A stretch of 43,278 nucleotides of DNA, from NCBI GenBank assembly GCA_021799495.1, contig JAJZAI010000028.1, positions 1 to 43,278 of the forward strand, written 5' to 3'. The DNA comes from Deltaproteobacteria bacterium (GTDB taxonomy: Bacteria > Desulfobacterota > Binatia > Binatales > Binataceae). Below are positions 1 to 43,278 of this stretch, piece after piece. Numbering within the stretch: position 1 is the stretch's first letter; each line of letters begins with the position of its first letter. Position numbers and translations under genes: made by a program. The notes under the pieces are model-generated. The model had not been told where the DNA came from. It saw only the letters and a program-made list of their open reading frames with translations, and did not search any database.

Positions 1-75
1 ATGATCCTTCGCAATCCGCTCCTCCACATTGAGCACCATCAGCATCGGCCGCTGCCGCCGCTCCTCACCGCGCAT
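1..75 (-). CDS. Transposase N-terminus (partial, IS5/IS1182-like)
   Basis: Only the first 25 codons are present, because the gene runs off the left edge. The start at 75 is supported by a strong GAGGAGGAAG ribosome-binding site 6-7 bases upstream on the minus strand. The peptide begins MRGEERRQRPM and reaches ...NVEERIAKDH at the edge. This matches the 'MRGxxxxQ...VxxEExVPxDHPLR' opening typical of IS5/IS1182-group DDE transposases. The catalytic region is not visible, so activity cannot be judged. Confidence 0.6.
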   Translation of the reverse strand, partial: MRGEERRQRPMLMVLNVEERIAKDH

Positions 76-158
76 CCGCCACTTCCTCCTCAACCACGAT
101 TACCCACTCAGACGAATTATAGGCGAGCGAAATTCAGGCGTTTATCAACGCCCTGCTA
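1..158 (-). mobile_element. Terminal part of an insertion sequence, cut by the window edge
   Basis: The first bases hold the start of a transposase gene on the minus strand (75 down to 1). About 70 bp upstream of its start, the minus strand at 158-143 reads CTAGCAGGGCGTTGAT. This resembles the terminal inverted repeats I associate with IS5/IS1182-type elements, so the element end is placed near 154-158. A perfect TATAAT lies at 121-116 on the minus strand, between this putative end and the gene. The other end is outside the window, so the family and exact boundary are inferred. Confidence 0.55.
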
Positions 159-296
159 GGGAACCAAGCTCGAATCTCCGCACCAAGAGCGGAGTTTCGC
201 ATATGACTCGGCTATCGGGCGTCGGAGCGTCCTGCCCCTGCGGGGAAGCGGACGCAATCCGTCCACATGGTCGCATCGCATTGTGGATTTAGGTAA

Positions 297-324
297 TTGC
301 AAGATTCTAGCTTTCGATGATAAT
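297..324 (+). promoter_or_regulatory. Candidate sigma70-type promoter for the XRE/ImmA pair
   Basis: TTGCAA at 297-302 and GATAAT at 319-324 are separated by 16 bases, placing a start near 331 and about 57 bases of leader before the XRE gene. The stretch around it (about 285-350) is clearly more AT-rich than its surroundings. Nothing else recognisable lies in 159-387, and the open frame at 29-292 there is not convincing as a gene. Confidence 0.35.
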
Positions 325-387
325 TCTTTGTGCGCTTTGGTATTCTTTACCCAGGAGGCGGCGAGTGGCGGTTGCGGCGCTGATCAA

Positions 388-723
388 ATGCGGATGAAAA
401 CCTTTGGCCAGGTACTCAGGGAAGCACGCAAGAGGGCGGGGATCACGCAGAGAGAGCTTGCCGCCAAGTTGAAACGCGAAGATGGGCGTCCCGTCGATCC
501 GCCGTACCTCAACGCGGTCGAGCACGACCACCGCTATCCGCCGGAGGACTACCTGATCGAGCAGATGGCGAAGATTGTCGGCATCTCGCCCGATGTGCTG
601 TACTTCCATGCGAACCGCCAGCCGCCTGATGTGAAGACCGAGGCGGGTCAAGATCGCCTCGAAGCCGCCTATCGAGCGTTCCGCAAGGCGCTGGGAGTGA
701 AATCGGCCGGCAAGCGAAAATGA
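388..723 (+). CDS. XRE-family helix-turn-helix transcriptional regulator
   Basis: A 111-residue Cro/C1-type DNA-binding protein. The HTH spans roughly residues 5-70: FGQVLREARKRAGITQRELA is a canonical XRE helix 1-2-3 entry, followed by the recognition helix around YLNAVEHDHRYP. I chose the ATG at 388 (394 is equally possible). The frame is open upstream to 283, but that part has no domain character. The stop overlaps the start of the next gene (ATGA at 720-723), so the two are translationally coupled. XRE regulators paired with ImmA/IrrE peptidases usually repress element genes, and the peptidase cleaves the repressor on a signal. That role is inferred for this pair. Confidence 0.85.
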   Translation: MRMKTFGQVLREARKRAGITQRELAAKLKREDGRPVDPPYLNAVEHDHRYPPEDYLIEQMAKIVGISPDVLYFHANRQPPDVKTEAGQDRLEAAYRAFRKALGVKSAGKRK

Positions 724-1391
724 AGGTTCTTCGCGATCCGCTCGGACGTCCGATCAATCGCCTCTACTTCAAGGCTGAGGAACTTGACGCGCGCTGCGAG
801 CGGAAGATCGCAGACTTCATGGACGGGCACCGTGGCGGCTTCAGGCTTCCCATTCCCACCGATGACCTTATCCGGCTGATCGAAATGGATACGGACGATC
901 TCGACATGTATGCCGACCTTCCGGAAGAAGAGGACGGGCATACTGATTTCTTCGCCGACCGGAAACCCAGAGTGATGATCGCCAAGCGCCTGTCCGATCC
1001 ACGCTACGAGAACCGGCTGCGGATGACGCTTGGGCACGAGTATGGACACGTTTGGTTTCACGCGCCGCTCTGGAGAATATCCGGATTCGATACAGACGAC
1101 GGTCCTGCGAAGCCACGCTGGACTTGCCATCGAGATCGGATCGTGGACGCTCCCCAGAGCGACTGGATGGAATTCCAAGCCGCATACATCGGGGGAGCGC
1201 TGCTGATGCCCTCTTATTCCGTGAAGCTGTGGGCGGGTGAAATTGCGATGCGCGAAGCCAAGCAGCCGCCGGTACCCGAAGGTTCGGATCTTGGCCGTGC
1301 GATGATCGAACGGCTTATCAGGCGGTGTCGAGTCTCCGAGCAAGCCGCTCGGGTCCGCCTTCTGCGTCTGGGCCTCGTGGTCGAACCCTGA
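720..1391 (+). CDS. ImmA/IrrE family metallo-endopeptidase
   Basis: A 223-residue protein with the zinc-peptidase motif HEYGH at residues 106-110, preceded by a hydrophobic helix (MTLG). A later glutamate, in DWMEFQAAYIGGALLMP (E151), fits the third zinc ligand of the ImmA/IrrE (COG2856, DUF955) family. In ICEBs1-type elements and in Deinococcus, such proteases cleave a partner HTH repressor. The partner here is almost certainly the overlapping XRE gene. All catalytic residues appear intact, although the neighbouring integrase is dead. The pair may therefore have outlived its element as a stand-alone stress switch. Confidence 0.85.
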   Translation: MKVLRDPLGRPINRLYFKAEELDARCERKIADFMDGHRGGFRLPIPTDDLIRLIEMDTDDLDMYADLPEEEDGHTDFFADRKPRVMIAKRLSDPRYENRLRMTLGHEYGHVWFHAPLWRISGFDTDDGPAKPRWTCHRDRIVDAPQSDWMEFQAAYIGGALLMPSYSVKLWAGEIAMREAKQPPVPEGSDLGRAMIERLIRRCRVSEQAARVRLLRLGLVVEP

Positions 1392-1441
1392 ATCGCGACA
1401 TATGAAATTATGGAATTTGACAATTCTAACAGGATTGGTCT

Positions 1442-1771
1442 ATGATCGGGTTCGACGACAGGCAAGCGCGGCTATGCGCACTCTTCAACACCCTGTCGCT
1501 TCTTTATGTTATGGCTCCCGACCAGATCGCGGCTCAACTCAAGCCCTATGTATCCATCCGCGAGCTTCCCTCTCTAACGCCGTGGACCGAGCAAGCCATC
1601 CGGACCATGATGGCGAAACGCATCCTGCGGGAAGGCGAACATTTCTTCCATGTAGGACGGAGACCGGTGTTTAAGTGGGAGGCAATCGTCCGGTTTATCG
1701 AGCGCCGCGACGCGCACTTCGCGTCCGGAATCCCGCTTCATCGCGGAGGCTTCCTGAATGGCGCCTCGTAA
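1442..1771 (+). CDS. Small excisionase-like / HTH DNA-binding protein
   Basis: A 109-residue protein that starts at an ATG with AGGA 7 bases upstream. The centre (residues about 40-78, WTEQAIRTMMAKRILREGEH then FFHVGRRPVFKWEAIVRFIE) looks like the winged-helix of excisionase/AlpA-type proteins: a short helix, a beta-wing around GRRPVFKW, and a closing helix. It overlaps the start of the integrase pseudogene (1758) by 14 bases, the usual xis-int order. No homologue can be named with certainty. Recombination directionality is inferred from position. Confidence 0.6.
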   Translation: MIGFDDRQARLCALFNTLSLLYVMAPDQIAAQLKPYVSIRELPSLTPWTEQAIRTMMAKRILREGEHFFHVGRRPVFKWEAIVRFIERRDAHFASGIPLHRGGFLNGAS

Positions 1772-2531
1772 GTTGAAAGCCCACCGACAGGGTTGCTGGA
1801 TTGAGGCAACGGGCAGCGATTTTCTGCGCTTGCGGTTCCGCTGGCGGCTTCCGACTGCGACCGGCCTTCACAATTTCTCCGAGTCTACGACGCTCGGCGA
1901 TACGCCGGAAAATCGTTCCGTTCTTTCGAAGCAGGCGGCGATCATCGGGGCGTAAATCGCCGCGGATCGCTTCGATTACCTGCGTTGGTTTCCAAATGGC
2001 AGCAAGGCAATCCACTTCCGACCGACGCCACAGTCTACCAATTCGGCGCAGCCAGATGTGCGGCCCACGATCGGGCACTTCTACCCAGCTTGGGCCGCAC
2101 GAAGAGTGCCACCGGTCGTCCGTCCATCAAGGGCTCGCGACTATCGCAATCATTTCCGCACTTACATCCTTCCTTACCTCGCCGACGTAGCTCTTCAGGA
2201 CCTATCCCTGGCGCATCTCGAAGAACTCAGGGCGCGACTTCAGATCGGACGCGTTGTTCCTGGTCCCGATCCGTTCAGTGAGGATGAGCGCGACCAACTC
2301 CTCGAATTCACTCTTCGCAAGCATTGGCGCCTGAGCCGAAATCTTGGCTCGTACCGCGAAGGCGTTCACTTTCCCTACTATGCGTTTCTCTTCACGCTTT
2401 TCTATACGGGTCTTCGTCCCTCCGAAGCCGTGGCTCTCCGCGTCCGCTCGCTCGACCCAAACGGGGTCAAAAAGGGGGAGTTTGCCCCACATTTGCCCCA
2501 CGATGAAGCAAACTCAAGAAAAATCCTTTGA
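1758..2531 (+). pseudogene. Degenerate tyrosine recombinase (phage-type integrase)
   Basis: The reading frame starts well (MAPRKLKAHRQGCWIEATGS), is interrupted by TAA at 1953-1955, and resumes in the same frame as DRFDYLRWFPNGSK. It then has the SAM-like core-binding region (RDYRNHFRTYILPYLADVAL). The text jumps near 2250 from the end of the core-binding domain (LEELRARLQ) straight to VVPGPDPFSEDERDQLLEF, so an internal segment of the core/linker seems deleted. The first catalytic Arg box is present (FYTGLRPSEAVALR), but the H-x-x-R and nucleophile Tyr boxes are absent and the frame ends at 2531. The gene cannot encode an active recombinase. It lies 14 bp from the tRNA-Ala 3' end, the expected place for a tRNA-targeting integrase. 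Confidence 0.85.
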
Positions 2532-2545
2532 TTTACGCGGGAAAA

Positions 2546-2621
2546 TGGTGGAGCAGAAGGGATTTGAACCCTCGACCCCTACGTTGCGAACGTAGTGCTC
2601 TCCCAGCTGAGCTACTGCCCC
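2546..2621 (-). tRNA. tRNA-Ala, anticodon CGC
   Basis: The minus strand folds into a full cloverleaf of 76 bases including an encoded CCA. The acceptor GGGGCAG pairs with CTGCTCC and contains the G3-U70 wobble that identifies alanine tRNAs. The D-arm is AGCTCAGCTGGGAGAGC. The anticodon stem CTACG/CGTAG encloses the loop TTCGCAA, which gives anticodon CGC for codon GCG. The T-arm contains GGTTCAAATCC. The gene lies 14 bp downstream of galU on the same strand, so read-through from galU is possible. Its 3' end is the boundary of the decayed integrative element to the left. Confidence 0.96.
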
Positions 2622-2635
2622 ACCGCCCGAAGTCT

Positions 2636-3502
2636 TTAAGAAGATAGCACCGTTTTCAGGTAGGCGCGCAATCTATCAGCCAGTTCCGGACGTTTCAAGC
2701 CGAACCCGATTTGCGCCTCGAGAAATCCCAGCCGATCGCCGAGGTCGTAACGAACGCCCTCGAATTCGCATCCATACAGCGCGCGCCGCTCTGATAAGGC
2801 CATCAAAGCGTCGGTAAGCTGAATTTCTCCCCCAGCCCCCGGTTTACCCTCGGCCAGCAATGGAAAAATGTCGGGAGTAAGAACGTAACGACCCATAATC
2901 GCGAGATCGCTGGGCGCGTCGGGAATCGCCGGCTTCTCGACCATCCCGGTAAGCCGATGCAGACGCGGCCCCGCCGGCTCGACCGCAACGATTCCGTATT
3001 TCGGTATCTCGCTCCGCGCGACCCGCATCAGCGCCACCACCGGCGCATCCTTGCGCTCGGCGACGTCGAGCAATTGGCGCAGGCATGGCCGCGCGCCGTC
3101 GAAAATATCGTCAGGCAAAATCACCGCGAACGGTTCGTCGCCGACCGCCTCGCGCGCTTGCAGCACGGCGTGACCGAGACCGAGCGGTTCGTGTTGATGC
3201 GCCGTATGGAAACGGGCAAGACTGTTGGTGTAGCGGACGATTTCGAGCAAATCGTGGCGCAAGCGCCGCTCCAGCAAACTTTCCAGCTCTGGCGCCGAGC
3301 GAAAGTGGTCGAGCACCGTCGTGCGTCCCGGACTCAGCACCATCACGATTTCGCCAATTCCGGACGCGACCGTTTCTTCCACGACGATCTGAATCGCCGG
3401 CTTGTCAACGACCGGCAATATTTCCTTGGGGATCACTTTGGACGCCGGCAGCATCCGCGTGCCCATCCCAGCGGCGACGACTACGGCCTTGCGAACTTTC
3501 AT
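2636..3502 (-). CDS. galU: UTP--glucose-1-phosphate uridylyltransferase
   Basis: A cytoplasmic enzyme that makes UDP-glucose from UTP and glucose-1-phosphate for envelope polysaccharides and glycogen or trehalose metabolism. The 288 residues match the usual GalU length. The nucleotide-binding signature AAGMGTRMLPASKVIPKEIL (about residues 10-29) is followed by PVVDKPAIQ. Further family blocks include LGLGHAVLQA, FAVILPDDIFD and the late GRYVLTPDIFPLL. It is transcribed leftward toward tRNA-Ala and lies 49 bp downstream of the DksA-like gene, so co-transcription is plausible. Confidence 0.96.
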   Translation of the reverse strand: MKVRKAVVVAAGMGTRMLPASKVIPKEILPVVDKPAIQIVVEETVASGIGEIVMVLSPGRTTVLDHFRSAPELESLLERRLRHDLLEIVRYTNSLARFHTAHQHEPLGLGHAVLQAREAVGDEPFAVILPDDIFDGARPCLRQLLDVAERKDAPVVALMRVARSEIPKYGIVAVEPAGPRLHRLTGMVEKPAIPDAPSDLAIMGRYVLTPDIFPLLAEGKPGAGGEIQLTDALMALSERRALYGCEFEGVRYDLGDRLGFLEAQIGFGLKRPELADRLRAYLKTVLSS

Positions 3503-3551
3503 CTTCTGAACGATGACGCTGGCGGAGGGCCGGCGTAGTGCGAACGGATTG

Positions 3552-3908
3552 TCAAGCGCGTTCGCGCGCTTCCTGATCGGATTTGCAAGCGATGCAGAGG
3601 GTGGTCACCGGCCGCGCCTTCAAGCGCTCGATTCCGATTTCCTCGCCGCATTCTTCGCAGCGCCCGTAAACCCCACTCTCGATCCTCGCGAACGCTTCAT
3701 TGATCTTAGTCAGCAGCTTGCGCTCCCGATCGCGCATCCTGAGCAGCAGCGCCCGATCCGATTCGAGCGTCGCGCGATCGGTGGGATCGGCAAAGGCTTC
3801 GCCGGGCTTGCTGTTCATGCTGCCGACGGCGCGCTCGGCCTCGGTCAGCAGTTCGCTTCTGCGGCTTTCCAGCAATCGGCGGAAAAACTTAAGATCCCTC
3901 TGCCTCAT
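3552..3908 (-). CDS. DksA/TraR-family zinc-finger regulator
   Basis: A 118-residue protein with an N-terminal helical pair (residues 1-75) and a C4 zinc finger: C84-x2-C87 and C105-x2-C108 (CEECGEEIG...LCIACK). Between the helices, DPTDRA at residues 41-46 fits the D-x-x-D-x-A tip. In DksA this tip enters the RNA polymerase secondary channel and supports (p)ppGpp-dependent control. It is shorter than E. coli DksA (151) but within the range of DksA-like proteins. It reads toward galU and diverges from larC. Confidence 0.88.
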   Translation of the reverse strand: MRQRDLKFFRRLLESRRSELLTEAERAVGSMNSKPGEAFADPTDRATLESDRALLLRMRDRERKLLTKINEAFARIESGVYGRCEECGEEIGIERLKARPVTTLCIACKSDQEARERA

Positions 3909-3938
3909 ACGCCCGCGTTCAACGCCACGGCTGAAGAA

Positions 3939-3970
3939 ATTATATTATGGACGGCGTATCGTTAAGTAAA
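3939..3970 (-). promoter_or_regulatory. AT-rich divergent promoter region of the DksA-like gene and larC
   Basis: A perfect TATAAT lies at 3944-3939 on the minus strand, about 30 bases before the DksA-like start. TTTACT at 3970-3965 is a possible but badly spaced -35 (20 bases). The run AAATTATATTATGG stands out in GC-rich DNA and could serve larC as well. The assignment rests on motif and position only. Confidence 0.35.
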
Positions 3971-3984
3971 GGTCGCCTGGTTCT

Positions 3985-5166
3985 ATGATGAAATCGGCAT
4001 ATATCGACGCCTTCTCCGGCGTCAGCGGCGATATGATGATCGGCGCGCTTATCGACGCGGGCGCGGACACCGCGGCGCTCGAACAGGCGGTTGGCGCGCT
4101 CGGCCTGCGCGGTTACCGGATTACAATCGGGCGGCGCGATTTGAGCGGAATCGCCGCGGTCAAATTCGACGTCGAAGTTTCCGAACCGCAACCCGAGCGC
4201 CATCTTGGCGAGATTCTTGGGATGATCGAGCGGGCCGGCCTGCCAGCGCGCGCCGAACGCGCGGCGGCCGCGACTTTCCGGACGCTGGCCGAGGCCGAAG
4301 CCAAGGTGCATCGCACCACGCCCGACGAAGTCCATTTCCATGAAGTCGGCGCGGTCGATTCGATTATCGATATCGTGGGCGCGGCGTGGGCGCTCGATCA
4401 CCTCGGCGTCGCCGACCTGATCGTATCGCCGCTGCCGGCGGGCAACGGCTTCGTCCGCTCGCGCCACGGCGTTATTCCCATACCCGCGCCAGCGACGGCG
4501 GAATTGCTGGCCGGATTTCCGATCCGTATCGGCGACGGCGAGGCCGAGATGGTCACTCCGACGGGCGCGGCGATCGTGCGCGCGCTTGGACGGCCCGCGC
4601 CAGCGCCGTTCGCGTTTCAGGCCGAACGCGTCGGTTACGGCGCGGGAACACGCACGCTGGCCGATCGGCCGAACGTTTTGCGGCTGATGCTGGGCGAGGC
4701 GGCGGGCGGTTTCGGGACCGACGAAATGATCGAAATCTCCGCGAATATCGACGACCTCAATCCGCAGATTTATGGCCATCTCGGCGAACGAATACTGGCG
4801 GCCGGCGCGCGCGACGTCACGCTCACCCCGACGATCATGAAAAAAGGCCGTCCCGGCGTGATTTTGTCCGTACTCGCCGAAGCGTCCGCGCGCGACCGTC
4901 TGGCGCGGATGATCTTTGCAGAGACGACGACGATCGGCCTGCGCTTCCATCCAGTGAGCCGGCTCAAGCTCGACCGCCGGATCGAAGAGGTCGAAACCCG
5001 CTTCGGAAAAATTCGCGTCAAGGCCGCAAGCGCCGGCGGCGCCGGTTCGCCGCTGAATCTTTCTCCCGAATTTGACGATTGCAGGAAAGCGGCGATGGAT
5101 CACGGCGCGCCGCTGAAACTTGTGATGGAAGAGGCGCTTGCGGTCGCCCGGCGCACGCTCGGATAA
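3985..5166 (+). CDS. larC: Nickel pincer cofactor biosynthesis protein LarC
   Basis: LarC (formerly DUF111) is the CTP-dependent cyclometallase that inserts nickel into the pyridinium-dithiocarboxylate pincer cofactor of lactate racemase and LarA-like racemases. The N-terminus AYIDAFSGVSGDMMIGALID is the family signature. HFHEVGAVDSIIDIVG and PTPT-like MVTPTGAAIVRAL follow, then the second half with ISANIDDLNPQIYGHLGER and TPTIMKKGRPG. At 393 residues it is full length in one frame. In lactobacilli the gene is split and joined by programmed frameshifting, but here it is continuous. larA, larB and larE are not in the window. queE starts one base after its stop. Confidence 0.94.
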   Translation: MMKSAYIDAFSGVSGDMMIGALIDAGADTAALEQAVGALGLRGYRITIGRRDLSGIAAVKFDVEVSEPQPERHLGEILGMIERAGLPARAERAAAATFRTLAEAEAKVHRTTPDEVHFHEVGAVDSIIDIVGAAWALDHLGVADLIVSPLPAGNGFVRSRHGVIPIPAPATAELLAGFPIRIGDGEAEMVTPTGAAIVRALGRPAPAPFAFQAERVGYGAGTRTLADRPNVLRLMLGEAAGGFGTDEMIEISANIDDLNPQIYGHLGERILAAGARDVTLTPTIMKKGRPGVILSVLAEASARDRLARMIFAETTTIGLRFHPVSRLKLDRRIEEVETRFGKIRVKAASAGGAGSPLNLSPEFDDCRKAAMDHGAPLKLVMEEALAVARRTLG

Positions 5167-5167
5167 G

Positions 5168-5815
5168 ATGGCGCGGGTCAGGATCAACGAGATTTTTTTC
5201 AGCATCCAGGGCGAATCGACCTGGGCTGGCCGTCCGTGCGTGTTCGTGCGGCTTACCGGATGCAATCTGCGCTGCCGATGGTGCGATACGGAATACGCCT
5301 TCTATGAGGGCCGCCACGCCGATATCGGCGCCGTCGTCGCGCGCGTGGCCGATTTCGGATGTCCGCTGGTCGAAATCACGGGCGGCGAACCGCTGCTGCA
5401 ACAAGGCGTCTATCCGCTGATGGACGCTTTACTGGCGCGGGATTTCACCGTGATGGTCGAGACGTCGGGCGAGCGCGATCTTGCCCGCGTCGATCCGCGC
5501 GTGATCAAAATCATGGACCTGAAATGTCCCGGCAGCGGGGAATGCGAACGAATCCGCTGGAGCAACCTTGACCATCTGACGCGGCGCGACGAAATCAAGT
5601 TCGTGATCGCGGACCGCCGCGACTATGAATGGGCGCGCGCCGAAGCGAACCGGCATCGGCTGGCGGATCGCGTCAATGCGGTGCTGATGAGTCCGGTATT
5701 CGGCGAAATCGATCCAGCCGAACTCGCGCGCTGGATTCTGGAGGATCGGCTGCCGGTGCGGATGCAGCTCCAGATGCACAAGCAGATCTGGTCCCCCACC
5801 GCCCGCGCCGTGTAG
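5168..5815 (+). CDS. queE: 7-carboxy-7-deazaguanine synthase (radical SAM)
   Basis: QueE converts 6-carboxytetrahydropterin to 7-carboxy-7-deazaguanine, the core of queuosine and other 7-deazapurines. I chose the ATG at 5168, one base after the larC stop, because the protein then begins MARVRINEIFFSIQGESTWA as QueE should. The radical-SAM cluster ligands are C32, C36 and C39 (C-x3-C-x2-C in CNLRCRWCDTEY). GGEPLLQQ (SAM binding) and the C-terminal QLQMHKQIW block are present. Its 215 residues are normal. The larC-queE junction implies translational coupling, though no functional link is known. Confidence 0.95.
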   Translation: MARVRINEIFFSIQGESTWAGRPCVFVRLTGCNLRCRWCDTEYAFYEGRHADIGAVVARVADFGCPLVEITGGEPLLQQGVYPLMDALLARDFTVMVETSGERDLARVDPRVIKIMDLKCPGSGECERIRWSNLDHLTRRDEIKFVIADRRDYEWARAEANRHRLADRVNAVLMSPVFGEIDPAELARWILEDRLPVRMQLQMHKQIWSPTARAV

Positions 5816-5828
5816 CCACGCTCCCGAG

Positions 5829-6227
5829 CTATCTCCAGTTTTCCACGCGCAAACCTTCGACCCGATCGAATTCGCGCACATTGGAAGTCACCAGCGTCAG
5901 GTCCGCGGCAAGCGCGGCGCCGGCGATCAACGCGTCATAGGCTCCGATCGGCGATCCCCGCTTTTTCAGCGCGGCGCGAATTCCGGCGGTCGCCGCCGCC
6001 TCGGCGCGGCCGTAAGGAAGCACTTCGATCGCGCCAAAGAAAGCGCGCATTACCGGACCCAGACGGCGCGCAAGCCGGGGATTGAGGTTCAGCCCGTATG
6101 CGACCTCCATCTCGGTGATCGCGCTCACCGCAATCTCTTCGGGGGAAACCGCTTTGACCCGCGCCAGAACCTGCGGATGACCCTGGGCGAAATCGCTGAC
6201 GACGCAGGTATCAAGCAGATACCGCAT
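5829..6227 (-). CDS. vapC: VapC/FitB-like PIN-domain ribonuclease toxin
   Basis: A 132-residue PIN-domain protein. It begins MRYLLDTCVVSD, with the first catalytic acid at D6. E41 lies in SAITEMEVAYGL, D98 in GAYDALIAGAAL, and TSNVREFDRVEGL carries E119/D121. This is the acidic quartet expected of an active Mg2+-dependent RNase. The gene overlaps the antitoxin gene upstream by 17 bases, a standard toxin-antitoxin arrangement. The RNA target is unknown. FitB/VapC toxins bind and are inhibited by their ribbon-helix-helix partner. Confidence 0.9.
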   Translation of the reverse strand: MRYLLDTCVVSDFAQGHPQVLARVKAVSPEEIAVSAITEMEVAYGLNLNPRLARRLGPVMRAFFGAIEVLPYGRAEAAATAGIRAALKKRGSPIGAYDALIAGAALAADLTLVTSNVREFDRVEGLRVENWR

Positions 6228-6456
6228 CGAACGGCTCGCGTGGCGGCTTCAGGGCCTTCCGGCCATCCTCAAATCGCGCGATCCTGCGGTTTCCGCGAAA
6301 TTTCATAATTTCAGCCGGCCATCGCGACGGTTTCCGCCGGCCCAGCCATTCCGCGACCGCCTCGCGAACAACCGCGTTGCGCGTCCTGCGGCTTTCCTGG
6401 GCCGCGCGATTCAGACGTTCGACCAGCTCGTCGTCCAGATAAACGCTGAAGTTCAT
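6211..6456 (-). CDS. vapB: Ribbon-helix-helix antitoxin (VapB/CopG-like)
   Basis: An 81-residue protein. The beta-strand and two helices of an RHH DNA-binding domain are at the N-terminus: FSVYLDDELVERLNRAAQES, then TRNAVVREAVAEWL. The basic, proline-rich tail (about residues 40-81) is suited to wrap the toxin. It likely neutralises the downstream PIN toxin and represses the shared promoter. A perfect TATAAT sits so close upstream (6468-6463) that the mRNA would begin at or next to the ATG. No Shine-Dalgarno sequence is visible. Confidence 0.85.
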   Translation of the reverse strand: MNFSVYLDDELVERLNRAAQESRRTRNAVVREAVAEWLGRRKPSRWPAEIMKFRGNRRIARFEDGRKALKPPREPFDAVSA

Positions 6457-6491
6457 AATTTAATTATAGTAGGTTATGTTATATCCGGCAA
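6455..6491 (-). promoter_or_regulatory. vapBC promoter with overlapping palindromic operator
   Basis: On the minus strand TTGCCG (6491-6486), a 17-base spacer and TATAAT (6468-6463) form a good sigma70-type promoter whose predicted start coincides with the vapB ATG at 6456. The perfect inverted repeat ATAATT-T-AATTAT at 6455-6467 covers the -10 element and the first base of the coding region. An RHH antitoxin bound there would block RNA polymerase directly. Confidence 0.6.
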
Positions 6492-6569
6492 TGCGAAAGT
6501 CCGCCGCGCCGCGGCCCCGAATCGCCAGGCTTGATCGCTGGCGCGATTCCGCTAGGCTCTCGATCCGTC

Positions 6570-6890
6570 ATGGATGCGCCGTTGATCAGCGAAGTTCTGC
6601 CCGATTTTCTTGAAGAGGTCGTCCATTTGTTGCAAGGCAGCGGCGCGGAGCCGCTCGCAGCGCAATTGCGCGCGCTCAGAATCGAGTCGATGTGCGATTG
6701 CGGCGACGAAAATTGCGCCAGTTTCGCCACCGCCGCCGAAGTAAAGGTCGCCAACGTTGTTGAGTTGCAGGCGCTCGAAGGCCATCTGATTATCGATCTG
6801 AACACTGACGAAAAGATCTGCTTTATCGAAGTGCTCGGCCGTCCCGACGTGCGCTATCTGCTCGACGAGTACCAGGATTCGCTGAAATAA
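6570..6890 (+). CDS. Small Cys-containing protein of unknown function
   Basis: A 106-residue protein, starting at the ATG at 6570. No family recognised. The first half is helical (LPDFLEEVVHLLQGSG, EPLAAQLRAL), followed by a Cys cluster CDCGDENC (C42, C44, C49). A beta-rich second half follows: VELQALEGHLIIDLNTDEK, ICFIEVLGRPDVRYLLDEY. The phrase 'IIDLNTDEKICFIEVL' is faintly like the DUF2283 'D-x-D-x-x-G-x-x-x-G-I-E' strand, but the YDPEADAL-type opening is missing. It stands alone between vapBC (divergent) and the esterase gene (convergent). A metal or redox role of the cysteines is only a guess. Confidence 0.6.
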   Translation: MDAPLISEVLPDFLEEVVHLLQGSGAEPLAAQLRALRIESMCDCGDENCASFATAAEVKVANVVELQALEGHLIIDLNTDEKICFIEVLGRPDVRYLLDEYQDSLK

Positions 6891-6924
6891 CGTCCCGCCT
6901 AACGCCGCACGCGATGGAGTTGTC

Positions 6925-7746
6925 TCAGCCGCTGGCCCGCGCGGCGGCGACTTGGCGCAGGCCGAGGACGAATTCGGCCGTCTCCGCGGCGACCCGTTCT
7001 TTTTCGCTATCGACGGTGATCACGTGATAGCTCTCGCCGAGCGCGACCAACCGCTTATTCGCGCTTCCCAGCCGGCCGATCACGAAGTCCGCGTTGAGAT
7101 CGTACGGACAGGTATGGTCCTGCCGGCCATGGATGACCAGGGCGGGCTGATTCACTTCCGCCAACCGCATCCGCGTCTGATCGGAAAGTTGGAGCAGGCT
7201 CATCGCCGCGCCGAGCGGCATCAGACGCGTGCCCGGATGGTTCTGGCGCGCGGCCGCGTCATGAATATCCGAGCCGCCTGATTTGCGAAAGAAAATCTTG
7301 TCGCCAAGGGCGCGCGCCGGGCGCATCAGCCGGAGCGCCAGCCGGGTTGGCGTGGGCAGGAAGAACGCCGGCGCGAGCATCACGACGCCCGCCACCGCGT
7401 CGCGCTGGTCGGCGGCCAGCCGCGCCGCCAGCAAAGCGCCCATCGAAAGACCAACGACGACGTTCGGATCGCCGAACGCCAGCAGCCGCTCGAAGCCCTC
7501 GACCACGCTTTCGTACCAATGGCGATGGGCGGTCGCGGCCAAATCCTCGGGCGTGCCGGCGTGTCCGGCGAGGCGCACGCCGAGCACGCGCACGCCGGCG
7601 GCCGCGAGCCGTTCGCCCAAAAAGCGCATCTCAAATGGCGTACCGCTCAGGCCATGAATCAACAGCGCGCTTATGCCGCGGCCGGGGAAAAAGAATTCCG
7701 ATGTATCGGGACTCGACTGGTCGGGTTCGTCTTCGCTTTGCGTCAT
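6925..7746 (-). CDS. Alpha/beta hydrolase, carboxylesterase (Est30-like)
   Basis: A 273-residue hydrolase. The ATG at 7746 is preferred because the longer frame would run into ppiD. It has the oxyanion-side LLIHGLSGTPFEMR (residues 28-41), the nucleophile elbow GLSMG with S101, a catalytic Asp in HGRQDHTCPY, and a His in GESYHVITVDSE. The short lid and the 'HGxxGxPxEMRxLG' opening fit the monoacylglycerol-lipase/Est30 carboxylesterase group. It lies 23 bp downstream of ppiD on the same strand and may be co-transcribed. The physiological ester is unknown. Confidence 0.82.
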   Translation of the reverse strand: MTQSEDEPDQSSPDTSEFFFPGRGISALLIHGLSGTPFEMRFLGERLAAAGVRVLGVRLAGHAGTPEDLAATAHRHWYESVVEGFERLLAFGDPNVVVGLSMGALLAARLAADQRDAVAGVVMLAPAFFLPTPTRLALRLMRPARALGDKIFFRKSGGSDIHDAAARQNHPGTRLMPLGAAMSLLQLSDQTRMRLAEVNQPALVIHGRQDHTCPYDLNADFVIGRLGSANKRLVALGESYHVITVDSEKERVAAETAEFVLGLRQVAAARASG

Positions 7747-7769
7747 AAACGAAATTCCGCCGCCATCGC

Positions 7770-9710
7770 CTAGCTTGAGGTCGTACCGATAAGCTCGGGA
7801 TGAATAACGATATTGGCGCGCTCTTTGAGCATATTGACAAAATCGATCCATGCGTGCGCGCGCTGCCGTTCGACCATCTGGGAGGTGAACGCGGGCCCTT
7901 CGCTTTGCCATTGCGCGTCGGTAGGCGCCGACCGGCTGACGACTTCGAAGATGTAACAGTCGCCGCCGTTTTCCATCACTTTGCCGATTACTCCCGGCAA
8001 TTCCGGAACCGCCAGCGCCGCGGAAACGAGGCCTGACACCTGCCCGACGCCGGGGATTTCGCGGCTGTAGTTCGGGAAATCGCCGGTCGATTCAACCGTC
8101 AAATGATTATCTGCCGCGACTTTGGCCAAATCCGCCGGCGTTTTCACCTGCTTCAGCATCGCTTCCGCCGCGACCCGGGCCTTGCCTTCCGCGGTTACCC
8201 GAATCAGCGTCTTCCGCACGACATCCTTAATCTGATCCAGCGGCGGAATGTGCGATGGCGTGAGGGCTTCCAATTTGACCAGATATGGCTCCGGCGCATC
8301 GCTGAAAGCACGCACCTCGCCCGGCTTCAGATCGAACGCCTTCGCGCCAAGCCGCGGAAAATCGGACGCGCCGTTAATCGGCTCGTCCTTGGTGACGAAC
8401 GGGGTTTCGACCGCATTGAGACCGCGCGCTTTCGCCAATTCTTCGAGACTGTGGCCCGTGATCGCCGCCGTCAGGTCTTGCTCGATATCGTTCTTGGCGA
8501 CATCTTCGCCCGACTTTCGCTTCAAATCGGCGATAATCGCCGGACGCGCCTCCTCCGGCGTATCGACATGGGCCGGTTTGTCGGCTTCGATCTCGATAAT
8601 GTGAAACCCGAACTGGCTTTGAACGATTGCGTACTCGCCCGGCTTGAGCGAAAAGGCCGCGTCTTCGAACGGCTTGACCAATTCGCCGCGGGGAAAATAA
8701 CCGATTTCGCCGCCCTTGTCTTTGGTTCCCGGATCGTCGGAATACTGCTTGGCCATCGCGGCGAACGACGCGCCGGCCTTCAGCTTCTTCAGGATTTCTT
8801 CGGCTTTGGCGCGCGCCGCCGCCTTGTCCGCGGCGGTCGCGTCGGGCGCAAGCGCGAGCAGAATATGGCGGGCGCGGACTTCCGCCGGATGGTCGAACAG
8901 GGTCTTTACGTTCTGTTCGTAGAACTGCTGTATCTCTTCGTCCGAAGGCGCGTAATTGCCTTCCAGCGCGTCGGGGCTGTAGCGGACAAAGACCAGCTTG
9001 GCGCGCGCCGGTTCGCGAAACGCCTCCTTGTTCAGCCGGTAAAAATCGGCGACGTCACGATCGGTCGGATTGACGCCTGCCGTGAAATTGGCGTACGGAA
9101 CTTTGATATAGGAAAGGTTGGCGCTGCCAGCGGCGATATTGAACGCTTGACGCGCTTGCGCCTTGCTCACCTGCACGCTGTTCGAGACCATCGCGCGCAA
9201 CTCTTCGGACATCATCTCGTCGCGGGTCTGCCGCTCGTAGGCCGCGGGCAAAAGATCGTTCTCGCGCAAAATCTCCCGATAACGATCGACGTCGAAACGC
9301 CCGTCGGTCTGAAAGGCGGTCTGCGACGAGATCGTTTTCGCGAGCGCGTCGTCGCTGATCGACAAGCCCAGGCGCTGCGCTTCGTTCAGGATCAACGCCT
9401 GTTGAATCAACTGTTCGACCGCGGTCTGCCGCAGGTTCATCGCCCGCAGGATGCTATCGGCGTTCTGTCCGTAAACCTTCGCGAAGATATTGCGCAGGTT
9501 GCGGGTCTCACGGTCGATATCGTCCGGCATTATCTGGCGGCACGCGGAGGTCGTCAGAAATGGAATCGAGCCGCAGCCGACCGTCGCGATCGGCCTGGCG
9601 CGCAGGTAGTATCCGGTCACGCCAAAGAAAAATACGAATACCACCACCAGGAATACGAGGAGCACCCGGGTGCCAAAAGTGTACGCATGAGCGCGAATCG
9701 TTTCGAGCAT
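7770..9710 (-). CDS. ppiD: Membrane-anchored periplasmic peptidyl-prolyl isomerase / chaperone (PpiD-like)
   Basis: A 646-residue protein. A single N-terminal membrane anchor (residues about 16-34, VLLVFLVVVFVFFFGVTGYY) is followed by a SurA/PpiD-type chaperone region (about 60-260, LRQTAVEQLIQQALILNEAQ). A parvulin PPIC domain lies near 280-380 (RARHILLAL..., GGEIGYFPRGELVKPFEDAA, FGFHIIEI), with a long C-terminal helical region after it. The layout matches PpiD, which helps outer-membrane and secreted proteins fold at the SecYEG exit. It diverges from mreB across a 213-bp gap in which I found no clear promoter. Confidence 0.88.
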   Translation of the reverse strand: MLETIRAHAYTFGTRVLLVFLVVVFVFFFGVTGYYLRARPIATVGCGSIPFLTTSACRQIMPDDIDRETRNLRNIFAKVYGQNADSILRAMNLRQTAVEQLIQQALILNEAQRLGLSISDDALAKTISSQTAFQTDGRFDVDRYREILRENDLLPAAYERQTRDEMMSEELRAMVSNSVQVSKAQARQAFNIAAGSANLSYIKVPYANFTAGVNPTDRDVADFYRLNKEAFREPARAKLVFVRYSPDALEGNYAPSDEEIQQFYEQNVKTLFDHPAEVRARHILLALAPDATAADKAAARAKAEEILKKLKAGASFAAMAKQYSDDPGTKDKGGEIGYFPRGELVKPFEDAAFSLKPGEYAIVQSQFGFHIIEIEADKPAHVDTPEEARPAIIADLKRKSGEDVAKNDIEQDLTAAITGHSLEELAKARGLNAVETPFVTKDEPINGASDFPRLGAKAFDLKPGEVRAFSDAPEPYLVKLEALTPSHIPPLDQIKDVVRKTLIRVTAEGKARVAAEAMLKQVKTPADLAKVAADNHLTVESTGDFPNYSREIPGVGQVSGLVSAALAVPELPGVIGKVMENGGDCYIFEVVSRSAPTDAQWQSEGPAFTSQMVERQRAHAWIDFVNMLKERANIVIHPELIGTTSS

Positions 9711-9917
9711 ACCGCCTCAATCATAGTTTAGCGGATTTGATGCGTGCAATTAGGCATGATTGCTTGCGTCCATGGTCAAATACCGTTAGCTTCAGTTTGG
9801 GTGGAAAAACGTTCCGCGCATATGGTTTTAGCGTGCGTGCGAGCTAGAGCGGCGATGGATACGAGGGGCAGGCGGGGCTGCGGACCATGGCCCGTTCCGG
9901 GCCATCCAAGGGGCTGA

Positions 9918-10958
<1,041 letters not shown>

Positions 10959-11006
10959 CGCCGGAGGATTGCGCCCGCCCCATCGGGCCACGTTTAATTT
11001 ATCGCG

Positions 11007-11861
11007 ATGGCGCGCACGCTGAGAGGGTCGTTCCTGTGGCGCAACCGCGTGGCGCTCACGGGCGCCGCCATGCTGCTTCTCGCCATCAATATCTTCTTCA
11101 CCGGCAATCGCCCCGGCGCGCGCGCCGGAAAACCCAGCCTCGCCCTGCTTTGGACGCTGCGCCCGTTCCAGAATTCCGCCGCGGACTTCGCCTCCGACTC
11201 GCAGGGATTTTTTCACGACTACCTGGATCTGGTTAACGTCCGCCAGCAGAACGACCAGCTCAAGCGCGAGGTGGCCGAACTTGAGGCCGAGCATACCCGC
11301 ATGGTCGAACTGCAAGTGGAAAATCGGCATCTGGCGGATCTCCTCGAGCTGCGCGAAGCGCTCGGGATGTCGGCGGTGGCGGCGCGGGTAATCGGAGTCG
11401 ATCCCAGCGGCATCTCGGACACCTTGATTATCTCCGACGGCAGCGACAGCGGCTTGCGGCGCGAAGACGCGGTCATCTCGACCGACGGCGTGGTCGGCAA
11501 ACTGATCGCGGTCGGTCCCGATTCTTCGCGCGTGCTCCTGATCGACGACCACAACTCGGGCCTTGACGCGTTCGACCAGCGCAGCCGCGCGCGCGGAATC
11601 GTCTCGGGCGAACTCGACGCCGGGATGACGATGAAGTACGTCGATCGCACCGAGGACGTGCGTCCGGGCGACGCGATCGTAACCTCCGGCATGGACGGCA
11701 ATTTTCCCGGCGGCCTGCTGATCGGCACGATCTCGCAAGTTTCGCAGGAAGGTCCGGGACTGTTTCTCAATGTCGCCGTGCGGCCGGCGGTCGATTTCCG
11801 CGAACTCGAACAGGTGCTGATCCTGACGCAAAAGCCGGCGCCGGCGGCCGGCCAGAGCTGA
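11007..11861 (+). CDS. mreC: Rod shape-determining protein MreC
   Basis: A bitopic membrane protein linking MreB to the periplasmic PBP2. The 284 residues contain a membrane segment (about 15-32, RVALTGAAMLLLAINIFF). A coiled coil follows (about 72-118, QQNDQLKREVAELEAEHTRM). The MreC beta-barrel core includes VAARVIGVDPSGISDTLIIS, GLRREDAVISTDGVVGKLI, and GDAIVTSGMDGNFPGGLLIG. It starts 48 bp after mreB, and its stop overlaps the mreD start region. Confidence 0.95.
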   Translation: MARTLRGSFLWRNRVALTGAAMLLLAINIFFTGNRPGARAGKPSLALLWTLRPFQNSAADFASDSQGFFHDYLDLVNVRQQNDQLKREVAELEAEHTRMVELQVENRHLADLLELREALGMSAVAARVIGVDPSGISDTLIISDGSDSGLRREDAVISTDGVVGKLIAVGPDSSRVLLIDDHNSGLDAFDQRSRARGIVSGELDAGMTMKYVDRTEDVRPGDAIVTSGMDGNFPGGLLIGTISQVSQEGPGLFLNVAVRPAVDFRELEQVLILTQKPAPAAGQS

Positions 11862-11863
11862 AT

Positions 11864-12370
11864 GTGCGCCTGTTCGCGCTGTTTTCGCTCGCCACCGTCA
11901 TCGCCCTGGCGCTCGAAACCATCATTCCGCGCTGGCTGCCGCTCGGACCTTTGATGCCCGATCTGATGCTGGTGCTGGCCGTCGATTTGGGCCTGAGGCA
12001 TCAGCAGGCCACCGCGGCGCTGATGGCGTTCGGGATGGGCTACGCGGCCGATTCGTTCTCCGGCGCGCATCTCGGACTCGACGCTTTCGTGCTGACGCTG
12101 GCGTTCCTGATCGCGTACGCGCTGTCGCGTTACCTGATCTCCGCCAGCGCCGCGATCGGCGTGTTCGTCGTGGTAATCGGCGAATTCATGATCGGCGCCG
12201 GGCAATACGCGGCGGGCGCGGGATGGAATTCCGCGGGCGGGTTCGCCGCGACGCTGCCGGCGATCGCGTGGCGCGCGCTCGCCAGCGCGCTCGTCGCGCC
12301 GTCGATTTTCGCCCTGATGGAAGGCGCCGCGCGGATGATCGGATTGCGCCAGCATGCCGTGCGCGAGTAA
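11864..12370 (+). CDS. mreD: Rod shape-determining protein MreD
   Basis: A 168-residue polytopic protein with about five hydrophobic segments: LFALFSLATVIALALETIIP, LMPDLMLVLAVDLGL, LGLDAFVLTLAFLIAYAL, SAAIGVFVVVIGEFMIGA and WRALASALVAPSIFALMEG. The sequence is weakly conserved in this family, so the call also rests on its place between mreC and mrdA. It starts at GTG 11864, two bases after the mreC stop, which implies coupled translation. Confidence 0.9.
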   Translation: MRLFALFSLATVIALALETIIPRWLPLGPLMPDLMLVLAVDLGLRHQQATAALMAFGMGYAADSFSGAHLGLDAFVLTLAFLIAYALSRYLISASAAIGVFVVVIGEFMIGAGQYAAGAGWNSAGGFAATLPAIAWRALASALVAPSIFALMEGAARMIGLRQHAVRE

Positions 12371-12402
12371 ATTTTAGGCTGAGGCGGGGCGCCGAATCGC
12401 TG

Positions 12403-14298
12403 ATGAAGAAATTTGCGCTTCGGGAAAAAACCCGGGGAACGCCGCGGCTTGGACCGCGCATCGCGGCGCTCGCCACGATGATTTTCATCGTTCTCGGAAT
12501 CGCCGCCGGCCGCCTCTACTATCTCCAAATCATCAAGCATCGCGACCTGGCCGAGATGGCCGATCGCAACCGGATCCGGATTCTCCGCCTGCCCGCGCTC
12601 CGCGGCCTCGTCTTCGACCGGCGCCATCGGCCGCTGGTCGACACCAAGCCCTCGTTCGAGGCGGCGATCGTGCCCGAAGATTCGCCCAATCTGCCGGCCA
12701 CGATCGCGCGCCTGCAAAAACTGCTCGGCGTGGACGGCTTGCAGAAGAAAATCGACGACGCCGACGATCAGGGCCGGCCCGATTTCGAGCCGGTGATCGT
12801 CGCCGAACATCTCGAGTGGCCGCAGGTCGTGGCGCTCGAATCGCACCAGCTCGAATTGCCCGGCGTCAATCTGCAAGTCAGCCCGCAGCGCCATTATCTT
12901 TACGGCTCGCTCGCCGCGCATCTGCTGGGCTATGTCGGCGAAGTCTCGCTCAAGGATCTCGATCGGCTGCCCGACTACCGGATGGGCGACGAAATCGGAA
13001 AATTCGGCCTCGAACGGAGCCTCGAAGCGACTCTGCGCGGCGACGCCGGCGGCCAGGAAATCGAGGTTGACGCGGTCGGCCGCCGCCTGCGCTTGCTGCG
13101 CGAGATTCCCGAGCGTCCCGGCGACAGCATCGTGATGACCATCGACCTCGACCTGCAGCGTACCGCCGAGGCGGCGATCGGCGATCGCGCCGGCGCGCTG
13201 GTCGCGATCGATCCGAACACCGGATACATTCTCGCGATGGCGAGCAGGCCGGCCTTCGATCCGAATATCTTCGCCGAGGGCGTCTCGTCCTCCGCGTGGC
13301 GCGAACTGGCGACCGATCCGGACCATCCGCTTGAAAACCGCGCCATTCAGGGCACGTACCCGCCCGGCTCGACCTTCAAAATCGTCGATTCGATCGCGGC
13401 CCTGATGGATCGTTCGATTACGCCCGACACCAGCTTCTTCTGTCCGGGCGGAATCTGGTTCGGCAACCGGGAATACCGATGCTGGCGCAAGCAGGGCCAC
13501 GGACACATCGAACTGCATCGCGCGATCGTCGAATCCTGCGACGTATTCTTCTATGAGGTCGGCGAACGCCTCGGCGTCGATCGAATCGCGGCATGGGCGC
13601 ATGCGCTGGGCCTTGGACGGAAGAGCGGAATCGAACTGAACAACGAACGGGCGGGCGTGATTCCCTCGACCGAATGGAAAGAGCGCCGCTTCCGCCAGCG
13701 ATGGTATCCGGCGGAGACGCTGTCGGTCGCGATCGGCCAGGGCTACGTCGCCGTCACTCCGCTGCAACTGGCGATGATGACGGCGACCGTCGCCAACGGC
13801 GGCACGCTCTATCAGCCGCAATTCGTGCGGGAAGTGGACGGTCTCGATGGCTCCGTGGTCAAGCAGTTTCCGCCGATCGTGCGCGGCGAACTGCATATCG
13901 ATCCGCAAGTGCTCGGCGAGGTGCGCGACGGCATGATCGGCGTCGTCAACGCGCCCGACGGCACCGCCCATGCCGCCCGGCTCGACAATATCGTTGTCGC
14001 CGGCAAAACCGGCACCGCGCAGGTCATCAAGGAAGCGCAGGGCGTTCGCATCAAGGAGAACGCGATGCCGATGAAATATCGCGACCACGGATGGTTCATC
14101 GCGTTCGCCCCCGCCGATCATCCGAAGATCGCCATCGCCTGCATCATCGAACACTCCGGTCACGGCGGCTCGTCGGCGGGACCGGTGGTCAAACAGGTGA
14201 TGGAGAAATATTTCGAGCTCTATCCGCCGCAGAACGCGGCGGCGGCGCCGCCGGCCGCGCCGGCCGAATCCGAGCACGTGGAGCCGCTGGACGAATGA
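12403..14298 (+). CDS. mrdA: Penicillin-binding protein 2 (elongasome transpeptidase)
   Basis: A class B PBP that crosslinks peptidoglycan during elongation together with RodA. The 631-residue protein starts at ATG 12403, since the frame upstream is only mreD antiframe. It has a membrane anchor near residues 20-45 (IAALATMIFIVLGIAAGRLY) and a dimerisation/pedestal region (RGLVFDRRHRPLVD, then LLGYVGEVSLKDL). The transpeptidase motifs are S323-T-F-K326 (PPGSTFKIV), S378-C-D380 (ESCDVFFYEVG, the usual PBP2 variant of SxN) and K535-T-G (AGKTGTAQ). The C-terminal tail is Ala/Pro/Glu-rich. Confidence 0.96.
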   Translation: MKKFALREKTRGTPRLGPRIAALATMIFIVLGIAAGRLYYLQIIKHRDLAEMADRNRIRILRLPALRGLVFDRRHRPLVDTKPSFEAAIVPEDSPNLPATIARLQKLLGVDGLQKKIDDADDQGRPDFEPVIVAEHLEWPQVVALESHQLELPGVNLQVSPQRHYLYGSLAAHLLGYVGEVSLKDLDRLPDYRMGDEIGKFGLERSLEATLRGDAGGQEIEVDAVGRRLRLLREIPERPGDSIVMTIDLDLQRTAEAAIGDRAGALVAIDPNTGYILAMASRPAFDPNIFAEGVSSSAWRELATDPDHPLENRAIQGTYPPGSTFKIVDSIAALMDRSITPDTSFFCPGGIWFGNREYRCWRKQGHGHIELHRAIVESCDVFFYEVGERLGVDRIAAWAHALGLGRKSGIELNNERAGVIPSTEWKERRFRQRWYPAETLSVAIGQGYVAVTPLQLAMMTATVANGGTLYQPQFVREVDGLDGSVVKQFPPIVRGELHIDPQVLGEVRDGMIGVVNAPDGTAHAARLDNIVVAGKTGTAQVIKEAQGVRIKENAMPMKYRDHGWFIAFAPADHPKIAIACIIEHSGHGGSSAGPVVKQVMEKYFELYPPQNAAAAPPAAPAESEHVEPLDE

Positions 14299-14319
14299 GT
14301 CCCGCGCACGCCCTGTCCG

Positions 14320-15426
14320 ATGCCAACGTTTGATCGGCGCCTGCTTTACCACTTCGACTGGACGGTCTTTTCGCTCGCGCTCGCGCTTTGCGGCGTCGGC
14401 GTGCTGAGCGTGGTCAGCGCGACCTGGGGCGGCCGCCATCAGGGTCTCGATCCGCTGGTGGTGCGGCAACTGGTGTGGGTCGGCGCGGGCGCGGCGCTGA
14501 TGATCGGCGCGGCGCTGATCGACTATCGCGTGCTCGCGTCATACGCGTATCCGTTCTACGGCGTCGCCGTGGCGTCGCTGATCGTCGTCGCCGTGGCGGG
14601 GCACAGCACCGGCGGCTCGCGGCGCTGGATCAATCTCGGCGTCTTCAACCTCGAGCCTTCCGAAATCGCCAAGCTCGCCGTTGTGCTCGTGATGGTGCGA
14701 TATTTGCGCGAGGACCCGCCGAAAGGCGGTTGGGGCCTCAAGCATCTGGCGATACCGGCGCTGATGCTCGCCGTGCCGGTCGCGCTGGTGCTGAAACAGC
14801 CCGATCTTGGTACCGGCCTCATCCTGATTCTGATCACGGCCACGCTGATATTCGTGGGCGGCCTGAATTGGCGGCTGATGGCCGCGCTCGGACTCGCCGC
14901 GGTGCTCGCCGCGCCCGCGGCGTGGCATTACATGAAGCCGTATCAGCGCGAAAGGCTGGTCAGCTTCATCAATCCGCAATCCGATCCGCTCGGTTCCGGC
15001 TATCACATCATCCAATCGGAAATCGCGATCGGCTCGGGCGGCAAATGGGGCAAAGGCTTCCTCAAAGGCACGCAGGCGCGGCTTAATTTCCTGCCCGAAC
15101 AGACTACCGACTTCATCTTCGCCGCGTACGCCGAGGAATTCGGCTATGTCGGCACGATGACGCTGCTGGGGCTGTATGCGGCGTTGATCGCGCGCGGAAT
15201 CTGGATCGCGCGCCACTCCCGCGACCGCTTCGGCGCGCTGCTCGCCGTCGGCTTCACCGGAATAGTCTTCTGGCAGGTCGCGATCAATGTCGGGATGGCG
15301 ACCGGGATGCTGCCCGTCGTCGGCATCACGCTGCCGCTGGTGAGTTACGGCGGATCGTCGTTGATCGCGATGATGATCGGGATGGGCGTGATGATCAGCG
15401 TCAATATGCGCCGCTATCTGTTTTGA
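14320..15426 (+). CDS. rodA: Peptidoglycan glycosyltransferase RodA (SEDS family)
   Basis: A polytopic SEDS protein that polymerises lipid II as partner of PBP2. Its 368 residues contain about ten membrane segments. Family blocks are seen: RRWINLGVFNLEPSEIAKLA, LKQPDLGTGLILI, YQRERLVSFINPQSDPLGSG, FLPEQTTDFIFAAYAEEFGY and the C-terminal GITLPLVSYGGSSLIAMM. The conserved Asp in the large loop is in the QTTDFIF region. It follows mrdA by 21 bp and ends the elongasome operon. Confidence 0.97.
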   Translation: MPTFDRRLLYHFDWTVFSLALALCGVGVLSVVSATWGGRHQGLDPLVVRQLVWVGAGAALMIGAALIDYRVLASYAYPFYGVAVASLIVVAVAGHSTGGSRRWINLGVFNLEPSEIAKLAVVLVMVRYLREDPPKGGWGLKHLAIPALMLAVPVALVLKQPDLGTGLILILITATLIFVGGLNWRLMAALGLAAVLAAPAAWHYMKPYQRERLVSFINPQSDPLGSGYHIIQSEIAIGSGGKWGKGFLKGTQARLNFLPEQTTDFIFAAYAEEFGYVGTMTLLGLYAALIARGIWIARHSRDRFGALLAVGFTGIVFWQVAINVGMATGMLPVVGITLPLVSYGGSSLIAMMIGMGVMISVNMRRYLF

Positions 15427-15526
15427 GCGCGCGCGTTGGAACGGCGCGGCGCGCGGCATAAACTCGATTTAATCTCTCGAACGGAGGCCGCCGCGGCGCT
15501 TGACCGTCGCGGCTTTGGATTCAGCC

Positions 15527-15772
15527 ATGCCGCGCACCGCCAAACCGGCCGATCCCACCGATCGCGAAATATACGAAATTCATCGGCGCTTTATCGCCGT
15601 GATGGAGGGCGAACGGCTCTCTTCGATCAGCGACGAAACCAAGGCGCACTACCTGCGCGTGCTGCGCTCGCTAACCGAAAAGCTCGCCGTGCCGGGGAAA
15701 CCGCTTTCGGAGATCGTCGGCGAGATGATGTCCGAAGCCGCGCCGCTGCTGTTTCAGGCGATGCAGCGTTAG
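15527..15772 (+). CDS. Small helical protein of unknown function
   Basis: An 81-residue protein using the ATG at 15527 (a TTG at 15500 in frame is possible). No family recognised. After a short polar start it is predicted helical throughout: REIYEIHRRFIAVMEGERLS, SDETKAHYLRVLRSLTEKL, and EIVGEMMSEAAPLLFQAMQ. The amphipathic pattern suggests a helical bundle or a partner-binding protein. It lies 100 bp after rodA on the same strand and could be a last operon member. The palindromic repeat begins immediately at its stop codon. Confidence 0.55.
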   Translation: MPRTAKPADPTDREIYEIHRRFIAVMEGERLSSISDETKAHYLRVLRSLTEKLAVPGKPLSEIVGEMMSEAAPLLFQAMQR

Positions 15773-15883
15773 GGAAGCTCTGTACAAGTCGGATTGTCAT
15801 TCTGAACGGAGTCTGCGAAGTGAAGAATCCCGGGATTCTTCGCTGCGCTCAGAATGACGGGATGGACCTTGTGCAGAGCTTCC
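15773..15883. repeat. 111-bp interspersed palindromic repeat, copy 1
   Basis: The outer arms GGAAGCTCTGTACAAG (15773-15788) and CTTGTGCAGAGCTTCC (15868-15883) are complementary at 15 of 16 positions. Inside them TTGTCATTCTGA and TCAGAATGAC pair, around the perfect 20-base palindrome GAAGAATCCCGGGATTCTTC (15822-15841). The TCATTCTGAnnnnnnnCGAAGAATCCCGGGATTCTTC core is a type I recognise as dispersed in many bacterial genomes. The copy fills the tail-to-tail gap between the 81-residue gene and amt and could act as a bidirectional terminator. Confidence 0.9.
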
Positions 15884-15909
15884 TTAGCCGCGCGCCGCGA
15901 ATTCAGCGC

Positions 15910-17241
15910 CTACGCCTCGAGCGCGTAGGCGTGCTCGTCGTGCTCGCTGAGGTCAAGGCCCAACACTTCCGATTCCTCATCGACGCGCAGACCCACGATC
16001 GCATCGGTTACTTTCAGCAGCACCATGCTGCCGGCGAAGGCGAATCCGACGCTCGCGGCGACGGCGATCGCCTGAATCGCCAACTGCCCCGGATTGCCGA
16101 AAAACAGCCCGTTCGCGCCCGCGGAGTTGACGGCAGTGCTGGCGAACAATCCGGTCGCAAGCGCGCCCCAGATTCCACCGACGCCGTGAACGCCGACCAC
16201 GTCCAGCGCGTCATCGTAACCGAATCGCGATTTCATCCGCACCGCGAAAAAGCAAATCGCGCCGGCCCCGGCGCCGATCGCGATCGCGGACATCGGCCCG
16301 ACGTATCCTGACGCCGGCGTGATCGCCACCAGCCCGGCCACGGCGCCGCTGGCCGCGCCAAGCACCGTCGGCTTGCCCGCCTTCCACCATTCCACGACCA
16401 TCCACGCCGCTGCGGCGGCGGACGCTCCCAGATGCGTCGCGACGAAGGCGGACACCGCCAGCCCGTTGGCCGCGAGCGCGCTGCCCGCGTTGAATCCGAA
16501 CCATCCGAACCACAGCAATCCCGCGCCCATCACCGTCAACGTGAGGTTGTGCGGAATCATCGGCTCGCGCGGATAGCCGCGGCGCCGGCCGATCACCAGC
16601 ACGGCGGCCAGCGCGGAAACTCCCGACGAGATATGGACCACCGTGCCGCCGGCGAAATCGAGCGCGCCTAGCTGATGGATCCAGCCATCGACGCCCCAGA
16701 CCCAATGAGCAAGCGGATCGTAGATCAAGGTCGTCCAGAGCAGGCTGAAAAGCAAAAAGCCGCGAAAAGAAATCCGCTCGGCGAACGCCCCCGTGATCAG
16801 CGCCGGCGTGATCACCGCGAACATGCATTGGAAGACCATGTACGCCTGATGTGGGATCGTCGCGGCATAGCCGGAGTACGCCTGCGTCGCGCTCACGCCG
16901 CTCAAGCCGAGCCAGCTCAGCCCGCCGATCAGCGCGTTATGCGGCGAAAACGCAAGACTGTATCCGCAAATCGCCCATTGCAGCGAAATCAGCGCGGTCA
17001 AGATGAAACTGTGCATCAACGTGGCCAGCACGTTTTTGCGCCGCACCATCCCGCCATAGAACAAAGCCAGCCCCGGCGCGGTCATCAGCAAGACGAGCGC
17101 GGATGAGCACAAGACCCACGCGGTATCTCCCGCGCTAATCGGCGGATTCTCGCCCGCGAGCGCCGGTGTCGCCGCCAGCAGCGTCGCGCCGGCGATAAAT
17201 GGAAACAAACGCAAACCCGTTCCGCGCCCAATCGAACGCAT
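15910..17241 (-). CDS. amt: Ammonium transporter (Amt/MEP/Rh family)
   Basis: A 443-residue inner-membrane ammonium channel with a cleavable signal peptide (cut near ALA-GEN, residues 27-32) and eleven expected membrane segments. D195 in LDFAGGTVVH and the twin pore histidines H203 and H352 (VGVHGVGGIWG) are in place. The signature ITGAFAERISFRGFLLFSLL is also present. The C-terminal EVLGLDLSEHDEHAY is the tail that in AmtB couples to GlnK. No glnK/glnB lies next to it here. It is convergent with the rodA side, and a 215-bp gap precedes it in which I found no convincing sigma54 promoter. Confidence 0.96.
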   Translation of the reverse strand: MRSIGRGTGLRLFPFIAGATLLAATPALAGENPPISAGDTAWVLCSSALVLLMTAPGLALFYGGMVRRKNVLATLMHSFILTALISLQWAICGYSLAFSPHNALIGGLSWLGLSGVSATQAYSGYAATIPHQAYMVFQCMFAVITPALITGAFAERISFRGFLLFSLLWTTLIYDPLAHWVWGVDGWIHQLGALDFAGGTVVHISSGVSALAAVLVIGRRRGYPREPMIPHNLTLTVMGAGLLWFGWFGFNAGSALAANGLAVSAFVATHLGASAAAAAWMVVEWWKAGKPTVLGAASGAVAGLVAITPASGYVGPMSAIAIGAGAGAICFFAVRMKSRFGYDDALDVVGVHGVGGIWGALATGLFASTAVNSAGANGLFFGNPGQLAIQAIAVAASVGFAFAGSMVLLKVTDAIVGLRVDEESEVLGLDLSEHDEHAYALEA

Positions 17242-17456
17242 CCAGCCAACCTCCAGCTTTACGCTGTGAAGAATTTGAACTCAGCGATGCGCGCAAAACT
17301 GCCGCCCGTTTGTTAGGCAACGCCTATTTTGTGCGCACCAATCCGCAGGCAGGAGCGATATTTTTGCTCAAGAAATCGCCGCCTGCTCGCAAGACAGCCA
17401 ATTTAAGCAGGATGCATGCCTATGCCGAGAGCATTGGCGCTCGTTTCGCGTGCACT

Positions 17457-18641
17457 TTAACCTTTCGGAAGCTGCAAGATACGCTCGCCGATCATGTTCT
17501 TCTGAACGGACGAAGTACCGCCCGCGATCGTCAGCGATTCGGCTTGCAGGATGCGCCGCATCCAGTCGCCGTCCGGCGCGAACGGCGATTTGCGCTCCAG
17601 CGTGACATAAGCGCCGAGAATACGCGCCGCGAACCTGGTCATCCGCTGCGACAGCTCGGTCGAAACCAGCTTGCCGATCGAGGATTCCGCGCTCGGCGGC
17701 AAGCCTTTAAGACGGCGCGTCAGCGCACGCAAGCCATTGTACTTCTTGGCCGTGACTTCGATCGCAAATTGCGCCAGTTGCTGGCGGATTTCGTCGTCCT
17801 TGGCCGCCGTATGGCCGTTGACCGGAATCGCCTTGGCCATCTCGACCAGTTGCGCCAGGATCACGTCTGCGCCGCCGATCGTCTCGCTGATTCCAAACCG
17901 TTCGTGCATCAGGGTCGAGACCAGCACTTCCCATCCACGATTCAGCGGACCAAGCAAATTTTGTTTTGGTACACGTACGTCTTCGAAGAAGATTTCATTG
18001 AACTCGGCGTCGCCGCTGATTTGCTTGAGCGGCTGCACGGTCACTCCGGGACTGTGCATATCGACCAGCAGCGCGCTCATGCCTTTATGCTTCGGCGCGT
18101 TCGGATCGGTGCGAACGAAAAGCTGGCAGAAGTCCGAACGATGGGCGTGCGTGGTCCATACTTTCTGGCCGTTGATGATGAATTCATCGCCGACCAGTTC
18201 GGCGCGGGTCTGAATCGACGCGAGATCGGAACCGGCGCCCGGCTCCGACATCCCTTCGCACCAGATTTCGTCCGCCATCAGAATCGGCTTCAAATAGCGC
18301 GCCTTCTGCTCGTCCGTGCCCCATTGCATCAAGGCCGGACCGGTCATGATGATGCCGAGCACATTGATGCCCATCGGCTGGCCGAGCCGGGCCAGCTCCT
18401 GCTGGAAAATCAATTGCTCGATAAAGGTCGCGCCGCGTCCGCCGTATTCCTTTGGCCAGCTCAGGCCGCCCCATCCGCCTTCGTAGAGCTTTTTGTGCCA
18501 GCGCTTGTTGCGCTCCCAGAGCAAATCCTCGTCGATTCGCTCCTTTTCTTCGGGCGTAAGCGGAGGCGGCTGATTGGCTTCCAGCCAGGCACGGACCTGC
18601 TGGCGATAGGCTTCCTGTTCCGGCGAATAGTTGAAATCCAT
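17457..18641 (-). CDS. Acyl-CoA dehydrogenase family protein
   Basis: A 394-residue FAD enzyme of acyl-CoA oxidation. The start is at 18641 (MDFNYSPEQEAYRQQVRAWL); the longer frame upstream is unlike the family. The three-part ACAD fold is recognisable. The N-terminal helical part has GLSWPKEYGGRGATFIEQLI. The middle beta part has WCEGMSEPGAGSDLASIQTR and INGQKVWTTHAH. The C-terminal helical part has LMHERFGIS and AESLTIAGGTSSVQKNMIGE. It belongs to the group often annotated near long-chain or steroid-side-chain dehydrogenases in actinobacteria, but substrate cannot be read from sequence. Confidence 0.9.
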   Translation of the reverse strand: MDFNYSPEQEAYRQQVRAWLEANQPPPLTPEEKERIDEDLLWERNKRWHKKLYEGGWGGLSWPKEYGGRGATFIEQLIFQQELARLGQPMGINVLGIIMTGPALMQWGTDEQKARYLKPILMADEIWCEGMSEPGAGSDLASIQTRAELVGDEFIINGQKVWTTHAHRSDFCQLFVRTDPNAPKHKGMSALLVDMHSPGVTVQPLKQISGDAEFNEIFFEDVRVPKQNLLGPLNRGWEVLVSTLMHERFGISETIGGADVILAQLVEMAKAIPVNGHTAAKDDEIRQQLAQFAIEVTAKKYNGLRALTRRLKGLPPSAESSIGKLVSTELSQRMTRFAARILGAYVTLERKSPFAPDGDWMRRILQAESLTIAGGTSSVQKNMIGERILQLPKG

Positions 18642-18762
18642 CGATGCGCTCCGCTCCCTGCCCGGATCGGATTGACCCGATTCGACGCCAGAATCGTACC
18701 GCAGCCGGCGGAATTTCGGTAGCGTAAAATGACGCGCCGGACCCGTCCCGCGGCGCCACTTG

Positions 18763-19518
18763 ATGGATCGGCATAGCCCATTCTCGTACCGATGCGGCGC
18801 ATGCGGACGCTGCTGCCATAACCAGGTCATCGCGCTCAGTCCGGCCGAGCTGCTTGCGCTCGCCCGCGCGTCTGGAATCGCGACCGGCGTCGCGCGGGCG
18901 CGTTACACTGAACGGCGCGGATCGCTGCTACGCTTTCGCACAGACGGCGGGTGCGCCGCGCTGGAGGGCGTGCGCTGCTCGATTCATCCCGGACGTCCCC
19001 TCGCCTGCCGCATCTATCCGCTCGGCCTCGAGCGAACGCCGGATGGCGACCGATTTATCCGGCTGGAGCCGGCGCAGGGTTCGGCCGGCCGATACGGCGT
19101 CGAAGGCATCGTCGGCGATTATCTGACCGATCAGGGAGTCGATGAGCTGCTCGGGATGGCGGAGCGCTACCGTCCGCTAATCGCGGCGATGCGCGACAAA
19201 ATCGAAACGCTGGTTGATTTTGACAAGATCGAACCGCGCGAATTCTGGCGCCACGCGACCGCGGAGGCGTTGCGCGAGTCGAATTTCGACGCCAACCGGC
19301 TGATTGACGCGCTCTTCGATCCAGACGGCGTCGGCGCGGCGCGCGCATCGATCGAAGCGACGATCGCGGCGCACCTTCCAATTCTTCACGCAATGATCGC
19401 GTCCGCGACTGATCCCGCGAAACTCGCCGCGGCGGCGATTCTGCTTGCCGTCAGCCTCGGCTACTCCCCCGCCGAAGCGATACGTTTCCCAACCGAACAA
19501 CAAGACCGCCTTAAATGA
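18763..19518 (+). CDS. YkgJ-like cysteine-cluster (CxxCxxCC) protein
   Basis: A 251-residue protein. The N-terminal C11-x2-C14-x2-C17-C18 (RCGACGRCCHN) is followed by GGCAAL, VRCSIHPGRPLACRIYPLG, the ligand set of the putative zinc- or iron-chelating YkgJ/FliB-like family. The C-terminal part (about residues 110-251) is helical and not recognised. An ATG at 18763 directly follows an in-frame TTG at 18760. The gene is divergent from the acyl-CoA dehydrogenase gene with about 120 bp between starts. Some CxxCxxCC proteins are linked to protein lysine methylation or metal delivery, but no function can be given here. Confidence 0.8.
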   Translation: MDRHSPFSYRCGACGRCCHNQVIALSPAELLALARASGIATGVARARYTERRGSLLRFRTDGGCAALEGVRCSIHPGRPLACRIYPLGLERTPDGDRFIRLEPAQGSAGRYGVEGIVGDYLTDQGVDELLGMAERYRPLIAAMRDKIETLVDFDKIEPREFWRHATAEALRESNFDANRLIDALFDPDGVGAARASIEATIAAHLPILHAMIASATDPAKLAAAAILLAVSLGYSPAEAIRFPTEQQDRLK

Positions 19519-19602
19519 CCACACGGACGAATTCAAAGAGTCACCGCTCCAGACGGAAGTGGCGTTTATCGCACGAGGCACTCAGATAAAAGACGCCCAT
19601 CA

Positions 19603-19622
19603 AGGGGTTCCTACGAACCCCT
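19603..19622 (+). terminator. Hairpin downstream of the CxxCxxCC gene
   Basis: A perfect 8-bp stem AGGGGTTC/GAACCCCT with a 4-base loop (CTAC), 85 bp after the stop. There is no T-tract, so it would be an incomplete intrinsic terminator or an mRNA 3'-end structure. Confidence 0.4.
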
Positions 19623-19723
19623 GTGCAAGCACCGCAGGGTCGAGACGAGCACGATCGGATCGTCAGCAGCTAAATCGGCGCGGAATCCTGTCGAATCCAA
19701 AATCTTCAATAGTCATCAGCGTT

Positions 19724-19793
19724 TTTGTCATTCTGAGCAAAGCGAAGAATCCCGGGATTCTTCACTCCGCTATGCTCCGTTCAGAATGACAAA
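19724..19793. repeat. Interspersed palindromic repeat, copy 2
   Basis: The outer arms TTTGTCATTCTGA (19724-19736) and TCAGAATGACAAA (19781-19793) are perfectly complementary. They enclose the same perfect palindrome GAAGAATCCCGGGATTCTTC (19744-19763) as copy 1. It lacks copy 1's GGAAGCTC outer arms, so either the family is modular or this copy is shortened. It occupies the tail-to-tail gap between the CxxCxxCC gene and the lipoprotein gene. Confidence 0.9.
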
Positions 19794-19812
19794 CAGCTTG
19801 CGCGGACCTTCC

Positions 19813-20145
19813 CTAATCCACGGCGTCTTTGGCGACGTAGCCTTTGAGTCCCTTGCTCGCGCCGTCGAGCACTTCGATTTCGCATCCCTGCTCGTCGCAG
19901 TTGCCGACCTTGATCGGCGTGCCATCATCGACGCGCTTGGCGACGAGGCTCGCGCCCATCCCGCCGATTATTCCCGCCGGTCCGCCCTGGCTCTGCATCG
20001 ATTTGATCCGGTCGAACGAGGCCTTGTCGGGATAGACCGCAACGGTCGTGTCGCCGCCATGCGCAACCAGCTTGTGGCCGCATCCGGCAAGCGTTAGCAG
20101 AGCGGCGGTAAGGACCAATGGCGCGATCGTTTTGACGATTTTCAC
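19813..20145 (-). CDS. Small lipoprotein with an SH3-like C-terminus
   Basis: A 110-residue protein starting at GTG 20145. This choice gives a clean type II signal peptide, MKIVKTIAPLVLTAALLTLA then the lipobox LAGC, with the lipidated Cys near residue 22. A linker follows, including a Gly-rich stretch (GGPAGIIGGMG) that may contact membrane. The end (GTPIKVGNCDEQGCEIEVLD, then KGYVAKDAV) resembles bacterial SH3 repeats such as those in envelope proteins, and the two Cys there could form a disulfide. Cell-envelope binding is inferred. It sits between a convergent gene and a divergent one. Confidence 0.7.
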   Translation of the reverse strand: MKIVKTIAPLVLTAALLTLAGCGHKLVAHGGDTTVAVYPDKASFDRIKSMQSQGGPAGIIGGMGASLVAKRVDDGTPIKVGNCDEQGCEIEVLDGASKGLKGYVAKDAVD

Positions 20146-20354
20146 GATGGAATAATCCCCCGTTTTACAAGAATTCATCCCGGCCAGCGTGACAGGCCGG
20201 CTGAATCGCGCCAAAAAACGGCCAAAGATCGCTGTTTGACGCGCGTTTTCGACTCCGATCATGCGAAACGCCGTTCGGGACGGTCAAATTGCCGCCGCCC
20301 GCGGGGCATGATACTTTGTTGGGTCTATCCGGGAAATGCCCGGAAGCCGGTCCA

Positions 20355-20897
20355 ATGCGAATCGGGCTCATTTCTGACACTCACATCCCCGAAGCGTGCG
20401 AACATCTTCCGCCGCCCGTATTCGACGCCTTGGCGGGCGTTGACCTCGTAATGCATGCCGGCGATGTTTATGTCAACCGCGTGCTCGACGAGCTGGAGCG
20501 GATCGCGCCGGTGATCGCGGCGATCGGCAATGGCGACGAGGGGTTGGACGGCCATCGCCACCGCCTCGACCCGGACGAGCGCGCCCGCACGGCCCATCTG
20601 TTCGAGATTGGCGGGGTGCGAATCGGGTTGGCCCATGCCCTGCCGACGCCGGACGAAACTTCGCAGGAAGTGTTCGAGGCGGCGATGAATCGTCATTTCG
20701 GCGGTCCGGTGGACGTGCTGGTGATGGGCCACAGCCATCTGGAGGGCGTGACGCGCTACGGCGCGACGCTGGTGGTGAATCCGGGCAGCGCGACGCTGCC
20801 GGGAAACCTGGTGGACGTGCCGGGCACGGTCGCGATTCTCGAAATCGGCGCGGCGGGCGAAGTCGCGGCCGAAATAATCAGACTGGATCAGGTCTAG
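20355..20897 (+). CDS. YfcE/MJ0936-type metallophosphoesterase
   Basis: A 180-residue calcineurin-like phosphoesterase with the start set at ATG 20355 ([13 protein letters not shown]). The metal motifs run in order: D-x-H (SDTHIP, residues 8-10), GD (MHAGDVY), GN (IGNGDEG), a later H in LAHALP, and the closing GHSH (VMGHSHLEG) with NPGSATLP. Length and pattern match the small cytoplasmic family of phosphodiesterases (YfcE, MJ0936). The natural substrate is not known. glyQS begins 47 bp downstream on the same strand. Confidence 0.88.
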
Positions 20898-20944
20898 CGG
20901 CGCGGCCGTCCGGTTGGCGCGCAAGCTCCCAGGAGGAAGATTTT

Positions 20945-22297
20945 TTGTCCGCGGAAACCGCTCCTCAAGCCGTGGCCGCGCCGCAACGCGCGGTCACGAT
21001 GGAGAAAATCGTCAACCTGTGCAAACGGCGCGGGATCGTTTTTCCGGCCAGCGATATTTACGGCGGTCTCGGTTCGACCTTCGACTACGGTCCCCTCGGC
21101 GTCGAGCTTAAGCGCAACGTCAAGGAAGCCTGGTGGCGCGACATGGTGCAGCGCCGCACCGACGTGCTCGGCCTCGACAGCGCCATCCTGCAGCATCCGC
21201 GCACCTGGGAAGCGTCCGGCCATCTGCAGAACTTCACCGACCCGCTGGTGGATTGCAAAAACTGCAAGCAGCGTTTTCGCGCCGACCATATCCAGGGCGA
21301 CCGCTGCCCCGAATGCGGCGGCGAGCTGACCGAGGCGCGGCAGTTCAACCTGATGTTCAAGACCTTCATGGGGCCGGTCGAGGACACCGCCAGCACAATC
21401 TATCTGCGGCCCGAAACGGCGCAGGGAATTTTCGCTAACTTCGCGAATGTGATCGACACCCAGCGCGTCAAGCTGCCGTTCGGCGTGGCGCAGACCGGCA
21501 AGTCTTTCCGCAACGAAATCACGCCGGGAAACTTCATTTTCCGCACCCGCGAATTCGAGCAGATGGAGATGGAATTCTTCGTCAAGCCCGATCCGGCGGA
21601 GGAGCAGAGCTGGTTCGACTACTGGGTCAACGAGCGCTTCAACTGGTACGTCAGGTATGGCGTAAAACAGGACCATCTGCGCCTCCGGCCGCACGCCAAG
21701 GACGAACTCTCGCACTATTCGCGCGGCACCACCGACGTCGAATTCCTTTATCCGTTCGGATGGGGCGAGCTGGAGGGCATCGCGCGGCGCGGCAGTTTCG
21801 ACCTCGACCAGCATGCGAAATACAGCGGCAAGGACCTGACCTATTTCGACGAAGAGGCGAAGAGCCGCTACCGGCCGTGGGTGATCGAGCCGGCGGCGGG
21901 AGTCGATCGCACGATGCTGGCGTTTCTGATCGACGCGTACGACGAGGACGTGGTCGAGGGCGAGACGCGCATCGTGCTCCGGCTCGATCCGCGGCTGGCG
22001 CCGGTAAAAGCCGCTATCTATCCGCTCTTGCGCAAGGGCGGACAGCCGGAAAAGGCGCACGAGGTACGGGCGCGGCTGGCGCCGTATTTCACGACGACTT
22101 ACGATCAGGCGGGATCGATCGGCCGGCGCTACCGGCGCCAGGACGAAGTTGGAACGCCTTTCGGCGTGACGATCGATCATCAGACAATGGAAGACGATAC
22201 GGTGACGCTGCGCGATCGCGACACCACCGGGCAGGTGCGCGTGCCGATCGCGAAGCTGGTCGAAACGTTGACGGAACGGATCGGATGGCATCGTTAG
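20945..22297 (+). CDS. glyQS: Glycine--tRNA ligase, single-chain homodimeric type
   Basis: A class II aminoacyl-tRNA synthetase that charges tRNA-Gly. The start is TTG at 20945, supported by AGGAGGA at 20931-20937 with good spacing. An ATG at 20999 would lack a comparable site. The family blocks are present: [51 protein letters not shown] and [13 protein letters not shown]. The Cys pairs CKNC and CPEC in the insertion suggest a zinc knot. The C-terminal anticodon-binding domain covers about residues 345-450. At 450 residues it is the alpha2 form, not the GlyQ/GlyS heterotetramer. Confidence 0.95.
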
Positions 22298-22371
22298 TGC
22301 GCGCGGCCGAAACGGCGCGCGTGCGGCGATTTTCTCAACCGATAAACATACGGACTGGAGATTGAACTGCG

Positions 22372-25119
22372 ATGGCTCGGGTTCATCCGGAGATTTATTT
22401 TTTTGGCGCGGGCGTAAGCGAAGGACGCGCGAGCATGCGCGATCTGCTGGGCGGAAAGGGCGCGAACCTGGCCGAGATGGCCTCGCTCAAGCTGCCGGTG
22501 CCGCCGGGCTTCACGATTTCGACGCGCGTCTGCAACTACTTCTACGACCATAAAGGCAAGTATCCGAAGGGCCTTGAGCAAGGCGTCGAAAAAAGCGTCG
22601 CGCGAATCGAGCGGGCGCTTGGCAGGAAATTCGGCGACGCGAAAAATCCGCTGCTGGTCTCGGTGCGCTCCGGCGCGCGGGTTTCGATGCCCGGCATGAT
22701 GGACACCGTTCTCAACCTCGGCCTGACCGACCAGACGGTCGCGGGACTGGAAGCCGTCAGCGGCAATCCGCGTTTCGCCTGGGATTCGTACCGGCGGTTC
22801 TGCCAGATGTACGGCGACGTGGTGCTGAAGCTCAAGCCGGAGAACAAGAACGATCGCGATCCGTTCGAAGAGATAATCGAACGCAAAAAGACCGCGCGCG
22901 GCGTGCATGAGGACGTCGATCTCGGCGTCGCCGATCTGAAGGAACTGGTCGATGAATTCCGCGAGCTGATCCGCCGGCGCGTCGGCCGCGATTTGCCGCA
23001 GGATCCGCGCGAGCAGTTGTGGGAAGCGATCGGCGCGGTGTTCGGTTCATGGAACAACGATCGCGCCGTCACCTACCGCAAAATCAACAATATCCCCGGC
23101 GACTGGGGCACGGCGGTGACCGTGCAATCGATGGTCTTCGGCAACCTCGGCTCCGATTGCGCGACGGGCGTGGCTTTCACGCGCGATCCGTCGACGGGAG
23201 CGAAGGGCATCTACGGCGAATTCCTGCCGAACGCGCAGGGCGAAGACGTGGTCGCGGGAATCCGCACTCCGCGCCAGATCAGCCTTGCCGCGGGACGCGA
23301 GTGGGCGAAACGCAACAGCGTCGATGAGGCCGAACGCGCGGCCAGCCACGCGACGCTCGAAGAAAGCTTCTCCAAAGTTTACAAGGAACTGCTCAAAATC
23401 TCGGCGCGGCTGGAAAAACATTTCCGCGACATGCAGGACATGGAGTTCACGATCGAACGCGAACGCCTGTTCATGCTGCAGACGCGCACCGGCAAGCGCA
23501 CGGCGGCGGCGGCGGTCCGGGTCGCGGTCGAGATGGCCGAGGAACGGCTGATCGACCGGCGCGAGGCGCTGATGCGCGTCGAGCCGGCGCAGCTCGAACA
23601 ACTGCTGCATCCGCGGCTCGATCCGAAGGCGGCGAAGGACGTTATCGCGCGCGGCCTGCCGGCTTCGCCGGGCGCGGTCGCCGGCGAAGCGGTGTTCTCC
23701 GCGGACGAGGCGGTGGCGGCGAGCCAGGCCGGCCACAAAGTGATCCTGGTGCGCATCGAAACCTCGCCCGAGGACATCCACGGGATGCAGGTGGCGGAGG
23801 GAATTCTGACCGCGCGCGGCGGCATGACCAGCCACGCCGCCGTGGTCGCGCGCGGAATGGGAAAATGCTGCGTCGCGGGATGCGGCGCGCTCGAAATCGA
23901 TTACTCGGCGGGCGCGCTCAAGGTGGGCGACAAGGTGATCCGGCGCGGCGAGCACCTGACGCTCGACGGTTCGACCGGCGAGGTGATCGCGGGGCGCGTG
24001 CCGACGGCGCCGCCGGAACTTTCCGATCATTTCCGGCGCTTCATGAAATGGGCCGATCAGGAACGGCGCCTCGGAGTGCGCGCCAACGCCGACACGCCCG
24101 GCGACGCGCGCACGGCGATCGAGTACGGCGCCGAGGGAATCGGGCTCTGCCGCACCGAGCACATGTTCTTCGGCCCCGGCCGGATCGAAGCGGTGCGCGA
24201 GATGATCCTGGCCGATACGGCGGAGCAGCGGGCGCGCGCGCTGGAGAAGATCGTGCCGATGCAGCGCGCGGATTTTATCGAGATTCTGCGCGAGATGGAC
24301 GGCAAGCCGGTGACGATCCGGCTGCTCGATCCGCCGCTGCACGAATTCCTGCCGCATACCGACGACGAGATTCGCAAGCTCGCGTCCGATATGGGCGTCG
24401 ACGCCGAGCATCTGCGCCGCGTGCGCGACAATCTGCATGAATTCAATCCGATGCTGGGCCATCGCGGCTCCCGCCTCGGCATCAGCCATCCGGAAATTTA
24501 CCGGGCACAGGCGCGCGCGATCCTGGAGGCGGCGCTCGAATTGAAGCGCGAGAAGATCAAGGTCGATCCGGAAATCATGCTGCCGCTGATCGGCGAGCGG
24601 CGCGAATTTGAATTTCTGGCGAAAGAGATTCGCGCGGTCGCGCAGGAAATCGGCGGCGCCGGCAAAAACCGAATGACGTTTCCGCTCGGCACGATGATCG
24701 AAGTGCCGCGCGCCTGTATCGAAGCCGGCGAAATCGGCGCGGTGGCAGACTTCTTCTCCTTCGGCACCAATGATTTGACGCAGATGACCTACGGGCTTTC
24801 GCGCGACGACTCGGTCAAATTCCTCGACGCCTATCTGGAACGAGGCGTTTACCGCAAAGATCCGTTTCAGGAACTCGACGCGAGCGGCGTCGCCGGCCTG
24901 ATGGAGATTGCAATCGAGAGGGGCCGCAAGGCCAACCGCAAGATCAAGATCGGCATCTGCGGCGAGCACGGCGGCGATCCGGCAAGCGTCAAGCTGTGCC
25001 ATCGCCTGGGTCTCGACTACGTGTCGTGCTCGCCGTTCCGGCTGCCGGTGGCGCGGCTCGCGGCGGCGCAGGCGGCGATCGAAGGGCGCAAGGCGAAGCG
25101 CGAATTCAAAGACGTGTAG
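22372..25119 (+). CDS. ppdK: Pyruvate, phosphate dikinase
   Basis: Interconverts pyruvate + ATP + Pi with phosphoenolpyruvate + AMP + PPi. It can serve gluconeogenesis or a PPi-linked glycolysis. The 915 residues follow the standard order. The ATP-grasp domain has LLGGKGANLAEMASLKLPVP, SVRSGARVSMPGMMDTVLN, and TGVAFTRDPSTG. The phosphohistidine domain has H488 in GGMTSHAAVVARGMGK, then GSTGEV. The PEP/pyruvate barrel has EGIGLCRTEHMF, SFGTNDLTQM and the catalytic C863 in GICGEHGGDP. It starts 74 bp after glyQS and could be in the same transcript. Confidence 0.97.
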   Translation: MARVHPEIYFFGAGVSEGRASMRDLLGGKGANLAEMASLKLPVPPGFTISTRVCNYFYDHKGKYPKGLEQGVEKSVARIERALGRKFGDAKNPLLVSVRSGARVSMPGMMDTVLNLGLTDQTVAGLEAVSGNPRFAWDSYRRFCQMYGDVVLKLKPENKNDRDPFEEIIERKKTARGVHEDVDLGVADLKELVDEFRELIRRRVGRDLPQDPREQLWEAIGAVFGSWNNDRAVTYRKINNIPGDWGTAVTVQSMVFGNLGSDCATGVAFTRDPSTGAKGIYGEFLPNAQGEDVVAGIRTPRQISLAAGREWAKRNSVDEAERAASHATLEESFSKVYKELLKISARLEKHFRDMQDMEFTIERERLFMLQTRTGKRTAAAAVRVAVEMAEERLIDRREALMRVEPAQLEQLLHPRLDPKAAKDVIARGLPASPGAVAGEAVFSADEAVAASQAGHKVILVRIETSPEDIHGMQVAEGILTARGGMTSHAAVVARGMGKCCVAGCGALEIDYSAGALKVGDKVIRRGEHLTLDGSTGEVIAGRVPTAPPELSDHFRRFMKWADQERRLGVRANADTPGDARTAIEYGAEGIGLCRTEHMFFGPGRIEAVREMILADTAEQRARALEKIVPMQRADFIEILREMDGKPVTIRLLDPPLHEFLPHTDDEIRKLASDMGVDAEHLRRVRDNLHEFNPMLGHRGSRLGISHPEIYRAQARAILEAALELKREKIKVDPEIMLPLIGERREFEFLAKEIRAVAQEIGGAGKNRMTFPLGTMIEVPRACIEAGEIGAVADFFSFGTNDLTQMTYGLSRDDSVKFLDAYLERGVYRKDPFQELDASGVAGLMEIAIERGRKANRKIKIGICGEHGGDPASVKLCHRLGLDYVSCSPFRLPVARLAAAQAAIEGRKAKREFKDV

Positions 25120-25128
25120 CGGGCGCCG

Positions 25129-26037
25129 TCAGCCGAGGAACTCGTCCACGATGATCGCCGCAACGTCGATGGTGTGGACCTCGTTGTTGCGCAGCACGCG
25201 GAGTTGCACGCATTCGCCGGGACGATGGCGGTTGATCGCGTCGTAGAGCGCTTTGCGTTCGTGAATCTCGGCGCCGTCCGCGGTCAGCACCAGATCGCCC
25301 TGCCGCAAGCCGGCCTTTTCGCCCGGACTGCCGGGCATCACGCCCGCGATCACTACGTGTTCGCGCAAGGTGTAGGAAAGCAGTCCCAGCCACAGGCGCG
25401 GCGGCGTGCTGACGCGATGGCCGTGGCGGATCAATTCGTCGCGGCCGGACAGAAAGCATTCGGCGGGGATGCCGAGGATCGGGCGAATCAGATCGGCGAA
25501 AGTCAGATAGCTGACCGCGATCAACTGGCCGCGCGAATTGCAGATCGGCCCGCCGTTGAGGCCGATATTCAGCGCCGACGCGGTGACGCACACGCATCGT
25601 TCGAGCACGAATTCCCACGCGGCGTCGAACTGGCCGAGATAGGTAATCAGCCCGGTGTCGCCGCATCGCTTTTCGCCGCCAAGGCTCGACACCATGAAAA
25701 CCTCGTCACCAAGCGCGCAGGTTTCCGAGGAGACGGCGTCGAGATGCGGAAAGCCGCGCCCGTCGATTTTGAGCAGGCCGAGGCTGGTGGTGAAGTCGCG
25801 GGCGACGACGCGCGCCGGAACCTGTTCGCCGCCGGCCAGCGTGACGATCGCATTCTCCGCGCCCATGACCACGTAATTCACCGTCAGAATAAGCCCGTCG
25901 GCGCTGACGATCGTGCCCGTGCCGCGGCGATCGGCGCCGAGACCGATGGCGACGGAAGGATGGGCGGGCGGGACCTGGCAATGAATCGCGACGGTCGCCC
26001 GCGCGACCTTCTGCAACGGCAAGGGATTAGCGTTCAC
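25129..26037 (-). CDS. HtrA/S1C-like protein with PDZ domain, catalytic triad absent
   Basis: A 302-residue protein with the chymotrypsin-like fold of HtrA (about residues 12-180) and a PDZ domain (about 215-292, GVMPGSPGEKAGLRQGDLVL). By alignment to the HtrA motifs, the catalytic His of 'ILTNAHVV' is Y55 (ILTVNYVVMGA). The Asp of 'D-x-x-T-D-L-A-L-L' is S85 (DFTTSLGLLKI). The Ser of 'G-N-S-G-G-P' is N161 (GLNGGPI). All three are replaced while the fold motifs stay intact, so this is a predicted pseudoprotease. No signal peptide or membrane anchor is visible, so it is probably cytoplasmic. Its start faces the divergent amidohydrolase gene. Confidence 0.82.
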   Translation of the reverse strand: MNANPLPLQKVARATVAIHCQVPPAHPSVAIGLGADRRGTGTIVSADGLILTVNYVVMGAENAIVTLAGGEQVPARVVARDFTTSLGLLKIDGRGFPHLDAVSSETCALGDEVFMVSSLGGEKRCGDTGLITYLGQFDAAWEFVLERCVCVTASALNIGLNGGPICNSRGQLIAVSYLTFADLIRPILGIPAECFLSGRDELIRHGHRVSTPPRLWLGLLSYTLREHVVIAGVMPGSPGEKAGLRQGDLVLTADGAEIHERKALYDAINRHRPGECVQLRVLRNNEVHTIDVAAIIVDEFLG

Positions 26038-26188
26038 GATGCGGCTCCGGCGACGCCCGCGCGTCCTGCTTCAAAATAATCATCCGGCGCCGCCCGTCAA
26101 ACCAATCGGTGAGCGGCGGCGCGCTTGACAGCACGTGCGTCGCCGTCCTAGCGAAGAGGTTGAACGCCGCCAGGAGGTCCAGCGGACG

Positions 26189-27877
26189 ATGCGATACGAC
26201 CTGATAATCCGCAACGGCGCGATCGTTGACGGAACCGGCGCGCCGGCCTGTTTCGGCGACGTCGGAATCGCGCAAGGGCGAATCGCGGCGTGCGGCGAAG
26301 TGGATGGCGCCGCAGCGCGCGAAATCGACGCCACGGGCCTGATCGTCGCGCCCGGCTTTATCGATCCGCATACCCATTACGACGCGCAGATTTGCTGGGA
26401 CCCGCTCGTCTCGTGTTCGTCGTGGCACGGCGTGACGACGGTGATAATGGGCAACTGCGGCGTCGGGCTGGCGCCGTGCAAGCCCGGCGAACGCGAGATC
26501 GCGACCTGGAACCTCGTGCACGTCGAGGCCATTCCGCATGACGTATTGGCGCGCGGAATCACGTGGGACTGGGAGACCTTCCCGGAATACATGTCGGCGG
26601 CGGCGCGGCGCGGGCTGGGAATAAACGCCGGGTTTTTGGCGCCGCTGTCGCCGTTCCGGCATTGGGTGATGGGCGAGGAGGCGATGGAACGCGCGGCGAC
26701 GCCGGCGGAAACCGAACGGATCGCCGGCCTGCTGGGCGAGGCGTTCGCGGCCGGCGCGTTCGGATTCTCGCTGACCGTGATGCCGCAGCATCTGGGGTAC
26801 AAGGCCAAGCCGCTTGCCTGCCGGATGGCGAGCGACGACGAGCTGCGGAGCTACGCGCGGGCGCTGGGAGAGTCGGGCCGCGGCGTGATCGAAATTGCGC
26901 TGACCAAACAGCCGAGCGGCCTTTCGGATCGCGAATATCAACTGATCGACATGCTCTCCGAATCAAGCGGGCGGCCGGTGACCTGGCTCAATCTGCGCGA
27001 TCGCGACGACGCGCCCACGGCGTGGACGGAGACGCTCGAGCGGGCGGAGCCGCTGCTGCGCCGCGGATGCGCGCCGCAGGTCGCGGTACGGCCGTTGATC
27101 GTCGAGTTCAACCTGCGCAATCCGTTTTTGTTCGCGAGCATGAACTCGATGAAGCCGGCCTTCGGCGACAAATCGGCGGAAGCGCAAACGCGCCATTATT
27201 CCGACGCCGGTTTCCGCCGGAAATTTGCCGAGGAACTTGGCCGGCGCGCGGTCTTTCACGACCTGTGGGAGCGCACGCAAATCAAAGAGGCGCGCGACAC
27301 GCGGCTTCAATCGCTGCAATGGAAAACGATTGCGCAGGCGGCGCGCGAGCGCGGCGCAGAACCGCTCGACCTGTTTTTCGATCTCGCGATCGAAGACGGG
27401 CTCGCGACCGATTTCATGATTCCGTTGCTGGACACGGACGAGCCGCGCGTGGCGGCGAAATTCAGCGATCCGCGCACGATGATTGGAATCTCCGACGGCG
27501 GCGCGCACGTCGATATGCTGTGCAACGCCGGCTATCCGACCTATTTGATTGGAAAGTACGTGCGCGAGCGCCGCGCGCTCGGCCTCGAATATGCGATCAA
27601 GCGGATCACGTCGGAACCGGCCGCGTTCTTCGGAATCGCGGATCGCGGCGCGATCAAGCCGGGGATGGCGGCCGATCTCGCGATTTTCGACCTCGCGACG
27701 ATCGGATGCGAGGAGCGGCCCGAAGTGCGCAACGACCTGCCGGGCGGAGGCCGCCGGCTCGTGACCGAGGCGCGCGGAGTGCGCTACACGCTGGTGAATG
27801 GCGAGATTCTTTTCGACGGCGGCGTCCATAGCGGCGCCACTCCCGGCCGCGTGCTGCGGCCCGGAAGCGCGGCGTAG
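26189..27877 (+). CDS. Amidohydrolase, N-acyl-D-amino-acid deacylase-like
   Basis: A 562-residue metal-dependent hydrolase of the COG3653/D-aminoacylase group. The start at ATG 26189 follows AGGAGG at 26172-26177. It shows the entry beta-domain (YDLIIRNGAIVDGTGAPACF) and the HxH metal site in FIDPHTHYDAQICWDPL. GVTTVIMGNCGVGLAPCKPG and the late Asp site GISDGGAHVDML are present. The C-terminal return is AIKPGMAADLAIFDL. Related proteins hydrolyse N-acyl-D-amino acids or other amides, and the actual substrate is unknown. A second amidohydrolase follows after 47 bp, probably in one operon. Confidence 0.85.
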   Translation: MRYDLIIRNGAIVDGTGAPACFGDVGIAQGRIAACGEVDGAAAREIDATGLIVAPGFIDPHTHYDAQICWDPLVSCSSWHGVTTVIMGNCGVGLAPCKPGEREIATWNLVHVEAIPHDVLARGITWDWETFPEYMSAAARRGLGINAGFLAPLSPFRHWVMGEEAMERAATPAETERIAGLLGEAFAAGAFGFSLTVMPQHLGYKAKPLACRMASDDELRSYARALGESGRGVIEIALTKQPSGLSDREYQLIDMLSESSGRPVTWLNLRDRDDAPTAWTETLERAEPLLRRGCAPQVAVRPLIVEFNLRNPFLFASMNSMKPAFGDKSAEAQTRHYSDAGFRRKFAEELGRRAVFHDLWERTQIKEARDTRLQSLQWKTIAQAARERGAEPLDLFFDLAIEDGLATDFMIPLLDTDEPRVAAKFSDPRTMIGISDGGAHVDMLCNAGYPTYLIGKYVRERRALGLEYAIKRITSEPAAFFGIADRGAIKPGMAADLAIFDLATIGCEERPEVRNDLPGGGRRLVTEARGVRYTLVNGEILFDGGVHSGATPGRVLRPGSAA

Positions 27878-27924
27878 TTCCGCGCCGCCAAAAGCAAACC
27901 GGGGCGACAAGGAGCGCGAAGAAA

Positions 27925-29028
27925 ATGACGGCCTCCAAGGTGATTTCCGCCGATTCCCATATGACCGAACCCGGCGACCTCTGGGTCGAGCGGCTGGATC
28001 GCAAATTCCGCGACCGCGCGCCGCGCGTCGTCAAAAACGAGAAGAGCGGCCCGGCGTATCTGTTTGTCGGTCCCGGAATACATCCCCTTGCCGTGGCCGC
28101 CGCGTTCGCGGCCGGCAAAGGCGGCGCGGAACTGCGCGAGCATATGAATCACGGCTACGAGGCGGCGCGTCCCAGCGGATGGGATCCCGTCGAGCGGCTC
28201 AAGGACCAGGACCTGGACGGCGTACGCGCCGAGGTTCTTTATTCCACGCTGGGAATCGCGGTGTTCGCGATGCCCGAGGTCGAACTTCAACTCGCCTGCC
28301 TGCGCGCGTACAACGACTGGCTGGCCGAATTTTGCGCGCACGATCCAAAGCGGCTGATCGGGATTGGCCTCTATTCGCTCGCCGCGCTGCCCGACGTTTC
28401 GGAAATCGAGCGGTGCGCGCGGATGGGGCTCAAGGGAATCATGATCCTGGCTTCCGACGGCAACGACCTGCCCTACTCGGACGAGCGCTTCGATCCGCTC
28501 TGGCGCGCCGCATCCGCCGCGAATCTGCCGATTTCATTGCACAAGCCGCTGGTGTCGGGGATGCCGCTTACGCCCGCGATGCCGACCATGGCGGACCTGC
28601 AGATTCACGTGATTCACGTCGTCGAGCAGTGCGTCACGCGGCTTGCCTATGGCGGCGTCTTCGAACGCTTTCCCTCGCTCAAAATCGTCAGCGCTGAAAA
28701 CGACGTGGGCTGGATTCCGAACTGGATCCATCGGCTCGACCACGTCAACAGCAAGATTCCCAGCTCGCGGCGATTGCCGTTGCCGCCCGGCGAATATATA
28801 CGGCGCAACGTATGGGCGACGTTTCAGGACGATCCGCTGGGTCCGGCGACCTGGAAATTCTTCGGCGCGGACAACTACATGTGGGCGTCGGATTTCCCGC
28901 ACGCCGACTCCACATTTCCCAATTCGCTCAAAGTGATCGAGGAAAATTTCGCCGGAGTTCCGGAAGACGTGACGCGCAAAATAGTATTTGACAATGCGCG
29001 GCGGCTGTACGGAATAGATATCAACTGA
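27925..29028 (+). CDS. Amidohydrolase_2 family TIM-barrel hydrolase/decarboxylase
   Basis: A 367-residue protein of the PF04909 type, which includes ACMSD-like decarboxylases and amide or lactone hydrolases. The N-terminal metal motif is D10-x-H12 (ISADSHMTEP), a variant of the usual D-x-H-x-H. Later blocks are WLAEFCAHDPKRLIGIGLYS, VIHVVEQCVTRLAYGGVFER, FPSLKIVSAENDVGWIPNW and the C-terminal WASDFPHADSTFPNS. AAGGAG-like purines lie 10 bases before the ATG. It is convergent with the CoA-transferase gene. The substrate cannot be told. Confidence 0.83.
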   Translation: MTASKVISADSHMTEPGDLWVERLDRKFRDRAPRVVKNEKSGPAYLFVGPGIHPLAVAAAFAAGKGGAELREHMNHGYEAARPSGWDPVERLKDQDLDGVRAEVLYSTLGIAVFAMPEVELQLACLRAYNDWLAEFCAHDPKRLIGIGLYSLAALPDVSEIERCARMGLKGIMILASDGNDLPYSDERFDPLWRAASAANLPISLHKPLVSGMPLTPAMPTMADLQIHVIHVVEQCVTRLAYGGVFERFPSLKIVSAENDVGWIPNWIHRLDHVNSKIPSSRRLPLPPGEYIRRNVWATFQDDPLGPATWKFFGADNYMWASDFPHADSTFPNSLKVIEENFAGVPEDVTRKIVFDNARRLYGIDIN

Positions 29029-29058
29029 CGCGGAAATAGGGGCGCCGCGGATCGCCGC

Positions 29059-30279
29059 TTACACCGGTCGATTGATCAGCACGCCGGCGCGCTCGAGCTC
29101 GCCGATTCGCTCCGCGCCGTAGCCCAGATAGCGGCGGAGAACCTCCGCGTTGTGCTCGCCAAGCAGCGGCGCTTCGAGATCGAGGTTTTCGGGAAATTCC
29201 GAAAACTTCAGGGGAAATCCCGGAAGCTCCATATCGCCCAAAACACGATCGTGCGCGCGCGCGACCGTACCGCGTTCGCGCATGTGACGATGGTTGATCG
29301 CTTCCTCTATCGATAGAACCGGCGCGGACGGCACTCGATACTCATTGAGGCGCGCCATGATCGCGTCGTCGCCCGGCAAAGACAGCAGCCAGCCCTGGAT
29401 TATGTCGAAAAGCACGTCGTTGTTGCGGACCCGATCGGCGTTCGTGCGGAAACGCGGATCTTCGGACAGATCGCGCCGGTCCATCGCCGTGCACAATTGC
29501 CGCCATTGATGCTCGACGCCGCCGATTATCACGATGTAATGCTTATGACCGCGAAAGATGCTGCACGGCGATCCGTACGAAAGATGTTTCCCGGCGCGAG
29601 TCAACTTGATTTGACCGCCGCTCAGACTGTACATCTGCACGGCGGTGTGATGGCAATTGAAATAGGCGTCGAGCAGCGCAATATCGATATACTGACCCTT
29701 CCCGGTGCGCTCCCGATGCAGCAGGGCCGACACAATGGCCAGGGCCGCATGCACTCCCGTGCTCACGTCTCCCAGCGCCGCCATCGGAAAGTATGGTTGT
29801 CCGCCGGGCTCGCCGATCATCGAGGTAATGCCGGAATACGCCTGGGCGATAAAGTCGTAACCGGGCAGATGGGCGAGCGGACCTGTCTGTCCGAAAGTCG
29901 ATATCGAGCACATCACGACGCGCGGATTCAACGCCGCGACCGCCGGATAATCGAAGCCGATACGGCCGATTACGCCCGGCGCGAAATTTTCCACGACAAC
30001 GTCGACCTTCGCGACCAGATCGCGAAGAATCGCCACGGCTTCCGGCCGTTTTATATCGAGACAGACGCCGAGCTTGCCGCGATTTTGCTGAATGTAATAG
30101 CCGCTGCGGCCATTTTTCAGGTATGGCAATTCCCGCGTGCGATCGCCGTCCGGCGCAATTTCGACTTTAATAACCTCCGCGCCCATCTCCGCCATCATCC
30201 GGGACGCCGTCGGTCCGGCGATGTATTGCGTGAAGTCGAGAACCTTGTAGCCGTCGAGGATATGTGGGGAAGCTGCCAT
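29059..30279 (-). CDS. CaiB/BaiF family (class III) CoA-transferase
   Basis: A 406-residue enzyme that moves CoA between organic acids. The N-terminal LDGYKVLDFTQYIAGPTASR and AEMGAEVIKVEIAPDGDRTR are typical. The catalytic Asp is D171 in ALGDVSTGVHAALAI. LSYGSPCSIFRGHKHYIVI and the C-terminal LLGEHNAEVLRRYLGY follow the family pattern. Together with the acyl-CoA dehydrogenase and thiolase-like genes nearby it fits CoA-dependent degradation of organic acids. It has its own promoter candidate upstream (30399-30372). Confidence 0.92.
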   Translation of the reverse strand: MAASPHILDGYKVLDFTQYIAGPTASRMMAEMGAEVIKVEIAPDGDRTRELPYLKNGRSGYYIQQNRGKLGVCLDIKRPEAVAILRDLVAKVDVVVENFAPGVIGRIGFDYPAVAALNPRVVMCSISTFGQTGPLAHLPGYDFIAQAYSGITSMIGEPGGQPYFPMAALGDVSTGVHAALAIVSALLHRERTGKGQYIDIALLDAYFNCHHTAVQMYSLSGGQIKLTRAGKHLSYGSPCSIFRGHKHYIVIIGGVEHQWRQLCTAMDRRDLSEDPRFRTNADRVRNNDVLFDIIQGWLLSLPGDDAIMARLNEYRVPSAPVLSIEEAINHRHMRERGTVARAHDRVLGDMELPGFPLKFSEFPENLDLEAPLLGEHNAEVLRRYLGYGAERIGELERAGVLINRPV

Positions 30280-30371
30280 CAGTGCCTCTCAAAATTTCCG
30301 TCGCAGACGCGGATCGCCGTCGCACGGCGCGGCGGCGAATTCCGGATACCGGTCGGCCCGCCGTCGTCTCG

Positions 30372-30399
30372 GATTTAGCAAGGGACACGCCATTGTCAA
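30372..30399 (-). promoter_or_regulatory. Candidate promoter of the CoA-transferase gene in the 30280-30583 gap
   Basis: On the minus strand TTGACA (30399-30394) and TAAATC (30377-30372) are 16 bases apart. The -10 is weak, matching 3 of 6. The rest of this 304-bp divergent gap holds an AT-rich patch near 30466-30482 (TGACGATAATAAAACCG), which might be part of the promoter of the plus-strand Usp-CBS gene. I see no gene, repeat or RNA in it. Confidence 0.3.
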
Positions 30400-30583
30400 G
30401 TTCGTGCGGACAATCGGCCTGATATCCGCGCATATTCGCGGCTGCTTCCATCTGGGGTCTGCTACTGACGATAATAAAACCGATTCCGGCTCGGAGACTC
30501 GGACCTTTGAAATTGGTCAGGCCGCATATTCGTTTCGCCTGCCGAGCCTTGCGAACGCCGTAAAATGGAGGCTGGAACCGATC

Positions 30584-31393
30584 ATGTCTTTCCCATACAG
30601 GCGAGTTCTTGTGCCGGTGGATTTCGACGGCCAGTCGATCGCGGCCATCGAAACCGCGGCGCAGGTCGTGCGGCAAAATGACGGCGTGGCGCTCGTGATG
30701 CACGTCGTGCCGATGATGATTCCGCCCGCCGGGATGCCCGGTTACGTCGATATCTACCGGGGCCAGGAAGAGACGGCCCGCGTCCGCTTGACCGAGCTGG
30801 CGCATCGGCATCTGGCCGGCCTGAAATACGAACTGTTCGTTCACGTGGGAGAACCGGCCGCGTCGATTCTGCGCGCCGAAAAGCGCTTGGCCGCCGACTT
30901 GATGGTGATGGCCACGCACGGCCGCAGGGGTTTCTCGCGCGTATTCCTTGGCAGCGTCGCCGAAATGGTGCTGCGCGAGGCGACTTGTCCGGTCCTGACC
31001 GTCCATCAGGGAAAGACGGAAAATCGAACCGTTGAACGCTGGATGACGCGGAGTCCGGCCACTGTAACGCCGGGCGACAAGCTCGCGGTCGCGGCCACAA
31101 GAATGACGGAGGGCGGATTTCGCAGCCTTCCCGTGGTCGATGGCGAAAAGCTCGTCGGGATCGTCACGGACCGCGATCTGCGCACGCACGTCGGCTATCA
31201 CGATCACACAGAGGTGAAGCTCGCGATGACCGGGCCGGTCGTCACGATCACTCCGGAAACTCCCATTCATGAAGCGGCGCGCCTGTTGCGCGAGCGAAAA
31301 ATAGGCGCCTTGCCGGTCGTTGAAGACGGCCGGCTGGTCGGCATCATTTCGACCGTCGATGTCCTGGAGGCGCTGACCGCTGAAACGGAATAA
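30584..31393 (+). CDS. Universal stress protein fused to tandem CBS domains
   Basis: A 269-residue protein, with the start set at ATG 30584 (MSFPYRRVLVPVDFDGQSI). Residues about 4-140 form a UspA domain. Its ATP-binding signature is G-x2-G-x9-G-S/T-like in ATHGRRGFSRVFLGSVAEMV, ending CPVLTV. Residues about 150-265 form a Bateman pair of CBS motifs (MTRSPATVTPGDKLAVAATR, LPVVDGEKLVGIVTDRDLR, then MTGPVVTITPETPIHEAARL and LPVVEDGRLVGIISTVDVL). CBS pairs usually sense adenosine nucleotides. The Pat-like gene begins 6 bp later, so the two are likely translated together. Confidence 0.88.
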   Translation: MSFPYRRVLVPVDFDGQSIAAIETAAQVVRQNDGVALVMHVVPMMIPPAGMPGYVDIYRGQEETARVRLTELAHRHLAGLKYELFVHVGEPAASILRAEKRLAADLMVMATHGRRGFSRVFLGSVAEMVLREATCPVLTVHQGKTENRTVERWMTRSPATVTPGDKLAVAATRMTEGGFRSLPVVDGEKLVGIVTDRDLRTHVGYHDHTEVKLAMTGPVVTITPETPIHEAARLLRERKIGALPVVEDGRLVGIISTVDVLEALTAETE

Positions 31394-31399
31394 CGCGCG

Positions 31400-34090
31400 G
31401 TGGCGGATTTGGACAGCGGAGCGCTTGCGCCGGCGGCAGGCTATGCGGCCGACGAGGTTTTGCGCGACGGCGGTTCGATTCATATCCGCGCGGTTCGCCC
31501 CGACGATCGCGAGCGCCTGCGGGAACATTTTTATGGCTTGAGCGAGAGATCGATTTATTTCCGCTTTTTCGGCCTGAAACGCTCGCTCAACGACGCCGAA
31601 CTCACCCGGCTCACGAATCTCGACTTCGTCGATCATGTCGCGCTGGCGGCGACGCTGCGCAACGATCGCGGCGAACGGTTCATCGGGGTGGCGAGATACA
31701 TCCGCTGTCCCGATCGGTCGCGGGCCGAAGTCGCCTTCGCGGTGCTCGACGAGCATCAGGGACGCGGCATCGGCACGCTCCTGCTCGAACATCTCAGCCG
31801 GATCGCGCGCGCCGGCGGAATCGTGGAACTGCAGGCCGACGTGCTCGGCGACAACAACCGGATGCTCGGGGTCTTCGCCAAAAGCGGATACAAAGTGACG
31901 CGGTCGGCCGAAGCCGGAGTGATTCACGTCGCATTTCCGACGGCGGAAACCGAACAATCGGTCGAGGCGGCAGCCACCCGAGAGCGCGTAGCGCTCGCGC
32001 ATAGCGTGGAGTGGATCTTGAAGCCGCGCGCGGTCGCCGTGATCGGCGCCTCGCGCAATTCCGGCAAGCTAGGCGGCGCGATTCTCGCGAATCTGCTTCA
32101 GTCCGGATACAAAGGCAAAATTTTCTCGGTCAACAAGGAGGCGGAGCAAGTTTCGGGACTGCGATGCTATCCAGGCGTCGCGGCGATCGGCGAGCAATTC
32201 GATCTTGCGATCGTCGCCGTGCCGGCCGAAGTGGTGGAAACCGAATTAGCCGCCTGCGCGAAAGCCGGCGCGCGCGCGGCGATCGTCGTTGCGGCCGGAT
32301 TTGGCGAACGCGATCCGGAAGGCGCGGCGCGCGAGAAGCGGATATTCCAACTCGCGCGGCGGTCCGGAATGCGCCTGGTCGGGCCGAACTGCCTCGGCGT
32401 GCTCAATACCGACGCCAGCGTGCGGCTGAATGCGACGTTCGCGCCGGTCGAGCCGCCGCCAGGTAGCGTTGGAATGTTTTCGCAGAGCGGCGCGCTCGGA
32501 ATCGCGATACTCGATCACGCCCGCAAGCGCCGTCTCGGACTTTCCACCTTCATCTCCGCAGGCAATCGCGCCGACGTTTCGAACAATGACCTGATGGCCT
32601 ACTGGGCCGACGATGCGAATACTTCCGTGGTCGCGCTGTACCTCGAAACGGTCGGCAATCCGCGCACTTTCTCGCGACTCGCGCGCGAAGTCGCGCGCCG
32701 CAAGCCGATTGTCGCTGTGAAGTCGGGACGGCACGGCGCGGCGGTGCGCGCGGTCGCGGGCCAGTCAAGCTCGTTTGCGACGATCGATCTTGCGGTGGAC
32801 GCGCTCTTCGAGCAGGCGGGCGTGATCCGCACGGAAACGCTGGAACAGATGTTCGACGTCGCGGCGCTGCTGGCCGCGCAGCCGCTTCCAGGCGGCCCGC
32901 GCGTGGGGGTCGTAACCAACGCGCACGGTCCAGCCGTGCTCCTCGCGGACGCCTGCGAATCCCGCGGGCTTGAGTTGGCGGCGCGCGGGACCTCGGCCGG
33001 CGAACGCCAACTAAATAATCCGATCGACCTCGGCGCGAACGCCGGCGGCGGCGATTTCGCGGCGGCGATTTCCGGACTCGGCGGCGATCCCACAGTCGAT
33101 GCGGTGGTGGCGATTTACGTGCCGCCGATCGCGTCGTTCGCTCGGGAGGTCGCCGCCGGAATCGCCCGCGGCGCGTCTGATACGCCGGCTCACAAGCCGG
33201 TGTTGAGCGTTTTCGTCTCGACCGCCGGCCGCCCGCTCGAGCTCGACGGCGGCAGCCGCGGCGTCATCCCCTGTTATGATTTTCCGGAAAACGCCGCCGC
33301 CGCTCTCGCATCCGCCTTTCGCTACGGGCGCTGGCGCGCGCGCACTCACGGCGAGGTTCATCGCTTGAGCGATTTCGCCCGCGACGCCACGCGCGCGATT
33401 ATCGAACGACTGATGCGCGAATCCGGCGCCGGCGCCTGGCTGAAACCCGACGACGCCGCCGCTCTGTTGCGCACCGCCGGAATCGAAGTCGCCCCGGCCG
33501 AGCAGGCCGCCATCGAAACCGCGCGCCTCGCCGCCGATCGGGTAGGCTATCCGCTGGTGGCGAAAGCGATCGCGCCCGGATTGATTCACAAGAGCGATGC
33601 GGGCGGCGTGATTATGAATCTGCGCTCGGGCGACGAGGCCGACGACGCCGCGCGCCGGCTGGCTGAACGGATGGAATCGATCGGTGCGCGGCTCGACGGC
33701 GTGCTCCTGCAAAGACAGATTGACGGCGGCCACGAGATGATGGCCGGCGTCGCCAGCGACGCCACATTCGGTCCGTTGCTGTTCGCCGGTCTCGGCGGAA
33801 TTTCCGCGGAAATTTTGAAAGACGTTTCCTTCCGGCTGCATCCGGTAACGGATTCAGACGCGCGCGAGATGGTCGGCGAATTGCGCTCGAGCCGGATGCT
33901 CGACGGCTACCGCGGCGGTTCCCACGGCGACCGCGAAGCGTTCGCCGCGCTGATCGCGAAGCTGTCAGCGCTCGTCGAATACGCTCCCGAAATCGGCGAA
34001 ATACATCTCAATCCAATCAAGGTTTTGGAGCCTGGCCGCGGCGCCGTGGTGGTCGACGCCAGGATTCGGATGGCCGCGGCGACGCGGTGA
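31400..34090 (+). CDS. Pat-like protein acetyltransferase: GNAT plus acyl-CoA synthetase (NDP-forming) fold
   Basis: An 896-residue protein starting at GTG 31400. Residues about 25-180 are a GNAT domain with the acetyl-CoA loop Q-G-R-G-I-G at 120-125. Residues about 205-650 follow the ADP-forming acetyl-CoA synthetase alpha part: AVAVIGASRNSGKLGGAILA, GPNCLGVLNTD and FSQSGALGIAILDHA. Residues about 665-890 are an ATP-grasp beta part (VGYPLVAKAIAPGLIHKSDA). The phosphohistidine position of active synthetases (SHTGAL) is Q455 here (AVAGQSSSFA). Loss of this His marks Pat/PatZ lysine acetyltransferases, whose synthetase part is regulatory. GNAT is N-terminal, as in some actinobacterial Pat, and not C-terminal as in enterics. 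Confidence 0.88.
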   Translation: MADLDSGALAPAAGYAADEVLRDGGSIHIRAVRPDDRERLREHFYGLSERSIYFRFFGLKRSLNDAELTRLTNLDFVDHVALAATLRNDRGERFIGVARYIRCPDRSRAEVAFAVLDEHQGRGIGTLLLEHLSRIARAGGIVELQADVLGDNNRMLGVFAKSGYKVTRSAEAGVIHVAFPTAETEQSVEAAATRERVALAHSVEWILKPRAVAVIGASRNSGKLGGAILANLLQSGYKGKIFSVNKEAEQVSGLRCYPGVAAIGEQFDLAIVAVPAEVVETELAACAKAGARAAIVVAAGFGERDPEGAAREKRIFQLARRSGMRLVGPNCLGVLNTDASVRLNATFAPVEPPPGSVGMFSQSGALGIAILDHARKRRLGLSTFISAGNRADVSNNDLMAYWADDANTSVVALYLETVGNPRTFSRLAREVARRKPIVAVKSGRHGAAVRAVAGQSSSFATIDLAVDALFEQAGVIRTETLEQMFDVAALLAAQPLPGGPRVGVVTNAHGPAVLLADACESRGLELAARGTSAGERQLNNPIDLGANAGGGDFAAAISGLGGDPTVDAVVAIYVPPIASFAREVAAGIARGASDTPAHKPVLSVFVSTAGRPLELDGGSRGVIPCYDFPENAAAALASAFRYGRWRARTHGEVHRLSDFARDATRAIIERLMRESGAGAWLKPDDAAALLRTAGIEVAPAEQAAIETARLAADRVGYPLVAKAIAPGLIHKSDAGGVIMNLRSGDEADDAARRLAERMESIGARLDGVLLQRQIDGGHEMMAGVASDATFGPLLFAGLGGISAEILKDVSFRLHPVTDSDAREMVGELRSSRMLDGYRGGSHGDREAFAALIAKLSALVEYAPEIGEIHLNPIKVLEPGRGAVVVDARIRMAAATR

Positions 34091-34168
34091 GGCGTTTCCA
34101 GGACGCCGCCGCCGGCTTGATTTCCGCCTCCAAATGGCGCGCTATGCGACAATGGAGGCACATCGCCG

Positions 34169-34951
34169 ATGCCGCTGACGCGCCTTAATGGAATCGAACT
34201 CTATTACGAGATTCACGGCGAAGGCCCGGCGCTCGTTCTCGCGCACGGCGGCGGAGGCAGCCATCTGAGCTGGTGGCAAAACGTGCCGGCGCTCGCAAAA
34301 CGTTACCGATGCGTAACGTTCGACCATCGCGGTTTCGGCGCGTCGCGCGACGCCGCTGACGGACGCGGACTCGCCGCTTTCGTCGAAGATCTGCGGCAGT
34401 TGCTGGACCATCTCGGCGTCGAACGCGCCGCGCTGGCGGGACAATCGATGGGCGGTTGGACCGTTCTCGGCTTCGCGGCGCGTTTTCCAGAACGCGTAAG
34501 CGCGCTCGCGCTCTGCGACACCACCGCAGGGATGGACGACCCGGAGATCGTCCGCGAACAATCGAAATTACGCGAATCCAGCAAGGGCGGCCTGGCGCAA
34601 ATCCTGACGCGCGCTTACGCTCCGGATTTTCCAGCACGGGAACCGGCGCGATGCTTCCTCTACCAGCAGATTTCGGGCTTGAACGTGAACGTGCCGGCGA
34701 ATCTTCTGCCGGTCCTGATGAGCCTGCGGCACAGCGTCGAACCAGTCATCCGGCATCGAATACCCACCATGCTTCTGGTTGGCGAGCTGGATGCGCTCGC
34801 GCCGAGGTCTGTGATGGAGCTGATGGCGCGGCGGATTCCGCACGCGCGGTTCGTCGCGGTTCCCGGCGCGGGACATTCCGTCTATTTCGAAAAGCCCGAG
34901 GAATTCAACCGCGAGCTTGGCGATTTCCTCTACGCCGCCGGAGTCGGCTGA
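34169..34951 (+). CDS. Alpha/beta hydrolase
   Basis: A 260-residue soluble hydrolase. It has the oxyanion motif AHGGGGSHLSWWQNV (residues 25-39), FDHRGFGASRD, the nucleophile S93 in GQSMGG, the catalytic Asp in VGELDALAP, and the His in PGAGHSVYFEKPEEF. The sequence resembles 3-oxoadipate enol-lactonase and related C-C or ester hydrolases, but these cannot be separated by motif alone. GGAGG lies 11 bases before the ATG. It stands 78 bp after the Pat-like gene on the same strand and is convergent with the LLM gene. Confidence 0.87.
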   Translation: MPLTRLNGIELYYEIHGEGPALVLAHGGGGSHLSWWQNVPALAKRYRCVTFDHRGFGASRDAADGRGLAAFVEDLRQLLDHLGVERAALAGQSMGGWTVLGFAARFPERVSALALCDTTAGMDDPEIVREQSKLRESSKGGLAQILTRAYAPDFPAREPARCFLYQQISGLNVNVPANLLPVLMSLRHSVEPVIRHRIPTMLLVGELDALAPRSVMELMARRIPHARFVAVPGAGHSVYFEKPEEFNRELGDFLYAAGVG

Positions 34952-34978
34952 ACCGGCCGCGTGCACCTTCGCGCACGG

Positions 34979-36052
34979 TCATAGTCGATCGATCAGCTCG
35001 CGTGAAATCTCGTCGAGACACTCCTCGTAGCGATCGATCGGCGGATTTATGACCAGTTGGTCCAGGCCCGCTTGTTCCAACGCCCGAATCTGATCGATTA
35101 GCTCGTCGCGGGAACCGACCAGCGTGGTCGAACGAATCGCCTCGGCGGTAATGAACCGCCGCTCCTCTGGAAGCAGGTAAATCACGTGGCCGCGATGCAG
35201 GTGCAAGTGGCGTTCGTCCGCCGGAATTTCCATCCGCGCGAACGCTTCGGCGTATGCCTCGAACACCGGGCGGGCGTCCGGCGGAATCGTGAGCGCGTTG
35301 ACGTAGCCGGCCGCGACTCCGTGCAGCGCCGCGGCGACCCAATGGCCCGTCATGTCAACGACGCGCGGTGAATCAACCGCTTCGCCCGGTCGAAGCACGC
35401 AGATATGCGTGAGCGAGACGCACGGCATCCGTCCGTTCCATTTGCGGCCCGCGGCGCGCGCGCCCGCGCCAGCCTGCGCGAATATCGCCTCCATCCGCGC
35501 CGGCGTCGTGACGCGGCCGGTCATGATTCCGTCGCCGAACTCGCCCGCCAGCGCCAAAGCCCTGGGCGCGTTGGCCGCCACGTATAGCGGAAGCGGCGCG
35601 TCGAGATTGATGAAATGCCGGTCGCGATGGAGAAACCGAATCTTGCGATCGATCCCTTCGAGATGACTCGTGGTCTCGCCGCGTTTCAGCAGGTCGTGGA
35701 TAACGCGCGCCTGTTCGCGGAATTCCGCATGCTTGACCGGCTTCAGTCCCATCACGCGCCGTCCGGTATGGCCGGCGCCGAATCCTAGATCGACGCGGCC
35801 GGGCGCGATTTCGTTAATCGTCGCGATCGAATGGGCGGTGACCGCCGCGATACGGTTCGAGGCCACGGAAATTCCCGTGCCGATGCGGATTTTATCGGTC
35901 GCCGCCGCCGCGAGCGCCATGCACGCGTAAACGTCGCCATAGATCATGTGCGAATCGGGAAACCACGCCTCGGCGAATCCGCGCGACTCGGCATACCGGG
36001 CGTCGGCGGCCGCGCGTCCGGGCCGTGGCATGACCAACGTTCCAAATTTCAC
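34979..36052 (-). CDS. LLM-class flavin (FMN/F420)-dependent oxidoreductase
   Basis: A 357-residue luciferase-like monooxygenase/reductase. I place the start at GTG 36052 because GGGAGGAAG lies 4-5 bases before it and the protein then begins VKFGTLVMPRPGRAAADARY. An ATG at 36082 is less likely. Typical features are ESRGFAEAWFPDSHMI, KIRIGTGISVASNRIAAVTA, PGRVDLGFGAGHTGRRVMGL and LPLYVAANAPRALALAGEFG. Whether it uses F420 or FMN cannot be decided from sequence. It is the last gene of the minus-strand run and starts 33 bp after the M20 gene. Confidence 0.88.
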   Translation of the reverse strand: MKFGTLVMPRPGRAAADARYAESRGFAEAWFPDSHMIYGDVYACMALAAAATDKIRIGTGISVASNRIAAVTAHSIATINEIAPGRVDLGFGAGHTGRRVMGLKPVKHAEFREQARVIHDLLKRGETTSHLEGIDRKIRFLHRDRHFINLDAPLPLYVAANAPRALALAGEFGDGIMTGRVTTPARMEAIFAQAGAGARAAGRKWNGRMPCVSLTHICVLRPGEAVDSPRVVDMTGHWVAAALHGVAAGYVNALTIPPDARPVFEAYAEAFARMEIPADERHLHLHRGHVIYLLPEERRFITAEAIRSTTLVGSRDELIDQIRALEQAGLDQLVINPPIDRYEECLDEISRELIDRL

Positions 36053-36085
36053 GGGCTTCCTCCCGCAGTTCGCCGATGCCACCGC

Positions 36086-37276
36086 TCAGGCGGCGTCCGC
36101 GCACATTCGTTGAATTACATCGAGCATCAATCCGGTTCCGCGCTCGAACGCGGCGCGCGGAATCGATTCGTCCGGCTGATGCGCCTGCGCGTAGTCGCCC
36201 GGACCGCAGATGAGCGTCGTGATTCCAGCCTCCGCGAACCATGCGCCGTCGGTCGCGAAGGGCGCGCCGCCCGACGCGCTCGCGCCCGTCGCCGCGAACA
36301 AGGCGCGTTCGAGCCCGCTGCCGGACGACGCCAGCATCGCCGGAGCGATCACCGGACGGCCCACTTCGATCGCCGCGCGATGGTTCTCCGAAGCGTAATC
36401 GTGCGGATCGATTTCGCGCATCAGCGTTTGGACTTCGCGATAAAGCGCCAGCGGATCGCGCTTCGGCAACGAACGATAGGTCACCTTCAGCGAACATTCC
36501 TCGGCGATGATGTTCGAGGCGAGTCCGCCCGCGATCACGCCGAAGTTCATCACGTCGTGTGGCGAGTCCGGAAACAGCGCGGCGAACTCCTCATCGCGCG
36601 CCAAACGCCGCTCGGCCTGCAGGCGGCCGATCGCGTCGATAACCTTGCCCATCACCGCAATCGCGTTGACGCCCATATGGGGCGCTCCGCTGTGGCCGCC
36701 GCGGCCGCGCACGCGCACCTCGAAGGCGCAAATGCTTTTATGGGCGCTCAACACCGCGAACGACGTCGGCTCGCCGATCCACGCCAAATCAGGCCGCGGA
36801 ATTTCGCCCAACAGTTCCGGCAGCGCCGGCGCCGCCCGTTGCGCGCCGAGCATCCCGATTTCCTCGTCGGCGGTGAAGACAAACACCAGCGGGCGCTTCA
36901 GCCGGCCGCGATCCAGGGCGAGCGCCGCCGTTGCGCATTGCGCAAGAAATCCCTTCATGTCCGAGGAGCCGCGGCCGTAGATGCGCTCTTCGTCCATTTC
37001 CATCCGGAACGGATCGCGCGTCCATCCGGGCTGGCCCGCGGCGGGAACAGTGTCGAGATGGCCCGAAATTATCACTCCGCCCGGCCGCGGTTCGCCCGCC
37101 CATGCGACCAGATTCGCCTGCGCCACGCCGGCGATCTGAAGCCGCTGCAAAGCCGTGCGAAATCCCGCGCCATCCATCAGATCCGCGAGATATTCCATCG
37201 CCGGAACGTCGGTATTGACGCTGACCGTATCGAACGCGATCAGCCGCTCGAGAATTTCGTATTGGCCTTTGTCCAT
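36086..37276 (-). CDS. M20 metallopeptidase, acetylornithine deacetylase-like (ArgE/DapE)
   Basis: A 396-residue di-zinc amidohydrolase. Metal and catalytic motifs in order: SGHLDTVPAAGQPGW (His and Asp), YGRGSSDMKGFLA (bridging Asp), FTADEEIGMLGAQR (Glu pair), WIGEPTSF, and the late His in QAHQPDESIP. The middle dimerisation lid contains GGHSGAPHMGVNAI. It looks like ArgE, but no arginine genes are near. Its place in a peptide-transporter/thiolase operon suggests deacylation of an imported N-acyl or peptide compound, so I give no gene symbol. Confidence 0.9.
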   Translation of the reverse strand: MDKGQYEILERLIAFDTVSVNTDVPAMEYLADLMDGAGFRTALQRLQIAGVAQANLVAWAGEPRPGGVIISGHLDTVPAAGQPGWTRDPFRMEMDEERIYGRGSSDMKGFLAQCATAALALDRGRLKRPLVFVFTADEEIGMLGAQRAAPALPELLGEIPRPDLAWIGEPTSFAVLSAHKSICAFEVRVRGRGGHSGAPHMGVNAIAVMGKVIDAIGRLQAERRLARDEEFAALFPDSPHDVMNFGVIAGGLASNIIAEECSLKVTYRSLPKRDPLALYREVQTLMREIDPHDYASENHRAAIEVGRPVIAPAMLASSGSGLERALFAATGASASGGAPFATDGAWFAEAGITTLICGPGDYAQAHQPDESIPRAAFERGTGLMLDVIQRMCADAA

Positions 37277-37294
37277 GGCTGACGCCTCCGGATT

Positions 37295-38488
37295 TTACGG
37301 ATCGCGCGTGACGACGATGCCGCTGCCGCGCAGCATCGGCGAGCCGTCGATCGCGCACACAGCGGAGGCGCCGGCGATTTGGCGCCGTTCAGCGCGATCC
37401 GTCACCTGACGCACCGCCTCGGCTATATGCCCCATCCCGTGCATCCGCCCCTCGCTCAGGCTGCCGCCGAAAGTATTGATCGGCAGTTCTCCGTCAAGCG
37501 CGATTCGGCCGCCGGCCACAAAATCCGCTCCTTCGCCCTCGCCGCAAAATCCGGCGGCCTCGAGCCAATACAGGGTGGAGGGATTGAAACCGTCATATAG
37601 CTGCGCCGCATCCATCTCTTCCGGTCCGAGGCCGGCCGACGACCAGAGCTTTTGCGCAAGCGATCCGCCGCACGCCATATAGTCGTCGAGAGTATAGTAA
37701 AGCAGCGTGCGCCGGCGCGCGGTATTTTGACCATACCCGGCGATGTACGCGGGTTGATTGCGCAGATCGCGGGCGCGGTCGGCGGTCGTGACAATCAACG
37801 CGACGCATCCGTCCACCGGCACATCGCAATCGAACAGGCAGAGCGGCTCGGCGATCATGCGGGCGTTGAAATAGTCCTCGCGCGACATCGGCGTGAAATG
37901 GAAAAACGCGCGCGGATTGAGGTTGGCGTTGCGCCGGCTGTTGAGCGCGAGCGCCGCCAGCGCTTCGCGCGTCGCGCCGTAACGATGCATGTACCGCCGC
38001 CAGGCGAATGCGTGCGTCTGCACGATCGACGCCGCTCCGTATGGCGCGATAAATTGCGCGTCCCCCGACGCGCGCGGCGCGCCTTTGCTTGCGGCGCTTC
38101 CGCCGCGCAGAATGGGACGATGAAGCGCGCGCCATACGAGCGCATAATCGCACGCTCCCACGAGCAGCGCATTCACCGCTTCGATCACCGGACTCGCGAT
38201 CATCCCGGTTTCGATCTGCGCGTACCAGCGTACGTCCGCGGCGGCGCCGAGATGGTTCAGAACGAACGAAACGCTGACGACGTCTTCGCCGTCGCGGTTT
38301 CCCGCGCCCGCGAATGGCGATTCCGGATAGGTCGCAAGACCGTCGATTCGCCGCGCATCAAGGCCGGCGTCCTCGATCGCCGCGCGGCAGGCGTCCAGCG
38401 CGAGCAGGCCAAGCGGCTTTTCCGGCTTGCGAGTGATTTCCGAATAGCCAATCCCGACGATCGCCGTTTTTCCACGTCCGTGCCACAT
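37295..38488 (-). CDS. SCP2-thiolase-like protein (acetyl-CoA acetyltransferase family, no usual Cys)
   Basis: A 397-residue thiolase-fold protein. It has KTAIVGIGYSEITRKPEKPL at the start, then DGLATYPE, and a C-terminal half with MDAAQLYDGFNPSTLYWLEA and PINTFGGSLSEGRMHGMGHI. Where classical thiolases carry the nucleophilic Cys, this one reads QIETGMIASPVIEAVNALLV, with no Cys. This places it with SCP2/lipid-transfer thiolase-like proteins such as Ltp2, an aldolase that works with a DUF35 partner on steroid side chains. Such a partner gene lies 35 bp upstream. The precise reaction is inferred. Confidence 0.82.
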   Translation of the reverse strand: MWHGRGKTAIVGIGYSEITRKPEKPLGLLALDACRAAIEDAGLDARRIDGLATYPESPFAGAGNRDGEDVVSVSFVLNHLGAAADVRWYAQIETGMIASPVIEAVNALLVGACDYALVWRALHRPILRGGSAASKGAPRASGDAQFIAPYGAASIVQTHAFAWRRYMHRYGATREALAALALNSRRNANLNPRAFFHFTPMSREDYFNARMIAEPLCLFDCDVPVDGCVALIVTTADRARDLRNQPAYIAGYGQNTARRRTLLYYTLDDYMACGGSLAQKLWSSAGLGPEEMDAAQLYDGFNPSTLYWLEAAGFCGEGEGADFVAGGRIALDGELPINTFGGSLSEGRMHGMGHIAEAVRQVTDRAERRQIAGASAVCAIDGSPMLRGSGIVVTRDP

Positions 38489-38523
38489 CGACCCGTTTCC
38501 CGCGCGCGCCGCGCGCCATAGCT

Positions 38524-38949
38524 CTAGATGATCCGAAATTGCGGAATCGCCACACCGTCGCCGCGATCCTCGAAACAGACTTCAACCGGCGCGCCGATCC
38601 GCACCCGTTCGCGTTCGCCGATCGGAAGATTCGCTACCATCATAAGCATCGGCTGCTCGGCAATCTCAACGACGATATTGATGAACGGCGCGTCGTTCTC
38701 AAAGCCGGCGACGTCGCGCTGATGCATCACGGTGAAGGAAAATACCGCGCCACGCCCGCTGACCGGCGTGAAAGCGAGTTCGCGCGCGAGACACGCGTCG
38801 CAGAAATTGCGCGGCGGATGATTGTAATATCCGCACGCCGAGCATCGCTGGATTACGAGCCGCCCGGCGCGCGCCGCGTCCCAAAACGGCCGGGTCAGTT
38901 CGTCGGCGGCAGGAACCGGTTTTCTCGTTGTTTCAACTTCTCCGCTCAT
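38524..38949 (-). CDS. Zn-ribbon/OB-fold protein (DUF35 family)
   Basis: A 141-residue protein, starting at ATG 38949 (MSGEVETTRKPVPAADELTR). The rubredoxin-like zinc ribbon is CSACGYYNHPPRNFCDAC (two C-x2-C pairs). It is followed by an OB-fold (GRGAVFSFTVMHQRDVAGFE, then VRIGAPVEVCFED). DUF35 proteins form complexes with thiolase-like enzymes and stabilise or channel CoA substrates. The adjacent thiolase-like gene, in the same direction, is the obvious partner. Confidence 0.88.
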   Translation of the reverse strand: MSGEVETTRKPVPAADELTRPFWDAARAGRLVIQRCSACGYYNHPPRNFCDACLARELAFTPVSGRGAVFSFTVMHQRDVAGFENDAPFINIVVEIAEQPMLMMVANLPIGERERVRIGAPVEVCFEDRGDGVAIPQFRII

Positions 38950-39082
38950 TTTGCGCAATCGCCTCACGCATCGCCTGAACCGTTCATATTCGCCCGCGGC
39001 GCGTCCAGCCGCGCCGCACGATCGGTTTCTAGCAACAGGCGCCGGCGGCGGACAAACCGCCGCGATCCACGAAACCCGGCGC

Positions 39083-40168
39083 TCACGCCGCGTTCGACGG
39101 ATCGAAGCGGTCGCGCAGATGATCGCCCAAAAAATTGAACGCCATCACCGCGGCCGAAATGAAAAGTCCCGGCATCAATATCCACGGGAAATACGCGATC
39201 GTCTGCGGATCCATCGCCTGGCTCAGCAGATTCCCCCAGCTCGCCGCCGGTTCCTGAATTCCAAGCCCGAGCAGCGAAAGCGCGCTCTCGCCGAGAATGT
39301 ATCCCGGAATCGACAGCGACGCGTTCACGGCCGCGAAGCCGATCACCGCCGGGATGATATGGCGGAACAGGAGCCGCCGGCGCGATCCGCCCAACGCGCG
39401 CGCCGCCTCGACGTATGGCGCCGCCCGCACCGACGCCGCCATGCCGCGAATCACCCGCGCGAATCCCGCCCAACTGATAAACGCCATGATCGCGACGATC
39501 AGGAAGAAAGTCGCGGTCGTGCTTAGTCCCGACGGAATCACCGCCGCCAGCGCGAGCAGGAAATAGAAGCTCGGCAGCGACATCTCGATTTCGCACATCC
39601 GCATGATCGCGCTGTCCGTGTATCCGCCCATCATTCCGGAAAACGCGCCCACCATGATTCCGAGCGAAAAACTGATCGCTACTCCCACCAGCCCGATACA
39701 CATGCTGACGCGCGCGCCATAGACGATTCGCGAGAATAGGTCGCGCCCCAGATTTTCGCTGCCCATCAGGAAAAACGGCGGCGCGCCGGGCGCCGTCGTG
39801 AACAGGCGCCCGCGATAGAAGAGATGCACGAACGTCCGCCGCGATCGATCCTCCACGTAATGCCGCGCCATCGGATTGTCCAACCGCATCGGAAAAGCAT
39901 AAAGGAAGCCGCGGCTCCAGTCGGAAGGCGGCGCCAAATGGAGCCGCATCGGCGGGCAATCCGGCATCGTGCGCCACTGCCGCGCCGGATCGTAAGGCGC
40001 GATCATCGGCGACGCGGCGGCGAAAATATAAAACGCGAGCAGCATGACCGCCGACAATTTCACCGTCAGCGACGCCGCGCGCCATTCGCGTCCGGCCGCC
40101 GCGCGCCATCCGCGCCGCGCCGCGGCGGCGTGATTTTCCGCGCGAATATGCGCCGCGCCCGCGTTCAT
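39083..40168 (-). CDS. Peptide/nickel-type ABC transporter permease (DppC/OppC-like)
   Basis: A 361-residue inner-membrane permease. It has an N-terminal membrane segment (LTVKLSAVMLLAFYIFAAAS) and a long periplasmic insert of about 80 residues before the family block MGSENLGRDLFSRIVYGARV. Several membrane helices follow, with the EAA loop YVEAARALGGSRRRLLFRHI and the C-terminal PGLFISAAVMAFNFLGDHLR. The insert with its 'PPMRLHL' and 'FVHLFYRG' strings is known from one subgroup of these permeases. The start overlaps the stop of the DppB-like gene (ATGA). Confidence 0.93.
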   Translation of the reverse strand: MNAGAAHIRAENHAAAARRGWRAAAGREWRAASLTVKLSAVMLLAFYIFAAASPMIAPYDPARQWRTMPDCPPMRLHLAPPSDWSRGFLYAFPMRLDNPMARHYVEDRSRRTFVHLFYRGRLFTTAPGAPPFFLMGSENLGRDLFSRIVYGARVSMCIGLVGVAISFSLGIMVGAFSGMMGGYTDSAIMRMCEIEMSLPSFYFLLALAAVIPSGLSTTATFFLIVAIMAFISWAGFARVIRGMAASVRAAPYVEAARALGGSRRRLLFRHIIPAVIGFAAVNASLSIPGYILGESALSLLGLGIQEPAASWGNLLSQAMDPQTIAYFPWILMPGLFISAAVMAFNFLGDHLRDRFDPSNAA

Positions 40169-41145
40169 TGCGTCTCGAGCGTCGTGAAATTCACGCGCGG
40201 ATCGACCGCGACCAGCGCCATATCGGCGAGCAGGTTGCCCAGCAGCAGCAGCACCGTTCCCATCAGCACCGATCCCATCACCAGCGGCACGTCGCGTTTC
40301 ATCACCGCGTTCAGCAGCAACAGTCCAAGCCCCTGCAGGTTCATCACCGATTCGACCAGCGCGGCGCCGCCGAGCAGGTCGGCCAGGCTGTAACCCGCCA
40401 TCGTCACGAACGGATTCAGCGCGTTGCGCAGCACATGCTTGTAGAGCACCGTCGATTCCGGCAGTCCCTTGGCGCGCGCCGTGCGCACGTAATCGGCGTT
40501 TTTGATTTCGAGAATCTGCGACCGCATCAGCCGCATCAGCGACGCCACTCCCGCCAGCCCCAGCACCAGCGTCGGCAGAATCAGATGGTCCGCGCGATCG
40601 GCGATACGGCTCCATAAATCCAGCGACGCGTAATCCGGCGACATCGTCTGCCCGATCGGAAACCATCCGCTCCACAACGCGAAATCGATCGCCAGAAACG
40701 CCAGGAAAAACGCCGGAACCGACATCCCGAGGAACGACAGGAACGAAAGCGTCCGGTCGAGCATCGAGTTCTGCCGCACGGCCACGATAATGCCGATCGG
40801 TATCGCCAGCAGCCACGTCAAGGCCATGCTGCTCAGCGCCAGGATCACGGTGTTCAGCACGCGCGGGCCAATCAGATGAATCACATCGACGCGATACGCC
40901 AGCGACACGCCGAGCCGGAGATGCGCGATACCCCACAGCCAGCGCGCGTAACGCAGCATCAGCGGCTGATCGAGGCCGAATTCCGCCTCCATCTGCTTGA
41001 GCACCCGCGGCGAAATCCTCGGATCGAGCGCGAGGTTGGCGACAAAATTCCCCGGTATCAGCGACATCGCGGCGAACGAGATAAAAGTGATTCCGATGAT
41101 CAGCGGAATCATGATCGCTATTCGCCGCGTCAGGAATCTCAGCAT
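40165..41145 (-). CDS. Peptide/nickel-type ABC transporter permease (DppB/OppB-like)
   Basis: A 326-residue permease with about six membrane segments. It begins with the typical LRFLTRRIAIMIPLIIGITF then SLIPGNF. Family features include LGLDQPL-type FGLDQPLMLRYARWLWGIAH, FLGMSVPAFFLAFLAIDFAL, the EAA loop YVRTARAKGLPESTVLYKHV, and the C-terminal DMALVAVDPRVNF. It overlaps the DppC-like gene by four bases and follows the binding-protein gene by 21 bp. This fixes the transcription order. Confidence 0.94.
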   Translation of the reverse strand: MLRFLTRRIAIMIPLIIGITFISFAAMSLIPGNFVANLALDPRISPRVLKQMEAEFGLDQPLMLRYARWLWGIAHLRLGVSLAYRVDVIHLIGPRVLNTVILALSSMALTWLLAIPIGIIVAVRQNSMLDRTLSFLSFLGMSVPAFFLAFLAIDFALWSGWFPIGQTMSPDYASLDLWSRIADRADHLILPTLVLGLAGVASLMRLMRSQILEIKNADYVRTARAKGLPESTVLYKHVLRNALNPFVTMAGYSLADLLGGAALVESVMNLQGLGLLLLNAVMKRDVPLVMGSVLMGTVLLLLGNLLADMALVAVDPRVNFTTLETQ

Positions 41146-41166
41146 CGTATCGCTCGCGCGCCCGCG

Positions 41167-42888
41167 CTATTGAGCGCGAAACTCGATCCACTCCGGATGG
41201 TAAAAACCCCAAACGGTCGGATAGTAATTTTCCAGCGTATTGCGATAGGCGATATAGGTGACGGCGCGAACGGTTTCGATTATCGGCAACTGATCGTGCA
41301 GGATTTGCTGGATTTGCCAGTAGTACGGCGCCCGCTTATACGGATCGACCACCATCGTGCCCTCGTCCATCAGATGGTCGATTTGCGCCTCCCACGGCGT
41401 CGCGGGTTTCGGCTGCGCGGGATCCCAGATATGCAGATTGCCGGAAGAGCGCAGGAAGTCGGAAGCATCGTTCGGCTCGATCGTGCCGGTGAATCCAATC
41501 AGCACGCAGTCCCAATCGAACGACGAATCCAGCGCCTTGACCAGCGTGATGAAGTCGAGCGGCCGGTAATTCACTGTGATTCCAAGCTGCTGCAAATCCT
41601 GCTTGAAGATCGCGCACATCTGATCGCGCACCGGCACGCCGGTGTTGGTCGTCAGCCGGAAGACCAGCGGATGGCCTTCCGGATCGCCGCGCACGCCGGG
41701 CCGAATCATCCGATAACCCGCACGATCAAGAATTTGCGCCGCTTCTTCAAGATCGTAGTCGTAATCCTTGAGATTAGGATTGTGGTAGATTTTATTCTCC
41801 GGCGACACGTCCGAAACCGCCGGAACCGCCAGTCCGCGATAACACAGATCGATCATGCCCTGCTTGTCCACCGCATGCGCCAGCGCGCGCATGAAATTCA
41901 CGTCGGTAAACCATTTAAGCCGCGGATCGACCACGCCGCCGCGCACGTAATGGCGCGGGTTGCGGTTGAACGCGAAAAACAGCGAGCCGGTGTCGATTCC
42001 AACTTTCCGCACGGTGATATCGAGCCGCTTCGCCGCCTGCTCCAGCGGCCAGACCTCTTCGGGCCGCGGATGGTACACGTCGGTCATGCCGCTCTGGAAT
42101 TGCAGATATTGCGCATTTTGATCGGGCACGATCAGATGGACTTCGCCCTTGAGCCGCGGGAGCGGGGCGCCGTGCTCGTCGCGCATCCAGTAATCGGGAT
42201 TGCGCCGGTAAGCGATTAGCTGCGCGGGCACGTAGCGCGTCATCAAAAACGCTCCGAGTCCGATCAGCCGGTCCGGCGGCGTGTCGATTCCCCAGATACG
42301 GTTGAAGCGGCCGGCTTCGTACGCGCCTGCCAGCGCGTGGGCCGGCAAAATCGCGAACTGCATCGAAGACAGTATCGGCGCGAACGGCCGCGGCAGCCGC
42401 GCCACAACAGTATAGTCGTCCGGCGCCGACACGGCGATCGGCTTTCCGTCGATCATCATCGCCGAAACCATCGAATTGGGAATTTTCGGATCGTAAATCA
42501 CGCGCATCGTGAACAGCACGTCGCGCGCCGTGAAGGGCGCCCCGTCCGACCATTTCACGTCGTGGCGCAGATGGAACGTCAGGGTCTTGTCGCCGTCGCT
42601 GAACTTCCAGCTTTGCGCCAAACCGGGCTCGAACAGCGTCGTGCGCGGATTCACCCGCGTCAGGCTCTCGAACATGTCGCCGGTCGCAACGGCCGAGGCG
42701 GAATCCGTGACCAAGACCGGATTAAATGTGCCCGGATCGCTGACCATCGAATCGTACAGCGTTTGCGTCGCCGCATGATCGTTGCGCGGCCTGCTCACCC
42801 GGCATCCGCAGATCGCGGTGGCGACCGCGGCGGCTATCGCGACGAACGCAAGCCGCCGCCCGCGCGAACCCGAATCAGTATCAGCCAC
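41167..42888 (-). CDS. ABC transporter substrate-binding lipoprotein (SBP_bac_5, DppA/OppA-like)
   Basis: A 573-residue periplasmic binding protein starting at GTG 42888. The signal peptide (RRLAFVAIAAAVATAICGC) ends in a plausible lipobox with C29 lipidated (C27 is an alternative). Family 5 blocks follow: GTFNPVL, GLAQSWKFSDGDKTLTFHLR, WSDGAPFTARDVLFTMRVI, DYTVVARLPRPFAPILSSM, and FTDVNFMRALAHAVDKQGMI. Proteins of this class bind peptides, nickel complexes, opines or sugars, so ligand identity is open. The start overlaps the previous gene's stop by eight bases (GTGGCTGA). Confidence 0.92.
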   Translation of the reverse strand: MADTDSGSRGRRLAFVAIAAAVATAICGCRVSRPRNDHAATQTLYDSMVSDPGTFNPVLVTDSASAVATGDMFESLTRVNPRTTLFEPGLAQSWKFSDGDKTLTFHLRHDVKWSDGAPFTARDVLFTMRVIYDPKIPNSMVSAMMIDGKPIAVSAPDDYTVVARLPRPFAPILSSMQFAILPAHALAGAYEAGRFNRIWGIDTPPDRLIGLGAFLMTRYVPAQLIAYRRNPDYWMRDEHGAPLPRLKGEVHLIVPDQNAQYLQFQSGMTDVYHPRPEEVWPLEQAAKRLDITVRKVGIDTGSLFFAFNRNPRHYVRGGVVDPRLKWFTDVNFMRALAHAVDKQGMIDLCYRGLAVPAVSDVSPENKIYHNPNLKDYDYDLEEAAQILDRAGYRMIRPGVRGDPEGHPLVFRLTTNTGVPVRDQMCAIFKQDLQQLGITVNYRPLDFITLVKALDSSFDWDCVLIGFTGTIEPNDASDFLRSSGNLHIWDPAQPKPATPWEAQIDHLMDEGTMVVDPYKRAPYYWQIQQILHDQLPIIETVRAVTYIAYRNTLENYYPTVWGFYHPEWIEFRAQ

Positions 42889-43278
42889 GCGGCGCTTCCG
42901 GACCCGCCCCGGCCATGCCGAGACTCGTCGTTTTCGTCACGCCATTCGGCGCGAGCTCGAAGGCGCCGCCGGGAATCGGCGGATCGGCGACCGGATTCTC
43001 GTAGGTGAACGCCACTCTTGCGCCGGTCCGCGGAAATTTCGCCGTGATCGAGCAGGGCGTTTCGATTCCCTTGCCCGCATCGCGCCAGTCTCCGTAATCG
43101 ACGCGATAACCGACGCGGCCGTCGGCCAGCTTTTCGGTGACGCTGGCGAGCCTGCGATCCACGCCGATTCCGATTTCGTCGGTAACGCCGCCCGGCTCGC
43201 GATAGACGAGGATGGTCTGATTGTCGTTGTGCGGTCCCGGCAGGGTCATCGAAGCGGGCGGCAACGCGAGCATCGATC
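42881..43278 (-). CDS. C-terminal part of a protein of unknown function (cut by the right edge)
   Basis: The frame is open to the end of the window, so the first ATG seen (43273) is probably internal. The visible 131-132 residues are beta-rich with alternating strands (TILVYREPGGVTDEIGIGVD, VGYRVDYGDWRDAG, PCSITAKFPRTGARVAFTYE). It ends with GGAFELAPNGVTKTTSLGMA, which recalls the last strands of LolA-like lipoprotein-carrier folds. That likeness is weak. It overlaps the binding-protein gene by eight bases and so belongs to the same operon. Confidence 0.6.
   Translation of the reverse strand, partial: SMLALPPASMTLPGPHNDNQTILVYREPGGVTDEIGIGVDRRLASVTEKLADGRVGYRVDYGDWRDAGKGIETPCSITAKFPRTGARVAFTYENPVADPPIPGGAFELAPNGVTKTTSLGMAGAGPEAPRG

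Follow-up and report, generated by a model that had tools for sequence, protein, structure and literature searches.

We concluded that the minus-strand gene block at the right end of the window (the whole stretch of DNA analysed, 43,278 nucleotides) very probably comprises two separate units lying end to end, namely the front of an Opp/Dpp-type importer operon and an enzyme cassette with its own promoter-like element. Judged by gene order in relatives, importer and cassette are modular. The block consisted of seven complete genes and one truncated at the contig end, and all seven complete proteins matched Pfam families (E <= 1.9e-14), in agreement with the gene identities, including the DUF35/thiolase pairing, and the eight co-directional genes of the first-pass annotation. 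Its description of two overlapping pairs and of gaps mostly under 40 bp also agreed with the spacing in transcription order (8-bp overlap, 21 bp, 4-bp overlap, 133, 35, 18 and 33 bp). The sole wide spacing was the gap at 38950-39082 between the OppC and OB genes, 133 bases by our count and 134 previously. The features are as follows.

42881..43278, minus strand: C-terminal part of the small lipoprotein 'LolX', truncated by the contig end, remainder on contig C62 (~297 aa in G003).
41167..42888, minus strand: SBP_bac_5 solute-binding lipoprotein (SBP; PF00496, E 1.6e-76).
40165..41145, minus strand: OppB-type permease (PF00528 and PF19300).
39083..40168, minus strand: OppC-type permease, the final gene of the importer half (PF00528; 4-bp overlap with OppB).
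39027..39055, minus strand: promoter-like element TTGTC-N15-TTGCTAGAA, 77 bp upstream of the OB start codon.
38524..38949 (38967 with a GTG start), minus strand: zinc-ribbon/OB (DUF35, ChsH2-type) protein (PF12172 and PF01796).
37295..38488, minus strand: thiolase-fold protein, proposed CoA-thioester C-C lyase (PF22691).
36086..37276, minus strand: M20 deacylase, ArgE-like (PF01546 and PF07687).
34979..36052 (36082 with an upstream GTG), minus strand: luciferase-like (LLM) oxidoreductase (PF00296).
34169..34951, plus strand: convergent alpha/beta hydrolase that bounds the block; adjoins M20 in G004, G012 and G026, and OppC directly in G002.

We compared the occurrence and order of these genes across the relatives of the window genome, Candidatus Binataceae, on gene maps built with a simple in-house gene caller that may miss or misplace genes. 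An ortholog of the importer SBP was present in 37/41 family genomes and M20 in 27/41, and the cassette core (DUF35-OB plus thiolase-fold) occurred in 14/41. The core adjoined the importer in six of the seven members of one uncultured genus and nowhere else. Among all 18 genomes carrying the core, the importer ortholog adjoined it in 6, lay elsewhere in 8 (one of these, G024, being ambiguous because its contigs are short) and was represented by distant SBPs only in 4. In G002, where OppC meets the bounding hydrolase, the cassette was ~21 kb off. Dispersal of the genes in relatives, which the first-pass annotation had said would count against a single operon, was thus observed.

The cassette itself was also heterogeneous. 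The OB gene was found near the thiolase-fold gene in 17/18 genomes, ~1.1 kb apart in G044; in the contig of G012, which begins at the thiolase-fold gene, no OB gene was visible. M20 adjoined the thiolase-fold gene in 11/18 genomes, and an SDR gene preceded the cassette in some relatives. LLM adjoined M20 in only 4/18 genomes and is probably a recent addition to the cassette; a paralog (61%) was located on contig C56 of the window genome.

The promoter-like element in the 133-bp gap can be read as a -35 TTGTCC, an 18-nt spacer and an extended -10 TGCTAGAAA, and by its distribution appears specific to the cassette head. The pattern TTGTCN{13,17}TTGCTASAA had six matches in 41 whole genomes, all at the cassette head and all from one genus, with one in the window genome; a reversed-pattern control gave three. 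Its core, TTGCTA[GC]AA, occurred eight times in 99 stretches (1.34 Mb; 13 of the 27 relative loci were contigs already included and were omitted), each time before the first cassette gene (8/8), including two sites in genomes with cassette and importer at separate loci (G002, G026). A longer pattern gave 6 hits versus 0-2 in each of 10 shuffled sets. The element was derived from these same sequences and these counts therefore show specificity, not independent discovery. In G005 the match was confined to the element's right half, no element was seen before the OB gene in G010 and G024, and G012 was not assessable because its contig begins inside the thiolase-fold gene.

The first-pass annotation had named a promoter and terminator in this gap as what would split the block. 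The promoter-like element provides the first; no terminator was found in 38950-39082, versus 16 terminator-like sites in 34100-43278 (8.9 expected), and read-through from the importer genes is thus possible. Folding of the gap was no better than that of shuffled sequence (z -0.63) and a stricter consensus promoter scan of 34100-43278 returned no site (2.1 expected by chance), which together with the missing terminator would allow one long transcript.

The original proposal, a single dedicated import-and-degradation operon in which a compound bearing both an amide and an acyl side chain would be taken up through the SBP's binding of it and then broken down by M20, LLM and the OB/thiolase-fold pair, draws on the shared strand and tight gaps, the failure to find a terminator in 38950-39082 and the retention of the junction in 6/7 genus members. 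We consider it improbable, as the SBP was present in 23/27 family genomes lacking the cassette core, importer and cassette were both present but apart in eight genomes (one ambiguous), the element accompanies only the cassette and no LLM ortholog lay beside the cassette in 14/18 genomes. The claim that all parts serve one substrate was therefore not borne out. Nevertheless, the junction persists in 6/7 genus members, with SBPs up to 27% divergent from that of the window, and some co-expression may be useful; selection for co-expression may have kept the two units together. More generally, genes that look convincingly like an operon may have come together by accident, and comparing their arrangement in relatives can settle the question.

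The importer half showed full Opp/Dpp membership once the rest of the genome was included: SBP_bac_5, two BPD_transp_1 permeases and two oligo_HPY ATPases were all present, the ATPases on contig C46, outside the window. The SBP was about equally similar to dipeptide- and heme-binding proteins and less so to nickel-binding ones. The top NCBIfam models were Opp4B for OppB and Dpp/Opp ATPases for OppD and OppF, in each case below cut-off. No importer ATPase genes were found in the block, as first noted. The accompanying suggestion that they lie to the right or are shared held in so far as they were found elsewhere in the genome, where the pair on C46 was the only one found with PF08352, and failed for the right side. 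There, a 152-base overlap (one mismatch) joins the window to contig C62 of the same genome, which carries the block past 43278 through the rest of the lipoprotein gene to a TPR gene and an amino-acid permease gene in divergent orientation; ATPase genes right of the window were rejected, as no OppD/OppF matches occurred in the first 20 kb of C62.

Gene order indicated how the ATPases came to be separated. In the window genome, abh46-OppD-OppF were kept beside ffh/rimM/trmD/rplS on another contig, and in G007 OppC-abh46-OppD-OppF were contiguous, with an abh46 50% identical. Comparison of these two arrangements puts the split site between OppC and abh46. In 15 of the 35 importer loci examined (of 37; G022 and G040 were left out), OppD lay no more than 5 kb behind OppC; in another 15 different genes came next (the cassette in 6 of these), and 5 (G015, G029, G031, G037, G039) were uninformative, the contig or stretch ending too early. 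This makes the locus a clear example of an ABC importer operon broken at a known point with its ATPase genes left behind.

The label 'LolX' is a working one only, given the weak LolB match (1/11 members, E 0.059). All 11 aligned members had a lipobox Cys and 7/11 a weak DUF4292 match (cut-off E 1; best E 2.3e-5), and no solved structure was matched at E 1 in a profile search. Structure models of this lipoprotein and of the thiolase-fold protein were too poor for use (mean pLDDT 42 and 39, respectively).

Taken together, the first unit would be the front of a Binataceae Opp/Dpp-type importer operon (TPR protein, small lipoprotein, SBP, OppB, OppC) that was once complete with OppD/OppF, which now lie at another site beside ffh-rimM-trmD-rplS and may energise the importer in trans. 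The second unit would have the DUF35-OB and thiolase-fold genes as its core, the ArgE-like M20 next in 11/18 genomes and the LLM gene added last, and would have joined the importer downstream of OppC in the ancestor from which one genus descends, with the element in the 133-bp gap acting as its putative promoter. M20 is predicted to free an acid from an N-acylated amine, and the OB/thiolase-fold complex may then cleave a C-C bond of the derived CoA thioester in the manner of Ltp2-ChsH2, with another acid. A term-based literature search found no paper on this gene set. A search by term of the main text of the Binatota genome paper (PMC8262859) met none of the words 'aromatic', 'steroid', 'luciferase', 'ABC transporter' and 'peptide', and 'amino acid' appeared once, in the methods.

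The block is mostly ordinary, and its interesting part is the lyase subfamily. From homology we propose that the OB/thiolase-fold complex is a C-C lyase acting on a CoA thioester. The closest solved relative of the thiolase-fold protein was 6ok1_A, the Ltp2 aldolase (E 1.1e-55), and those of the OB protein were 9myr_B and 6ok1_B, the latter being the ChsH2 DUF35 protein. According to the available part of PMC12329534, Ltp2 has its catalytic base, Tyr294, in a YDHF motif, Tyr344 as catalytic acid and His296 in the oxyanion hole, Sal, a bile-acid aldolase, has its acid, Cys304, in YDCY, and CtSal-CtShy is a relative of the Ltp2-ChsH2(DUF35) steroid side-chain aldolase. Thiolase-fold orthologs 72-92% identical occurred in 17 other genomes. 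Across the 18 close orthologs (G003, G005 and G012 included as far as covered), the base was retained as Tyr298 in YDGF (18/18), and Tyr344 was replaced by Arg348 and His296 by Gly300 (18/18, and 12/12 relatives at ~40% identity); Gly300 also takes the place of the Sal acid Cys304 (18/18). The nucleophilic cysteine of thiolases was replaced by Ile92 (position read by eye from an alignment with 7yvy). WYAQIETG was invariant in 15 aligned sequences, which omit G003 (two frames), G005 (two contigs) and G012 (start missing). The subfamily is thus highly conserved, with an active-site motif that fits neither Ltp2, Sal nor thiolases.

A broader proposal, which we offer tentatively and would not yet favour, is that the pair represents a lyase subfamily apart, marked by YDGF and by invariant Arg348 and His350, and lacking both the cysteine of thiolases and the tyrosine acid of Ltp2. 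Expressed from a cassette-specific promoter, it would carry out a distinct chemistry on CoA thioesters made from the N-acylated amines that M20 releases, and the ATPase pair of the adjoining importer, stranded at the old locus, would energise three permease sets simultaneously. That the pair is instead a true Ltp2/Sal-type steroid side-chain aldolase in a block degrading a sterol-like compound appears unlikely. The solved relative, the ChsH2-like partner and the retained Tyr298 fit such a role, as do two weak neighbour matches, HsaD for the bounding hydrolase (82 bits, cut-off 400) and 7-alpha-hydroxysteroid dehydrogenase for a G001 SDR (169, cut-off 367), but the acids of both Ltp2 and Sal are replaced in all 18 close orthologs, the PRK07855 lipid-transfer model reached 296 bits (cut-off 469) and, among the matches listed for the few neighbours run against NCBIfam, no steroid model exceeded its cut-off. 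Less credible still is a place for the core in tryptophan (kynurenine) degradation: its genes adjoin tryptophan dioxygenase and kynureninase genes in Binatia family f5 (G050, G056, G063; L104, L106, L109) and a Cyclase-family gene follows them in Rhodospirillales locus L112, with a like gene in the same place in L113, but tryptophan dioxygenase, present in 4/4 f5 genomes, is off the pair's contig in G044 and the link is weakened by its absence from all 14 Binataceae genomes with the core.

Compared with known systems, the two-unit arrangement combines familiar parts. Like Opp/Dpp-type peptide or nickel ABC importers, the first unit has SBP_bac_5, OppB and OppC, with two oligo_HPY ATPases elsewhere in the genome; unlike them, the Binataceae operon has two extra genes (the TPR protein and small lipoprotein), and in the window genome the ATPase genes have been separated from it, a single pair apparently serving three SBP/OppBC sets. 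M20 resembles ArgE-type acetylornithine deacetylases, with 7rsf as its closest solved relative and a full-length match to TIGR01892 (295.6 bits); it differs in falling 2 bits short of the equivalog cut-off (297.7) and in adjoining a thiolase-fold gene in most genomes with the core. LLM exceeded no NCBIfam F420 LLM model cut-off (top TIGR03842, 110 bits versus 295). The OB/thiolase-fold pair shares with Ltp2-ChsH2 (6ok1) and CtSal-CtShy the combination of a thiolase-fold protein with a zinc-ribbon/OB partner, a C4 zinc ribbon (CxxC-x10-CxxC) in the OB protein and a YD-F motif holding the base Tyr (Tyr294, Tyr298 here). It departs from both in gene neighbourhood and, as far as the available account of Ltp2 and Sal goes, in having YDGF rather than YDHF or YDCY and Arg348 rather than Tyr344 (Ltp2) or Gln352 (Sal).

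The window is the complete contig C82 of a 3.43 Mb genome (G000) that is 98% complete. On its minus strand lie, in order, genes for a lipoprotein, an SBP_bac_5 binding protein (SBP), OppB, OppC, a DUF35-OB protein, a thiolase-fold protein, an M20 protein and an LLM protein; seven are complete and the first is cut by the contig end. Gene identities and the gap pattern in the first-pass annotation were correct, with a single wide gap, of 133 bp, separating OppC from the OB gene. That annotation had read positions 34979-43278 as one import-and-degradation operon; the observed block stood, its unity did not. In the block, an importer operon of ordinary type that has been split meets a small enzyme cassette that stands on its own, and this junction is specific to the lineage. 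It may be useful to the cell, because six of the genus's seven members have it. Near the block (25129-30279, either strand) are a trypsin/PDZ protease, Amidohydro_3 and Amidohydro_2 amidohydrolases and a CaiB-type CoA transferase. A plus-strand gene at 31400-34090 encodes an 896-aa protein that looks like a fusion of a GNAT acetyltransferase with an ADP-forming acyl-CoA ligase, each model listed scoring below its cut-off; its neighbour is a CBS/universal-stress-like protein. Speculatively, the ligase-like protein could supply a CoA thioester to the cassette.

The first 152 bases of another contig of the same genome, C62, repeat the window end with one mismatch. Beyond this overlap the lipoprotein gene is completed, followed by a TPR gene with 96% identity to its counterpart in comparison genome G003 and by a divergent amino-acid permease, an order also found in G003, G004 and G006. 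OppD/OppF matches were absent from the first 20 kb of C62. The suggestion that the missing ATPases lie to the right is therefore settled for that side. Across the family, the importer operon commonly includes the TPR protein and the small lipoprotein before the SBP (L051:5639-8198; C62:1-2404, in L179), and the lipoprotein has weak matches only, to DUF4292 and DUF2092.

The ATPase subunits do sit outside the window, as had been guessed. A PF08352 search of the genome, which would miss ATPases without an oligo_HPY domain, gave two adjacent matches, both on contig C46; among NCBIfam models they fit those for dipeptide/oligopeptide ATPases best, with scores under cut-off. One flank of the pair has SRP54 (ffh), KH, RimM, TrmD, L19 and bactofilin genes, and the opposite flank has an alpha/beta hydrolase gene (abh46). 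Relatives carry a complete importer operon at what looks like the equivalent site, judged from neighbours recognised by eye. We examined 35 of the 37 importer loci in the family. OppD lay within 5 kb after OppC in 15/35, other genes followed OppC in 15/35, and 5/35 were uninformative. OppD follows OppC directly in nine genomes (G008, G014, G016, G017, G025, G027, G028, G034 and G038), with something between them in a further six (G007, G020, G030, G033, G035 and G036). Since OppC, abh46, OppD and OppF are contiguous in G007, whose abh46 is 50% identical to that on C46, the operon was probably split at the point between OppC and abh46, with the C46 pair as the probable partner of the window's permeases. 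At the thresholds used, the genome holds three SBPs and three OppBs of the Opp type (C82, C62 and C79) and one ATPase pair, making it likely that three permease sets share that pair. The two further SBP-OppB-OppC sets (L128:8680-11974 on C62; L129:8385-11794 on C79) have no OppD/OppF matches nearby. A gene of ~505 aa stands between OppC and OppD in G030 (L125:1206-2720, a PF01425 amidase) and G035 (L151:3978-5501), so genes have also entered the position after OppC in a different lineage.

Importer and cassette were distributed differently. The SBP ortholog occurred in 37/41 family genomes, and thiolase-fold orthologs (at least 72% identity) in 14/41, plus all four genomes of another Binatia family (f5), or 18 of the 76 searched. 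Among these 18, importer and cassette are adjacent in six (G000, G001, G003, G004, G005 and G006) and apart in eight (G002, G010, G012, G018, G024, G026, G027 and G030; placement in G024 is ambiguous owing to short contigs), and four have distant SBPs only. In G002, OppC directly adjoins the alpha/beta hydrolase that bounds the window block and the cassette is ~21 kb off on the same contig, which shows the junction undone. M20 was beside the thiolase-fold gene in 11/18 genomes and LLM beside M20 in 4/18. M20 orthologs occurred in 27/41 family genomes, including all 14 with the thiolase-fold gene (Fisher test, P = 0.001, uncorrected for relatedness). The LLM looks like a late recruit to the cassette; a paralog on contig C56 is 61% identical and has a different setting, partly common to G001, G002 and G026. 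An SDR gene precedes the OB gene in G001, G005 and G026, in the last with a SnoaL-like gene between. The thiolase-fold gene of G003 lies in two frames (L051:12580-13771), a frameshift or assembly error.

The OB/thiolase-fold pair also occurs elsewhere. In five loci from Binatia, f5 or near (L048, L050, L104, L106 and L109), its neighbours include tryptophan dioxygenase, kynureninase, LLM, CobW, NIPSNAP and carboxyltransferase genes. Two records titled Rhodospirillales (L112 and L113) carry thiolase-fold orthologs (56-57%) that cluster with an ABC importer having a Peripla_BP_6 binding protein, two CaiB-type CoA transferases, a Cyclase-family protein and an AMP-binding ligase (Pfam assignments for L112 only). 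A record titled Klebsiella pneumoniae MAG (L108, CAMBFS010000137.1) has a Binatia-type pair and is probably misnamed or mixed.

The following element lies in the gap at the junction:

39027-39055, minus strand: promoter-like element TTGTC-N15-TTGCTAGAA, between OppC and the OB gene

It can be read as a -35 TTGTCC, an 18-nt spacer and an extended -10 TGCTAGAAA. Gap identity to G003, G006 and G004 was 86, 66 and 40%, respectively, against 71-93% for the flanking genes; the element is therefore the part kept. The corresponding site precedes the SDR gene in G001 and G005 (right half only in G005), as does the right half in G026, and in G002, where the cassette is detached, the element lies before the OB gene. 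No such element was seen ahead of the OB gene in G010 or G024. The pattern TTGTCN{13,17}TTGCTASAA had six matches in 41 whole genomes, all at the cassette head and each in a different member of the seven-genome genus; the reversed pattern, used as a control, had three. We infer that the element is a promoter rather than an operator. No terminator was found in the gap, so read-through from the importer genes into the cassette is possible.

Within the cassette, the M20 protein is ArgE-like, scoring two bits under the equivalog cut-off, and most likely cleaves an N-acyl compound to set free an acid or amine. The part deserving specialist attention is the OB/thiolase-fold subfamily, whose active site is unmatched. 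Among solved structures, the thiolase-fold protein matches the Ltp2 aldolase best (E = 1.1e-55) and the OB protein matches 9myr_B and the ChsH2 DUF35 domain best; the partner chain in both entries is likewise a relative of the thiolase-fold protein. The pair likely breaks a C-C bond in a CoA thioester, with another proton donor than Ltp2. In Ltp2 the base is Tyr294 and the acid Tyr344, roles taken in Sal by Tyr302 and Cys304, according to PMC12329534. Compared with the residues named there, the window protein keeps the base as Tyr298, whereas the acids are replaced by Arg348 and Gly300; the thiolase nucleophilic cysteine is Ile92. Tyr298, Gly300 and Arg348 are identical in 18/18 close orthologs, and YDGF with GR-HG occurs in 12/12 relatives at ~40% identity, while a Vibrio homolog aligned with them has the Ltp2 signature instead.
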